Notes under the pieces: model-generated
The model's database searches: none
Told to the model about the DNA's origin: nothing
Seen by the model: only the letters and a program-made list of their open reading frames with translations
Program-made: the position numbers and the translations under genes
NCBI GenBank assembly: GCA_008360975.2
Contig: CM039210.1
Span: forward strand, 22,901,007 to 22,965,006
Origin: Lichenostomus cassidix
Taxonomy: Eukaryota; Chordata; Aves; Passeriformes; Meliphagidae
Reading direction: 5' to 3'
Length of the DNA stretch: 64,000 nucleotides
Part shown: one piece after another, positions 1 through 64,000 of the stretch
How the letters are laid out: the number at the start of each line of letters is the position of its first letter
Numbering within the stretch: the first letter of the stretch is position 1

Positions 1-268
1 AAATTCTAGCCCCCTTAAATCAGGAGCAGGGCCTGGGGCAGTCAGTATCATCATCTGAAGGTGTGATTGGAGAATTAGAGACCAAAATGCTAATAAGACA
101 GAACTTATAAAAGGTGAAGGGCTAGTGACCTGGTGTCCATTTTGGGTGTAGTCCCCAAGGGGGACTTTGCTTGCCTGAATGTACCTTGAAGGCCTTGAAT
201 AAATTATCTGCTTTTTATACAACTAATTGTTTTGGCCTCTGTTTTCAGGTAGCCTGTTCCAGGCATCA
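1..268 (+). repeat. 5' LTR fragment of old gamma-like provirus G1
   Basis: Runs in from the window edge, so the U3 start is not visible. A TATA-like box lies at 106-112 and an AATAAA polyadenylation signal at 198-203. The fragment ends in CA at 268, two bases before a primer-site-like TGG. The degenerate gag, protease and RT pieces downstream on the same strand make it the likely 5' LTR of G1. It does not visibly resemble the G2 LTR. Confidence 0.55.
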
Positions 269-270
269 GT

Positions 271-288
271 TGGCATCCCAACATTGGA
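271..288 (+). other. primer-binding-site-like sequence of G1
   Basis: Begins TGGCATCCCAACAT two bases after the LTR end, the expected position for a primer binding site. It partly resembles the tRNA-Lys pattern TGGCGCCCAACGTGG with an extra base and changed CpG positions, but the match is too degraded to name the tRNA. Confidence 0.35.
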
Positions 289-613
289 CAGGAAGGTCTC
301 TGCAAATCCCTCTGGGCCCAGTGCAACACCTAGCCATCACCCCCTCTGTCAGCACCTTAGGGGCGGTGGCAGCCTGGAAGGCATTGGAGACCAAGGACCC
401 AACACAGAGGCACGTGAGTAGGCATATAAAGTGGTGTTTTGTGGTGAGATCTCCCACAATTTTTTTTTGTGTAGAAGGAAATGTCCTTCTCAGAGAGGGC
501 TAGGGTTAGTACTGCAGTGGCCAAGTTCAAGTCCTGCACTGCAACACTGAACGTAGGTTCAAGTCCTCTATGTGTGTTACTTCTGTAATCTTTCCCATTT
601 GTAAATGTACACA

Positions 614-1329
614 ATGGGGTGTGTCTCCTCACATAGTAAAAATGAGAAGGAGGAAACCTGTTTTAGTCCTAGGGAAAGAGAAGAAGAAGAAATGGATTTG
701 TTAATACCTTGTCTGAGGGTGGGGCTGCCAGCCATGATGGGCTCTCCCTCACCGCCACTGCTGTGTGGCTATGGTCCGGCCTGCTCGCCTCCAAAGGGGG
801 GCCGGGGAGGCGGGACCCGAGGGCTGTGACATCACTGCCCGGGGCAGTACCGCTTCTGCTGCCACGGTGGGTTGGGGCAGGGGTAGGGTTGAGCCGCTGG
901 GAGAAGCTAATACCGAAGTTGTCACCCTGAGCGGTGCCAGCTCTGCTGCAGCGGTGGGCGGGGGCGGGGTTGAGCCAATTGGTGAAGCTAATGCCGAGGT
1001 TGTCACCCTTAGCGGTGCCACCTCTGCTGCCGCGGTGGGCAGGGGCAGAGTTGAGGAGCTCGGGAAAGCCGATGTCACCCGTGGGGGCGGGAACACAGCT
1101 TCTCGGCACTGCACAATCGCAGTGTCCATAGTAACAAGTTTTGTTTCAGAGCAAGCGGGAAGGAGCTGCTAGCGAGGCGGCCATGCCAGGGGTGTCCCCG
1201 TGTGTGTGTGTTTCCTGCCCTGCTGCGCGGGTCTGAGGGAGTGGGGCTGCTCTGGCTGCCCCTCTCCTCCTTGCTGCCCAGTGGGGAAGCGCTGGGCCCA
1301 AGGAAGGAGAAGTCGTTTTCCAAGCTCCT
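614..1329 (+). pseudogene. gag: G1 gag remnant (MA start and low-complexity region)
   Basis: An ATG at 614 begins MGCVSSHSK, an N-terminus with Gly2 and Cys3 of the kind used for myristoylation and palmitoylation of matrix proteins. It lies about 345 bases after the LTR end, a plausible leader length. The following codons are charged, then the frame decays into a GC-rich region that includes an 81-bp tandem repeat. No major homology region or zinc knuckle is recognisable. Its place between a 5' LTR and a protease remnant on the same strand supports gag. The identification rests on position and the acylation-like start, not on a clear capsid alignment. Confidence 0.4.
849..1091 (+). repeat. 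GC-rich 81-bp tandem repeat, three imperfect copies
   Basis: Three units (about 849-935, 936-1016, 1017-1091) share GCTGC..CGGTGGG..GGGG..GTTGAG and GAAGCTAATRCCGA.GTTGTCACCC. The usual unit is 81 bp, so a frame through it repeats every 27 codons. It sits where the spacer between matrix and capsid is expected in G1 gag. G2 Gag has a comparable proline/glycine-rich repetitive spacer. Confidence 0.7.
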
Positions 1330-1934
1330 TTGGAGCAAGTTGTAGGCAAAGAAAGTCTTACTTCAACAAACACCTTGAAAGGGAAACTGAGTCAAAGTAC
1401 TGTAAGACCTGTCAGTGCCACAGGGGTAAGAAAAATAAGACCTTTTTTCCAACCCTTGAAATATGGATTGAAAAGGCACAGGGAAAGTTGTCAGTTTCTC
1501 TATTTTCCAAATTCTCTTAAGAAAAATTTATGGAAATTTTGCCAAAAGAAGAAAAAAACAGATAGTTTAGGATGGTTCTCTGAATTAATTCCTAAAAATA
1601 CTTTCTCCTACATCCTGGTGAATAAGGAAGGACTCTTTGCTATTACATGGAATAACCCTTAAACACATAAAAAGGGTTAGCTCATCAAAACAGTCCCATC
1701 CAAAGGTTTAATGAACAGCCCAACTATATTCAGAAGTCAGCTGACAAAGAAACTGTAGGACTGGAGAAGGCAGCAGTTGAGAATTGCTGCATTCAACTGG
1801 CAGCTAAAAAGTGCTGCATCTAAGAGCTGTCCCACTGTCAGTCTGTTCTGCGAACACCGACAACAGGTATCTCACGCCATGTTATTAGAACAGGGTAATG
1901 CTATTCTGAAAACCCTTGTTGCCAGTCCTGGTAT
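1330..1934 (+). pseudogene. pol: G1 protease and RT remnant, broken by provirus A1
   Basis: The translation from 1330 aligns by eye with the protease of G2: TLKGKLSQ and RPFFQPL occur in both. At about 1560 it jumps to the RT region that in G2 reads LGWFSVLDLKDAFFS (here LGWFSELIPKNTFSY), so the C-terminal protease and RT N-terminus are deleted. After a stop near 1678 it continues in frame with a degenerate form of the LPQGFKNSPTIF motif, then the connection region. At 1934 the sequence breaks where A1 is inserted, and it resumes at 32,041. Several catalytic residues are lost, so it is an old, dead copy, clearly diverged from G2. Confidence 0.85.
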
Positions 1935-2194
1935 TGTGGCAACACAGATTCTTTCCCACGGGAACTTTTCTTCTTTCTATGTTTTATAAATAAAGTTTTG
2001 TGTTATTGAAACGGTCTTCTGGATATAGGCAGTTCAAGCCTGGCCAATCAGCCTGGCGGGAGGTTTTGAATTGGCCCAATCCAAACAGCCCAATGATGTC
2101 TATATAAATTGCGAAAATAAATAATAAATTCAGAATCCTTTTGATCACCTGAAAGCTCTCGACTCTTCACTCCGCTAGTGGTCCAACAGCGATA
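1935..2194 (+). repeat. A1 5' LTR
   Basis: Begins TGTGGCAACACAG and ends near CAACAGCGATA, where the 3' LTR has the canonical CAACAGCGACA. The 260-bp length matches the sum of the two halves of the interrupted 3' LTR. TATATAAA and AATAAA-type signals occur in the second half. The family resembles the LTRs at 20,611 and 50,768 and those of A2. Confidence 0.9.
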
Positions 2195-2196
2195 TC

Positions 2197-2214
2197 TGGT
2201 GACAACTGACATGT
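2197..2214 (+). other. A1 primer binding site, tRNA-Trp-like
   Basis: TGGTGACAACTGACATGT lies two bases after the LTR. It is a decayed match to the tRNA-Trp site used by alpharetroviruses (TGGTGACCCCGACGTGAT). A2 carries a similar site, which supports the reading. Confidence 0.6.
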
Positions 2215-2301
2215 ACTGCACGCAACTAAGGTACACTGCCCATCCCGTCCTGGGGCCCCCCCCCACCCCCCACCCGCCACATGGTGTAGCTCGGTCTCAG
2301 C

Positions 2302-2846
2302 ATGGCGATGGAGTCTCAAATGCCTAAGGACAAAATTTTGCGAGCCTTCTTGAAGGACCCTTCAGGTGATCCAGCCTCAGGGAAGACGCTGCAGGTGGCC
2401 CGCGATTTACTAATGTGGGTCTCTGAGAATGCAGCCCCAGGGGTCTGGGACATGGACATGGACTGTTCTTCCTGGCTCAGTGTAGGGAAGTCTCTGTACA
2501 AAGTGATGATATTTGGAGACCAGAAAACTATCCGCTTCCACGGAACATAGAGGGAAATTTGGGACGCGTTGAAGGGACAGGAATTTTACAATGCAGAGGT
2601 AGAGGCTTTAAAAGGTCTAGAGTCTCTGCTTTCGGTTGATGAGCGCCGCATGAAAGACGCGCCAACTCAGACCGACCCTGACGTCCCACAGTCCGCAGCG
2701 GATGGAGCCAAAAAGAGCAAATATACTTCTCCAAATCTCTTTCCTACACACAGTTATGTCCATCGAAATGAAACGCTGGCAGAGATGCTGAAGAAAGAAG
2801 GGGCACAGGCTGGCCCTGAGGCACTGGAGGCGGTGGGAGTCCCCCC
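2302..2846 (+). pseudogene. gag: A1 gag, matrix portion
   Basis: Starts at the ATG at 2302 (a second ATG is at 2308). It aligns by eye with A2 Gag: both have DKIL or DGIL near the start, then a tryptophan-rich matrix-like domain and an IWD.LK motif. There is no glycine at position 2, so no myristoylation signal, as in alpharetroviral matrix proteins. A TAG at 2548-2550 interrupts it where A2 has a tryptophan codon. The gene is then cut at 2846 by a class III LTR; the frame resumes near 4491. Confidence 0.8.
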
Positions 2847-4485
2847 CATCTTGGTTTGAAAGACAAGTGTCTGCCAAGAGAGGTTGAACCCTCCCTTAGG
2901 ACAGAGAATGTGATTCTCCCCTCCCTCCGAATTATTTAATTTTGAAAATCAAGGGCTTTCATGCAAAGGTATGGGAAAAGGAATATCAGTTCTTTACTAG
3001 TATCTATAAACAAGCAATAACAATAATAGCAACCACAAATAGAACCAGAAACCAATAGCAGATGACTTGTGAGCTGCTGAGCCTTTTCCCATGTGGTGTA
3101 ATCACAGTTGCAAGCAGCAGGGGCACTGTTGAGCTCCCAGCTGGGCAGGGCAGGTACGATGACTCCCGAGCGGCTGCAGGTGGCGCTGTGGCGCAGGGTC
3201 AGGTCAGCCTCACACAGCTGGTAATGGTGGGCAAGCTGAAGAGCAGCCAGGCAACTCAGAGCAGCAAAAAGCAGGGCGGCAGGGGCAGGAACTGGCTCTC
3301 TCCGGCTAGCTAGCGAGGTAGCAAGGATTTCTGCAGTCACAGCAGACACTGCGGTCTCGTGTGGCAGAGGGGGGGGGGCAGGCGGCAGAGGCAGCCTGAC
3401 TCTCCCGGCAGCAGCTGCGAGAAAACGCAGCCGGGGAAACATGCACTTCCCAGTGGGAAAAAAAGTTGAATCAAAGCTCACCCAGCCAGGAGAAGAAAAA
3501 CAGGGCACAATTGGATTTCCTCTGGTCGCAGCCAAAAGCAAAGAGCAGCCTCTCCTCTCAGCGTCCAAACGAGAGTGAGTGTTTGTCTTGCATGGGAGAG
3601 AGGAGATTTATGTGCTTTTGCAGTTTGACAGGCTTTAAGACAGCTAGTTCCCCAAGACTTAGTCCCGTTCGCAAGATTTTTTGATATCTGGCCGATTTGT
3701 CTAAAAATACCATTTATTTGACACAGAACATAACAAACATACAAACATAGAACAGATTGACACACATAGACACACAATGAATACATAATTCCAACACTAT
3801 GGTAGCTAAAAATGCAATTATGGGGTAAAACCTTGCTTGAACTATAAAGATAGTTAAAAACGCAAGAAATGCTTGCTTGAACGATAATGCAAGTTAAGAA
3901 ATGCTTGCTTGAGCTAGCTGAAATGCAAGTTAAGAAAGGTACTTATAAGTTAGCCGGAATAATACAATTTAGGAAACTCAATGATCTCACCAAATCCAGT
4001 TTTGGAGCTGGGGATACATCAGCGTCCTCACTCAATCCCTCGGGAAGTAACCACAGAGCTTGCGTCCAAACTCAGGGGAGAAAGCTTTTACTTCACGTTC
4101 TATGTAGAAAGCTTCTGATTTTACTGAGTTTTTCGTGGTGTTTTATAGGGAAAAGAGTGTGTATTTGTGGTCACTTGAAAATTATTCACATTCTCTCAGT
4201 GTCTCGCTCTGAGTTCCAGACGCCAGCATTGATAGTCAGGATTAAGCCATTGACTTAATCTGAGCCATCGATCTCGGCTAGCAATCAGGGAGAGAGAGAA
4301 GGGCGGGGGGGGGGGGGGTGTCTGTCCTGCCACAGTGTTCCAACAGCCCGCTCTTCCCTTCCCCTGCCTTGCCCAAACACACCCTTTGCTTCTTACAAAA
4401 GAGTTGATAGCTCTAATCACCCAGCTATTTGTTGCTTAATAACAGTGATGGAGGAAATTTCCAAGGCATCCCCCAACCTCTGACA
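2847..4485 (-). repeat. class III (ERVL) solo LTR inside A1 gag
   Basis: Homologous to the L1 LTRs (for example TTGGTTTGAAAGAC near the left end and CTCTGACA at the right end) but more diverged; its first two bases are mutated. CCCCC flanks both ends (2842-2846 and 4486-4490) as the 5-bp duplication expected for class III. It is much longer than the 900-bp L1 LTR because another LTR-like element sits at about 3580-4334. Confidence 0.85.
3580..4334 (-). repeat. LTR-like element Y nested in the class III LTR
   Basis: Interrupts the class III LTR between the part ending near 3575 and the part resuming near 4345. It starts with TG, ends with CA and resembles 43,056-43,363 (both have CTCAAT.CC..GGGAA and CGAACT/CAAACT-type stretches). 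It contains short repeats of GAAATGCTTGCTTGA and ATGCAAGTTAAGAAA at 3868-3940. I do not see a convincing TSD, so the exact ends and strand are uncertain. Confidence 0.55.
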
Positions 4486-4490
4486 CCCCC

Positions 4491-5974
4491 CCGCCTCCGT
4501 GCAATGGCATGGCCCTGCCCCCACCCCACCCCCGCAAAATCATGCCGATCTGGCCCCCCACCGCGAGCCACCACTACGGGTTGCGGCGGCTAAGCAGGCT
4601 GCCTCGGGGGCGGGGACTGAGAGAGCAGACATGGGTGACGCGGACGCGGCGCGGGCGGGACAGAAACATACCTCAGTTACGTTCAGAACAGCTGCAGACT
4701 TGGGTGCTCCGCCCACCGCGCAGCACCCGGCAGCACTGCCGGCGGTCCCAGCCGCCGCGGAAGTTCTGGGACTCAGTCCTGCAGGGCGGGCTGGATGCGG
4801 GACACTGGGAACTTATAGAGAAAATAGGGATGCCAAAATGACGGGAGGGCTGCAAAACTGCTACAGCAGGTCAGGGTGATGCTAGCTTCCTAGAAGGAGA
4901 CGCTCAGGCTTTTCCGGTGTTTGTGCCTGGCCCGGACTCAGCAGAGAAGAGCAAGCATGCCTCCATTGCATGGAAGGTAGCAAGCGATTTGTCATCCAAG
5001 GTTGCAACCCATGGCATCTCTACTCCCTGTGTCATGCAACTTCTTAGAGTGATAAATAGTGATTTGCTTGCTCCATTTGATATTACATATTTGGCTCTAG
5101 TCTTGTTTCACCCCATGCAATACGGAGCTTTTGAGGACAATTGGAAAATGATGGTTGAAAACCAGATAAAGAACAATATATCCTTGCCTCCTGAGGACCC
5201 TAGGCGCATGATTGGGGCTGACATCCTCATGGGTAGAGGACATTTCACTAACCCCAATGCTCAAGCAGCTTGGGATCCTTGGATCCTGTAGCAAGCCCAA
5301 CAGCTCGGTATGGGAGCCATTGTAAAAACTATAGAGATGATCGCCCCACAGACACGATACTCAAAAATACAGCAGGGGCAATCTGAGATTTTCCTGACCT
5401 TTGTAGAGAAACTAGCAGCAGCTTTGAAAAAGCAGGTGGAAGATAATACACTGAGACAGATATTGTGCAGTTGGCAGGAGACAATGCCAACGACGAGTGT
5501 AGAAGGATCATCAATGCCCTACCGGGGGATCCTTCTGTCACAGACATGGTACAAGCTTGTGCCAGAGTGCAGGCAGACAGTCACGGGAAATCCGTTTTGG
5601 CTGCATTTCTGTTGCCTGGTCAGGAACCCCCTGATCAGGGACAAAAACAGCCCAAAGCTGGGAACAAACAGAAACGAGTCAAATCAAAGCAGAAAGAAAA
5701 TTCAGAGAAAAAGAGAAATTCAGGGACCGAGACTCCTCAATGTAAGAGGTGTGGTAGGCCAGGTCACAGTTCAGACTATTGCAGGTCTCAGTACCATGCA
5801 GATGGTCGACCCCTGTCGGGAAACGTGAAGAGGGGCACAAAAAGGGGGATTTGCCCCCCATCACGACAGTTCCCCCAGAACAGGGCGACTACACAGGCCT
5901 ATCCAGTCAATGTGGAGGCGGCACCCAAGGCTCAGCCTGAGTCAACCCCTACACCGCAGCAACAGTCGTCTTAG
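4491..5974 (+). pseudogene. gag: A1 gag, capsid and nucleocapsid portion
   Basis: The frame resumes after the class III LTR. It contains the segment FWDSVLQGGLDAGHW (A2: FWESVKLGALEAGDW), a capsid-like domain from about 4917, a major-homology-type stretch QGQSEIFLTFVEKL at about 5375-5420, and a nucleocapsid knuckle CKRCGRPGHSSDYC near 5740. Breaks include a TGA at 4839, a TAG at 5289 and a frameshift near 5465. Identity to A2 Gag is only about half by eye, far lower than for pol. The stop at 5972-5974 overlaps the dUTPase frame, which is shifted by -1 as in betaretroviruses. Confidence 0.85.
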
Positions 5975-6171
5975 AATCTGGCAATGCCCATAGGATTCCC
6001 TTGGATGTGTACGGACCCCTAGATCAGGGAGTCGGTGCACTGCCTGTGGCAGGGCCTGAGGCCACCAGCCAAGGGATCCTTGTTCTTCCAGAAGTCATAG
6101 ATGCTGACTTCAAAGGCCAGGTTCATGCTACAGTTTCCACATCAGACCCGCCCCGTCACCATTCCTGAACA
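5953..6171 (+). pseudogene. A1 dUTPase-like domain
   Basis: In the -1 frame relative to the gag end, the reading contains [13 protein letters not shown], which fits the conserved dUTPase motif (P-x-VID-x-D(Y/F)-x-G) found upstream of protease in betaretroviruses. dUTPase hydrolyses dUTP to limit uracil in viral DNA. The frame ends at a TGA at 6169 and the protease follows in another frame, so this copy is broken. A2 and B3 have the same module. Confidence 0.65.
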
Positions 6172-6660
6172 GGCTCACATTGCTCAATTGTTGCCTTGTG
6201 AGTCTTCTGTTCACAGGGTGGACCAGCAAGTTGGCAGAGGTAACAGCACTGAACTGCTGGGACTTCCGCAGGTCTACTGGGCTGTAACTATCTCTAATGA
6301 GTCACCACAGATGACTTTTACCCTCATCATGCCGAAAGCAGGTCCGCATCGAATTTGGATCCGAGGTTTGATTGATACAGGTGCTGATGCAATGATCCTT
6401 TCCTCCACTTCATGGCCTCCTTTGTGGCCTTTATCCCCCGTGGGACCAAATATCGTGGGGCTGGGAGGAACCACACAGAGCCGACCTGTGTTGGTAAAAG
6501 ACCCAGAGGGACACACGGCCACAATCTCACCTTATGTTACTTCAGCTCCAGTTAACCCCAGGGGACAGGATGTGTTGGCAGCTTGGGGGGGGGCGAATCA
6601 AGACAAATTTTTAATAGGGGTCACTGTGTGCAAGGGCGCACTGTATTTCACGCTATCTCT
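6172..6660 (+). pseudogene. pro: A1 aspartic protease
   Basis: The frame open from 6101 to 6826 has the protease active-site motif GLIDTGAD near 6367 and the downstream flap region rich in glycine. The catalytic Asp-Thr-Gly is intact. It continues without interruption into RT. A2 has the same domain with DSGAD in place of DTGAD. Identity to A2 is clearly lower here than downstream in pol. Confidence 0.8.
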
Positions 6661-6921
6661 GAGAAGGCTGACCAAAACACCCATATGGGAACCACAGTGG
6701 CCCCTGCCAAAAGACAAATTAGTCGCCCTTTGTCAGCTGGTTCAGGAGCAACTGCAACAGGGACACATTGAGCCTACTACCAGCCCCTGGAACACCCCTG
6801 TTTTTGTGATTAAGAAAAAATCGTAGAAATGGAGACTGTTGCAAGATCTCCAAAAAGTTAATGCAGTGATGGAAAGTATGGGGAGCATACAGCCTGGCAT
6901 GCCCTCACCTATGATGATTCC
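6661..6921 (+). pseudogene. pol: A1 reverse transcriptase, N-terminal part
   Basis: RT fingers region, recognisable from [25 protein letters not shown] at 6824-6826 interrupts it where A2 has a glycine codon. The domain is cut at 6921 by a solo LTR and resumes at 7323 after the GATTCC duplication. Confidence 0.85.
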
Positions 6922-7316
6922 TGCAGCAGTGCAGAACCGAAAGGCAGCTCTCCCCTGCTGCGGGGGGAGGGCTGCCCCAGAACCGGAACATGCAGGATGG
7001 TCATTCCATGGCCACGAGCTGTGGGACTGGTCAGACGCGGTCCTTGTAGAAGCGTCACAGGTTTAGAAAGGCAGCTGTTTCGTTCCTGGTCTCCATGGTG
7101 TTTTTATTGTGGAAAACAGGGGAGGAGTGGGGAGACTGAGGAGGGGGAAGGGAAGACAAGGGAGGGTACAGGTTCCATACGAGCCCAGAACCAAAGAGAC
7201 CCGTTCTGGATCTTGCTGGGGTTTTTATCTCTAGGGATGGGAGGCGGTCCTGACTCACATCCAGTCAGAAGGGGTCAGGGGGGCGGGATCAGGGACAGGA
7301 AGGAAACGTTACAACA
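6922..7316 (-). repeat. class II solo LTR in A1 RT
   Basis: A 395-bp insertion starting TGCAGCAGTG and ending TTACAACA, flanked by GATTCC (6916-6921 and 7317-7322). Read on the minus strand it starts TGTTGTAACG and carries AATAAA, so it is oriented against A1. A 6-bp duplication fits a class II element. Deleting it plus one duplication restores alignment with A2. Confidence 0.9.
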
Positions 7317-7322
7317 GATTCC

Positions 7323-8145
7323 CACAGAGTGGGAAATCTTGATCGTTAATTTGAAAGACTGTTTTTTCACAATTCCTTTGCACCCCAATGACAGACAAAA
7401 ATTTGCCTTTGCTGTGCATGCAATTTACAAGGCTGAGCCTGTAAAGAGATTTCAATGGAAACTATTGCCACAGGGCATGAAGAATAGCCTGACTATCTGT
7501 CAATGGTATGTCACTCAGGCCTTGTCCAGAATCATTGAGCAGTTTCCTGAGGCACTCTGCTACCATTATATGGATGATATCCTGGTGGCAGCATCCACCC
7601 AGGATGAGTTGCAGAGGTTACAGCCGAGATTGCTCACTGCCCTGCATTCCTATGGGTTGCAAGTGGCTCCGGAGAAAGTTCAACAACAGCCTCCTTGGAA
7701 ATATTTGGGAGTCAAAATTTTGGATCGAACCATACAGCATCAAGAGGTGCAATTCTCAGACTCTATTAAGACCCTGAATGATGCCAAGAAATTGCTGGGT
7801 ATCATCAACTGGTTACGTCCATATTTGGGACTAACCAATGCACAACTTTCCCTACCTTTTAAAATTTTAAAGGGGGACTCTGATCTAAAATCACCTTGGC
7901 AATTGACTCTTGAGGCACCACAGGTGCTGAATGAGGTGCAACAAGCTGTTTCTGCTCATCAGGTTTATCGAGTAGATCCCTCTTCTGATATCACTGTTTT
8001 CATTACTGCTCCAGACCTCCATCCTACAGGCATCATTGGCCAGTGGAACAAACAATGGGATGACCCTTTGCACATCCTGGAATGGGTCTTTTTGCCCCAT
8101 CAGCCAAAAAAGACAGCACCCACATTGTTCGAGTTGATAGCTTGA
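7323..8145 (+). pseudogene. pol: A1 reverse transcriptase, catalytic part
   Basis: RT palm and thumb: [20 protein letters not shown] and the active site YMDD at 7567-7578 are intact. The frame ends at 8145 with the same stop and frameshift as A2: about 100 bases around this lesion are identical in the two copies. RNA- and DNA-directed polymerisation would need a continuous Pol, so the copy is non-functional. By eye it is about 97-98 percent identical to A2 here. Confidence 0.9.
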
Positions 8146-9689
8146 TGATAACTAAATGCCGTTATTGGTGTTTACAATAGATGGCAGCAGGTCCTGCAAC
8201 GATTGTTGTTCCAGTATCAAGGGACAACTTTGAATGGAGCCTTGCTAATAGCGCTCCTTTGCAAAGTGCACTGCAAAGTTTCTCAGGGCAGATTGCTTAT
8301 CACCTGCCCAGCCACAAATTGCTGCAGCTGGCAAATTCAATCAGTCTTACGTTGCAGCCCAAGAACAGTCGGGTGCCAGTTCATGGACCCACCATCTTCA
8401 CAGACGGTTCTGGGAAAACAGGAAAGGCCATTGTTACCTGGAAGGAAGGATCTGAGTGGCAAGTGCTGAAAGGCCACGAGACAGGCTCTGCTCAGTTGGT
8501 TGAATTGAAAGCAGTTGCCATGGCTTTTCAGCGGTTCTCTCAGGTACTTTTGATTTTGGTCACTGACTCTGCTTATGTAGCAGATATAACTAAACATTTA
8601 GATTGTTCACTTCTAAAGGAAGTCAATAATATGGCTCTGTTTTCACTATTGCAAACTTTGTGGAATGCAATTCAAGTTCGAGTGCACCCATATTACATTC
8701 TGCACATTCGAATCCACACCAAATTACCAGGTTTTCTAACAGAAGGCAATGCCAGGGCTGACATGTTAGCCAACCCTGCATGGGTGGCACCTCAGCCTGA
8801 CAAAATTGCACAAGCCAAGGCATCGCACAATTTCTTTCATCAGAGTGCACATACTCTGCAGAAGCAGTTTCAATTGACGCCAACTTAGGCTCGTGACATT
8901 GTCAGTGCTTGTGCTGACTGCCACAGACTCGCTGCACCTCTGCCACCAGGGGTAAACCCCAGAGGCCTAAAGGCCTTGCAGCTTTGGCAGACGGATGTAA
9001 CACACATCCCTGAGTTTGGCCTAGTCAAGTATATTCATGTGTCTATTGACACTTTCTCCTCAGCTATGTGGGTGACTGCTCATACTGGAGAAAAAAGTCG
9101 TGATGCCACTGCCCATTGGAAATTAGCCTTCTCGATCCTGGGAGTGCCAGCCACTATGAAAACTGACAATAGTCCTGCCTACGCCTCGCAGAACACACAG
9201 CAGTTCTTACACCTATGGGGTGTAGACCATAAATTCGGTATTCTGCGTTCTCCTACTGGCCAAGCCATTGTTAAACACACTCATGGTGCTTTGAAGCGTG
9301 TCTTGGAAAGGCAAAAAGGGGGAATGCATGGGGAAACCCCACACAGCTGGTTGGAAAAAGCTTTGTATACAATTAATCACCTTACAGTGCCACCGAATTC
9401 GAATAATCCTGTGATTTTGAACCATTTTCTCTCATTGCAGTCATCAGGCGAGTTGCGTTTGCCCTGGGCGAAGGTCTGGTTTTGGAACCTACTTACTAAC
9501 ACCTTGGAAGGCCCGCATGAGCTTATTGCTTGGGGTCGTGGGTATGCTTGCGTTTCCACAGATACTGGGGTATGATGGCTGCCTGCAAAATGCGTTCGCC
9601 CTGACCTGCTGCTCCAGAGACAGAACCGGAAACCTCAAAATAACAACCAGAATGCAGAACACCAACCAAGTGATCCTTCTGATGATGAC
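8146..9689 (+). pseudogene. pol: A1 RNase H and integrase
   Basis: A frame from 8181 carries RNase H residues in FTDGSG, ELKAV and VTDSAY. It is followed by an integrase with an HHCC-type region, which a TAG at 8886-8888 crosses. The next frame from 8976 holds the catalytic core: WQTDVTH and KTDNSPAY supply the two aspartates. The expected glutamate is lysine (AIVKH; A2 has AIVER), a G-to-A change that should abolish strand transfer. The C-terminal domain ends around 9575 and the tail is cut by an LTR at 9690. RNase H is near-identical to A2; integrase less so. Confidence 0.88.
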
Positions 9690-10200
9690 TGTGTTGGTTT
9701 GAAAACAAACCAGTGGGAGATCACAAGTCAAGATTGAAATTAAAAATAAGTGAAATAATACAAGCAAAAGCACTGACCAAGTCAGATACAACCTAACACC
9801 CTGTTAGGGTGGTAGTAGCAGTCCAACTGAAGTAGTCCAGTTGAAGCGGTGATCCTGTGAAGGTCTAGTCTCCAGCTGAAGATCCAGTGGTAGCTCTGGT
9901 CCTCTGGGAACCCAGTAGACAGGGCTAGCTCAGGCAGTTCCAAGGCCAGGTTATATCCATGTGGGAACACCTGGTTCCTCCCTCCTGGGCAGAGCATCCC
10001 ACAATGGGATGAGATAAGTCCATGAGTCACACGGTGGGTCCCTGATGGCCCATTGCCTGTCATGCGGGGTGGGTCATTAGCAGCTGATAATAGCTAACGG
10101 ATGGCCCATTGCCTGTCATCCGGAGTGGGTGATAGCAGCTAATGGCCCACAGCTGGTGGTAATAGAATACTTAACTACATCTATATTGCAACCTAGGACA
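9690..10200. repeat. solo LTR with 5-bp duplication, downstream of A1 integrase
   Basis: Starts TGTGTTGGTTTGAAAAC and ends CCTAGGACA, flanked by ATGAC (9685-9689 and 10,201-10,205). The 5-bp duplication suggests class III or a related group. It contains a partial internal duplication of GATGGCCCATTGCCTGTCAT (two copies, about 10,043-10,130). Orientation is not certain; I saw no clear AATAAA. Confidence 0.8.
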
Positions 10201-10205
10201 ATGAC

Positions 10206-10316
10206 CAAGACACCAACCATCAGGAAGGCGGTCCTTCCACAAGCAGAGACTGAAATTTAAGTTTTTATTGAGTCAGAAAGCACAGAATTTGAAAGCATGT
10301 TTTAACTGAATTATAG
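10206..10316 (+). other. A1 3' region between integrase and provirus K
   Basis: Matches the A2 region at about 50,080-50,130 (CTTCCACAAGCAGAGACTGAA is shared). No env reading frame is present. It ends with TTATAG, the target duplication of K, and resumes at 25,890. Confidence 0.8.
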
Positions 10317-10701
10317 TGTTGCAGTGGCTTTAGCTCAGCTGAGCGTCCCTAGCAGTGGCATTGCCCCACGGGATGAGTCATGGGAATAAAGCAGCCCTAA
10401 AGGGGGTACTCCCAGAGAGCCTTGAAGTAAAGCTATTGGCCCAGCTCATCTCCCCTCCCATATGAATTCTAGAAAGTTCTCCTTTGTCTGCCTTTGCCGT
10501 GTTCTCTGATTGGAAAATTTAAAGTTCTGTATCCTCCCCCCTTGTTCCCCCATAAGATCAAGTTATTGTCAATCCAGAGTTCTATGTACCCCATTGGTTC
10601 TTTCAGTTTCTCCTCTCCCTTTTTCCCCTGCTATATTAGCCACAACACAACGTAGAAACCCTGCTTTGAACTCGCCGATCCAGCCCTATTCCTTCCCCCC
10701 T
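10317..10701 (+). repeat. K 5' LTR, first part
   Basis: Begins TGTTGCAGTGGC and matches the 3' LTR at 25,282. It is interrupted after 10,701 by provirus S and continues at 16,619. The LTR ends in TTTA rather than the usual CA in both copies. Confidence 0.93.
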
Positions 10702-11504
10702 TGTGACGGTCCACTCATAAGCAGACGCGTGATGGTTCATACCAGCTACGATCTCAGAGTGCAAAAAGGAAAAGAAAACACAAAATGCAATAAGTCAAGG
10801 GAGTTAAATTTGAATCCAAGGGGGAACTTTATTAATTTGGCCTGTAAAGCGGCCTGCGATAGAGAGAGAGAGAGAGAAAATTGGGAAAAGATGGGGAGGA
10901 AAGGGAAGGAAGGGGGCTATAGCTACCACCACGGGTCCACAGACGTCCGGCGTCCCTGGCGTCCCGGTCAGTCGGCGTTCCTTGGCCTCTGCAAAGATCG
11001 ATGTGATCTTTCGGCGGGGAAGATCTTCAGAGTTCAGCCACTCCAGAGCTGTCTTTTATGCTAGTCCATATACCTGGTCCCTTCTTGCCACCCGCCTTTG
11101 CTCCCCCTTAATTCTTGTGGAGATTTGCCAATCTCCACTTGGCAGGGTCAAGGGAGGAGTGTCTGAGGCATGGTCGGCGGGTTTTTCACAATGGGTGTCA
11201 GGGCAACGGGTGCAAAGCCTTCGTCACATACCCGCTTTGGCAGGCACAAGGCCTTTGTTCTGTATCAACTCAGGCAGGTGCAAAGTCTTCGTTCTGTACC
11301 ACCTTGGGCAGGTACAAAGCATTCGCTCCATATCAGCTTTGGGTAGGCACAAAGCATTCGTTCCGTACTACCTTAGGCGGGCACAAAGCATTCGCTCCCC
11401 ACCAGCCTTAGGTAAGTACAAAGCATTCTCTGCGTGAGTCCTGCACCTGTAATTTCTGATGAGAAATGTTGAGACAGAACTCGATTCTTGGATCGACCCT
11501 TACA
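10702..11504 (-). repeat. S 3' LTR
   Basis: On the plus strand starts TGTGACGGTCCACTC and ends GACCCTTACA; in the element's own direction it starts TGTAAGGGTC. It differs from the 5' LTR at scattered transitions and in the length of a GA microsatellite near 10,861. It has the tandem repeat array listed separately. Confidence 0.92.
11207..11436 (-). repeat. about 38-bp tandem repeats in the S LTR
   Basis: About six imperfect units sharing GCACAAAGCATTCGYTCC or GGTGCAAAGYCTTCG. In the element's orientation the array lies near the start of U3, where retroviral enhancers usually sit. The 5' LTR has the same array at about 16,316-16,545. An enhancer role is inferred from position only. Confidence 0.75.
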
Positions 11505-11534
11505 CCACCCGGTGGCTCAACATTTATCTTCAGG

Positions 11535-11625
11535 ACCAGTTGTCTTCTTCATGATGAGTCGTCTTCTGGGTGAGTTGTCTTTCTTTGTGATGAGGTGTCT
11601 TCTGGATGAGTTGTCTTCGGGACCA
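11535..11625 (-). repeat. short repeats next to the S 3' LTR
   Basis: Imperfect copies of GAGTTGTCTTCTGGATGA (purine-rich AGAAGACAAC on the minus strand). They lie between env and the 3' LTR, where a polypurine tract is expected. I see no classical polypurine tract directly at the LTR border, where the minus strand reads GAGCCACCGGGTGG. Confidence 0.5.
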
Positions 11626-11823
11626 CATGGTGGTAACACTAAGGATGGGGGAACGGGATAGAAGGGAAGGAAGGGAAACAAGAAAGGAAGGAAATTTTCA
11701 CATAACCTTTTGCCATGCAGCTTGCTCAATATCAAAAGATTTTGGTATGTCAATACTGGATATAACACTCAAGGGCTTGCGTGTATTAAATGTGGATGAC
11801 AAAAGTTTCATTTGCTTGATCAT

Positions 11824-13330
11824 TCACCAATTAAGTATGTACAAAATTACAGACAGGATGATACTGATTAGGGAAAGGATCAGGAGAACGACGATTGGGT
11901 GGCACAGCTTGTTCAGAATGCCTGTGGCAGTAGGTGACCACCCAAAAAGTGTGTCCCACCAATTATGTTCTCCATCCTTTTTCACCCTCTTCATGACCTT
12001 TTGTAATTTGTCTACATTATGGTGAACTGTTATTAGAGTTTTTTGTCCATTTTTCTTGATCTCCTCTAATATTTGAATATAATCTCGATGCTGCAGCAAT
12101 TCTTTTGTATGAGTTATGTTTATTCTAATAGATACAGGCATTAGCTCATGAATCAATGTGAAGTTAGATTTCAGAATTTGGTGGGAAGTGACTGGAGCTG
12201 AGTAAGAGAAGTCACACCCCATGATTTCAGTAAAATTACAAACACAAAAATTCGTATGATTATTGGTATAAGCTACTACATTTCCTACTGTGATATTACT
12301 ACAAACAGTTCTTAAGCATGCACAACCTTTGCCAATATAGATTATTACAGTTTTAGGGTTAACATCAGGACGAACTTCAAAATGGCAAACATTTTGGTCA
12401 GTGTCTAAACAAAAATCTCGTGTTCTGATGGTGTTATTTTTACAGTTGTTCCCGCACAATGCAGGATTCCAGGTCTATCATTTGCCATTTATCATTCACC
12501 TTTTGGGCCCATGCTCTGTGCTCGAAAGGATAGAGTATAGTTCCATTGTGGTTCAAGCCTAATGCAGAAACAGGATAAATCATAGATACTGAAGCATTGT
12601 GAATAGTTAATGCATAAGCTGTAACAGTGTTATTAACATGATTATAGGTAAAACTTACCAACTTCCACCAAGATTGGAGGTTCTTTTCAAAATTGTTAGC
12701 ACTATCCCAAATTATTTTTGGGATTTCTGTAGGAAAAATGCCTTCTTAAAGGCTGTTTCATTTTTGTCAGATCAAAAGTTGCAGTAGCCAATTTATTCAA
12801 TAATACCTCTGAATCAATGCTATTTAGAACTCCCAATCTAGTTCCTAAAAACACCAGTCAGGTCTCTTGATATTCATCTCCAGGAAAAAGGGAGCAACCT
12901 GTTTGAGAGACCATTCTGGTTTAAATAATGTTTGTTGTTGGCTGGTGTTTCCAATTACAAATGGTATTGAAAACCAGGTTCCACTTTTCTGCATCCCACT
13001 TGAATTTTTTCATCAATGATACTGGGTAGGGTTCTAACCCACTCATTTTTATCCCAGACCCAATCAGACAAATGGTAAATTTTGTCATCATGCATTATGA
13101 CTGCAGCCAAATTTGGATGGCTATTTTTGGAATAATTTCTGGAAGAGCTAGAATATCCTATGAAGGCTTGTATTATTTTGGTTATAGGTGGAAGATGTAA
13201 TGCAGAAAAGTACAAGCAACCTAATGAAAATTTTGTAGGCCATTTTCAGATTTAAGTCTTCAATTCTTATTCATATTTCTTCTATAGAAATTCTTAAAGT
13301 CCCACGGGGTTCTCCTGCAAAAACAAAAAA
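11824..13330 (-). pseudogene. env: S env remnant
   Basis: Three minus-strand frames (12,955-13,215; 12,440-12,661; 11,824-12,459) read as one broken envelope gene. They have many N-glycosylation sites (NXS/T) and cysteines. The last frame ends with a membrane-proximal GWSPTATG stretch, then a strong hydrophobic membrane anchor and a very short tail. I find no clear CX6CC or immunosuppressive motif. A TTTTTGTTTTTGCAG stretch upstream, near 13,313, would serve as a splice acceptor for env mRNA. Env would mediate receptor binding and fusion; this copy is interrupted by frameshifts and stops. Confidence 0.7.
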
Positions 13331-13362
13331 TAGAGACCTTGCCCTTTTCAGGCAAAAGGGAA

Positions 13363-15351
13363 TTAAAATGATGGATCAATAAACCAGGCATTTATTGTTT
13401 GGTGTTGGGAAAAAGGAGGGGCCACCCGGATGACTGAGGCAGGTTTATCTTGGTTGATATCCAGGCTCTCTGTTTCTTGGGTAGAAAGGTTCTTTGAGGC
13501 TTCTTCTGTTACAGAAAATACAACGCAGAAATGCTCAATCTGTGCATCGACTTCAATGAAAGCCAGGCTTGCCACAAACAAGCCTTTCTCCCAAGCAGTA
13601 TACCTTTTCTCAGCATCCTTAAAACTGCAAGAATAAAATCCCACAATAGCTGTTATTAACACATCTCCTTTTTCTGTTTTGGTGAGCTGTTTAACATAGA
13701 ACCATTCTCCATTTCCCTGCCCACCACTAGGAAATGGAGATCCTAGTTTCCCTGTTCTGGAGAAAAAGATTTGCTTTGATGTCTCATCTGCAGTCTCAGT
13801 GAAAGGGGGGGCAGAAGCTGTGACGGGTGTGCTTTCTTTCACAGAGGAAGGTGGTTTTGTCACACGGCACTGAGTTACCAGTTTGCACAATTTTTCTAAA
13901 GGTAAACCATCCATCAAATCTCTAGGAATTTCTTTTTTAAGTCCTAAACGCCACCAATCAAGTTGGACAGAAAGGGGTTTAGGCTGTGACAGGTCCTTGG
14001 CAACATCCATAGTTTTGCTGGGGCAGGGCAGTGCATTTTTGACTCCTACTTGCTGAATACCTCTTGATCTCTCTTCTAGAGGCCTTATCAGACAGTATTT
14101 TCTACTGTAATCAACTAATTCTTGTGTTACCTCCCCCCATGTCCAGACTTTAGGTCTAGGGTGAGGTCTGTTACCTGGCAGGGCTGGTGTTGAAAAGTCA
14201 GAGGAATTTGTGTAAGAGTCTGTACTGGTACTGCCTATATTTCTGCTATTATCACCTCTGCACATAAAAATCTGCGACCGCTCCACAGGACTCATTGATG
14301 CTGTGGTCTTCTGGAGACTTGTCTCTGTGGTTTTGAGTGATTCAGGCAGTCCCCTTATTAAGGCAGTCATAATTTTAGGGTTAACAGATAACATCATCGG
14401 TAATTCACATCCAAGAATTAGTTTTCTCTCATGTATCATTTGTAGGCAAACAGCTTTGTGTACACTTTCTAGTAATTGGTCAGCTGTGCCTATTATTGCC
14501 AAGGGGTCTCCCCTGTCCAGAGGGTTTAACCCTCCAGCCCAGTGAGCAGCATGCTGAGTTAGAGACCATGGGGCTCGGTGATCACCTGTTGTTAAGAAAA
14601 CTCCGTGGCCCCAATAACCCTCAGCCTCCTTTTCACTCAATTGTATTTGATCACCCCCAGTTAAAGACACATATTCTGTTTCAGATTCTTTGATAAGATG
14701 CCCATATTCCCTTTTGAACTTGGCTAGTTTAGTGGCAGAATAGGGCGTTTCCTTGGTGATTATGTGGGGGTCAGTATCTTCATCATTAGGGTAAGAAAAT
14801 TCAGTTTTGAATAAGGGTCTTAAATAAGGGGGATTTTCATCAAATTTTTTCATCTGTTCCAATTCCTTCTGTGGATACATCAGGTTAATTGATCCTGATG
14901 ATGCTATATTCTGTGAACTAGTGTTCTGTGAATTAGTGTGATTTACTTCAAGAGCAGCCCTTAAGGAATGGTTTTCTTCTTCCTTGCGCTCTAATTCCTT
15001 TTCCAGTTTGGAAATTGTTGTTTGGTGACAACGCACCAGGTTTTCTAGGGATTCTATGATTTTTTCTTCATTACTACGCTGCCTATGATGGTCTTCAATG
15101 GCTGCGATCAAGCTGGCACCCAAAACAGAACAGACTATTGTCCTGCTTTTTCCTGGTAGTAAAAACTTAACTTTAGCCTCATTCTGTAGCAGAGAAATCC
15201 GATCTACAATACTCTGCATATTTTTCCAATTATCTCTAGCCCAATCTTCCCCAATAGGAGAGGGTCGAGCACCATATTTAGCCAAAAATGTAAATAATAC
15301 ATCTTTATCATCCACCAACTGAGAATCTCTCTTCTCCTGTTTGCCAGGCAT
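13363..15351 (-). CDS. S gag-like 662-aa ORF fused to a pol remnant
   Basis: Uninterrupted from the ATG at 15,351. The N-terminal 60 residues look matrix-like but lack Gly2 (MPGKQEK). A coiled coil spans about residues 93-137 (heptads around SKLEKELERKEEE). Residues about 180-350 form a capsid-like globular region containing GVFLTTGDH and HAAHWAGG. Pro/Ser-rich linkers follow. Near residue 570 the text becomes pol-like: VGFYSCSFKDAEKRYTAWEK matches the RT connection, and the extreme C-terminus FIDPSF matches an RNase H start whose TDGS motif is changed. There is no zinc knuckle, protease or RT core. Overall this is a Gag fused in frame to the tail of Pol by a large deletion. Homology to Ens-1/ERNI is suspected. 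A non-ERV cellular gene is unlikely given the LTRs and primer site. Confidence 0.75.
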   Translation of the reverse strand: MPGKQEKRDSQLVDDKDVLFTFLAKYGARPSPIGEDWARDNWKNMQSIVDRISLLQNEAKVKFLLPGKSRTIVCSVLGASLIAAIEDHHRQRSNEEKIIESLENLVRCHQTTISKLEKELERKEEENHSLRAALEVNHTNSQNTSSQNIASSGSINLMYPQKELEQMKKFDENPPYLRPLFKTEFSYPNDEDTDPHIITKETPYSATKLAKFKREYGHLIKESETEYVSLTGGDQIQLSEKEAEGYWGHGVFLTTGDHRAPWSLTQHAAHWAGGLNPLDRGDPLAIIGTADQLLESVHKAVCLQMIHERKLILGCELPMMLSVNPKIMTALIRGLPESLKTTETSLQKTTASMSPVERSQIFMCRGDNSRNIGSTSTDSYTNSSDFSTPALPGNRPHPRPKVWTWGEVTQELVDYSRKYCLIRPLEERSRGIQQVGVKNALPCPSKTMDVAKDLSQPKPLSVQLDWWRLGLKKEIPRDLMDGLPLEKLCKLVTQCRVTKPPSSVKESTPVTASAPPFTETADETSKQIFFSRTGKLGSPFPSGGQGNGEWFYVKQLTKTEKGDVLITAIVGFYSCSFKDAEKRYTAWEKGLFVASLAFIEVDAQIEHFCVVFSVTEEASKNLSTQETESLDINQDKPASVIRVAPPFSQHQTINAWFIDPSF

Positions 15352-15358
15352 CTTTTTC

Positions 15359-15633
15359 CTTATCCTGACTCAGAAATAAAACCAACAACAAAACCAACGA
15401 CAAAAACAACTCAAATCTACTTGAGAAACATTTCTCTCTATCCTGATTCAGAAATAATACAACCTCAAAAGAATATAACAACAAAAAACAGCTCAAAATC
15501 TATCCTGAAACAAAACAACTCCAAAAACAATGCAACAACAACAGCTCAAAATTCATTTGAGAAACAAATTCTCAATCCTGAAACAAAACAACTTCAAAAA
15601 CAACAAGAACAGCTCAAAACTACTTGAGAAAGT
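15359..15633 (-). repeat. S leader tandem repeats
   Basis: Four degenerate units of 62-76 bp beginning ATCCTGA and rich in CAACAAAAACA, each with AACAGCTCAAAA or AACTCAAAT. They occupy the 5' untranslated leader between primer site and ORF; on the sense strand it is T-rich. Possible roles in packaging or translation are speculation. Confidence 0.65.
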
Positions 15634-15792
15634 GAGATAATTGCCTATGGCCACTCTTACCCTTTCTCAGGTGTCACTAAAACAAAAATTTAACTCCCCT
15701 TCCTTTTGCACTCTAAGTCCTGATAGCCGGAATCCCAATAGAGTCCTCAAAAAATGAGTTTCGAGGGGTTTTGTCCCTCAGCCTCTGTCAGG

Positions 15793-15810
15793 ATCCTGTC
15801 CGTGACGCCA
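15793..15810 (-). other. S primer binding site, tRNA-Ser(CGA)-like
   Basis: On the minus strand, TGGCGTCACGGACAGGAT, five bases after the 5' LTR. It matches the 3' end of vertebrate tRNA-Ser(CGA) at 17 of 18 positions as I recall that tRNA. Confidence 0.75.
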
Positions 15811-15815
15811 ATTTA

Positions 15816-16613
15816 TGTCACGGTCCACTCATAAGCAGACGCGTGATGGTTCATACCAGCTACGATCTCAGAGTGCAAAAAGGAAAAGAAAACACAAAAT
15901 GCAATAAGTCAAGGGAGTTAAATTTGAATCCAAGGGGGAACTTTATTAATTTGGCCTGTAAAGCGGCCTGCGATAGAGAGAGAGAAAATTGGGAAAAGAT
16001 GGGGAGGAAAGGGAAGGAAGGGGGGCTATAGCTACCACCACGGGTCCACAGACGTCCGGCGTCCCTGGCGTCCTGGTCAGTCGGCGTTCCTTGGCCTCTG
16101 CAAAGATCGATGTGATCTTTCGGTGGGGAAGATCTTCGGAGTTCAGCCACTCCAGAGCTGTCTTTTATGCTAGTCCATATACCTGGTCCCTCCTTGCCAC
16201 CTGCCTTTGCTCCCCCTTAATTCTTGTGGAGATTTGCCAATCTCCACTTGGCAGGGTCAAGGGAGGAGTGTCCGAGGCATGGTCGGCGGGTTTTTCACAA
16301 TGGGTGTCGGGGCAATGGGTGCAAAGCCTTCGTCACATACCCGCTTTGGCAGGCACAAGGCCTTTGTTCTGTATCAACTCAGGCAGGTGCAAAGTCTTCG
16401 TTCTGTACCACCTTAGGCAGGTACAAAGCATTCGCTCCGTATCAGCTTTGGGTAGGCACAAAGCATTTGTTCCGTACTACCTTAGGCGGGCACAAAGCAT
16501 TCGCTCCGCACCAGCCTTAGGTAAGTACAAAGCATTCTCTGCGTGAGTCCTGCACCTGTAATTTCTGATGAGAAATGTTGAGACAGAACTCGATTCTTGG
16601 ATCGACCCTTACA
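15816..16613 (-). repeat. S 5' LTR
   Basis: 798 bp, starting TGTCACGGTCC and ending GACCCTTACA on the plus strand. Same family as 10,702-11,504, with the same repeat array. Followed directly by the CCCCT duplication. Confidence 0.92.
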
Positions 16614-16618
16614 CCCCT

Positions 16619-16835
16619 CCATCTCCCCTTACCTTTTAACAAATCCCCTGGACCGCCGGGCTGACTGCCTGCATCTCCTGTGTCTGCTTCCGATCTCTGA
16701 TTTGCCCCACTCCTCTGGGAGCTCTGCCAAGCTCCGAGCCGCCCCGCTTCCGCCCGGGAGTGGGCTTCCTCGCTGGGCTCCACTTAAGCAGCCAACCCAA
16801 TCCCGAACTGAGTTTGGGGGTCCGAGACCCCTTTA
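16619..16835 (+). repeat. K 5' LTR, second part
   Basis: Continues the LTR broken at 10,701; 385 plus 217 bp equals the 602-bp 3' LTR. The polyadenylation signal that is AATAAA in the 3' LTR reads AACAAA here. Confidence 0.92.
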
Positions 16836-16837
16836 TC

Positions 16838-16855
16838 TGGTGCCGTGAACTCTGG
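16838..16855 (+). other. K primer binding site, tRNA-His-like
   Basis: TGGTGCCGTGAACTCTGG, two bases after the LTR. It fits the tRNA-His pattern TGGTGCCGTGACTCGG with one inserted base and changes after it. Confidence 0.55.
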
Positions 16856-17260
16856 CTGTGGGGGACTTTCGCTGTGAAGTGGATTTACAGCCGCCTTGCG
16901 CCGCAGCCCGCGCTTTGATGTGCCGAGCTCCGAGGACACCGCCGTGGCTGAAGCAGAAAAGCTGCGACAGGCATTCAGAGATCCGCGCCAGATACCGCAG
17001 TTTCTGTTCCCAGTGGTTCGCGTTGGAGTCGCGATTGGATCGTGCCGAGCTTAGAGTGAGTATTCCCAGAGAGCAAAAGAGGACAGGGTTCTCGCCTTTT
17101 TTTGCCGGTCTCCCAGGGGACGCCCTAAGCGGTTGTCAGCTGCCGGGAGGGGTAGCGAGAGCTTACGAATTGCCTGCTCCGTTTTTGATTTATTTTAATA
17201 CGATTTCTGCAGGTTGGCACGTACAGCTTGAGCCCTGTGTGCTTTTGGTGCCTGGCAACG

Positions 17261-18027
17261 ATGGGTTCCAGGCACTCTAAGTCCACAGTTGCTCAGCAGG
17301 AGATGTATTTTGAATTATCTCGTCTTTTTGTCCAAAATAAGGTTTTATTTTCCCCCCGGGAACTCCAGAGGTTTGTCCGTTGGGTTTTTGTTAACCACCC
17401 CCCTGTATCCTCGAGTGCCGTGTTCGATTTGGATTTTTGGGGAGAGGTGGGAAAGAAGCTGCTTGCCGCGGGCAGGGCAGGCGACAAGGTCGCGAACAGA
17501 GTCTTCGCTCTACACGCGCAGGCTTTTAAGTTTGTTAAGAAGTCTTTCCCTCCCCTGGAGTCCTCGGCTTCCCCTCTGCCCTCGCCGGCGCATCCCCCTC
17601 GCCCCGCGGGAACCCCCGACTCCTTGCCGGCGTCTCTCCCTGCCGCTCCCTCGGCGGCTCTGTGTCCCTACCCCCACTCTCCACCCCCCAACAACTCTGC
17701 TAGGAGTAGACAGAAGGGTGCAGCTCGCTTCTCAGCGCCTGGTCGCTTCCAGCCCCAGGGCATCCCTCTCTCCCCTCCTTCCCCTTGTTCGAGTGAGGAC
17801 GGCTGCCTCGCTCGGGCTTCTACCCTCGACCCTCCTTCCTCACCCCGTGCACCCCGAACCCCCCCCTATATTAACAGATGCCAAGATGGCGCTTGCCCCA
17901 TAGAACGAGTGGGACAAAATGGCTGTTCTTCCCGCCTTTTTAAAGACAAAGAACAGGGCGCGGGAAGCCCAAGACACGCCCCTCTTCTCCTTCCCAGCAT
18001 TCTCCCCTGCTAGTCACCTCCCTTGAC
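17261..18027 (+). pseudogene. gag: K gag, matrix and proline-rich spacer
   Basis: The ATG at 17,261 begins MGSRHSKS, a strong myristoylation signal for membrane targeting of Gag. A matrix-like helical domain extends to about residue 105, followed by a long Pro/Ser/Arg-rich spacer. The frame stops at 18,011-18,013 and the capsid continues in another frame, so at least one frameshift separates matrix and capsid. Upstream leader 16,856-17,260 holds no recognisable gene. Confidence 0.8.
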
Positions 18028-19347
18028 GTGGACCCTCCTCCTTCCCTCCCCCTTCTGGTGCTGTCATTCCCTGCCCACATTACATCACGGGGAAGAGACA
18101 TGCCAGGAGAAAGTCACGTCCCTGAGTTCCCACGACTCCCCCCCTCCGAGATGACCATATCCGGCCGCCATCTTGGTGGTCCCGGAAACCTCGGGATGTC
18201 ACCATCCGGCCGCCATTTTGGTTGCTCCGGAAACCCCAACATGTCAACATCCGGTCGCCATTTTGACGATCCTGGAAATAACGATTCCATAATTTTTGCT
18301 GCTCCTGCACGTCGCAGACAGCACTCCCCACTGCCTAGCCCTAACCCCACACCCAAACGCAATGACTCTAGCCGTCCAAAAGTAACTCTATGGCAACCCA
18401 TTTCCCTTGAAATCAAAGAGAAAGTTTGCAAAGCTGCAAAAAACTATGGTCGAGATTCAATTTACTTTCAATCCTTATTACAATCTATCTTACAAACTCA
18501 AACCAAATGCCCATTTGATATCAAGGCCCTCATTGAATGTCTCCTCACAGGAGGCCAACAAAAATTATGGGAATCAACCTGGCAAAAGAGGGTGCAAATT
18601 TTAATTAGTACATACAGAGACAATCCCGATCTCCAACATCTAACTTTAGACTGTCTCTGTGGAACGGGGGAATGGGTCCAACCATAGGACCAGATTACCA
18701 CAATTCATGATTCAGTCCATTTCGATTTAACCCTTGCAGCTCAACAAGCACTCAAAGATATTCCAATTAAGCCTGAAGCACAATTATCATACATGCTTAT
18801 CAAACAAAGATCAGATGAATTGTTTGTTGACTTTATAGACTGCCTTACAGCAGCAGTAGAAAGACAATTTAAAGATACTAACATGCAAGAAGCTGTCATC
18901 ATAAACACGGCTACAGTCAATGCCAACCCCAAATGTAAACAAATAATCAATTCCCTCCCTCCTGATACTCTAATTACTGTTTCCCTATTAATTGATGCAT
19001 GTTCCAAAGCCCCGATCGAAATAAACCCTAACAAATCCCATGAAACTCCCAAAGCCTTCCCTACCACTCAAACCAACACCCCAAAACAGCACCAGAAAAC
19101 ACCCCAAAAACCCCTCACGTGCCTTAGGTGTGGCCAGCTGGGCCACTTTGTGCGCAATTGCCCTGCTCCTTTCCCAATCTCTAATCCTCCTTCTCTGAGT
19201 CCTTTCCCCTCAGGGCAAGTTGCACCTGCCATGCCACCTGCAGCGCCAACCCCAATGCAGACGCCCTCGCCTGCCATCGCTCCATCAGCCCCACAGCTGA
19301 TTGCGTGGAACCCCACGACTGTGTCCGAATTCCAACCAAAAAACTGA
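18028..19347 (+). pseudogene. gag: K gag, capsid and nucleocapsid
   Basis: After a repeat-rich start, a capsid-like helical domain begins near 18,370. A TAG at 18,685-18,687 interrupts it, then the same frame continues. The major-homology-like region is QRSDELFVDFIDCL at about 18,808-18,850. A single nucleocapsid knuckle, CLRCGQLGHFVRNC, lies near 19,118-19,160, followed by a Pro/Ala tail. The core is a class II capsid; only one zinc knuckle remains where two are usual. Confidence 0.82.
18159..18290 (+). repeat. 45-bp in-frame tandem repeat with YY1-like motifs
   Basis: Units begin at 18,159, 18,204 and 18,249 with ATCCGG(C/T)CGCCAT and repeat SGRH(L/F) every 15 residues. Each unit holds CGCCATCTTGG or CGCCATTTTG, close to the YY1 binding consensus. 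Two more such motifs in the opposite direction lie at 17,881-17,892 (CCAAGATGGCGC) and 17,914-17,925 (ACAAAATGGCTG). Confidence 0.7.
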
Positions 19348-19519
19348 GTGACCAGCGCGGAGGAGTGACGCGCACAGAAACAAATGCGGCTTCTGTTGTG
19401 ACACACCAACTGGACTTGACAGATAAAGACTCCACAGACTCCTCACACCTCAGCTCTTCCAGCTTGCTCACGTGGTGGACAGAGAGAGTCAACACCTCTA
19501 GACCTTACTTGCCAGATAC

Positions 19520-20380
19520 ATAAAAATGACACACAAAAATCTATAAGAGGCCTTGTAGACACTGGCACAGATGTCACCATTTTTTGCAATCCGTTTGGCC
19601 TGAACGCTGGCCTCTGCGACAAACCGCCCTCCCTATTGGAGGAGTGGGAGGTCAGTCACCCGCCTGTTATAAATTGAGCCTCATTATCCAATCAGAGACG
19701 TAGATCCAATTAAAAAAATTTATTAATTAAAAGCAAGCGGATATCAGTCAAGTCAGCGCTGGACGGGCAGAGGTTCAAGCATACCTCTATGCACCGCGCC
19801 GCGGTTTGCAGAGAGCAAACTTTTATAATCCTTTGTAACTCACTCCCTCCGTATGCCTTGATTGGCGTCCCTTCATGAATCCTTGATTGGCTGCTGAGTC
19901 GTCTAGGCTGTCGTGCTCTGCGTTGAGTGGTTGTTACTGGGCCTCCTGGGATGGTCTCACCGTGGGGGTCGCACAGGACTCTTGGTAGGGGGGAGGTTTT
20001 ATGGCCCTTGAGTCAAATTCCTTTCGTATCTGTCTTGTGGGGGTTGGGTGATGCCGCTTGCCCGCATCCTGTGGGGGGGTTGTGAGGGAAGGCTACGTGG
20101 AGCCACCAGCTTGTTTAAAAATAAATGGAAAGGCAATTTAAAAACCATCACCCTTTTCAAATAGTTCGTGAACTAAACTGATTGTAATTTATTACACGCC
20201 CACCAGAGTGTAAACCTGGTCACCATTACAAATTCAGAGGGAGTGTCAGCACACGTTCGCCTGTATGTTATGGACGTGCCTTTTAATCATTGGGGAAGAG
20301 ACTCGCTGTCTCAATGGGGGGCCCAGATCCACATCCCGCCCCAACACCAGGATTTTTAAGTGGGGTCACTGAGCAGAGCA
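19520..20380 (+). pseudogene. pro: K protease, split by a solo LTR
   Basis: RGLVDTGTDVTIF near 19,545-19,585 is the protease active site. The C-terminal half resumes after the LTR at about 20,201 (NSEGVSAHVR and NHWGRDSL) in another frame. Stops follow before RT. The Asp-Thr-Gly is intact but the gene is broken. Confidence 0.75.
19665..20196 (-). repeat. solo LTR with 4-bp duplication in K protease
   Basis: 532 bp, starting TGTTATAAATTGAG and ending AATTTATTACA, flanked by CGCC (19,661-19,664 and 20,197-20,200). A 4-bp duplication suggests a class I gamma element. On the minus strand it starts TGTAATAAATTAC; orientation is tentative. Confidence 0.82.
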
Positions 20381-20610
20381 CCACCCCACGGTTGAATTGG
20401 CTAACGGATGATCCCGTGTGGGTTGACCAGTGGCCCATAGCAGAAGAGAAATTAATTGCGCTTGAGTCCCTTGTTGATGATCAGCTTGCCAAAGGGCACA
20501 TTGTTCCAACTCACAGCCCTTGGAATTCCCCCATTTTTGTCCTCAAGAAAAAGGGCAAAAATGAGTGGAGACTCCTCCATGACCTGAGGTCCATCAATGC
20601 GGTCATGGAG
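20381..20610 (+). pseudogene. pol: K reverse transcriptase, N-terminal part
   Basis: RT fingers: [26 protein letters not shown] and RLLHDLRSINAV are class II RT signatures. Interrupted at 20,610 by a solo LTR whose length plus duplication (268 bp) accounts for the frame change after it, so this part carries no extra frameshift. Confidence 0.88.
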
Positions 20611-20872
20611 TGTGGCTAGCACAGTTTTTCCCATGAGAAGTTTTCTTGTGTTTTGTAAATAAAGATAAAGTTTGGATGTTTTTGGAACAGTGTCCCAGAA
20701 CTTGGGCAGTGCAGGCCTGGCCAATCAGGCCTGGGGGAAGGCTTCTGACTGACCAATCTGGGTGACTTTTGAGAACTCTATATATGTGATGAAATCAAAA
20801 CAATAAAGGTCATTCCTTCTTACCACTGAGAACCGATGCATTCATTACTCTGCTAGCTGCTCAACAGCAACA
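20611..20872 (+). repeat. solo LTR in K RT
   Basis: 262 bp, TGTGGCTAGCACAG to CAACAGCAACA, flanked by ATGGAG (20,605-20,610 and 20,873-20,878). Same family as the LTR at 50,768-51,031 and related to the A1/A2 LTRs. TATATATG and AATAAA signals are present. Confidence 0.93.
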
Positions 20873-20878
20873 ATGGAG

Positions 20879-22273
20879 GACATGGGAACCCTTCAGCTGG
20901 GACTTCCATCCTGGACTATGCTGCCCACAGACTGGAAATTAATAGTGATTGACTTAAAAGACTGCTTTTTTCACATCCCGTTGCACCCCGCAGACGCGCC
21001 GACATTCACGTTCTCAGTGCCATCAAAAAACAATGCCGCACCAATGAAAAGATACCATTGGACAGTTTTACCTCAGGGAATGAAAAATTCCCTGACCATT
21101 TGCCAATGGTTCGTGGACAAGACTATAGCTCGTGTGAGAGCCCAATCTCCTGGAGTTCATATTTTACATTACATGGATGACATTTTAATTTGCACAAAGA
21201 CGCTAGAGCAAGTGCACGTCACCATGGCACTTCTCAGTCACGCGCTCACCGAAGCTGGCTTCACCATCCGGCTAGATAAGGTGCAGCAAATGGCTCCAGT
21301 CAAATACCTAGGACTCGCGGTGAGGGACAGGACCATCATCCCCCAACCACTTGTCATCGTGTACGAGCCCAGAACCTTAAGGGACTTGCACAAGCTCTGC
21401 AGATCCACTAATTGGATCAGGCCACTGTTAGGCATCACCACAGAGCGCCTTGCACCTCTTTTTAATCTGTTGCAGGGGAGGGGGGAGCTAGACTCTCCTC
21501 GAACCCTCACGCCAGAGGCGCGACAGTGTATTGTTGATGTCCAGCAAGCCATCACGCAGAGACAGGCCCACCGCTGCGATCCAAAACTCCCGTTTGAGTT
21601 AATTATCCTGGGAGAAGGACAGTTCACACACGGTCTCATTTATCAATGGGACTCAAGCCTGAAAGACCCATTGTTGATAATAGAGTGGGTTTTTCTGCCA
21701 CATCAACTGGCCAAAACAATAACAACAGCACAAGAACTCTCAGCCAAGGTCATTAAAAAGGCGAGGTTGCGGCTGAGGGCTCTTGCGGGTCTCGATTTCA
21801 CCTGGATACAGGTGCCCTTTCAATCAGAAGATTTGGAATTCCTCCTAAAATTTTCTGAACCGCTACAATATGCCTTGGAGGGCTTTACGGGGAAAATCCA
21901 ATCAGGACACAAAAAGCACAAATTATTTAACACTGAATTTCGGCTGGTTCCAAAACCTCTCCTCTCAAAGCATCCAATAAAGGATGCTTTGACCATTTTC
22001 ACAGATGGCTCCGGGGCTTCGCACAAGTCCGTGCTGACTTGGAAGAACCCCCAGACACGGCAGTGGGAAGCCGATGTCGAGGTCGTCCAAAGATCGCCTC
22101 AGGTTGCAGAGCTTGCCTCTGTGGTCAGAGCCTTCAAGCGGTTCCCCGAACCATTTAACTTAATTACTGACTCTGCCTACGTTGCGGGAGTCACCCTCTG
22201 GGCAGAAAATTCGGCACTAAAAGAAACCTCGAATTTGACTGTGTTTAACTTGCTCCTGAGGCTCATAGATGCC
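20879..22273 (+). pseudogene. pol: K RT catalytic core and first part of RNase H
   Basis: Open through [20 protein letters not shown], the YMDD active site near 21,172-21,183, the thumb and connection, and the RNase H residues FTDGSG, E and ITDSAY. It is cut at 22,273 by a solo LTR. Active-site residues are intact throughout, making this one of the best preserved pol domains in the window. Confidence 0.9.
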
Positions 22274-22747
22274 TGTTGTAGTGTGCTTATGCTGTTCTAG
22301 AGACTTCTCCCTAGCAGAAGCCTGTACCATCCCATGCTGTAATCTTATTGGTTTACCCCTTTCTTCTCCCTGGCTCCTCCCCTCTGGCTTCCCCTAGTTG
22401 GTTCTTCTGAGTAACCACGCCTCTGTTCCCTCTCCTGATAACCCGCTGCAAAAGCCTCCCTCGCTGTTCACCATCTTGGCTTTCCAGCACCCCGAACCCT
22501 CCCCCGCCTCTCCGTCCCTCTCCACCCTCCTCTGACCCTCGACTGTGGACCTTAATAAATCCCTGGAAACTTCAGATGGTGATCCTGCATTTCTTCCATC
22601 GCCACACCTTCACAGAGTCTCGTGTCCCCTGCAGCTCCACTGCCTGCTACAGCCCCGTGTCCGCCTGGCGTGTTCTGGCCACGGGCGGCCCCCTCCACAT
22701 TGCGGCATGGGGTGGCCGTTTGTGAATCGTGATTCCGCGTTGCCACA
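22274..22747 (+). repeat. solo LTR in K RNase H
   Basis: 474 bp, TGTTGTAGTGTGC to GCGTTGCCACA, flanked by GATGCC (22,268-22,273 and 22,748-22,753). AATAAA near 22,553. A 6-bp duplication fits class II. Confidence 0.92.
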
Positions 22748-22753
22748 GATGCC

Positions 22754-23668
22754 CTTTCCCATCGGGAGCAACCCTACTTTGTAATGCATGTCAGGGCACA
22801 CACAGACCTGCCAGGGCCCATTGCCGAGGGCAACAAAAGGGCAGACACGCTCGCAGCTTCAGCAACGTCACCTAACATCCCAGACACTTTTGTGCAAGCC
22901 AAGCTGAGCCATCAATTTTATCATCAAAACAGTGCTGCCCTGGTCCGCATGTTTGGTATCACATGAGACCAAGCAAAGGCCATCATTTTTACCTGCCCAA
23001 ACTGTTCTAAAGACCAGTTGCCCGCTCACCTCTCCGGGGTGAACCCTCGCTGTACCAAGAGCTGCCAGTTGTGGCAGACTGACTTGACCCACCTCCCGGA
23101 ATTTGGGAGATTGAAATACATTCACGTGTCGGTGGACACCTTTCCCAGTGTGATGTACGCTTCCGCCCATGCGGGTGAGAAGGCCAAAGACTGCATTAAC
23201 CACCTCCTGTTGGCCTTCTCCATCCTGGGTGTCCCCCAGCAGATAAAAACAGACAATGGGCCAGAGTACATTTCAGCCTGGCTGCGACAATTTCTAAACG
23301 AATGGGGAGTCTCTCGTGTAACAGGCATCCCCCATTCGCCGACCGGGCAAGCAATTATCAAAAGGGCCCACCGAACCCTGAAAACTGTTCTAGCCTGTCA
23401 GAGAGGGGGAAATGAACACCCCTCAGATGAGGCTGAGCAAAGCCCTGTTTACAATAAATTTCCTGAACAACTCCTTTGCCAACCGCTGCCACTTGTATTC
23501 AGGCATTTTTCCAATGATAAAAGAGCAAAACTGAAGGTCCAACTGCCGGTGCTCGTGAGAGACCCTGAAACTCTTTTAATTCAAGGACCTTTTCCATTGA
23601 TAACGTGGGGGAGAGGGTATGCCTGCCTGTCGACACCCGCAGGTCCGAAATGGATACCCAGCAAGTAG
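22754..23668 (+). pseudogene. pol: K end of RNase H and integrase
   Basis: Continues in the same frame (insertion plus duplication is 480 bp). The HHCC zinc domain reads H..H in LSHQFYH and C..C in FTCPNC; a TGA at 22,964 lies between. The core has WQTDLTH and KTDNGPEY, but the third catalytic residue is lysine (AIIKRAH, where glutamate is expected). A C-terminal domain with WGRGYACLSTPAG ends at 23,668. The lysine alone should kill integration. Confidence 0.88.
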
Positions 23669-24028
23669 GTAAAGCCCTATGCCCTGAAAGACAAAAGCAA
23701 ACAGGCGCATTTCGCTTCCAAGCGAATCAAGCCTGACTGGACAATGTTGTTCTTCCTTGGATGGAAGAACAAAAAGAAGAAGCCTGAAAACCAAATAATG
23801 GTACCCCCTGAATCATACCTATCAGAATTAACTGCTTTTGATTTCTCCACAGACTCCCTCCCTTAAGTTCTCCAGAGAATTTACCCTTTACCCTCATTCC
23901 CAGAGCAATTAGAGACCGGCAAAAGAACCCCAAAACTCCCCTGCCGTCCAAAACCTTATGTTCTGTTGTTTGCTGATCTTTGTGCTTTACTTTAAAGGTT
24001 TGTGATAGCGTCAAGTGCCCCCGCAAAG

Positions 24029-25354
24029 ATGAATCCCCACAGTGACATCCTTTGCCTCACCTGTCTCGCTGTCGTCCTCACGCTGTCCGGCAGCTTCATT
24101 GTCCCACAGCCGAGGATGAACGTTTGGACCACCCTGGCGAAAACCCTAAAGCAGGATGGACTGTGCTTGGCGATGGATCGAGCGGAGAACCCAATGGCGA
24201 CTTGCCTCATTGGAATTCCCCTGCAAAGAGGCGAATTTCCCTTTGCAGACATGTACCACTCCTATCCTGATCCGGTAAACTCTTGGGATGAATGGGTTGA
24301 CTACAGGCTTCCATCTGGCATGGTGGGGCAGCAAGAATTAGAATTATTGGGGTCCACCCAAGCAGCGCTTTGTGTAAAATTTAACAGCCCACAGAGATAT
24401 AGCCCGCACATTCCCGAGGGGGCTGTAGAAGGACCAGATGGCTTTGATATGCCACCATTACCATTCTTTCATATCCATGCCGACAAAAAATATGATGCGT
24501 CCTCCTGGTGTAATTACACCGCCCCCGAGCCAGCCCTGTCCAACGCTCATCCCAAGATCTTACCGAAAGGAGTCTTTTTCATTTGTGGCAACCGAGCCTA
24601 GGCAGGAATCCCAGCTCGCCTCCTGGGGGGGCCCTACACCCTTGGGAAGCTTGTAACATTTACACTGGATAAGAGGCAACTCCTAAATTGGAAAAATTCA
24701 GTCAAAACGACCCTCCAAAAAAGAAATGTAATTGATGTAAGCGAAAAGTGTAATGATACTATTGTGACCTGGCCAAAATCGAAAAGAATTGCAGCCTCTA
24801 TCCTGGTCCCTTGGGTTGCAGTTTACAAAGCCTTAGGCGACATTGAAAAACTAGAGTGCTGGCTTGGAAAGCACACAAAGTTAACATCGTCAGCCCTGAG
24901 CCAGCTCCTGGAGGATGAGGAAGCCATAAAACATGCAACGTTACAAAATAGAGCTGCCATTGACTTTCTCTTGCTTGTTCACAGGCATGGTTGCGAAGAT
25001 TTTGAAGGAATGTGCTGTCTCAACTTTTCCACGCACGGCCAGAGCATTTCCTCCAAAATCCGAGCAATCCAGTCCCACATCGCCGATTTGAAAACCAAAT
25101 CTGAAACTTGGTGGGACAACTTGTTCAAAGGTTGGGAGTTTTCCAGCTGGGCTGCCTCAATCGCTAGATCAATTGCCTCAGTTCTGTTAGTTGTATTCCT
25201 GATTATTATAAGTCTAGCTCTGTTTAAAGCTTTATTTGTTAAATATCTCCTCTCGCTTCTATCAAACAAGAAAGGGGGAGATGTTGCAGTGGCTTTAGCT
25301 CAGCTGAGCGTCCCTAGCAGTGGCATTGCCCCACGGGATGAGTCATGGGAATAA
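24029..25354 (+). pseudogene. env: K env, alpharetrovirus-like, one nonsense codon
   Basis: The ATG at 24,029 opens with a hydrophobic signal peptide (LAVVLTLSG). The surface subunit is interrupted by one TAG at 24,599-24,601; the frame stays open on both sides. A KSKR-type furin site precedes the transmembrane subunit near 24,780. That subunit carries an immunosuppressive-like LQNRAAIDFLLL and a CX6CC motif (CEDFEGMCC) for disulphide linkage to the surface subunit, then WWDNLF and a hydrophobic anchor. This layout matches avian alpharetroviral and gamma-type Env. The frame runs about 72 bases into the 3' LTR. Confidence 0.88.
25268..25281 (+). other. K polypurine tract
   Basis: AAGAAAGGGGGAGA directly before the 3' LTR; primer for plus-strand synthesis. 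It overlaps the env frame. Confidence 0.88.
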
Positions 25355-25883
25355 AGCAGCCCTAAAGGGGGTGCTCCCAGAGAGCCTTGAAGTAAAGCTA
25401 TTGGCCCAGCTCATCTCCCCTCCCATATTAATTCTAGAAAGTTTTCCTTTGTCTACCTTTGCCGTGTTCTCTGATTGGAAAATTTAAAGTTCTGTATCCT
25501 CCCCCCTTGTTCCCCCATAAGATCAAGTTATTGTCAATCCAGAGTTCTATGTACCCCGTTGGTTCTTTCAGTTTCTCCCCTCCCTTTTTCCCCCGCTATA
25601 TTAGCCGCAACACAACGCAGAAACCCTGCTTTGAACTCGCCGATCCAGCCCTATTCCTTCCCTCCTCCATCTCCCCTTACCTTTTAATAAATCCCCTGGA
25701 CCGCCGGGCTGACTGCCTGCATCTCCTGTGTCTGCTTCCGATCTCTGATTTGCACCACTCCTCTGGGAGCTCTGCCGAGCTCCGAGCCGCCCCGCTTCCG
25801 CCCGGGAGCGGGTTGCCTCGCCGGGCTCCTCTTAAGCAGCCAACCCGATCCCGAACTGAGTTTGGGGGTCCGGGACCCCTTTA
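25282..25883 (+). repeat. K 3' LTR
   Basis: 602 bp, starts TGTTGCAGTGGC, AATAAA near 25,686, followed by the TTATAG duplication. Uninterrupted counterpart of 10,317-10,701 plus 16,619-16,835. Confidence 0.95.
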
Positions 25884-25889
25884 TTATAG

Positions 25890-26133
25890 AATTGTATGTA
25901 GAATTAGGTTTTATAGATGCTCTATTCAGGGTATTGCTGAGAGTCTGTCTGTTCATCTTAAATCAGCATCTGGTTTGGGCTCTGTTCGGTGGCTGGCCAC
26001 TGCCAGACAGACCCCTTATCAGGTTTTTATCTAGGCTCTGTTTGGTAACTGGCCACTATCAAGCAGATCCTTCATGCTGATTCACAGAGGTTCACAAGCA
26101 ATGCCTTCTGTTTCTTAAATAAAAAGGGGGAGC
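25890..26133 (+). other. A1 3' untranslated region and polypurine tract
   Basis: Continues the A1 region broken at 10,316 and matches A2 at about 49,776-50,080. Two related copies of GGCTCTGTT.GGT..CTGGCCACT occur in tandem (about 25,976-26,060). It ends with the polypurine tract AAAAAGGGGGAGC at 26,121-26,133. No env is present. Confidence 0.82.
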
Positions 26134-26241
26134 TGTGGCAACACAGATTCTTTCCCATGGGATCTTTTCTCTTCTTCTTTCTATTTTTTATAAATAAAGA
26201 TAAAGTTTTGTGTTACTGAAACGGCCTTTTAGATATAGGCG
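26134..26241 (+). repeat. A1 3' LTR, first part
   Basis: Starts TGTGGCAACACAG directly after the polypurine tract. It is interrupted by L1 after the AGGCG duplication at 26,237-26,241 and continues at 31,878. Confidence 0.93.
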
Positions 26242-27142
26242 TGTCTTGGTTTGAAAGACAGGTGTCTGCCAAGAGAGGCTGAACCTTCCCCTAGAGCAGA
26301 GGATGTGATTTTCCTTCCCCTCTTCCCTCCGAATTATTTAATTTTGTAAATCAAGGGCTTTCAGGCAAAGGTATGGGAAAAAGGAGTATCAGTTCTTTAC
26401 TAGTATCTATAAACAAACAATAACAATAATAGCAAACCACAACTAGAACCAGAAAACCAAACAGCAGATAACGTGAGCTGCTGAACCTTCTCCCGTGTGG
26501 TGTAATCACGGTTGCAAGCAGCAGGGGCGCTGTTGAGCTCCCGGCCGGCCAGGGCAGGTGCGATGACTCCCGAGCGGCTGTAGGTGGCGCTGTGGCGCAG
26601 GGTCAGGTCACCGTTCGGCAGCTGCAATGGCGGATGGGCTGAGGAACGCGCAGGGCAGCGGAACAGCTCAGGGCAGCGAGGGAACAGGGCAGCAGGAGCG
26701 GGCGCTCTCTCTCTCTCTCTCGGCCAGCGAGAATTTCTGCAGTCACAGCAGACGCCGCGGTCTCGTGCGGCAGAGGGCGGGGGCAGGCAGCAGGGGCCGC
26801 AGGACTCTCCCGGCAGCAGCCACAAGGGAACGCAGCCCGGGGGGGGGGGGGAAAAGCGCCCTTCCCCGTGAGGAGAAAAGTTGAATCAAAGCTCACCCAG
26901 CCAGGAGGGAAAAGAAACAGGGCACAGTTGGATTTCCTCTGGTAGCAGCTGGAAAGCAAAGAGCCAGCAGCCTCTACCCTCAGCGTCCGAACCACGAGAG
27001 AGCCTTCCCAGGGCCGGGTCTCCCTTACCTTGCCCTGCCCAAAAACCTAGCCTTTGTCTTTTACAAAAGGCTTGATCGCTCCGAACATCGGACCATTTGT
27101 TGCTTAGTAACAGGAATGGGAAGAAATTCTCAACCCCCGACA
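26242..27142 (-). repeat. L1 3' LTR
   Basis: On the plus strand starts TGTCTTGGTTTG and ends CAACCCCCGACA. Contains a CTCT microsatellite near 26,705. The bordering minus-strand sequence AAATTTGGGGTGGATTA (27,143-27,159) is the probable polypurine region; 27,143-27,278 otherwise holds no gene. Confidence 0.94.
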
Positions 27143-27278
27143 TAATCCACCCCAAATTTTTTCCATTCCAACATGTTACATTGAGCTTAAACATTTAGAT
27201 TATATACACACATGCATTACTCTAATTATATACATATATACATACAGATATGGATACAGGCACAGTGTTATGGACAAT

Positions 27279-29015
27279 TCAACCCCAACTAAGGTCTCCC
27301 TGAGGTATGCATCGTGCTTCTCCATCCTTTTGCATCACCCACCAGGTACACCCTGGTCCCTGAGCGAAAACAACCCCACGGGTGGGTCTGTCTTTGCCTG
27401 AGGTAGAATCAATCCAAACAGTTTTCCCTAGCATGCCTCTCATGTGTACCACTGGAACTTTATCCCCGTCTGCTGTTTGCAGGGGTTCAGATTGAGCAGG
27501 GCCAGCTCGGTTGGTGGAACCTCGGGTGTTAACTAGCCAGGTGGCCTTGGCTAAATGCTGTTCCCAACCTTTAAAAGTCCCCCTGCCTAAAGCTTTCAAG
27601 GTGGTTTTTAGCAGACCATTGCATCGCTCCACTTTGCCAGCAGCAGGTGCATGATAAGGAATGTGGTACACCCACTCAATGCCATGTTCCCTAGCCCAGG
27701 TGTTTATGAGGCTATTTTTAAAATGAGTCCCGTTGTCTGATTCAATTCTCTCAGGGGTACCATGCCTCCACAGGACTTGATTTTCAAGGCCCAGGATGGT
27801 GTTACGGGCAGTGGCATGAGGCACAGGGTAGGTTTCCAACCACCCCGTGGTGGCTTCTACCATTGTGAGCACGTAGCGCTTGCCATGGCGGGTTTGAGGC
27901 AGTGTGATGTAATCAATCTGCCAGGCCTCTCCATACCCTAGGAACTGGATCTCTTGGGCAGGTCCTTTGACTTTGCTCTTCTTGATGGCGAAGCCGGCTT
28001 CCAGGAGAATTTGGATGATTTTCTCTCCTTTCTCAAACACTTCTTCCGCTGTGCTCCCCCACACAATGATGTCGTCGATGTACTGCAGGTGTTCCGGAGC
28101 CTCACCCTTTTCCAGAGCAGCCTGGATCAGTCCATGGCAGATGGTGGGACTGTGCTTCCACCCCTGGGGCAGTCGGTTCCAGGTATACTGCACGCCCCTC
28201 CAGGTGAAAGCAAACTGAGGTCTGCACTCTGTTGCCAGAGGACTGGAGAAAAATGCATTTGCAATGTCAATAGTGGCATACCACTTTGCTGCCTTGGACT
28301 CTAGCTCATACTGGAGCTCCAGCATGTCTGGCACAGCAGCACTCAGAGGTGGAGTCACCTCATTCAAGGCACGATAGTCCACAGTCAATCTCCATTCTCC
28401 ATCAGATATTCGCACAGGCCAGATGGGGCTGTTAAAGGATGAATGGGCCTTGCTTACCACCCCTTGGCTCTCCAGCTCACGGATCATCTTGTGGATGGGA
28501 ACCACAGCATCTCGATTAGTCCTGTATTGCTGGCGGTGCACTGTCGAGGTGGCAATTGGTACTTTTTGGTCCTCCACCTTCAAAAGTCCAAATGCAGAAG
28601 GGTTCTCTGATAGTCCAGGCAAGGTGTTCAATTGCCTCACGCCCTCTGCCTCGACAGCAGCTATTCCAAAAGCCCACTTGAGTCCTTTCGGGTCTTTGAA
28701 ATAGCCGTTACGGAGGAAGTCTATGCCCAGAATACATGGAGCCTCTTGACCAGTCACGATGGGATGTTTTTGCCACTCCCTCCCTGTCAGGCTCACCTCG
28801 GCTTCCACCAGGGTCAACTGCTGTGATCCCCCCGTAACCCCAGCAATAGAGATGGATTCAGCTCCCGCAAGCCCCGATGGCATTAGGGTATACTGCGCAC
28901 CTGTATCAACTAGTGCTTCATATTTTTGTGGCTCTGATGCGCCAGGCCATCGAATCCACACAGTCCAAAAAACACGGTTTTCCCGTACCTCTACCTGGCT
29001 AGAGGCAGGGCCCCT
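27279..29015 (-). pseudogene. pol: L1 pro-pol with in-frame deletion from RT to integrase
   Basis: In frame with gag after one TAG at 29,016-29,018. The protease has ALVDTGAQYTLMPSG. RT contains VDYRALNEVTPP, IDIANAFFSSPL, LPQGWKHSP and the active site YIDD near 28,075. At about 27,945 the reading passes from the RT segment IQFLGYG directly into the integrase core (WQIDYITLP), so RT thumb, connection, RNase H and the integrase zinc domain are missing without loss of frame. The integrase triad is intact (D in WQID, D in ESDNGTHF, E in GKVERCNG), with a C-terminal domain after it. The 560-codon frame has no stop, so the deletion may be old and transmissible. Confidence 0.9.
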
Positions 29016-30887
29016 CTAGCACTGGTTATCATTCCCTTCCTGGTCATACATTCTAGAGGTTCCTTCAAGGGGTTCTGACCCATCATCTTCCCTTCTATTG
29101 TACCCAGCAGGTCGGCCACGGGAGGCTGAGGCTACCTTTGATTTAGCAGAGCCCCCTCGGCCAGCATTTCCCTCCTTAAGCTGACGCACCCATGCGGCCA
29201 GGGCAGTAGTGGGCTTCCCATCCCACCTCCTCATGTCTTCCCCATGGTCATGCAGAAAAAACCACAACTCAGCTCGTGGGGTGTACCCTCTCTCCCTAGC
29301 TGGGGGACGTCGGGCTCTGGTATTGGGACCCATGACTCTCACTGGTGCCACATTGTTCCTCCTCATCTCGTCCCTAATCTCCTCCCTCAGGTCCTTCATC
29401 TCCTCTTTCATCTCCTCCCTGAGGTCTTTAACCACAGCAGAGACCCGAGCCTGCATCGGGTCACTGATCACACTTGCATAATACCTGAGCCTGTCAGCTA
29501 TTGAACCCACCGTCTCTCGATTGCCATCAACATTAATAGTTGCAAGGAAAGGGGCACGATGCTCTGGCCCTCGCCTTATAAAGCTCCACATCATTTGCGC
29601 GGTGCACCTGACCTTATCAGGGTCATTTTCGTGCTGTCCATCCCCCCCAAAGAGCATCTCCATTATGGCTGCTTCTCTCAGCCGTTGGATCCCTTCCTCA
29701 ATGGTCTTCCAGGTCAATTTACGGTGGGGATCCTGCATTCTGTCTTTGTTGTCAAACTTCTCTCTTACACCCATTAAAAGCCTCTCCCAGAGAGAAAGGG
29801 GCCCTGTCTCCCTTGCGAACACTTTGTCAACAGCCGGGTCTTGGGCCAAGGGTCCCAAATTCCTTGCTTCATTATTATCCAGCTGCACTCCTGGGCCCAT
29901 AAGGTCCCAAACCCGAAGTAACCAGGTTACGAAAGCTTTGTGCACTCGTCTCTTAACATCATCTCGCAGATTACGGAGAGTATCAAAGTGGAAGGACTCA
30001 GTGATGATTATGGGCTCAGATTCTACTGCTGGTTGTGAGGGCAATGGCTCCCCATCATCATTAACTGGGCGTACTGATTTGGTCTTATACTTTGTACGCA
30101 CCAGAGGGGCAACTTTGGCTGGCTGTGGCTGCTCTTGGGATTCAGCTGGAACCTGGATGGTTGTAACATCTGTGGGTTCCACTGCTGCACCATCAGACTC
30201 TTTCCCTTTGGGGCGAGGAGAGGGTTTTACACCTGCTAGGGAGATGTATTCCTTCAGCAGCTGGTGTATTCTGTGTATCATCTCCTCCACTAGCACCCCC
30301 ACCCATTCTGGACGGTTTGTTTCTGAGGCAGGCTGTTGGACAGAGTCAGGCTGTGGAGTATCCCCAGGCTCTGGGACAGCCCCGGGCTCTGTGGCTGCAT
30401 CCCTATTCCCTGGCACAGGTGTTGGAATGGTTACCCAGGGTATTTTCACCTTATCCCGGAATGCAAAGTAGGATAAACCTATCAGCCACAGCAACACCAG
30501 GCACTGTATGATATCATAAGAATTTAGAGAGTTTCCAAACCTTTCGAGCATTAGTTGGGTAGGCCCAAAGTAATGGATAAAAGGTTGAGAAAAACCTTCT
30601 CCTGGTGTTATCTCCTCACAAAAGGTACCATTACCAAACAAACTCCAAAAACATGTACTGACGGTGTCAAAAAACTGTAGCCATGTGCCTGCCGTTAAAA
30701 TGAACTGAAAGATCCAGAAGTTCTTCACCCTATTGGCCCATTGTGCAAACTGGATGACAGCCACAATAACCTTAGTTATAGGACCCATGTTTAGGTAGGG
30801 AGCTGGAAATGGGAAAAATGTGGTCACAATTATGTGCCAACCAAACCAGGGTATACTCAACATAATACCACTTAATGAGGTTTTCAT
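29016..30887 (-). CDS. gag: L1 Gag with hydrophobic N-terminal leader
   Basis: Open from the ATG at 30,887 (the frame is open further up, through the primer site) to a TAG at 29,016-29,018. Hydrophobic segments lie at about residues 6-27, 37-73 and 118-138 from that ATG, all before a Pro/Glu-rich linker. A capsid-like helical region covers about residues 310-480. A coiled coil built of LREEMKEEMKDLREE repeats follows near 490-520. The C-terminus is basic, without a CCHC knuckle, as in other class III and foamy-type Gag. The leader is shared with L2 and, in topology, with Z1. Class III Gag is normally cytosolic or intracellular; a membrane-spanning leader would be unusual. Confidence 0.85.
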   Translation of the reverse strand: MKTSLSGIMLSIPWFGWHIIVTTFFPFPAPYLNMGPITKVIVAVIQFAQWANRVKNFWIFQFILTAGTWLQFFDTVSTCFWSLFGNGTFCEEITPGEGFSQPFIHYFGPTQLMLERFGNSLNSYDIIQCLVLLWLIGLSYFAFRDKVKIPWVTIPTPVPGNRDAATEPGAVPEPGDTPQPDSVQQPASETNRPEWVGVLVEEMIHRIHQLLKEYISLAGVKPSPRPKGKESDGAAVEPTDVTTIQVPAESQEQPQPAKVAPLVRTKYKTKSVRPVNDDGEPLPSQPAVESEPIIITESFHFDTLRNLRDDVKRRVHKAFVTWLLRVWDLMGPGVQLDNNEARNLGPLAQDPAVDKVFARETGPLSLWERLLMGVREKFDNKDRMQDPHRKLTWKTIEEGIQRLREAAIMEMLFGGDGQHENDPDKVRCTAQMMWSFIRRGPEHRAPFLATINVDGNRETVGSIADRLRYYASVISDPMQARVSAVVKDLREEMKEEMKDLREEIRDEMRRNNVAPVRVMGPNTRARRPPARERGYTPRAELWFFLHDHGEDMRRWDGKPTTALAAWVRQLKEGNAGRGGSAKSKVASASRGRPAGYNRREDDGSEPLEGTSRMYDQEGNDNQC

Positions 30888-30949
30888 GTTCACCACACTA
30901 AGATAGGTCTCACAGAAACTGCTATTCCTTTTTCTTCCAATGCCCTCGG

Positions 30950-30967
30950 GCCCCACGTTGGGCACCA
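30950..30967 (-). other. L1 primer binding site, tRNA-Lys-like
   Basis: Minus strand TGGTGCCCAACGTGGGGC, five bases after the 5' LTR. Matches tRNA-Lys(CTT) at 17 of 18 positions. Confidence 0.8.
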
Positions 30968-30972
30968 AGATC

Positions 30973-31872
30973 TGTCTTGGTTTGAAAGACAGGTGTCTGC
31001 CAAGAGAGGCTGAACCCTCCCCTAGAGCAGAGGATGTGATTTTCCTTCCCCTCCTCCCTCCGAATTATTTAATTTTGTAAATCAAGGGCTTTCAGGCAAA
31101 GGTATGGGGAAAAAGGAGTATCAGTTCTTTACTAGTATCTATAAACAAACAATAACAATAATAGCAAACCACAACTAGAACCAGAAAACCAAACAGCAGA
31201 TAACGTGAGCTGCTGAACCTTCTCCCGTGTGGTGTAATCACGGTTGCAAGCAGCAGGGGCGCTGTTGAGCTCCCGGCCGGCCAGGGCAGGTGCGATGACT
31301 CCCGAGCGGCTGCAGGTGGCGCTGTGGCGCAGGGTCAGGTCACCGTTCGGCAGCTGCAATGGCGGATGGGCTGAGAAACGCGCAGGGCAGCGGAAAGCAG
31401 CTCAGGGCAGCGAGGGGACAGGGCAGCAGGAGCGGGCGCTCTCTCTCTCTCTCCGGCCAGCGAGAATTTCTGCAGTCACAGCAGACGCCGCGGTCTCGTG
31501 CGGCAGAGGGCGGGGGCAGGCAGCAGGGGCCGCGGGACTCTCCCAGCAGCAGCCACGAGGGAACGCAGCCCAGGGGGGGGGAAAAGCGCCCTTCCCCGTG
31601 AGGAGAAAAGTTGAATCAAAGCTCACCCAGCCAGGAGGGAAAAGAAACAGGGCACAGTTGGATTTCCTCTGGTAGCAGCTGGAAAGCAAAGAGCCAGCAG
31701 CCTCTACCCTCAGCGTCCGAACCACGAGAGAGCCTTCCCAGGGCCGGGTCTCCCTTACCTTGCCCTGCCCAAAAACCTAGCCTTTGTCTTTTACAAAAGG
31801 CTTGATCACTCCGAACATCGGACCATTTGTTGCTTAGTAACAGGAATGGGAAGAAATTCTCAACCCCCGACA
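30973..31872 (-). repeat. L1 5' LTR
   Basis: 900 bp, same family and ends as 26,242-27,142. Followed by AGGCG. Confidence 0.95.
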
Positions 31873-31877
31873 AGGCG

Positions 31878-32040
31878 GTTCAAGCCTGGCCAATCAGCCT
31901 GGGAGGAGGTTTTGAATTGGTCCAATCCGAATGGCCCTATGATGTCTATATAAATTGCTTAAATAAATAATAAATTCAGAATCCTTTTGATCACCTGAAA
32001 GCTCTCGACTCTTCACTCTGCTCACGGTCCAACAGCGACA
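31878..32040 (+). repeat. A1 3' LTR, second part
   Basis: Continues the LTR broken at 26,241 and ends CAACAGCGACA. TATATAAA and AATAAA signals lie near 31,945-31,975. It is followed by CTGGTAT and then G1 pol. Confidence 0.93.
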
Positions 32041-32949
32041 CTGGTATGTCTCTGTTCTCAACACCAACTGATAATATCTCTTAGTGTGAGTGTTTGCAGA
32101 CCATGGAAGAGGCCTATTCCAGCAAGCCTGACCTGAGGGACGTGCCTCCAGGGGACTCAGACTGGGAGCCCCACACAGACAAGAACAGCTTCATGACAGG
32201 TTATTCAGTCACAGCTACTGACCAGGTAAACCAAACAAAACCCTTGCTATCAAATGTAACATCACAAAGAGCTGAACTGATTACATCAATGAAAGATCTA
32301 GAACTGAGCGAAGCCATCTGGAAAAGGAGAGCACTGGTAACTATTCAAAGTAATGGAATTGAACACACGACTGAACAGGTGCATCTGCAGCTACAGAGTA
32401 TTTGGGAGTCTAGAAAAGCAGCATTTATGCATTGCAAAGTTCATCAAGACGGGGAAACAACCCCCGAATTAGAGAATCATGTTGCTGATCAAATAGTAAA
32501 AAGAGCAGAAAAGAGCGTCTTAATAGTGATGCCACAGAAGGAAACTAGTCTGTCAAGGTTCGCCCCAAATTGTAATCAGAAAACCCATCAGCTTTCTGGC
32601 ACAAAAGCTGAAATCATAGAAAGTGAATGACTATTACACCAGAGGGACAGACTGTGGTCCCACCTCAGTGAGAACATGAAAGCACTCATAAAGGAACAAA
32701 AACCTTTTAAACATCTGAAGAAAGTAATAACAGAAAAGGAAATTACTGATATTGTGCTATCTATAAAAAGCAAATATGAAATCTGCTATAGTAACAACCT
32801 GAGCAAAAGAGCTGTGTTAGAAATAGAAGCCGGGGACTTTCCTAGAGAATATTTGCAAATAGATTCTGCTAAGTTACCATGTAAAAAAGATACAAGTATG
32901 TACTGGTGTCGGATTCTCACTTTTAGTGGGAGGTCTGAACCTTACCCCT
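32041..32949 (+). pseudogene. pol: G1 RNase H and integrase remnant
   Basis: Continues G1 pol after A1. Aligns by eye with G2 pol: CLQT.EE.YSS.PDL, GY.VT.TD, SQ.AELI, then MHCK.HQ.G.TTPE and the integrase zinc-domain region. RNase H motif TDGSS reads TDKNS here. A TGA at 32,628-32,630 and deletions break it. The first integrase aspartate is seen in LQIDSAKLP near 32,860. Identity to G2 is about 60 percent by eye. Confidence 0.85.
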
Positions 32950-33338
32950 TGTCACAGAATGGGTTCAGGATCGCGGGCACGAACCCTTAGGAGGTTTGTG
33001 CGAGCCAGACCATTGCTAGCTAAAGTAGGCCATACAGGCCACGGCAATGTGCTGGGAAAGTGCCATGGGAAAGGTACCAAGAAAGCGCAGCTGTGCCCTT
33101 GAGCGCTGAGAAAGAATGTACCAGGAGGGAGCTTGCGATTAAGAAGAATGAAGGGGGAACCCTTAAAGTGTGAGAATGGAATGCAATAGAATGTAAACTG
33201 TAACCTGTGTGATTAACCAGTAGATTAGTGATCAATAAATATAAGCACTGTAACAGTATATAAACCGCACACGCAATAAAATAAATGGAGCTTGCTTATA
33301 TCTCATATTGAGCTGGAGTCTTGCTTCCCTCGCTGGCA
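32950..33338 (+). repeat. class II solo LTR in G1 integrase
   Basis: 389 bp, TGTCACAGAATGG to CGCTGGCA, flanked by ACCCCT (32,944-32,949 and 33,339-33,344). TATATAAA near 33,259 and AATAAA near 33,275. Confidence 0.9.
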
Positions 33339-33344
33339 ACCCCT

Positions 33345-33529
33345 GTCACTCTAACACAGCATGGGAAGTGGAAGAAATCTTGCTCAATCATATAAATCCA
33401 AGGGTTGGGGTTCTTTTAGGAATGTCATCAGATAGGGAACCACATTTTGTTCCAAGAGTAGTTGGGAAAATCAACAAGATTCTGAGATTTAATTGGGATC
33501 TGCATGTCCTGGGAAATTCATATGAAAGG
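33345..33529 (+). pseudogene. pol: G1 integrase core, last part
   Basis: Contains LLNHINPR, GVLLGMSSDREPHF (second catalytic aspartate) and NWDLH, as in G2. It then runs into repeat M; the glutamate region is absent. Confidence 0.82.
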
Positions 33530-34760
33530 GAAAGAAAAAAAACTGTTAAATATACACTAAATTCATGAGTTAGGTGAGATAGGACACTGATGGCAGGACA
33601 CAAAGGGAAGACAGGCTTCAAGCTTAAAGTTGCACAGTGATTTAATTACCTAAAAGAGTTGGTGGATAAATGAGTGATAAAAATAATCTTTTCAGACACT
33701 ATGTTCACTCACCCCTCTCCCTCCTTCCAACCAACACCTTGGGTAGGGAGCAGGGTATGGGGTATTTTCTTAGTCCATAGAGCAAGTCCATAAATCTATT
33801 CATCACCACAATTCTTCCACTACAAATACTCTTTATCTCTGCTCATTGTCTTTCTCTTAAGACAGTTTCTCTGCTCTTACCCCCTCTCTTGTAAGAAGCC
33901 GTTTCTCTGTTCACCTCCCCCCTCTCTCTTTCCAAACTAACATGGGCAGGGGGCAGGGTAAGGGGTTTTTTTTCTCTGGTCAGTCCATCAGGGAGAGGGG
34001 TCTTCTACTTAGCCACGGGAACCCTCTCACGAGAGACAGTCCTCTGGGAACTTCTTTGGCCTGGGTCCAATCTCACGAGCAACATCCTGCCCGAATTCTG
34101 CTGCAACATGAATTCTCTTGCCCGTAGGGTGCAGACTCTCCTGAGCTGAGGCCAGGCTGCTTCCATCCCAGGAGCAAGGCCTTTCTCTCCCTTGCAAGGC
34201 CTTTGCAACTTTAACTCTTTATATGAGACTCCCAGTGGATCACAGCTTTTTCCAGGCATCCACCTGCTCCTCTGGCATGGGCTGGGGGGGATTTCTGCAT
34301 CCTTGTCTACTCCATGGGCTGCAGGGGGACCACCTGCTCCCCCCATGGTCTTCACCATAACTAGCAGTGGGTTTTCAGCTCTGGTGCCTGGACCACCTCC
34401 TCCCCCACCTTCTCCACTGACCTTGGTGTCTCCATGTTGTTCTCCCTTCACATATTTTTACTTCCTCCTCTTCCTCCTCTAGCTACAAAGAAGTGTGTGA
34501 CTACTTTGTTTTGATTTCTTCTTAAATGTTTTCACAGAGGAGTAACTAGAACCTTTAATTGGCCCAAACTTGGCTGGCAGCATGTCCATCACCTTTAGAG
34601 CCATCAGAGATTGGCTCTGCTGGACTTGATGAAAATCTTCCAGAACTTTTACTCAGGACACACAGGAGCCATCTTTGTTCCACTCCCCACCTCTCAGACA
34701 CTTCTTCAGGCCTACTACAACAGCTTTTGAGGGGTTTAAATTTCTCTTAGATGTTAAAGA
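33530..34760 (+). repeat. LTR-like repeat M, copy 1 (5' truncated)
   Basis: Inverted homologue of 43,763-44,960: both carry AAAAAAACTGTTAAA, TTTCTTAGTCCATAGAG and GATCACAGCTTTTTCCAGGC. The first ~80 bases present in copy 2 are missing. Interrupted by provirus G2 and finished at 42,237-42,274. No coding potential seen. Confidence 0.72.
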
Positions 34761-35278
34761 TGATGCCTTAAATTGCTAGGAAAAATTTTAGACGCAGACA
34801 CACAGTATGGGATAGGGGTTTTACCTTGGTTTAATAGGATCCCAGATGCGCACCGACGAACAATCCAGCTCCAAAGGCCAGCCCAAAAAGCCCCCCCCCC
34901 GTATACAATTTATGGACAGCCTAGATTAGAATATCTATCTAAAAGTCTCCAATAAGAAGTCTAACACATGAAGTAACTGCCCCCTTATTAAAATCGCCCT
35001 CCCCCCAAAAGATTGCTACTTAGTTTACAAAAAACATGTCTCAGTGGTGGGGGCCCTCTTCAAGGTTGTGCGTCATGCTTTTGAGATTGAGGGTTTGTTT
35101 CGTCTTCCCAAAGGATTCTGAGCAGGGCAAGGGGTACTAGGGTGATAGAATGCAGGGTTAAGATACAGGGAGTAAAAAGTACAGGAACGGGGAAGGGTAA
35201 AAGGTTATATATAAAGGATATATATATAAAGAGAGTATAAAAGTAAAATAAAAAAATCCAAAAACCCATCAGGCATCA
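34761..35278 (-). repeat. G2 3' LTR
   Basis: 518 bp, TGATGCC to GGCATCA on either strand (the ends are inverted repeats). No difference from 41,715-42,232 found by reading. Confidence 0.96.
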
Positions 35279-35293
35279 TTTCCCCCCTTTTTG
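35279..35293 (-). other. G2 polypurine tract
   Basis: Minus strand AAAAAGGGGGGAAA directly before the 3' LTR. Confidence 0.93.
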
Positions 35294-35339
35294 GAGACTA
35301 ACAAGCTTTTACCTTGTTTAGTCTCTAACTTACTCTACT

Positions 35340-35752
35340 CTATCTACAACATCGGTTTACACAACTAGCTATGGCAAAAATAATAACTACAATTACAATA
35401 ATTATAAATGTTTCTTTCACCCAGGCCCAGTCTGGCAACCATGAAGTGAGGGCATGGAAAATTTGGTCAAATTTCAAGGTGTAATTTCTTGAACCCACTT
35501 CGTGTAGAATTTGAGTTCCCTTCCAAATTTCTTTCAAATCCTCTCTGATTCTCCCATCTTGGTCCACAAAGGAAATGACCATTTCCCCTTCCCATTTAGA
35601 GGTGGTAATTGAGTACAGATCCAGCAATTGCTCATATTAAGAGCTTTGGATACGTTTTGCATCACAGTATTTTGCAACTCCTGGGCTGAGCCCTGAGTCA
35701 TGGTTACCAGTTGGAAAAACAGCATACATGTAAGGAACAATTTAACCATCAT
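35340..35752 (-). pseudogene. env: G2 env, internally deleted
   Basis: The ATG at 35,752 overlaps the pol end, as in other gammaretroviruses. A signal peptide (LFLTCMLFFQLV) and a short surface-subunit start with the CWIC disulphide-exchange motif are followed by a jump and frame change to the end of the transmembrane subunit (membrane anchor rich in I and V, then a short tail ending CVNRCC). Most of the surface subunit, cleavage site and fusion peptide are missing, so no functional Env is possible. Confidence 0.85.
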
Positions 35753-37871
35753 CTTGATTTGTATCAGTCTCTGTTTTCTCGGTAGTCTCAGGAGCAGAAG
35801 CTTTCTTCACTCTGGAATAGTGGATCCACGGTCCTTTCCCAGCAACCTTGACAGCAGTGAGGGTGGTCAGCAAGACTTGGAATGGTCCCTTCCACTTGGG
35901 TTGCAAGGGGTCACTATCCCACCACTTGATGTAGACCCAGTCTCCAGGCTGAAACGGATGGGCAGGGATGTCCAATCCTATGGGCTTGGACAGGACAACG
36001 AATCTCTGGAGCTTCTGCAAAGTGGAACTCAAAGCCATTAAGTATTTCTGCAAATCAATTTTTCCCCTCATGTGAATATCACCTGGAATGTGTGGAACTT
36101 GATATGGTCTGCCATATAGAATCTCATAGGGACTTATGTTGTCCCTTCGCCTTGGTTGTATGCGGACCCTCAGTAAGGCTATAGGCAAAGCCTGAACCCA
36201 TGTCATAGATGTTTCTTGACAAATTTTTCCAATCTGGGTTTTGAGGGTTCCATTTATACGTTCAACCTTGCCACTTGCTTGGGGCCTGTATGGTGTATGC
36301 AGGTCCCAAGTGAGTCCCAGGATCTTGCTAACTTCCCCGACCACTGTTGCAATAAAATGTGGTCCCCTATCTGATGACATTCCCAAGGGAACCCCAAATC
36401 TTGGAATTATATGATTGAGCAAAGCTTTTACTACCTCTTTTGCTGCATTGGTGCGACAGGGATAAGCTTCAGGCCATCCACTGAATGTATCAACCAATAC
36501 CAATACATATTTGTATCCTTCCCTCCATGGCATTTCAGCAAAATCTATTTGCCAGTAATCTCCCGGGAGATGCCCTGTCTTGGTCACTTTTAACACTACC
36601 CTTTTAGTTGTGTCAGGGTTGTTTTTGCAGCATGTTTCACACTTGCTTGTTACAGACTGCACGATGTCAGTCATTCCTCTCCCTATCACTACTTTCTTTA
36701 GATGTTTTAAAAGGTTTTCTGTTCCCCAGTGTGTACTTTCATGTTCTCTTTGCACTATTTCTCGAAGGATCGGGGGTGGGACTACAACCTGGCCTACAGG
36801 TGTAACAGCCCACCCACCCTCTTTAATTTCAGCCTTAAGAGATTTAATTAACTGTTGGTCACTCTGATCATATTTTGGGGCAAACCCTGTCAAATCTACT
36901 TCTTTCTGTGGCACTATTGCAAAAATGCCTTTTTCTGCTATCCCTCTTGCCATTTCATCAGCAAAGCGATTTCCCACTTCAGGAGTTGTCTTCCCCTTTT
37001 GATGACTTTTGCAGTGCATGACAGCTACTTCTGTAGGTTTCCAGATGCTCTGCAGGAGTGCTAGGATTTGTTTGGCATGTTTAATGCCATTACCTTGAGC
37101 AGTCAACAGGCCACGTTCTTTCCAAATAGCTCCATGGGCATGAACAACACTGAATGCATATTTGGAATCAGTCCATATATTTACCTTCTTTCCCTCGCTC
37201 AGTTCTAGAGCTCTGGTCAGTGCAATCAGTTCAGCTTTCTGTGATGATACATCTGAAGGCAAGGCTTTTGCCTCAATCACTTCATCTGTGGTGGTCACTG
37301 CATAGCCTGTCATACGCTTACCGTTCCGTATGAAACTGCTCCCATCAGTAAAAAGTTCCCAATCTGGATTCTCCAGAGGCACATCCTTCAGGTCTGGTCT
37401 ACTGGAGTAGGTTTCTTCTATTGTCTGCAAACAGTCATGCTCAGGCACGTTATCAAGCAATGTAGACGACAAGAACATTGCGGGGTTTACAACAGATGTT
37501 GTTTTTAGAGTGACATCATCCTGTTCCAACAATACAGCCTGGTATTTAAGCATTCTGCTAGGGGATAACCAGTGTCCCCCCTTTTGCTCCAGCACAGAAA
37601 TCACGGCGTGGGGTACATACACGACAATGTGCTGCCCAAGGGTGAATTTCCGAGCTTCCTGGATTAGGATGACAGTTGCTGCCACGGCTTTCAGACACCC
37701 TGGCCACCCTTGGCTAACATTGTCTAGTTGTTTTGAAAAATAAGCTACAGCTCTTCGCTGATCCCCAAGATATTGTGCTAGCACCCCAAGAGCTACATTC
37801 TGCCGCTCGTATGTGAACAGTTCGAAGGGCTTTGTTAAATCTGGCAGCTCTAAAGCTGGAGCAGACATCAA
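35742..37871 (-). CDS. pol: G2 pol: connection, RNase H and integrase
   Basis: A 709-codon open stretch after the second pol stop. RNase H: FTDGSS, ELIALTRALE, TDSKYAF and an HCKSHQKG loop typical of gammaretroviral RNase H, then NRFADEMA. Integrase: HESTHWG and CETCCKNN make the HHCC domain; WQIDFAEMP, SSDRGPHF and SGKVERINGTLK give an intact DDE triad. The C-terminal domain includes WKGPFQVLLTT and WIHYSRVKKA. All catalytic residues are present, but translation is blocked upstream. Confidence 0.92.
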   Translation of the reverse strand: MMSAPALELPDLTKPFELFTYERQNVALGVLAQYLGDQRRAVAYFSKQLDNVSQGWPGCLKAVAATVILIQEARKFTLGQHIVVYVPHAVISVLEQKGGHWLSPSRMLKYQAVLLEQDDVTLKTTSVVNPAMFLSSTLLDNVPEHDCLQTIEETYSSRPDLKDVPLENPDWELFTDGSSFIRNGKRMTGYAVTTTDEVIEAKALPSDVSSQKAELIALTRALELSEGKKVNIWTDSKYAFSVVHAHGAIWKERGLLTAQGNGIKHAKQILALLQSIWKPTEVAVMHCKSHQKGKTTPEVGNRFADEMARGIAEKGIFAIVPQKEVDLTGFAPKYDQSDQQLIKSLKAEIKEGGWAVTPVGQVVVPPPILREIVQREHESTHWGTENLLKHLKKVVIGRGMTDIVQSVTSKCETCCKNNPDTTKRVVLKVTKTGHLPGDYWQIDFAEMPWREGYKYVLVLVDTFSGWPEAYPCRTNAAKEVVKALLNHIIPRFGVPLGMSSDRGPHFIATVVGEVSKILGLTWDLHTPYRPQASGKVERINGTLKTQIGKICQETSMTWVQALPIALLRVRIQPRRRDNISPYEILYGRPYQVPHIPGDIHMRGKIDLQKYLMALSSTLQKLQRFVVLSKPIGLDIPAHPFQPGDWVYIKWWDSDPLQPKWKGPFQVLLTTLTAVKVAGKGPWIHYSRVKKASAPETTEKTETDTNQDDG

Positions 37872-38959
37872 GGAATGTTTTAGTTATTTAAATGCAGACC
37901 TTGCTTTCTCTGTCCAGTTAATGGTTCCCTTTTCAGCTGTCTTTAGGGTTTCATACAGAGGCTTTACCAGTATTCCATACTTTGCCACCCAAAGTCGACA
38001 CCAACCTACCATGCCGAGGAAAGCTTGCATCTCTCTCACTGTGTGGGGCTCTGGAAGCCGACAGATAGCTTCTTTCCGTTCTCTGCTAAGTTGTCGATGA
38101 CCACGGAAGATTTCCAGCCCCAGGTATACTACAGTTTCTTTGGCAACTTGTGCTTTTTCCTTTGTGACTCGGTATCCGCCCATGCCCAAAAAATTCAAAA
38201 GACTTACAGTGAGTTGGATGCAGTCATGTCATGTTTTTGCTGCGATCAGGATGTCATCCACATATTGGAGGATTTCTCCTTTTGGTTCCTGTTTTTTCCA
38301 GTCTTCCAGTTCCTTTGATAGCTGGTGTCCGAATATTGTTGGGCTGTTCTTGAACCCTTGGGGTAACACTGTCCAAGTTAGTTGAGTCTTTCTTCCTGTC
38401 TCAGGATTTTCCCACTCAAAAGCAAAAAGCTCCTGGCTATCTTTGTGGATTGGAATAGAGAAAAAGGCATCTTTGAGATCTAAGACTGAGAACCATCCTA
38501 ATTCATTTGTTAATGTGGTCAGAAAGGTGTAGGGATTTGGTACAACTGAATGTATGTCCTCTGTAATTCTGTTGATTGCCCTCAAATCCTGCACTAGCCT
38601 GTAACTCTTACCATCAGCTTTCTTTACTGGCAGGATGGGTGTGTTGTATTTGGACTCACATTCCACTAGCAACCCGAATTTGAGAAATTTCTCAATTACA
38701 GGTGCCAGTCCCCTACGACTTTCTAATTTCAGAGGGTATTGTTTCTGCCTTACCGGTGTTGCTCCTGCTTTGAGTGCAATACTCACAGGTTCAGCTCTTT
38801 TGGATCTCCCGGGAAAATCACTGGCCCATACTAGTGGAATTACCGCATCCTCAACTTCTTTAGAAATTTCTCCACAACATTCCTGGATAAGAATAGTAGC
38901 TGCTTTGACAAATTTAGATTCAGGAATTATAATTTTCACTCCCTCCTCCTTGGAAAATT
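37872..38959 (-). pseudogene. pol: G2 reverse transcriptase with two nonsense codons
   Basis: RT from about 38,830 downwards: LDLKDAFFSIPIH, LPQGFKNSP and the active site YVDD near 38,255. A TGA at 38,229-38,231 follows a few codons after YVDD, and a TAA at 37,884-37,886 ends the thumb/connection. The reading frame is otherwise unbroken, so these two point changes are the only lesions seen in pol. Confidence 0.92.
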
Positions 38960-39279
38960 TAATTTCTGCTTCCAATTTTTCCAATAAATCTCTGCCCAAC
39001 AATGGTTTTGGAGAATTTGGCATATATAAAAATTGATGAGTCACCCAATGTTTCCCCAGTTTAAATCTTAAAGGTTGAAAGAAAGGCCTTGTTTCACTTA
39101 CCCCCGTGGCACCAATTACATCTACAGTATCTTGACTCAGTTTCCCCTTTAAAGTATTTAACACAGAATATGTTGCCCCTGTATCAACCAAAAATTCAAC
39201 ATCATCTTTCCCCAGCTTAATTATAACCGAAGGCTCCGCTGGGGTGGATAATGCCTTCGGTCCCCGTCGATTCCCATTC
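38960..39279 (-). CDS. pro: G2 protease, continuous with Gag
   Basis: FLVDTGATYSVL near 39,180 is the active site; GRDLLEKL is near the C-terminus. The frame runs from gag without the stop codon that normally separates gag and pol in gammaretroviruses. Confidence 0.88.
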
Positions 39280-41189
39280 ACAGCTAATTGAGAAGATGTG
39301 GGCATCTCCTTCGCCCGCATTGGACACTCGTTCTTCCAGTGTCCCTTCTTCTTGCAGATGGCACACTGGTCCTCGGCTAGAGGAGGGTGAGGTGGACCCT
39401 TTCTTTTCCCTTGACCCTGTTTCTTCTTGTAGTGGGGTTTACCAGTATCCTTATCTGTTGAATCCCTATTTTGGTATACTTTCCAGGCTGCGTTCAACAA
39501 CCTATTTATATCATACTCATCCAATTTTTGCAGCTTTTTCCTTATATCAGGTGTAGATTGGCCTACAAATATGTAGGATAAATGAGACTGCTGCATTGGG
39601 GAATCCAAGTCCAAGTTTGTGTACTTCCGTGCAGCCTCTTTGAGCCTGTTCAGGAAATCTGTGGGGGTCTCAGTTAGACCTTGCCTAATTTCATATACTT
39701 TGGCCCAATTAATTGCTTTAGGAATAGCACATTTTAGTCCAATAACTATCCACTTTTGATACTGTTTTAATTTGGCCATTTCCTCTGGCACATTGGGATC
39801 CCAACCTGGATCTATCAAAGGAAAAATATTACCAACAGGTCCTTGAATGGTTCCAGCTGCAATTTGAGTTTCCACAGCATTTACAGCAGCCTTGATAACC
39901 ATCTGCTTTTCTGTACTATCCAGTACCTCATCTAACATTACATTCAGGTCACTCCAATCTGGGTTTTGTGCCTTGATAGCTAATTCAAACCGCATGGCTA
40001 CTTTCTCCGGATTATCTCTGTATGTTCCAACTGATTCTTTCAATTGTCGGAGTTCTCCGAGGGAAAAAGGAGTTTTGATATAAACCATCCCTTGATTCCC
40101 GACAGCCTGCCTTAGGGGTGCTTCCAGGACAGGCTCCCCCTTCCTTGGTTCATCCATCTTAGACCTGGTACGCTTTGCCACTGGACTGGGAGCTCCGATA
40201 GCTTCCCGGGCTATTTTCCCCCTTTTCTTCCCAGCAGGTTTGCTGCCTGCAGCTTCAGCCTCGGTTTCCCCTTCTACTTCTGAGCTATCTGCATCTGCAC
40301 TGGATTCATCTGACTCACGCTTGATTTGGATTTTTTCCTTCTCAGCTCTAGTGGAGCTGTGGGGAGGGTGCCGCCCACTGCCCCCCCTTTCCCCAGTCTG
40401 GGAGGGGCCAGCGGTGGATGTGCTTCCCTCTCCGTCCTGGTCAGTCCCGGTTCCGCCCTTCCCTCCGCCCCGGTCCCTCCTTTTGCCTCTGCCCCTGCTT
40501 CCACCCCTGTCTCCACCCCTGTCTCCGCCCCTGCTCCCGCCTTCATTCTCGTCATCAGACCGCTCCGGGGATGGTGGCAGTGGGGGAGGAGGCGGCCACA
40601 CCTCCTCTCTCCCCCGTGCTGTATCAAGTAAGTGAAGGGGAGGAGCAGACGGCCAGAATGGCGGTGGGGGAGGAGAAGGAGGAGGGAGAGGAGGAAGAGG
40701 GGGGAGGAGAGGGGGCACCGGCCCCTGTTGCGGCTGGGGTGATGCCCCCCTTCGTAAATTTGGTGCCACCAAGTCTGTGTCTGTCATGTCTATCTCCTCA
40801 TCTTTTGTCGGAGGCTTCTTCTGTCTATCTTTCTTCTTTTCTAATTTTTGTAAAGCCATCTCAAAGCGGTTCTTTTTCATTTGCTTATACGCTTCTTCTC
40901 GATTTAGAAATATAGAAAACAATTCTGCATATCTTAACTCCTTAAAACTGCCCTGAACTCGGAGTTCCACGAGTAACTTTGTAATAAGTTCATTATCTAA
41001 ACTGCCTAACCGAGGCCATTTACTCCCCCCTTCCAGCTTCAACGCAGGCCACACCCACAGTGAAAGTCTAGTTAATTCACCAGAATGTAATTCAACACTT
41101 CGTACTGTCAGCATATTCCAGTTTTTCAAAATCAAACCCAGTGGGGAATCCTGTGGGATGTTTGGATTGGTAGATAACACAGCGCCCAT
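39280..41189 (-). CDS. gag: G2 Gag polyprotein
   Basis: The ATG at 41,189 begins MGAVLS, a myristoylation signal. Matrix is about residues 1-130. A long Pro-rich and Gly/Arg-rich spacer (p12-like, with SRGGDRGGDRGG repeats) follows. Capsid starts near PFSLGELRQLKE (about 40,060), with the gammaretroviral LTETPTDFLNRLKEA homology region near 39,680. Nucleocapsid has one knuckle, CAICKKKGHWKNEC, at 39,326-39,367. No stop or frameshift was seen. Length and order match gammaretroviral Gag. Confidence 0.92.
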
Positions 41190-41375
41190 TCTCTTACTTA
41201 TAAACAGAAAGAAACAGTAGGATAAAGTTTCTAACCTATAAATTAGCACAGAACCAGCAGAGCAAAGAAAGCAAGCCTGAAAACAACGTGTGTTCAGCTT
41301 AGAAACCCTGGCGGGATTCGAACTTCTGTTCGAACCCACACCCCAACCTGTGGGCTGCAGCCCCCTCTGAGCCAC
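41190..41375 (-). other. in-frame N-terminal extension of G2 Gag (glycoGag-like)
   Basis: The gag frame is open for 62 codons upstream of the ATG. It includes a hydrophobic Cys/Phe/Leu-rich stretch (about residues 31-60) just before matrix, and an in-frame CTG near 41,360. Murine gammaretroviruses make glycoGag from an upstream CUG with a similar membrane anchor. Only the open frame and hydrophobicity are seen; translation is inferred. Confidence 0.5.
41314..41338. other. leader hairpin with B-box-like sequence
   Basis: GGGATTCGAAC and GTTCGAACCC form an inverted repeat around a TTCT loop. The minus strand reads AGTTCGAATCC, close to the tRNA/pol III B-box GGTTCGANTCC. Lies in the leader between primer site and gag. 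Confidence 0.6.
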
Positions 41376-41692
41376 AGCCCCCTGTGAGCCCTATGCGGCT
41401 CCCTGTGAGCTTTACGAGGGGCGTCCCCCCACCCTGTGGGAGCAGAGCGGTTAAAAAACCCCCTTTATGGCCCCCCTGGCCACGCTCCCACCCTCGGAGA
41501 TCTCCCGACTGCTAGCAGTTATCTATAAAACCATAAAACAACCCCTTTGATCTTACCTCCCCAGCTGTGTTCCTGCAGTCTTGGGAAACTCCCGGATTCC
41601 GATCCTGGAAATCACTGCCTCTCTCCCCAGTGCCGGCAGTGGGAGATGCGGCAGGGTGTTCTTCGGTCCAAAATCAAAACCCGGGGTTCCTT

Positions 41693-41710
41693 CTCCTGGC
41701 TGGCTCGCCA
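41693..41710 (-). other. G2 primer binding site, tRNA-Arg(ACG)
   Basis: Minus strand TGGCGAGCCAGCCAGGAG, four bases after the 5' LTR. It matches the 3' end of vertebrate tRNA-Arg(ACG) plus CCA at 18 of 18 positions as I recall it. Confidence 0.88.
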
Positions 41711-41714
41711 GAAC

Positions 41715-42232
41715 TGATGCCTTAAATTGCTAGGAAAAATTTTAGACGCAGACACACAGTATGGGATAGGGGTTTTACCTTGGTTTAATAGGATCCCAGA
41801 TGCGCACCGACGAACAATCCAGCTCCAAAGGCCAGCCCAAAAAGCCCCCCCCCCGTATACAATTTATGGACAGCCTAGATTAGAATATCTATCTAAAAGT
41901 CTCCAATAAGAAGTCTAACACATGAAGTAACTGCCCCCTTATTAAAATCGCCCTCCCCCCAAAAGATTGCTACTTAGTTTACAAAAAACATGTCTCAGTG
42001 GTGGGGGCCCTCTTCAAGGTTGTGCGTCATGCTTTTGAGATTGAGGGTTTGTTTCGTCTTCCCAAAGGATTCTGAGCAGGGCAAGGGGTACTAGGGTGAT
42101 AGAATGCAGGGTTAAGATACAGGGAGTAAAAAGTACAGGAACGGGGAAGGGTAAAAGGTTATATATAAAGGATATATATATAAAGAGAGTATAAAAGTAA
42201 AATAAAAAAATCCAAAAACCCATCAGGCATCA
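41715..42232 (-). repeat. G2 5' LTR
   Basis: 518 bp, identical by eye to 34,761-35,278, followed by AAGA. Confidence 0.96.
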
Positions 42233-42236
42233 AAGA

Positions 42237-42274
42237 CACCTTGCTGATTTTTTGGGCTAAGCTAATCCACCGCA
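42237..42274 (+). repeat. repeat M copy 1, end
   Basis: GGGCTAAGCTAATCCACC matches the end of copy 2, proving that G2 inserted into M. Confidence 0.75.
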
Positions 42275-42770
42275 CTGCAGGAACGCACTGCGATTTCTGC
42301 CTCAACTGCGGAGTTTCTGCCACTTTTTGCTTGCTATCCCAGCCAGCCCTGCTGGTCCAGGTTGCTGCTTTTGAGCTCCCTGCACCCCATCTTGCTGCCC
42401 AGCTCTTCTACCATTATCCACGTGAGACATGGAGCCGACCTTGCGTCACAGAGCCCCCTGCAGCTGAGCGGGAGTCCAACAGCGCCCCTGCTGGCTTTTA
42501 CTGTAACTGCACCAAAGGGGAAAGTGCCTGGTAGCCCAGAGAAAACTGCTACCGAGTTTTCTGGTTTTTGTTCTTTTTTGCTACTGTTGTTGTTGCTTGT
42601 TTGCCTCATTATAGATGCTAGTAAATAACTGTTATTCCTTTTCTCATATCTTTGCCTGAAAGCCCTTGATTTCAAAGTTATAATAATTTGGATGGAAGGG
42701 GGGTCATATTCTCTATTCTAAGGGAGGTTCCCACCTTCCTTAACAGACACCTGCCTTTCAAACCACGACA
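42275..42770 (+). repeat. class III LTR fragment, plus orientation
   Basis: Ends CTTTCAAACCACGACA, the plus-strand form of the L1 LTR end, and contains the TTGTTGCTTGTTT and GATGCTAGTAAATAACTG stretches of that family. Diverged and truncated at its start. Confidence 0.7.
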
Positions 42771-43055
42771 AACTGGATGAATAGTCTAACCCTGAGGCTA
42801 CAATAAAATACAGTTAAAAATACAATTAAAAAAATTCCCCAAACTAAAATAAGAAAAGAGAGAAAGCCTGCTGCAGCACCCTAACACAAGGATGTCATCT
42901 CTGTAATACCAAACTGCACCCTGAGGTTTAGGGCAGATGGACACTGCTGCAGGTCCCTGGGACTGTGTTATGAATGGAGATGAGAGCTTAGACAAGTCCT
43001 GCCTTTGGCTCAGATTTCTGGCAGTAGCTCTGTTTAGGGCGGCCAGCACCCCAAA
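42771..43055 (-). other. unassigned 285-bp segment with an 83-codon frame
   Basis: A minus-strand frame (42,798-43,049) ends in a hydrophobic Cys/Phe-rich tail, somewhat like an envelope membrane anchor. I do not recognise it. It may be a piece of env between LTR fragments or chance. Confidence 0.3.
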
Positions 43056-43363
43056 TGTCTCTTGTTAGCAAGTTCTTTAATAATGGCCAATTAGGTCTAT
43101 TACAAAATGATTTATTTATTTAATAGACACAAAATTAACAGGCATAAGACTTTTAAACAGACTATTTACTACACAGGAATAAAACAAAAAGAACTACTAG
43201 TAGATAAAATGCAGTGCACGATAAAGGTACCTATATTACAGCTAACAAAGAAATAGTATAGATTAGGATTCAATGCAGCTTTCCACCAGATTGATGATGG
43301 GGTACACATTTCACTCAATTCCCTGGGAAAATAACTGCAAAGTTCGCATCCGAACTTGGGGGA
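43056..43363 (-). repeat. LTR-like element Y fragment
   Basis: Similar to 3580-4334, including ATTCCCTGGGAAAATAACTG near 43,316. It is cut at 43,363 by the next LTR. Confidence 0.5.
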
Positions 43364-43706
43364 TGTCGGTGATTGATACGGGTACTGAGCCTGGTTCATG
43401 CAAAGTCCCATTTATTGTACAGAGCACGTCTTTTTATACTGTTACAAACTATAGCTTAGCTGTTACAAGAACTGTGGTTTCCAGGGTTGCATGTTTTACT
43501 TTTCTTAAAGGCTACTAATCACCGTCATCTCACTTAACCTCTTCTATAAACTACTTATGCATAAGGTAAACACAAACTTGTCTTACTCTTTGTCTCAGCC
43601 TCCGCTAGGGATGATTCAGTTTATGTCTCTTAATGTTTCACATTAACTGATAACAAAAGACTTCTGCAGCCCTCCAACCCTGCAGCTCCACCCTGAACTC
43701 CCACAT
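43364..43706 (-). repeat. class II 3' LTR (type X) with polypurine tract
   Basis: Minus strand TGTGGGAGTTCAG to CACCGACA, with TATAAAAA near 43,436 and AATAAA near 43,412. The adjacent AGAAAGGGGAAGA (43,707-43,719) is a polypurine tract. Related to the LTR at 58,562. Probably belongs to a betaretrovirus-like provirus such as B3. Confidence 0.8.
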
Positions 43707-43762
43707 CTTCCCCTTTCTGTTCAACAATCAAAATCTGCTTAATAGTTTTGTTAACTATACAC

Positions 43763-45002
43763 TGCTGTGGTGGTTTTGCTTAGCCCAGACCATTGGCAAG
43801 GTATCTTTGACATCTAAGAGAGATTTAAACCACTCACAAGCTGTTATAGTAGGCCTGAGGAAGCATCTGAGGGGAGGGAGTGGCACAAAGATGGCTCCTG
43901 TGTGTCCTGAGTAAAAGTTCTGGAAGATTTTCATCAAGTCCAGCAGAGCCAATCTCTGATGGCTCTGAAGGTGATGGACATGCTGTCGGCCAAGCGTGGG
44001 CCAATTAAAGGTTCTAGTTACTCCTCTGTGAAAACATATTTAAGAAGAAATCAAAACAAAAGTAGGCACACACTTCTTTGTAGTTAGAGGAGGAGGAGGA
44101 GAAGGTGGAGGTAAAAATATGTGAAGGGAGAACAACATGGAGACACCAAGGTCAGTGGAGAAGGTGGGGGAGGAGGTGGTCCAGGCACCAGAGCTGAAAA
44201 CCCTCTGCTAGTTATGGTGAAGACCATGGGGGGAGCAGGTGGTCCCCCTGCAGCCCATGGAGTAGACAAGGATGCAGAAATCCCCCCCCCAGCCCACGCC
44301 AGAGGAGCAGGTGGATGCCTGGAAAAAGCTGTGATCCACTGGGAGTCTCATATAAAGAGTTAAAGTTGCAAAGGACTTGCAAGGGAGAGAAAGGCCTTGC
44401 TCCTGGGATGGAAGCAGCCTGGCCTCGGCTCGGGAGAGTCTGCACCTTATGGAAGAGAGAACCCCTTACCCTGCTCCCTGCCCGTGTTGTTAGTTTGGAA
44501 AGGGGGGGGGGTGAACAGAGAAACAGCTTCTTAAGAGGGAGGGGGTGAGAACAGAGAAACTGTCTAGAGAGAGAGATAAGTAGAGATAAACAGTATTTGT
44601 AGTAGAAGAATTGTGGTGATGAATAGATTTATGGACCTGCTCTATGGACTAAGAAAATACCCCACACCCTGCCCCCCTACCCGAGCTGTTGGTTAGAAGG
44701 AGGAAGAGGGGTGAATAGAAAATGGGTTCGTAAGTGGGAGGGGGATGAGTGAACAAATGGTGTATGAAAAGTTTATTTTTACCTCTCATTTATCCTCCAA
44801 CTCTGTTAGATAATTAAGTCCCTTTGCAACTTTAAGTTTGAAGCCTGCTTGCCCTTTTCTTCCATGTGTCCTCCTACCAGTGTCCTATCTCACTTAACTC
44901 ATGAGATTGGTGTGTGTTTAACAGTTTTTTTTCCTCTCTCCTGCACGTTTGTGGCAGGAGAGAGCCAGGGTGCCTGGCATTTAGTCAGGGTCAAACCCTG
45001 AC
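43763..45002 (-). repeat. LTR-like repeat M, copy 2
   Basis: Minus strand starts TGTCAGGGTTTGACCC and ends near CCACCACAGCA, about 1.24 kb. Inverted relative to copy 1 (33,530-34,760). No TSD is visible. No gene seen. Confidence 0.7.
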
Positions 45003-45140
45003 ATCTGCAAACATTGTAATAAACAAGGTACACAAATTAATATACACAATATGACTCCTATAACATATATTCCTGTTTTTATCAAATTCTTGAGCTGCCC
45101 ACAGTCCAACCCATGACAATCCCAGTCGTCGTTTTCTCAG
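45003..45140 (-). pseudogene. env: env transmembrane tail fragment
   Basis: The minus strand encodes a short hydrophobic membrane anchor followed by a Cys-rich tail (CVPCLLQC) typical of betaretroviral transmembrane subunits. It ends at repeat M. Confidence 0.55.
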
Positions 45141-45161
45141 CTTGACTTCAGGGGGAAGGTT

Positions 45162-45275
45162 GTGATGCCTGATGGGTTTTTGTCCTTTCTCTTTATACTT
45201 TTTATACCCTTTTTATATATTTATATATATATATTTTATATATTTATACATATTTCTCTCTGCAGCACTTAAGTC
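45162..45275 (+). repeat. gamma-type LTR start fragment
   Basis: TGATGCCTGATGGGTTTTTG matches the start of the G2 LTR (read on the opposite strand), preceded by a polypurine-like AGGGGGAAGG. It decays into an AT-rich TATA microsatellite. Confidence 0.6.
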
Positions 45276-45276
45276 C

Positions 45277-45424
45277 CATGGGGCTCACCAACAGAGGCTC
45301 AGCTCAGCATCTTACCACTCCTGACACAGGGCACCATTTGTCGTTGTTTGATATGGGTACTGAGCCTGGTTCATGCAAAGTCCCATTTATTGTACAGAGC
45401 ATGTCTTTTTATACTGTCTGTGTT
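45277..45424 (-). repeat. type X LTR R-U5 fragment with leader
   Basis: 45,341-45,420 matches the R-U5 part of the LTR at 43,364 (GCATGAACCAGGCTCAGTACC). It is followed on the minus strand by a primer-like TGGTGCCCTGTGTCAGG and a leader sharing GGACTTAAGTGCTGC with the B3 leader near 49,444. Confidence 0.6.
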
Positions 45425-46413
45425 TGATGTCTTTGTTTTTCTCGCCTCGGTCATCTTCAGGTGGCATTCGTCCTTCTCTGTATGGGCGAATGTTTTTTGC
45501 AGGGATCCACTTGGGTCCTGTATCTGTGGAAACACAAGCATAGCTTCTTTCCCATGTAATAAGAGGAAAAGTTCCAATTATTTTGCCTGATTCTAAGTCC
45601 TTTACCAGGACCGGAGCTTTAATTTCAGTGACTGCTGCACTTTGTCAAAATGCTGCATTTTGCATGGAGTTTTGGTGTCTGAATACCAATTAAAAAAATT
45701 GAAAACATATAAGGCTTTGTGTAGCCTATCCTGGGGTGTTGCACCCTCCATTCCCCCATTTTGTTGCCCCAATAAGCATTTAATTGTGCTGTGAGCTCGC
45801 TCAATGAGGGCCTGTCCTGTAGAGGAATGAGAAATGGGTTAGCAATCTCCTGCAAAACTGCAGATTTGGCTCTTTCAACAATTCCTGCAACATAAAAGAG
45901 TCTGTGATAGGGTTAAAGGGAGAGTCCCATTTTTCAAAAACACATACCGACAGCTGCCAATTCTACAATTTGAGGTGAACCTGAAACAATGGCAACATCT
46001 GATGTCCACTGATGGGTGTCTGGGTCCATCCACAAAAGCACCGATTTGTGTTAATCCTGACCAATCAGTGAAGACCCTCAGGGCTTGCAAAGGAACTTCA
46101 GATCATTTAGGTGTGGCTAATAGTTTGAATGAAGCAGTTAGCAAGCAGTGTGCATGCGAGTGTGGAGCGATCTGACCTGCAAAATCAGATAAAGCCATTT
46201 GTAAAACATCTGAATTTTGTAGCAACCACTGCAGGTAGGGTGAAACCACAGGCAAACATATCTGCATAAAATCCTGCCTTGCTAAAGCAAAAAGGCGGTT
46301 CTGCACTCTAATAATCAAAATGGCAAACATTTCATGCTGTGTGGCAATAGTTTTTGTCATTTGATGTGGTAAACAAACCATTCAATAATTAGCAGAGGGT
46401 CTGGCGCAGAAAG
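45425..46413 (-). pseudogene. pol: B3 RNase H and integrase remnants
   Basis: Minus-strand frames show RNase H motifs FTDWSG, IVELAAV and ITDSFYVAG (about 45,890-46,060) and the pol connection (46,103-46,381). The integrase C-terminal domain (IGTFPLITW, YACVSTDTG) lies near 45,480-45,590. Integrase zinc and core domains are missing between them. The frame changes several times. Confidence 0.78.
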
Positions 46414-46417
46414 ATCC

Positions 46418-47070
46418 TGATTTAGGGTAAGCTAGAAATTTATTAATTTAAGAGAACTAGAAGCTGGATAATAATAATAATAATTTTTGAACTGATTTAG
46501 AAGGACAGAGATTGGATAATGATTTACTAAGATTTGCCTGCTGAAGACAATTTATTATTCGCTTAATGATTTTGTGCCTACCTAGTGTTGGGGAGGATAG
46601 AGAGAAGAGAGCCAAATAATTGAGAAAAACTACTGAGTGTGACTGAACATCCTGCCCTCGGCTTGGACCCCAGAACTGGTACAAGTTGGTTCTAAGGCTT
46701 GGACTTGGACCAAGAACCAAGGGAGCATGCGAAAGGGAACAGGGTGAAGAGTTCATCGTGAGGAAGACTACTGACTTCACCCGCATTAATCATTCGGGAC
46801 CCTTGCCCACAATTAATCTGTGAAACTGCGCTTGCGTGAGCATATTTAAATGAACTTTGAACTCATTATAATACAAAGCGGGGATAGGTAATGAATATGT
46901 ATAGGGGCTTTGTGTAACTTTATGCATATGTAACCTATAACCTAATATAAACCAAGTGAAGTGCTGCTGATGGTGTGCATGCTTTTGGAGGGGCTACCCC
47001 CCATGCACCCCAGCTGGAATAAACACATACCTACTTCATAACTGAGTTGTGGAGTCTATCCCGCACCTCA
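46418..47070 (+). repeat. solo LTR with 4-bp duplication in B3 pol
   Basis: 653 bp, TGATTTAGGG to CCCGCACCTCA, flanked by ATCC (46,414-46,417 and 47,071-47,074). AATAAA near 47,019. A 4-bp duplication fits a class I element. Confidence 0.85.
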
Positions 47071-47074
47071 ATCC

Positions 47075-48076
47075 CCTTGGTAAATTAAGGCATATGGCTG
47101 TTTTGCTGGATTAAAAAGAATTAGGCAAAAAGTTAGTTCTGGAGCATATTGAGATGCCTGCCTTTTCTGCAAAGCATCAGTGACCTTTTGCAGGGTTTCA
47201 GTGGCCTCCTGTGTCACTGTGCCGGGTGACAACAAATTAGGGTCCCCTTTCAGCAAGGCAAAAAGAGGGGCTAGCTCTGCATTGTAAATGCCTAATAGAG
47301 GACGTACCCAGTTAATAGTCCCCAATAATTTTTGTGCATCATGAAGTGTAGAAATTTTTGACTGTAATTTCAATGTTTGAGGATGAATGGTCTGGGATCT
47401 GATGTGCCAGCCCAGATATTGCCAAGGGGGTTGCTTTTGAATTTTTTCTGGGGCTATATACAGTCCCGCTTTGTTTACGGCATCTGTGGTAAGGGCTCGG
47501 GCTTCCTCCATGAGTTGAGGGCTTTCAGCTGCAATTAAAAGATCATCCATGTGATGGTAAATTAATACGCCTGGTACTTTTTGACGTACTGGACTTAAAA
47601 CGTGCTACAAATTGCTGACAAATGGTTGGGCTATTTTTCATCCCTTGGGGTAGCATTACCCAGTGAAATCTCTTCAAGGGGGCTTGCATGTTTGTGCTAG
47701 GAACTGAAAAGGCAAATTTAGGGGCATCAGTGGGATGCAAAGGAATAGTAAAAAACCAATCTTTTAAATCAATGACTGTTAAAGCCCAATCTCGTGGGAT
47801 CATTGTGGGGGAAGGGAGTCCTGGCTGTAAAGCTCCCATATCCTCCATGGCATCATTAATTTTTCTCAAATAATGGAGTAAGCGCCACTTACCTGTTTGT
47901 TTTTGTATTACAAAAATAGGAGAATTCCAGGGACTTGTTGAATGAACAATATGTCCTTTTTGTAACTGGTCTTCCACTAATTCTTCTAGTGCGCGCAGCT
48001 TCTTTTCAGATAGGGGCCATTGATCAACCCAAGTAGGTTTAGTTGTTTTCCATGTTAACTGTGGGGTGGTGTGCAC
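47075..48076 (-). pseudogene. pol: B3 reverse transcriptase
   Basis: Minus-strand frames at 47,543-48,076 and 47,068-47,550 form one RT with a frameshift just before the active site. Motifs: [45 protein letters not shown]. The YMDD tyrosine appears changed to histidine (HMDD). The end is cut by the LTR at 46,418. Confidence 0.88.
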
Positions 48077-48141
48077 TACAATGGCCCCTGCTAAAAATCA
48101 GATTGCAATCTTAGACCGAGCTGAGAGAGGAGATCTCATCC

Positions 48142-48480
48142 CTACAACACTATGGGAACTGCCAAAACAAAAGGTGTGATGTTAACACTGCAGTTATCAG
48201 GACCTATGATTTGTATCATATGTTTACTTTGTTGGCTATTGCTCACTCCACCAATTCCTGAAAGGTTTTGTGAAACGGGAGCTAGAGGCCAATTAGGTGG
48301 CCACTTAGCTTGAGAAATTACAGTAACATCTGCTCCGGTATCTACAATCCCAGTACAAAAGCGTGCATTGGCATATTGGACCCTTTTCTGAGATTTGGTG
48401 TGTCCACCAAATTTCCGGGGCTCCTGTGGAGCCGAATATCCCTTCCCCCCTGTTGAAATCATGCAAGGGTAATGTAGGAG
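48142..48480 (-). pseudogene. pro: B3 protease
   Basis: GIVDTGADVTVIS near 48,330 is the active site. It stops at 48,142 before joining RT. Confidence 0.82.
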
Positions 48481-48489
48481 ATACAGAAA

Positions 48490-48800
48490 AGAAAAGCAGT
48501 TGAGCAATGCAGGACCCTCCAGGTACAGTGCAGGGTGGAAAGGGAGTCTAAGCCATAATCTTGATTTCACCTGTAAAATCAGAATCAATTACTCCAGGGA
48601 GGACAAAAAGACCAGAAAGGGTAACAGATGTCCCTAGCAACAATACACTGCGACCCCCCCCCCCCAGAGGTCCAAATGTCCCAGTTGATAGCAAATGCAC
48701 TTGAGGAGTCTAAAAGTGTTACTGTTGCGGACGTGAGCAGGTCCACACCGGCGCTGCCAGCTGTAGCTGGGCATAAGGCTGAGGCTGGGGTTGAGGAATC
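48490..48800 (-). pseudogene. B3 dUTPase-like domain
   Basis: LPGVIDSDFTGEI at about 48,565-48,604 on the minus strand is a dUTPase motif. The frame is broken by a stretch of Cs near 48,655 and stops. Upstream, the gag end is recombined so that capsid and nucleocapsid are missing. Confidence 0.65.
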
Positions 48801-49373
48801 TCTCCAGCATTTACTTGTACAGGGGACGGGGATATCTGTGTAGTTGTGCGGTGCTGTCCCATGCTCCGCGACCTGTTTCGTGACAATGGTTTTCCTTCAT
48901 CTGGGATCATGTTCCGAATTCACCAACAACATGTGAGGAGGTTTAAGAGTGACCTCCATAGCAGGCAGGTTTTAGGGATCAGGGCGCGCGGGAGCGGAGA
49001 GTACAGGGGGAGTTGGAGAAGGCACAGCATCAGCCACCGCTCCCTCCAAGGAGGGGGAGCTGTTTTTAGAGGCAGCTTTCTCTTTGTTAGTCTTTTCCTG
49101 CGCTTTAATAGCCTCCAGTATAGCCCTCCATGCAGGCAGCATTTGAGCAGCTGCCTCATCTCCTCTCATAGCGCAATCCCACAACTCGTCTCCCGCCTCT
49201 TCCCACACCTCCGATGAAAAAGCGATGCTTGGGTTTAGCTCCGGCACTCTAACAGCTGCCCAACACAGCACATTTATAAGGGATTGGAAAGGCACGGAAT
49301 TTCTATGTTTTTTGATTAAAAGGGACATAGATTCGAAAACATGGCTATCCTCTGAGGACTGTCCTGTCCCCAT
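48801..49373 (-). pseudogene. gag: B3 gag matrix portion
   Basis: The minus-strand ATG at 49,373 begins MGTGQSS, a myristoylation signal. A matrix-like domain continues to about 48,972, with the Pro-rich tail after it. A Pro/Gln-rich frame at 48,719-48,910 is the rest of the spacer. No capsid, major homology region or zinc knuckle exists before the dUTPase, so about 1 kb was deleted. Confidence 0.78.
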
Positions 49374-49486
49374 TGTCCCCCGTGGCTCAGCTTCAACTCT
49401 GAAGGAATCCGTCGTTGGCCAGCTTCCTGCTTCTCTAAGCAGCACTTAAGTCCCAGGCAGGGGAGAGGGAGTGAGTGGCTGTCACA

Positions 49487-49758
49487 TGTCGCTGTTGCAC
49501 CAGTAACAGAGAGAAACTCAGTTAACAGCAACATGATTTTCAAGAGAGAAGGGCCTTATTGTAATTCATGCCTTATATATATACAGATGAGAAGTATATC
49601 TGGATTGGCCAGTGGTCACCTACCCCCTGGGGTGAATGGCCGAGGTGTCTCAACACCCAATTCCAAACATACTCTGTTTTCACAGTCTTTATCTTATGCT
49701 TCCCATACTTAACATGGGAAGGAAAGGTTTCCCAAGAGAGAAGTCCTGTGCAGCCACA
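49487..49758 (-). repeat. A2 3' LTR
   Basis: 272 bp; minus strand TGTGGCTGCACAGG to a diverged CAGCGACA end. TATATATA and AATAAA-like signals; about 90 percent identical to the 5' LTR by eye. Confidence 0.88.
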
Positions 49759-50173
49759 GCACCCCCTTTTTGTTTAAAAACCAAAAGGTATTGCTTGTAA
49801 TCCTCTGCAGGTCCCTTGAAGAAGGGAGAACAAACTCAGCATAAAGGATCTGCTTGGTAATGGCCAGTTACCAAACAGAGCCTAAATTGAATACCGATAA
49901 GGGGTCTGCTCGGTAGTGGCCAGTTACCTAACAGAGCCCAAACCAGATGCTGATTTAAGGTGGACAGAGAGACCCTCCAGCAATACCACGGGTGATACAT
50001 CTATCAAAACCCAATTCTATATCACAGTTCTATCAAAATTAATTCTAAACATAGCTTTCAAAGTCCTTGCTTCTGACTCCAAAATAAAAGAAACTTAAAG
50101 TTCAGTCTCTGCTTGTGGAAGGACCATCTGCCTGCCTGATGGTGGATATCCTGGCCATCATCAGAAGGATCAT
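49759..50173 (-). other. A2 polypurine tract and 3' untranslated region
   Basis: Minus strand AAAAAGGGGGTGC (49,759-49,771) precedes the LTR. The rest matches the A1 3' region, including two related CTGGCCACTACC-type units. No env. Confidence 0.82.
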
Positions 50174-51229
50174 TCAGTTGATGCTCTGCATTCTGGCCAT
50201 CATTTTGATGTTGCCTGTTCTGCCTCTGGTGCCACAGGTCAGAGCGAACGCATTTTGCAGGCAGCCACCGTAACCAGCATCGGTGGAAACGCAAGTGTAC
50301 CCACAACCCCAAGCAATAAGCTCATGTGGGCCTTCCAAGGTGTTAGTAAGTAGGTTCCGAAACCAGACCTTCGCCCAGGGCAAACGCAACTTGCCTGATG
50401 ACTGCAATGAGAGAAAATGGTTCAAAATCACAGGATTATTTGAATTTGGTGGCACTGTGAGGTGATTAATTGTATACAAAGCTTTTTCCAGTCGGCTCTG
50501 TGGGCTTTCTGCATGCATTCCTCCTTTTTGCCTTTCCAAAACATGCTTCAAAGTACCATAAGGGCGTTCGACAATGGCTTGGCCAGTAGGAGAATGCAGA
50601 ATACCAAATTTATGGTCTACACCCCATAGGTGCAAAAACTGCCGCGTCTTCTGCGAGGTGTAGGCAGGACCATTATCGGTTTTCACAGTAGATGGCACTC
50701 CCAGGACCGAGAGCCAATTTCCAATGGGCAACGACATCATGGCCCTTTTCTCCAGTATGAGCAGACCTGTCCCTGTTGAGCCGCTAGCAGAGAAAAGAAC
50801 CCAGTTCTCAGTGGCAAGAAGGAAAAAAGGCCTTTATTGTTTTGATTTCAATATATATATAGTTTTTTCAGAGGTCGCCCAGATTGGTCAGCCTGAGACC
50901 TCCCCCTAGGCCTGATTGGCCAGGTCTGAGCTGTCCAAATCTTGGGACACTGTTTTAAAAAACATCCAAACTTTATCTTTGTTTATGAAACACAAAAAGA
51001 ATTCTCATGGGAAAGACCTGTGCTAGCCACACAGACCCCCACATGGCTGAGGAGAAAGTGTCAATAGACACGTGCACATATTTGAATCAGCCAAACTCAG
51101 GGATGTGCGTCACATCGTTCTGCCAGAGCAGCAAGGCCTTTAGGCCTCTGGGGTTTACCCCTGGTGGCAGAGGTGCAGCGAGTCCGTGGCAATCAGCACA
51201 AGCACTGACAATGTCATGAGCCTCAGTTG
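50174..51229 (-). pseudogene. pol: A2 integrase, split by a solo LTR
   Basis: HHCC region near 51,150-51,260 (HNFFHQSAH; CADCHG). The first aspartate domain (NDVTHIPEFG, with WQTD changed to WQND) ends at 51,087; then a solo LTR. The core continues with KTDNGPAY and the glutamate in AIVERPYG, which is intact, unlike A1. A C-terminal domain follows with LPWAKVWFRN. Confidence 0.85.
50768..51031 (-). repeat. solo LTR in A2 integrase
   Basis: 264 bp, same family as 20,611-20,872, flanked by CAGACC (50,762-50,767 and 51,032-51,037). Minus orientation. Confidence 0.92.
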
Positions 51230-51929
51230 GCATCAATTGAAACTGCCTCTGCAGGGTATGTGCACTCTGATGAAAGAAATTGTGCGATGCCTTGGCTTGT
51301 GCAATTTTGTCAGGCTGAGGTGCCACCCATGCAGGGTTGGCTAGCATGTCAGCCCTGGCATTGCCTTCTGTTAGAAAACCTGGTAATTTGGTGTGGATTC
51401 GAATGTGCAGAATGTAATATGGGTGCACTCGAACTTGAATTGCATTCCACAAAGTTTGCAATAGTGAAAACAGAGCCATATTATTGACTTCCTTTAGAAG
51501 TGAACAATCTAAATGTTTAGTTATATCTGCTACATAAGCAGAGTCAGTGACCAAAATCAAAAGTACCTGAGAGAACCGCTGAAAAGCCATGGCAACTGCT
51601 TTCAATTCAACCAACTGAGCAGAGCCTGTCTCGTGGCCTTTCAGCACTTGCCACTCAGATCCTTCCTTCCAGGTAACAATGGCCTTTCCTGTTTTCCCAG
51701 AACCGTCCGTGAAGATGGTGGGTCCATGAACTGGCACCCGACTGTTCTTGGGCCGCAACGTAAGACTGATTGAATTTGCCAGCTGCAGCAATTTGTGGCT
51801 GGGCAGGTGATAAGCAATCTGCCCTGAGAAACTTTGCAGTGCACTTTGCAAAGGAGCGCTATTAGCAAGGCTCCATTCAAAGTTGTCCCTTGATACTGGA
51901 ACAACAATCGTTGCAGGACCTGCTGCCAT
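51230..51929 (-). pseudogene. pol: A2 connection and RNase H
   Basis: FTDGSG, ELKAV and VTDSAY as in A1; nearly identical to A1 (a few changes in 230 residues). Separated from RT by the same frameshift and in-frame stop as A1. Confidence 0.9.
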
Positions 51930-51964
51930 CTATTGTAAACACCAATAACGGCATTTAGTTATCA

Positions 51965-53094
51965 TCAAGCTATCAACTCGAACAATGTGGGTGCTGTCTT
52001 TTTTGGCTGATGGGGCAAAAAGACCCATTCCAGGATGTGCAAAGGGTCATCCCATTGTTTGTTCCACTGGCCAATGATGCCTGTAGGATGGAGGTCTGGA
52101 GCAGTAATGAAAACAGTGATATCAGAAGAGGGATCTACTCGATAAACCTGATGAGCAGAAACAGCTTGTTGCACCTCATTCAGCACCTGTGGTGCCTCAA
52201 GAGTCAATTGCCAAGGTGATTTTAGATCAGAGTCCCCCTTTAAAATTTTAAAAGGTGGGGAAAGTTGTGCATTGGTTAGTCCCAAATATGGACGTAACCA
52301 GTTGATGATACCCAGCAATTTCTTGGCATCATTCAGGGTCTTAATAGAGTCTGAGAATTGCACCTCTTGATGCTGTATGGTTCGATCCAAAATTTTGACT
52401 CCCAAATATTTCCAAAGAAGTTGTTGTTGAACTTTCTCCGGAGCCACTTGCAACCCATAGGAATGCAGGGCAGTGAGCAATCGAGGCTGTAACCTCTGCA
52501 ACTCATCCTGGGTGGATGCTGCCACCAGGATATCATCCATATAACGGTAGCAGAATGCCTCAGGAAACTGCTCGTAGATTCTGGACAAGGCCTGAGCGAC
52601 ATACCATTGACAGATAGTCAGGCTATTCTTCATGCCCTGAGGCAATAGTTTCCATTGAAATCTCTTTACAGGCTCAGCCTTGTAAATTGCATGCACAGTA
52701 AAGGCAAATTTTTGTCTGTCATTGGGGTGCAAAGGAATTGTGAAAAAGCAGTCCTTCAAATCAATGATCAAAATTTCCCACCCTGCGGGGATCATTGTGG
52801 GTGAGGGCGTGCCAGGCTGCAGTGTCCCCATACTTTCCATCACTGCATTAACTTTCCGGAGATCTTGCAACAGTCTACATTTCCCCGATTTTTTCTTAAT
52901 TACAAAAACGGGGGTATTCCAGGGACTAGTAGGAGTCTCAATGTGTCCCTGCTGTAATTGCTCCTGAACCAGCTGACAAAGGGCGGCTAATTTGTCTTTT
53001 GGCAGGGACCACTGTGGTTTCCATATGGGTGTTTTGGTCAGCCTTCTCAGAGATAGCGTGGAATATGGTGCGCCCTTGCACACAGTGACCCCTA
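51965..53094 (-). pseudogene. pol: A2 reverse transcriptase
   Basis: Long open stretch with [35 protein letters not shown] and YMDD. Intact catalytic residues; the end carries the shared lesion. Confidence 0.9.
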
Positions 53095-53762
53095 TCAAAA
53101 ATTTGTCATGATCCGCACCCCCCAAGCTGCCAACACGTCCTGTCCCCAGAGGTTAACTGGAGCTGAAGTAACATAGGGCCAGATTGTGGCCGTCTGTCCC
53201 TCCAGGTCTTTTACCAACACATGTTGTTCGCTCAGTTGGCTCAGTGTGGTTCCTTCTTGCCTCACGATGGCTGATCCCACAGGGGCTAGAGGCCATGAAG
53301 AAGGCCATGAAGAGGAGGAGAGAATCGTTACATCAGCACCCGAATCAATCAAACCTTGGAGCCGAATCCAGTGAGGACGAGCTTTCGGCAGGATGAGGCT
53401 ACATGCCATCTGTGGCCTCTGACTAGAAATGTCTGCAGCCCAGCAGACCTGCGGAAGTCCCGGCGATTCAGTGCTGTTACCTCCGCAAGCTTGTTGTTCT
53501 GCCCTGGGGACACAAGACTCAAAAGGCACTAGTCGAGCAATGTGAATCTTTTCTGGGATAGTGACAGGGGGTTTTGACGTGCAAAACCATAGCGTGAATC
53601 TGGCCTGTAAAATCGGCATCTATAACTTCTGGGTGGACAAAAATCTCTTGGTGAGTGACATCAGGTCTTCCCACAAGCAGCGCACTGAGTACCTGACTTA
53701 GGGGTCCATGTGCATCCAAGGGAATCCTATGGATGCTACCAGCTTCTAGGACGACTGTCCTT
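53095..53762 (-). pseudogene. pro: A2 protease and dUTPase
   Basis: Protease active site reads GLIDSGADVTIL near 53,340. A dUTPase-type [13 protein letters not shown] lies at about 53,590-53,630. The frame changes near 53,600 and at 53,120. Cut at 53,762 by LTR W. Confidence 0.8.
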
Positions 53763-54961
53763 GCGGCTGTGATAAATACATATCATAATGTTGGCTTTTC
53801 GCAAATATTACAATGGATACTATGTGTATTATTTTAATTCTTTTCTTATAGAGGTAGCCTTGCTGTGAAAAATTGTTGTATAATGATGACTAAGGTCTTT
53901 CTTTCTGGTGTGTCCTGGGTTAATGATAAAACTCTTTTTTTTTCAAGAGCGAAGGGCTCTGACATCCCCTCCCCCACTCACAACAGAACTTTTTAGATGG
54001 AAGTGAAGAAAAAACTATTTATTTAACAAAACTACGCAGAGTGCCCTGCAAGGCACAGGGGAAGGGGAAAACCAAGGTGAAAAGGAGTTATTCAACTTGA
54101 TAAAAGTCTTTTTCCGCAGACGCAGCCTCTCTCTTCTTCGCCCTCCCCCCCCGGGGCTGGGTGGAGCTCCCTGAGAGCTCTGCTGTTTTCTGGCTTTCTT
54201 GGGTTTCTGGGTGATAAAGCAGATTGAAGAAAAGGGGTCCAAATGAGGAAAAAAAATGAGAAAAAAGAAGAAAAAAAGAACTGGAACAGAGCTCACTTCG
54301 ACCGCCGTCTAGCGCGCAGTTTTTGCCGAGCCAAGAATCTTCTCTCAAAGCGAGGCTTGGGGAAAAAGTTTTTAAAATAACTCGCGTTTCTTTCTGCAGC
54401 ATGAATGTAGTTAAAGCGACACGACCACATATTTTCTTGAGCATATAAGCCAACGATAGGGGATAAAGGATTATCATAACATCAACCCGAGATATGGTGC
54501 TAGCTGAGTTTAGACATAGTAGTAAAATAGCTGTTATAGTTTTGTTAGAATGATTGAACTGTCTGCTTGAACTGGATAACATCCCATGAATGGACCCTGC
54601 CACTGACACTCCAACTATCAGCACCTGTTGCCTGCAGAATCCACAAACTGGGAGTGATAACAGAACCAATTAAAGACGACTGCGCATGCTCCGAGGAGGC
54701 GGATCAGTTCCCAGAACATGCAAACTAGTTTGGAGAAAAATATGAATATACATAACTGTTTATGAATGTGCATAACTGTTTATGAATATGCATTAGGCTG
54801 AAGGGTATGTAAAGGGTGTCTCTCTTCATACCAGGTGTGCTTTTTTGGCTAAATGCCAAAGCACCCAGCACTGACCTTTTGCTTTTATCTGTCTCCTATT
54901 GTCTTTTTTATTAAACCTTTTTAATCCTAACAGGAGAGTGGACCTCGTTTTTCACACAGCG
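53763..54961 (+). repeat. solo LTR W between A2 gag and dUTPase
   Basis: Starts TGTGATAAATAC and ends CGTTTTTCACACA, with TATGTAAAGGG and ATTAAA signals near the end. Removal rejoins sequences that align with A1. The flanking bases do not show a clear duplication. Contains Z2. Confidence 0.75.
53911..54494 (-). repeat. Z-family LTR (Z2) nested in W
   Basis: 584 bp, inverted relative to Z1 at 59,995. Flanked by TGGTG (53,906-53,910 and 54,495-54,499), a 5-bp duplication. Confidence 0.82.
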
Positions 54962-57499
54962 TAGACATCCACCCGGGCTGGTCCTTGGGTGCCGTCTCTA
55001 AATTGGCTGGATAGGCCTGTGCCGTTGCCCTTTTTTGGGGGACCGTTTCCATCAGAGGGTAACTCCCCCTTTTTGCACTCCTCCTCACGTTTCCCGTCAG
55101 AGGTTGACCATCTACATGGTACTTAGACCTGCAGTATTCTGGACAGTGACCTGGCCTACCACACCTCCCACACTGGGGAATCCTGGTCCTTGTATTTTCC
55201 TTCTTTTTCGATTTGGCTCGTTTCCATTTGTTCCCGGCCTTGGGCTGCTTTTGTCCACGGTCAGGGGGTACCTGACCAGGTGGTAGAAGTGAAGCCAAGG
55301 CAGACCTCTTTTGGTTCCCTGATCCCACCTTAGAGCAAGCTTCTACCATTTCTGTGAGTGTAGGTTCCCCAGGAAGGGCATCTACGATCTTTCTACACTC
55401 CTCATTGGCATTGTCTCTTGCCAACTGTTTGCACAATATCTGTCTCAATGAATCATCTTCCATGTCTAGGGTCCTCAGAAGGCAAGTGAATATTCTGTAA
55501 TGTGTGTTTTTCAGCCAGTTTTCTCCAGTTATTCTCAAAAACTTCAAATTGTACCGGTGGAAACAGAACTTGACCCAAATGCTTAATATTGAATGGAGCA
55601 AGCAGGTCAGTATTCATCACTCTAATAATTTGCATAACTTCAGATGATCCAAGGCCATACTGGGCTAATTTTGTCTGTAAATCCTGTATTATCTTCCTTG
55701 CAATAGCATCATGCTTGTGTTCCTGACCCGAATTCGGGGGAGCCTTGAACACAGGAATAGCTTGGGCATCCCCTTGCGGGGTGTTAGTATCACCTTGATC
55801 TGCTGGTACACCTCCTAGAGGCGCTGTAGCAGCCACCTGATTCTTTTCAGGGTTCCCTGTCTGGTCTGGCATCCCCATTCTTTCTATAAGATTCCAATCT
55901 CCCGCCTCTAGAGCGCCCAACTTTACTGATTCCCAGAAACGCTGAGGATTTCTTAGGTGCAGTGTCACTGTACAGTCTGGAAATGTCCAAGGGCGGTTCT
56001 GAAGCAGGCGCTTCTTTTCCCGCCCTTCCACCACACCTTTCCGCCCTGGAGCAAGCACGTCGTCTACATCGCTGTCTGAGTCATCAGACTGGGGCTTCTC
56101 CGTGAGCCCTATCACGAATTATGTAGTTTGGCCAGGTGTAGACATTGTGCCGAGAAACGGCATGGCGGTGGAGCTTGGAGTGGAGTGCAGAGAAGGCAGC
56201 AACACACGTAGAGCATTGGGAGGCCCCGCTGGCTGCACTGGCACGTTATCAATTAAAGCTGTCTGCTGCGCCTGCGTAGAAGGGGCAGCTCGGCGTGCCT
56301 CGCTGGGGTCGCCTCTGCCACCGGAACTGTCGCTGGGACCGGCGTATTCTGCCTGGAATCCGTCTGGGTCCCTGTCGTCACTTCCACTTTCGCCGCGGGA
56401 TGAGCCCCGGCCGTCTTCCGGGTTGCCGGAGCAGGCACTTCCGGCCCACGCTGCCACAGGTCGGGAGTCTCTCGCGAACGGGTGTCCGCTAAATGCTGAG
56501 AGATTCTGGTGAGCTGGTGCAAGATAACCATTAAAAGCCGGTCCGAGAGGGTGGGTGGAGCCTCTGGGAACCCAGGCATCTGCGCAGCCGGCGCATGGGG
56601 TTTGCCTCCCAGAGGGACCGCGGCCGACCTGGGAAAAGCCAGCCGGCGTTTGCGCAACCAGTGGGTGGCGTTTGCCTTCCGGGGCGACTGCGGCTGCAGT
56701 CTGCGGAAAGCTGCCCGGGGCATGCGCCGCTGGTGCTTGGGCGGTGCCAGCCGGAGCGATCACGGCCGCCGCTTGGGGTCGCCTGGGCCGCGCCTGGTTA
56801 GGTAGCGCAGTCTGCGCTGGTGTGGGCTGCCCTGCTCCTGCACTCTGAGCAGGTGTGAGTGGGCTCGACCCTGGCTTGGGGAGGGCCGGGGGGTTCTTCG
56901 CGGTCCGCACCGGAGCGGTCTGCGCCGGCGCGGTCTGCGCCAGTGCAGGCAGCCCCGGCCCAGGAGGGGCTGGGGCGTTTCGCGGGAGAACTGGCAGCGC
57001 CGCGGAGGCAGCCGAGGAACTCTGCCGGTTCTTCTCCTGTTTCAACATCTCTGCCAGCTGTTCCACAGGAAATGGATATTTTGGCGGGACGTAGTCCCGT
57101 GGCAAAGTATATTTCCGCTGCACGGGCCCGCTCGCTATAGCTTGCTCAGTCAGGGGCGGGGACTCCTCGCCGGCCAAGATCAAGGAATCTAGACAGAGAG
57201 GCATCTTCTCCCCCCATATCAGCTTCCTGTTGTTTTAAGGAGTCCCATATTCGTCTCCATGTATGATATAAATGTACGGTTTTTGGATTTCCATAAACCA
57301 ACTCTTGCCAGAGCGCCCCACTGACTTGCAACCACAAACCCGTGTTCACATCCGCCTCTAACACTTCCGAGAAGCCATGGCCCACAGCCCAGTCTAACAG
57401 GGTACTGACCAAGCGCCATCTCCACTTGACCCTCGGACCGCCCCAGGTATCCTTCAAGAGCGACAGCAGAATGCCGTCTTTTGTGGGGGAATGATCCAT
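54962..57499 (-). pseudogene. gag: A2 gag
   Basis: The minus-strand ATG at 57,499 begins MDHSPTKDG, without Gly2. Matrix continues to about 57,150, then a frame change to a very long Pro/Ala/Gln-rich spacer with repeated PAQTAP-type motifs (56,119-57,204). The capsid part (55,453-56,115) ends at a deletion after SEDPRHG that removes the major homology region; reading picks up at LRQILC near 55,450. The nucleocapsid knuckle is CGRCGRPGHCPEYC near 55,150. At least two frame changes. Only about half identical to A1 Gag. Confidence 0.85.
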
Positions 57500-57576
57500 T
57501 TTTCTCCCGATCCCCAAGGCGAGCGGGGGGGTAAAAGGGGGGGTGAGGTCCGTACCTCTGAAACAGCAGGTGTAGT

Positions 57577-57594
57577 ACATGTCGGTGATCACCA
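57577..57594 (-). other. A2 primer binding site, tRNA-Trp-like
   Basis: Minus strand TGGTGATCACCGACATGT, two bases after the LTR; a degraded tRNA-Trp pattern as in A1. Confidence 0.6.
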
Positions 57595-57596
57595 GA

Positions 57597-57864
57597 TGTC
57601 ACTGTTGTAGAAGTAACGGAGAGACTCAGTTAACCGCAACATGATTTTCAATAGAGAAGGGCCTTATAATTCATGCCTTATATATATACAGACGAGAAGT
57701 ATATCCAGATTGGCCGGTGGTCACCCACCCCCTGGGGTGATTGGCCGAGGTGTGTCAACACCCAATTCCAAACATACTCTGTTTTCACAGTCTTTATCTT
57801 ATGTTTCTCATACTTAACGTGGGAAGGAAAAGTTTCCCAAGAGAAGAGGTCCTGTGCAGCAACA
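57597..57864 (-). repeat. A2 5' LTR
   Basis: 268 bp; minus strand TGTTGCTGCACAGG to CAACAGTGACA. Confidence 0.9.
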
Positions 57865-57905
57865 GTCGTGGGTGCCTGGTGTTTGGCCAGTGTCAAACCA
57901 CAACA
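57865..57905 (-). repeat. start of an LTR, truncated
   Basis: Minus strand TGTTGTGGTTTGACAC and GCCAGGCACCC-type sequence resembles the start of passerine LTRs and of repeat M. It continues for about 40 bases beyond A2 (near 49,450-49,486) before the B3 leader. Confidence 0.5.
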
Positions 57906-58561
57906 CTACACAATCACCTAGCTTTGGCAAATTTCGAGTCAAGAAGAAATTCTGGTTTTGAAGCAATACTACAAGAGGAAAACACTGTTACATTAAGATT
58001 GATGACACTAAAATTAATTCTACTTTTATTGTATATAGAACAAAGAGCTATATTTTTATTGCTCTTATTCCAATTTGAGGAATATTTTGGGTTATATCAT
58101 CACTAAAATGATAGACAACACCAAGAATACAACTTTAAGGGGAAAAATTGCAACTGGAACAGAACTTAAAGGAAACTTTAAATAAAAAAAATCAAACAGT
58201 GAATATTACTTTAAAGAAGGGAACCACAGTTTGAGTGAGATGTACTGTAAGTAGCTCTTTTTTTGAAATAAACAATCAAGTTTGTTTGGCCATAGTTCTG
58301 TTGAAAATCAATTATTATTTTGCTCTACAGAACTAAAAGGCACCCATACAGATGTTTGCAAGTGCACACACATACACCCACATTACCTCTCATTCTGTCC
58401 TGTATCAGATTGTATCAAATCTGAAAACATGCAAATATTTAATAAAAATGTTATCTACATTACATCCATGACCCTTTCTATTTCATCCTCTTTTACTTGC
58501 AATTCCAAGAGGCTTGTAGCTGGGGTTTGTGAGAACAGCAATCTAATAGCTGAGCTGTACC
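57906..58561. other. AT-rich segment, no ERV signal
   Basis: No long ORF, LTR ends or ERV protein similarity. It is the only stretch over 500 bp that looks like ordinary host intergenic DNA. I see nothing functional in it. Confidence 0.5.
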
Positions 58562-58878
58562 TGTCGGCGACAGGAAACATGGACTCTGCTGGGTGAAAGC
58601 AAAATCAAATTTATTTCCAGCAACACTGCCTTTTTATAACACCATACAATCAGTTTCACAACCCCTTTTCTCCCAGCAATACAGCGTCCTGTATGCAGTG
58701 TCCTTGTCCAACATCCTGTTACATAGTAGTAACCAGACATGCGGGTTAAACTATTCCATTCTTATCAAGGTCTCAGTTTCTTGCTTCCTCTACATGTTTA
58801 TCTCTCCCAAGGCTTAACATTCACCAAGGCCAAAAGATCACTGTTGCTGTCCATCCTTCCAAGGGCTAATTCCCCACA
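58562..58878 (-). repeat. class II 3' LTR of B4 with polypurine tract
   Basis: Minus strand TGTGGGGAATTAGC to GTCGCCGACA, 317 bp, similar to type X. The polypurine tract CAAGAAAGGGGGAAA lies at 58,879-58,893. Confidence 0.85.
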
Positions 58879-59200
58879 TTTCCCCCTTTCTTGTTTTCTG
58901 AAGGGTTCATATACCCTGATGCTAAAACAATCTGCACCTGTAAAGCCATTACCTTATTAAGACTATTACTGATCATCTGCTGGATACAGGATAAGATACA
59001 TGGAGCACATATTACAATCACTAAAAACCCATCAGAAACAATCATGCCACTGACAAAGAGACCCACAGTATGGGAAACCAAAAAGGTGGTGTCCAATGTC
59101 TCCAGGAAGAGAGCTGCTTCTTCTGCAGTTCGAAGTAAGTGGCTACTCTTCCAGAGATCATATGGCCAGAGCTCGGGGGTTGTGCTGCTAAGCAAGAGAG
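58866..59200 (-). pseudogene. env: B4 env transmembrane subunit, C-terminal part
   Basis: Minus-strand frame with WPYDLWKSSHLL, a hydrophobic anchor and a Cys-rich juxtamembrane tail (CAPCILSCIQQ). The layout resembles betaretroviral transmembrane subunits. It ends at the polypurine tract. Confidence 0.7.
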
Positions 59201-59994
59201 AAGTCCATTAGCTGGAAATGCTAACTTTGACATTACTGAATGTCTTTCTGGAAGCGTGGGGCAGGGAATAACTGAAGAACGTCAACAGGAACACAACAGT
59301 ATGATGGTGGCTATAGTGGGACACAAGGTCTCTGTTGGCAGGCTGCCTTCGTAAACTTCCAGGCACGTCATGGTCCTGGCAACCCTGCCCCTGCTCCTGC
59401 CTTGGCTACGAGGGCTGGATGGTGACTAGGTCATTTTTTCTCTCACTGGGCCTTGCTCCTTGGAGGTGATCGATGTTTGTCCAGAGGAATCGCAGAATTC
59501 TTATGGTACTGTCGCTAGCTAGGTAGGCCAGGAAGGTGTTCTCTGGGGCTGGTGCTGCTGCTACACCGTGCATCAGGATGCCAGTTCTTTGTTGTAGTGG
59601 CTTCAACATCCTCCATGTTATCTCTGGGTTCACCCGCATACTGATGGTTGGTTTCGTGTCTTTAGCTGGGGTTTTGAGTTGTTGGACTGGTCCTTCAGAC
59701 CCAAGGTATGTCTTTACCAGATGAGCAGGTAACTGCTTTGGACCTGCTGGTGATAGAACACATGCATACCCTCTTCCCCAGGTTAGTAAATCATCTGGGC
59801 CTTGTCATTATGCACCCAATTGTGGATCCTTACATAAAACTTTTAGAAATTGGCTCTGCTTGTGCAAACCTTCACAGCAGCACCGCTCTGTCAGGGATAA
59901 AAACTAATGATCTGCATTCAAAATTTTTTTAGCATAAATATTACATAATCTAATTGTTCTTGAGGAGCCATACACCACGTTTTTGGCAACATGT
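59201..59994 (-). pseudogene. env: probable B4 env upstream remnant
   Basis: Minus-strand frames (59,406-59,639 and others) fit decayed env sequence by position but show no diagnostic motif. No 5' end of B4 is present; it is cut by LTR Z1. Confidence 0.35.
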
Positions 59995-60627
59995 TGTCCT
60001 GGGGTGAGGGTAATCCTCTGTATTTCCAATATCGTTGTTCGTATGCTCAGAAAATGTGGTCCTGTAGCTTTAACTGCATTCAGCCAATGGGAGGAGAGTG
60101 GGTTGTTTAAAACCCTTCCTCAAGCCTCTCTGCGGGGGGGGAAAGCGAGGCGGAGGAAAAGACACTCCTGGGACTGGCTGGCGACTGCTGTCGACGCTGC
60201 GAGTTTTCCCCTGGGGGTGCCTCTTCGTCATCTTCGTTTTTGGACCCTTTTCTCCGATTCACTTTCTCGCCAAGAAAACCCAAGGTGCTCCGGATGACAG
60301 CAGACAAGAATCCTCCAGGGAGCTACTGGAGCAACTCCACCCAGCCCCCGGGGGCCCGCGGAGAGGGGAAACTACATCTGAGGAAAGGACACTAAAATTC
60401 ACCACCTGTCAACTCAGGTTTATTACCTCTTTTTCCCCTGCTTTCCCCTTCCCCTGTGCCTTGCAGGGCACTACGTGTGTTTTGTTAAATAAATAGGTTG
60501 GTTTTTTTTTCACTTTCATTTAAGAAATTCTGTTGTGGGGGGGGGGGTACCAAAACCCTTGGCTTTCTGGGGAGGCATTTGTTCAGAGCGCTCTCCACCT
60601 AGAGAAGTTTGTCTCTAATCCGAGACA
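59995..60627 (+). repeat. Z-family LTR (Z1), 5' LTR
   Basis: TGTCCTGGGG to CCGAGACA, 633 bp, AATAAA near 60,490. A C/G-rich block (60,120-60,370) is shared with 63,712-64,000. Confidence 0.82.
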
Positions 60628-60632
60628 ATATT

Positions 60633-60650
60633 TGGCGCCCAACTTCAAAG
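60633..60650 (+). other. Z1 primer binding site, tRNA-Lys-like
   Basis: TGGCGCCCAAC matches the tRNA-Lys site over its first 11 bases, then diverges. A second related TGGTGCCCACC follows at about 60,665. Confidence 0.55.
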
Positions 60651-60777
60651 GGCTTGACAAACTTGGTGCCCACCTTTTGTGGGGTTAGAGAAAGTGAAAA
60701 AAAAACCAAAACAAAACCTAATAATTGCATTCTGGTTTTGAACGCTTTGTATTGGATTACAGCTATCAGTAGTCACC

Positions 60778-61034
60778 ATGTTGTTTAATGGGAGGTTGTT
60801 TGATGTGATACTGTCTGTTTGGCACATAGGCCTGTTTCCCTACCAACAGGTAGGGACAATTTTGTCCCTAATGTATAATTTTCACAGATCAGGGACACGA
60901 CTCCGGCTTGGTATAGTGATTTGCGTGATACTGACGATCTGTAAAAAGGTATTGGAAACAGTTAAAAATGTACATGCTCTGTTGCTTTCCTCTCCCAATT
61001 TTAGTAGCTTGTTTTGGGGATTCGTTTGTAATAC
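60778..61034 (+). pseudogene. gag: Z1 gag start with hydrophobic leader
   Basis: The ATG at 60,778 opens a frame with hydrophobic segments and an F-W-(S/G)-F/L motif resembling the L1 Gag leader. It is truncated at 61,034 by a gamma LTR fragment. Confidence 0.5.
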
Positions 61035-61286
61035 TGATGCCTAAAATGCTGGTAAAAATGAGACGCAGACACCGCAGTATAGGGAAAAGGGTATTACCTT
61101 GGTTTAATATGATCCCAGGAGCACCATCGTCAAAGGTGGTACCACGATGAAAAAATGGGCCCCAGGTACAACGCGTATACAATTTTATGGACCTCACCAA
61201 TTAGCATACCTATCTAAAATTCCCCAATAAGAAACCTAACAAATGAAGTAATTGCCCCCTTATTCTAATTATCTCCCCCCCAAAAA
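61035..61286 (-). repeat. gamma-type LTR fragment
   Basis: TGATGCCTAAAATGCTGG and ATTACCTTGGTTTAAT match the first 250 bp of the G2 LTR (plus-strand reading) at about 75-80 percent. It ends abruptly against L2 pol without a second end. Confidence 0.8.
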
Positions 61287-62048
61287 GGCATTGGCAATGT
61301 CGATGGTCACATACCACTTTGCTGCCTTGGATTCCAGCTCGTACTGAAGTTCCAGCATGTCCGGCACGGCGGCACTCAGAGGTGGAGTCACCTCATTCAA
61401 GGCACGATAGTCCACAGTCAGTCTCCATTCTCCATCAGATTTGCGCACAGGCCAGATGGGGCTGTTAAAGGATGAGTGGGCCTTGCTGACTACCCCTTGG
61501 CTCTCCAGCTCACGGACCATCTTGTGGATGGGAACCACAGCATCTCGGTTTGTTCTGTATTGCTGGCGGTGCACTGTCGAGGTGGCAATTGGTACTTGTT
61601 GGTCCTCCACCTTCAAAAGTCCAACTGCAGAAGGGTTCTCTGATAGTCCAGGCAAGGTGTTCAATTGCCTCACGCCCTCTGCTTCGACAGTAGCTATTCC
61701 AAAAGCCCACTTGAGTCCTTTTGGGTCTTTGAAAGAGCCACTACAAAGGAAATCTATGCCCAGAATACATGGGGCCTCTGGACCAGTCACAATGGGATGT
61801 TTCTGCCACTCCTTCCCAGTCAGGCTAACCTCGGCTTCCACCAGGGTCAACTGCTGTGATCCCCCCATCACCCCAGCAATAGAAATGGGTTCTGCTCCCA
61901 CAAGTCCCGATGGCATTAGGGTACACTGCGCACCTGTATCAACTAATGGTTCATATTTTTGTGGCTCTGATGTACCAGGCCATCGAATCTAGACAGTCCA
62001 AAAAACACGGTTTTCCCGTACCTCTACCTGGCTAGAGGTAGGGCCCCT
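61287..62048 (-). pseudogene. pol: L2 pro-pol fragment
   Basis: Class III protease and RT start, about 93 percent identical to L1. It stops after the IDIANAF segment, where the gamma LTR fragment begins. A TAG near 61,988 replaces a tryptophan codon of L1. The gag stop (TAG at 62,049-62,051) is in frame as in L1. Confidence 0.9.
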
Positions 62049-63703
62049 CTAGCCCTGGTTATCATTCCCTTCTTGGTCATACATTCTAGAGGTTCCTTCA
62101 AGGGGATCTGACCCATCATCTTCCCTTCTATTGTACCTAGCAGGTCGGCCACGGGAAGCTGAGGCTACCTTCGCTTTAGCAGAACCTCTTCGGCCAGCGT
62201 TTCCCTCCTTAAGCTGATGCACCCATGCTGCCAGGGCAGTAGTGGGCTTCCCATCCCACCTTCTCATGTCTTCCCTGTGGTCATGGAGAAAGAACCACAA
62301 CTCAGCTCGTGGGGTGTACCCTCTCTCCCTAGCCGGGGGACGTCGGGCCCTGGTGTTGGGGCCTGTGACTCTCACTGGTGCCACATTGTTCCTCCTCATC
62401 TCTTTCCTAATCTCTTCCCTCAGGTCCTTCATATCCTCTTTCATCTCCCTCATCTCTCTTATCTCCTCTCTGAGGTCCTGAACCACAGCAGAGACCTGAG
62501 CCTGCATTGGACCACTTATCACACTTGCATAATACCTGGGCCTGTCAGCTATGGAACCTTGATTGTCATCGGCATTAATTGTTGCAATGAAGGTGGCATA
62601 TTGGGATGGCCCTAGATTTGCAAGGTTCCACAACATTTGCCCGGTGCACCTGACCCTGTCAGGATCATTTTCATGCTGTCCATCCCTCCCAAAAAGCACC
62701 TCCATTACTGCTGCTTCTCTCAGCCATTGGATCCCTTCCTAAACAGTCTTCCAGGGCAGTCTACAGTAGTGGTCCTGCATTCTGTCTTTGTGGACAAACT
62801 TCTCTCTTACACCCATTAAAAGCCTCTCCCAGAGAGAAAGAGGCCCTGGCTCCCTTGTGAACACTTTGTCAACACCCGGGTCTTGGGCCAAGGGTCCCAA
62901 ATTCTTTGCTTCGTTATTATCCAACTGCACACCTGGGCCCATAAGGTCCCAAACCCGAAGTAACCAGGTTGGGAAAGCCTCGCGCCCCCGTCGCACAACA
63001 TCATTTTGCAGATTATGGAGACTATCGATGTGGAAGGACTCGGTGATGATTATGGGCTCAGACTCCACTGCTGGTTGTGGGGGCAATAGCTCCCCATCAT
63101 CATTAACTGGGCATACTGATTTGGTCTTATACTTCGTACGCACCACAGGGGCAACTGCTGCTGGCTGTGGCTGCTCTTGGGGTTCAGCTGGAACCTGGAC
63201 GGTTGTAACGTCTGTGGGTTCTGCTCCTGCATCATCACACTCTTTCCCTTTGGGGCAAGGAGAGGGTTTTCCACCTGCTAGGGAGATGTATTCCTTCAGC
63301 AGCTGGTGTATTTTGTGTATCTCCTCCACTAGCACCCCCACCCACTCCGGACAGTTTGTTTCTGAGGCAGGCTGTTGGACAGGGTCAGGCCATGGGGTAC
63401 CCCCAGGCTCTGGGACAGCCCCGGGCTCTGTGGCTGCATCCCTATTCCATGGCACAGCTGTTAGAACGGTAACCAAGGAAAGTTTCGCCTTATCCCAGAG
63501 TGCAAAGTAGGATAGACCTGTCAGCAACAGCAACATCACCCACTGTATGGTATCATTAGCATTTAGAGAGTATCTGAACTTTTTGAGCACTAGTTGGGTA
63601 GGCCCAAAGTAATAAGTGAAGGGTTGAGAAAAACTTTCCCCTGGTGTTATCTCCTCACAAAAGGTACCATTGCCAAACACACTCCAAAAACATGTACTGA
63701 CAG
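62049..63703 (-). pseudogene. gag: L2 gag fragment
   Basis: Same organisation as L1 Gag: the end of the hydrophobic leader, Pro-rich linker, capsid-like region, coiled coil (EIREMREMKEDMKD) and basic tail. A TAG at 62,739-62,741 interrupts it. The N-terminus is cut at 63,703 by a Z LTR. Confidence 0.88.
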
Positions 63704-64000
63704 TTAAAAAATGTTTAAAACCCTTCCCCGAGCCTCTCTGCAGGGGGAAAGCGAGGCGGAGGAAAAGACACTCCTGGGACTGGCTGCTGCGACTGCTGTC
63801 GACGCTGCGAGTTTTTTCCCTGGGGGTGCCTCTTTGTCATCTTCCTTTTTGGACCCTTTTGTCTGATTTGCTTTCTCGCCTGGAAAACCCAAGGTGCCCC
63901 GGAGCACGGCAGATGAGAATCCTCCAGGGAGCTACTGGAGCAACTCCACCCAGCCCCCGGGGGCCCCCGGAGAGGGGAAACTACGTCTGAGGAAAAGGAC
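63704..64000 (+). repeat. Z-family LTR (Z3), partial
   Basis: Matches Z1 from about 60,105 onward (for example AAAGCGAGGCGGAGG) at about 95 percent. 5' truncated; runs off the window. Confidence 0.82.

What the first reader, a model, noticed from the sequence alone, without database searches (positions are those of the whole stretch)
10702..16613. Provirus S keeps a 662-codon gag-like ORF and env but has lost nearly all of pol
Between two ~98 percent identical LTRs with a clean CCCCT duplication there is one unbroken 662-codon frame with a coiled coil and capsid-like core. It fuses directly to the RT-connection/RNase H start, followed by env. No protease, RT core or integrase exists. An element that cannot copy itself yet keeps a long intact frame suggests trans-mobilisation by a partner and selection on the fused protein. 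It recalls Ens-1/ERNI of the chicken Soprano element (recollection). The tRNA-Ser(CGA) primer, leader repeats and U3 repeats make it distinctive.
Basis: partly seen in the sequence, partly recalled or inferred. Interest (0 to 1): 0.88.

Follow-up and report, generated by a model that had tools for sequence, protein, structure and literature searches.

The report
Pol-less bird retrovirus spread by relatives
A defective endogenous retrovirus, probably of a bird, keeps one long Gag-Pol fusion gene and has been copied many times with the same internal deletions, apparently by borrowing the enzymes of pol-bearing relatives in the same genome, much as mouse IAP elements do.

Summary
A minus-strand provirus at exactly 10702-16613 has two 97.5% identical LTRs, a CCCCT duplication and one open 662-codon frame; protease, RT core and integrase were not found, and env is broken. 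It is not a one-off: at least 31 places in the genome carry the same junctions at 95% identity or more, on 13 contigs. Of 29 copies read over the whole ORF, 17 are open to the shared stop. Pol-bearing relatives exist (six fetched, five scanned). The ORF is Gag, a frame change into the pol frame, then a 448-codon deletion reaching the RNase H region. Of 21 copies with both LTR ends resolved, 12 have perfect target duplications; LTR divergence goes down to 0.1%. Some copies are mosaics with pol-bearing relatives, which points to co-packaging and mobilisation in trans. The reading frame is protected while env decays, but amino-acid constraint is not detectable among the copies closest to this one, so selection on the fused protein is only partly supported. 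Published ENS-1/ERNI peptides match at collinear positions (3 of 7), but the HP1 box, LTR motifs and oligos do not: a relative of ENS-1, not a copy. Closest mechanistic parallel: mouse IAP IΔ1.

The parts
10697..10701 (.). target-site duplication CCCCT, 3' side of the element
10702..11504 (-). 3' LTR, 803 nt, begins TGT and ends ACA
11505..11659 (-). 3' untranslated end with short repeats; 98.7-99.3% to four siblings, 88.8 and 97.4% to two pol-bearing copies; no clear polypurine tract just before the 3' LTR
11660..12300 (-). segment 97.5-100% identical to pol-bearing copies (12148-12300 also 93-100% to siblings); the part 11824-12147 is missing in 23 of 25 deleted copies whose 3' half was read and present only here and in the C4 copy (L010/L039): probable recombinant patch
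11824..13245 (-). env remnant in several frames, with internal deletions relative to pol-bearing copies; the longest piece, 11824-12474, reads 216 aa
13363..15351 (-). 662-codon fused ORF (Gag - start of pol frame - RNase H region), stop included
13774..15351 (-). Gag part, about aa 1-526, with a coiled-coil-like helix and the three ENS-1-like motifs at aa 50, 179 and 479
13645..13773 (-). about aa 527-569: after a one-nucleotide frame change, start of the pol (protease) frame
13366..13644 (-). about aa 570-662: RT-connection/RNase H sequence reached by the 1344-nt in-frame deletion; a second, 119-nt deletion inside
15352..15640 (-). 5' leader with T-rich direct repeats
15793..15810 (-). primer-binding site (18 nt starting TGGCGTCACGG), 5 nt after the LTR
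   Evidence: tRNA identity not confirmed
15816..16613 (-). 5' LTR, 798 nt, AATAAA about 130 nt before its end; about 34-bp tandem repeats in U3
16614..16618 (.). target-site duplication CCCCT, 5' side of the element

Best explanation
It is one copy of a successful non-autonomous endogenous-retrovirus lineage. Shown: against pol-bearing copies this class lacks 1344 nt (448 codons, with a 6-nt overlap at the joint) between the start of protease and the RT connection, more of RNase H and integrase, and pieces of env; a one-nucleotide frame change lets Gag run past its old stop into the pol frame, giving one Gag-RNase-H-fragment protein of 662 aa. Copies with these junctions sit at many sites, 12 of 21 resolved ones with perfect target duplications, and some are mosaics with pol-bearing relatives. 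Inferred: its RNA is packaged together with RNA of pol-bearing relatives, whose protease, RT and integrase copy it in trans. The open Gag frame persists because a Gag translated from the same RNA helps that RNA to be packaged (cis preference), as reported for IAP IΔ1. The fused tail is probably tolerated rather than needed.
For: 31 of 40 scored matches (86 candidates) carry the junction region at 95% identity or more, 9 more at 84-86%. 17 of 29 copies read over the whole ORF are open to the shared stop, one of them with an in-frame deletion. 12 of 21 copies with both LTR ends resolved (window included) have perfect 5-bp duplications, of 11 different sequences; K2P from 0.0013 upward. Five pol-bearing copies scanned give RT and RNase H matches above cut-off. 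L021 and L030 are 96-100% identical to pol-bearing L026 over about their first 390 (L030: 455) residues, then 97-99% to a deleted sibling and 86-92% to L026 apart from two matches of under 50 nt; the window copy has a parent-like patch at 11660-12300. 0 stops among 192 shared codon changes, about 8.3 expected. In 17 close copies (L001-L011, L013-L017, L023) the ORF has one shared indel, of 3 nt, the env remnant eight shared frame-shifting gap intervals at six sites.
Against: No expression, particle or packaging data. In L001-L017 the shared N/S is 2.70, close to neutral 2.85, so a recent burst from a few open masters could explain part of the open frames. The ORF copies were first picked by protein match; broken copies were added afterwards from the search lists, and env was not read in most of those. 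One of the env sites lies at the cut edge of the alignment. The right-hand end of the window copy's patch is weak: one pol-bearing copy is 97.4% identical there too. Mosaics could in principle arise by gene conversion after insertion. Nine of the 21 resolved copies lack a perfect duplication.
Confidence: 0.84

Rival explanations
1. Recent burst without function: a few open master copies were copied quickly in trans; the frame is open only because there was little time, and the RNA alone (LTR, primer site, packaging signal) is what matters.
For: Near-neutral N/S among shared changes of L001-L017; private changes neutral, with 6 stops of 169 against 7.3 expected; L023 (LTR K2P 0.0013) and L024 (LTR pair not resolved) have a shifted frame.
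Against: In 17 close copies the env remnant has eight shared frame-shifting gap intervals (six sites, one at the cut edge) and the ORF none (with other sets); 0 of 192 shared codon changes is a stop; the more distant copies L020 and L021 (88% identical) are also open.
Confidence: 0.3
2. Host co-option: the fused Gag does work for the host, as ERNI does in the chick embryo, and the host keeps it.
For: Three published ENS-1 peptides match at collinear positions 50, 179 and 479 (0 of 1000 shuffles reach each score); ERNI has a role in chick development (PMC3958431, passages).
Against: Changes private to one copy look neutral, stops included, so no single locus appears to be guarded; the HP1 box PxVxL is PLEKL here and in the pol-bearing copies read; of four ENS-1 promoter motifs looked for in the LTR (TATA-like, Nanog, GATA, CP2) only a CP2-type match is present.
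Confidence: 0.1
3. Segmental duplication in repeat-rich heterochromatin spread one dead provirus.
For: Many copies lie on one contig, C32; a C71 copy lacks the LTR 3' part, leader and most of gag, and the C95 copies match the same 509-662 stretch, so these may have spread that way.
Against: Perfect target duplications of 11 different sequences in 12 of 21 resolved copies, and different LTR divergences; 13 contigs.
Confidence: 0.04

Closest known systems
Mouse IAP IΔ1 subtype (PMC6466679, passages read)
   Same: Deletion of part of gag and pol makes a gag-pol fusion ORF; non-autonomous; needs proteins in trans; in mouse it gives most new IAP insertion mutations and the fusion acts in cis.
   Different: Different retrovirus and host; IΔ1 is lower in copy number than full-length IAP, whereas here the deleted class seems the larger; here env remnants are kept and the deletions reach through RNase H and integrase; cis action is untested.
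Chicken ENS-1/ERNI (non-autonomous) and ENS-3/Soprano (with pol) (PMC3958431 passages and section 21, PMC3362752 passages, PMC10996621 passages)
   Same: Gag with N-terminal coiled coil; three collinear peptide matches; non-autonomous and pol-bearing forms side by side; recent copies.
   Different: The 54-kDa ENS-1 is 487-490 aa and the ENS1 consensus 4666 bp, here 662 aa and 5.9 kb; no PxVxL HP1 box; published ENS-1 oligos and most LTR motifs do not match.
Zebrafish BHIKHARI-1 (PMC10996621, passages)
   Same: Recently mobile proviruses that encode Gag but no pol, helped in trans by an inferred partner.
   Different: There no copy in the reference genome is predicted to encode pol; here six pol-bearing copies were fetched.
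Bovine ERVK[2-1-LTR] C/D types (PMC10924933, passages)
   Same: Competent and defective morphs; recombinants; defective ones outnumber competent ones.
   Different: D-type lacks intact ORFs; here a long Gag frame stays open.

Membership tests
ENS/Soprano (chicken ENS-1/ERNI) | Gag homology to published ENS-1 peptides | tested here: met
   3 of 7 published or primer-derived peptides match at collinear places, 0 of 1000 shuffles each; SUMO site 2 (best hit elsewhere), two coiled-coil flanks and the C-terminus do not match
ENS/Soprano (chicken ENS-1/ERNI) | HP1 box PxVxL | tested here: not met
   PLEKL at the homologous place; no match to a relaxed P-x-[VIL]-x-[LVI] pattern in the protein; same in the pol-bearing copies read
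ENS/Soprano (chicken ENS-1/ERNI) | ENS-1 LTR with TATA-like GATAAAA, Nanog, GATA and CP2 sites | tested here: not met
   5' LTR: no GATAAAA, TAATGG or WGATAR; one CP2-type match
ENS/Soprano (chicken ENS-1/ERNI) | DNA-level identity to ENS-1 oligos | tested here: not met
   8 of 8 oligos match no better than the best of 10 shuffles; the HP1-region primer matches 24 of 38 specified bases at the homologous place
ENS/Soprano (chicken ENS-1/ERNI) | Galliform host | not testable with these tools
Non-autonomous ERV of the IAP IΔ1 kind | gag-pol fusion ORF made by an internal deletion | tested here: met
Non-autonomous ERV of the IAP IΔ1 kind | one junction shared by many independent insertions | tested here: met
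Non-autonomous ERV of the IAP IΔ1 kind | pol-bearing relatives in the same genome | tested here: met
   six fetched; five scanned with Pfam
Non-autonomous ERV of the IAP IΔ1 kind | fusion protein helps its own RNA in cis | not testable with these tools
   needs experiment
Class III (ERV-L/spuma side) retrovirus | pol closest to spuma/ERV-L pol; 5-bp duplication | tested here: inconclusive
   Best solved relatives of one copy's pol: protease-RT chains that I recall as foamy virus, then gammaretrovirus-type RT; PFV integrase; 5-bp duplications; no RT tree made
Host-domesticated gag gene | single loci guarded by selection after insertion | tested here: not met
   Private changes neutral, 6 stops of 169, 7.3 expected

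The most novel reading that the evidence does not exclude
A long-lived parasite-of-a-parasite lineage: deleted copies that keep their own Gag outnumber the pol-bearing relatives of their family, exchange segments with them, and their Gag-RNase-H fusion protein has gained a role of its own, in packaging or in the embryo as with ERNI.
Probability: 0.15. Interest if true: 0.8.

Novelty: new variant of a known kind. Interest (0 to 1): 0.52.

Why it matters
Why a defective retroelement should keep a long gag frame is an open question. Here one genome holds deleted copies, pol-bearing relatives, mosaics of the two and a decaying env in the same copies as a built-in control, so frame protection can be measured. 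It also places a relative of the chick ERNI protein in a second setting without the HP1 box, which helps separate retroviral Gag features from the host role described in chicken.

Tried and rejected
AlphaFold without an alignment gave unusable models for the whole ORF and for a 205-residue middle part, so no fold search was made. Pfam and PDB sequence searches of the ORF found nothing above cut-off or convincing. The scan of IMG/VR viral contigs found no relative; Rfam none at the gathering threshold. Splicing as the source of the deletions was considered: the joints printed for two pol-bearing copies show short overlaps at some places and no GT-AG pattern. The first indel contrast (L001-L011, L013-L021 and L023) was biased because nearly all copies had been picked by an unbroken protein match; therefore used 29 copies, adding L022-L024, L029, L030 and L071-L073. 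The one frame-shifting indel shared by two copies, L023 and L024, sits in a C run on different backgrounds and is probably two events. Gap intervals are not all separate events: the ten shared env intervals lie at eight sites and the eight at six, one of them at the cut edge each time. A leader control (8 shared shifts, 3 shared multiples of three) is spoiled by my fixed cut, since 7 of its 15 rows lie at the edge. The N/S contrast of shared and private changes over L001-L021 (1.83 against 3.51, Fisher p 0.008) disappears inside L001-L017 (2.70 against 3.20, p 0.63); both are reported. Searches of the genome for a W-chromosome marker family, chicken ENS-1 oligos and the tRNA 5' end did not complete.

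Dropped rows: the nine C71/C95 matches, the partial copy L074 and the place C77:760851 were left out of ORF counts. L012, L022, L024, L029, L030 and L071-L073 had no env row; one search used 17 copies (L001-L011, L013-L017, L023). L003, L007, L012, L024 and L029 (and pol-bearing L028) had no LTR pair resolved. L073 was left out of the tree. The pol region of the sixth fetched pol-bearing copy (L066) was mapped by BLAST only, and other gag-bearing places were not read for pol.
Full report
What is there. The element is a provirus on the minus strand at 10702-16613. The LTRs (15816-16613 and 10702-11504) are 97.5% identical (K2P 0.0165), begin TGT and end ACA, and are flanked by CCCCT on both sides. 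A primer-binding site starting TGGCGTCACGG lies 5 nt after the 5' LTR. The LTRs carry about 34-bp tandem repeats and the leader is T-rich and repetitive. One open frame of 662 codons runs 13363-15351. The env stretch is scattered over several frames with stops; three pieces of it have no convincing Pfam match.

How many copies. The window lies at C32:22901007-22965006 of a 1.10-Gb genome in 514 contigs. A protein search (309 candidates, 67 scored, 70 rows) gave 21 places matching residues 1-662, the window included; 16 of these 21 are open to the same stop and five have a premature stop. A DNA search over the deletion junctions (86 candidates, 40 scored) gave 31 places at 95% identity or more on 13 contigs, and nine at 84-86% on C71 and C95. 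Both counts are lower bounds. Of 29 copies read over the whole ORF region, 17 are open to the shared stop (16 of the first set and one with an in-frame deletion) and 12 are broken.

Where it came from. Six copies with related LTR and leader (LTR pieces 74-96% identical to the window's) were fetched with sequence between gag and env. Pieces of five were scanned: all five give RT and RNase H matches above Pfam's cut-off; four give protease and four integrase (not every piece of every copy was scanned). Nearest solved structures for one copy are protease-RT chains that I recall as foamy-virus, then gammaretrovirus-type RT, and PFV integrase. Against two of them, L057 and L061, the deleted class lacks 1344 nt (448 codons, 6-nt overlap) between the start of protease and the RT connection, 119 nt in RNase H, about 1.26-1.27 kb to the end of integrase, and 710, 97 and 202 nt in env; three more pol-bearing copies show nearly the same breakpoints, with some extra breaks of their own in env. 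Of 25 deleted copies whose 3' half was read, 23 also lack 11824-12147 and 88 nt after it; the window copy and the C4 copy (L010/L039) keep it. Not every deleted copy has every env deletion: L010 keeps the 202-nt stretch, and the C268 copy (L024/L053) keeps three stretches that the others lost. In two of three pol-bearing copies translated, Gag ends at codon 543, and one has an earlier stop; in the deleted class a one-nucleotide frame change near codon 527 carries Gag into the pol frame, and the deletion then joins it to the RNase H region. So the 662-aa protein is Gag (about 1-526), a start-of-pol stretch (527-569) and an RNase H fragment (570-662).

Copying in trans. Of 21 deleted copies with both LTR ends resolved (20, plus the window), 12 have perfect 5-bp duplications, of 11 different sequences. 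LTR divergences run from 0.0013 to 0.080; those without perfect duplications may be recombinants and are not clocks. Mosaics are the strongest sign: L021 and L030 are 96-100% identical to the pol-bearing L026 over about the first 390 (L030: 455) residues, then 97-99% to the deleted sibling L014 while 86-92% to L026, apart from two matches of under 50 nt at 94-96%. The gag tree also nests L021 and L030 with the pol-bearing copies. The window copy is closer to siblings in most of its env remnant and 97.5-100% identical to pol-bearing copies over 11660-12300; beyond that, at 11507-11659, siblings are 98.7-99.3% and two pol-bearing copies 88.8 and 97.4%, so this second breakpoint is weak. Sibling L009 is also 99-100% identical in the parts of the patch that it holds. 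Retroviral recombination normally needs two RNAs in one particle (established knowledge), so I infer co-packaging.

Is the frame selected? For: among codon changes seen in at least two of L001-L021, 0 of 192 makes a stop, 8.3 expected. In 17 close copies (L001-L011, L013-L017, L023) the ORF has one shared indel, of 3 nt, and one private shift; the env remnant has eight shared frame-shifting gap intervals at six sites, one at the cut edge, and 13 private shifts. In the 21 copies it is three shared ORF indels, all multiples of three, against ten shared env intervals at eight sites. In 29 copies, broken ones included, the ORF has three shared multiples of three and one shared shift, the latter in a C run on two backgrounds, and six private shifts. 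Against: N/S of shared changes is 1.83 over L001-L021 but 2.70 in L001-L017, where neutral is about 2.85; so amino-acid constraint is visible only over older divergence, part of which may have been acquired from pol-bearing copies by recombination. Gag of the window copy against three pol-bearing copies gives dN/dS 0.33-0.44, which mixes both lineages; one of the three comparisons covers only 203 residues. Private changes look neutral, with 6 stops of 169, so individual loci are not guarded by the host. The tail shows no clear constraint (shared 19 N to 9-10 S over L001-L021), and two copies, L023 and L024, do without it. I conclude that the reading frame, mainly Gag, has been useful to the replicating lineage, with moderate confidence, and that the fused tail need not be.

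Relation to ENS-1/ERNI. From peptides printed in PMC3958431 (passages and section 21 read) three match P0001 collinearly: the 3807 peptide (ENS-1 47-62) at 50, SUMO site 1 (180) at 179, and the HP1-box region (469) at 479; 0 of 1000 shuffles reached each score. The other four of seven peptides do not match in place. The HP1 motif PxVxL is PLEKL here. Published LTR motifs are mostly absent and eight ENS-1 oligos match no better than in shuffled sequence. PMC10996621 (passages) describes ENS-1 as the non-autonomous variant of ENS-3/Soprano, places ENS-3 beside ERV-L, and reports a predicted capsid fold with a coiled coil for ERNI. PMC3362752 (passages) says the ENS family is found only in galliform birds and that Ens-1 was kept by negative selection, citing Lerat 2007, which I did not see. 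This element is therefore a relative with a similar life style, not a member by the tests I could run.

Novelty. The arrangement matches IAP IΔ1 (PMC6466679, passages) in kind. Keyword searches of the held library listed no paper whose title or abstract start describes this avian lineage; only listings were read for most of those papers, and most subscription papers are not held.

Noticed in passing
window 27285-29015, minus strand: A 577-codon open frame in which the RT domain (205-361) is followed at once by the integrase core (363-455), with no RNase H match between: perhaps a second internally deleted family with a fused pol. A very similar protease-region start is seen in the frame at 61272-61988.
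   Followed up: no
window 35745-41390, minus strand: Gammaretrovirus-like provirus with a 1053-codon frame (Gag p30, protease, RT) and a 713-codon frame (RNase H, integrase, MLV-type IN C-terminus).
   Followed up: no
window 6862-8142, 20807-22297, 51968-53152: Further RT frames with the retroviral thumb domain; the window is rich in endogenous retroviruses, as on a repeat-rich or W-like chromosome (W linkage not tested).
   Followed up: no
L075 (C71:1921200-1922600); C95 matches: More distant copies (84-86%) with the same junction; in the one read, L075, the U3 region is joined straight to gag at about residue 440. Eight of nine such matches lie on C95 and may have spread by duplication.
   Followed up: partly
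window 11505-11550, minus strand: No obvious polypurine tract just before the 3' LTR.
   Followed up: no
L023 and L024: Both have an extra C in the same C run near codon 515, on different sequence backgrounds, which closes the frame before the RNase H tail.
   Followed up: partly
L024/L053 (C268): Copy with the pol deletions but without several of the env deletions, perhaps an earlier stage or a recombinant.
   Followed up: no
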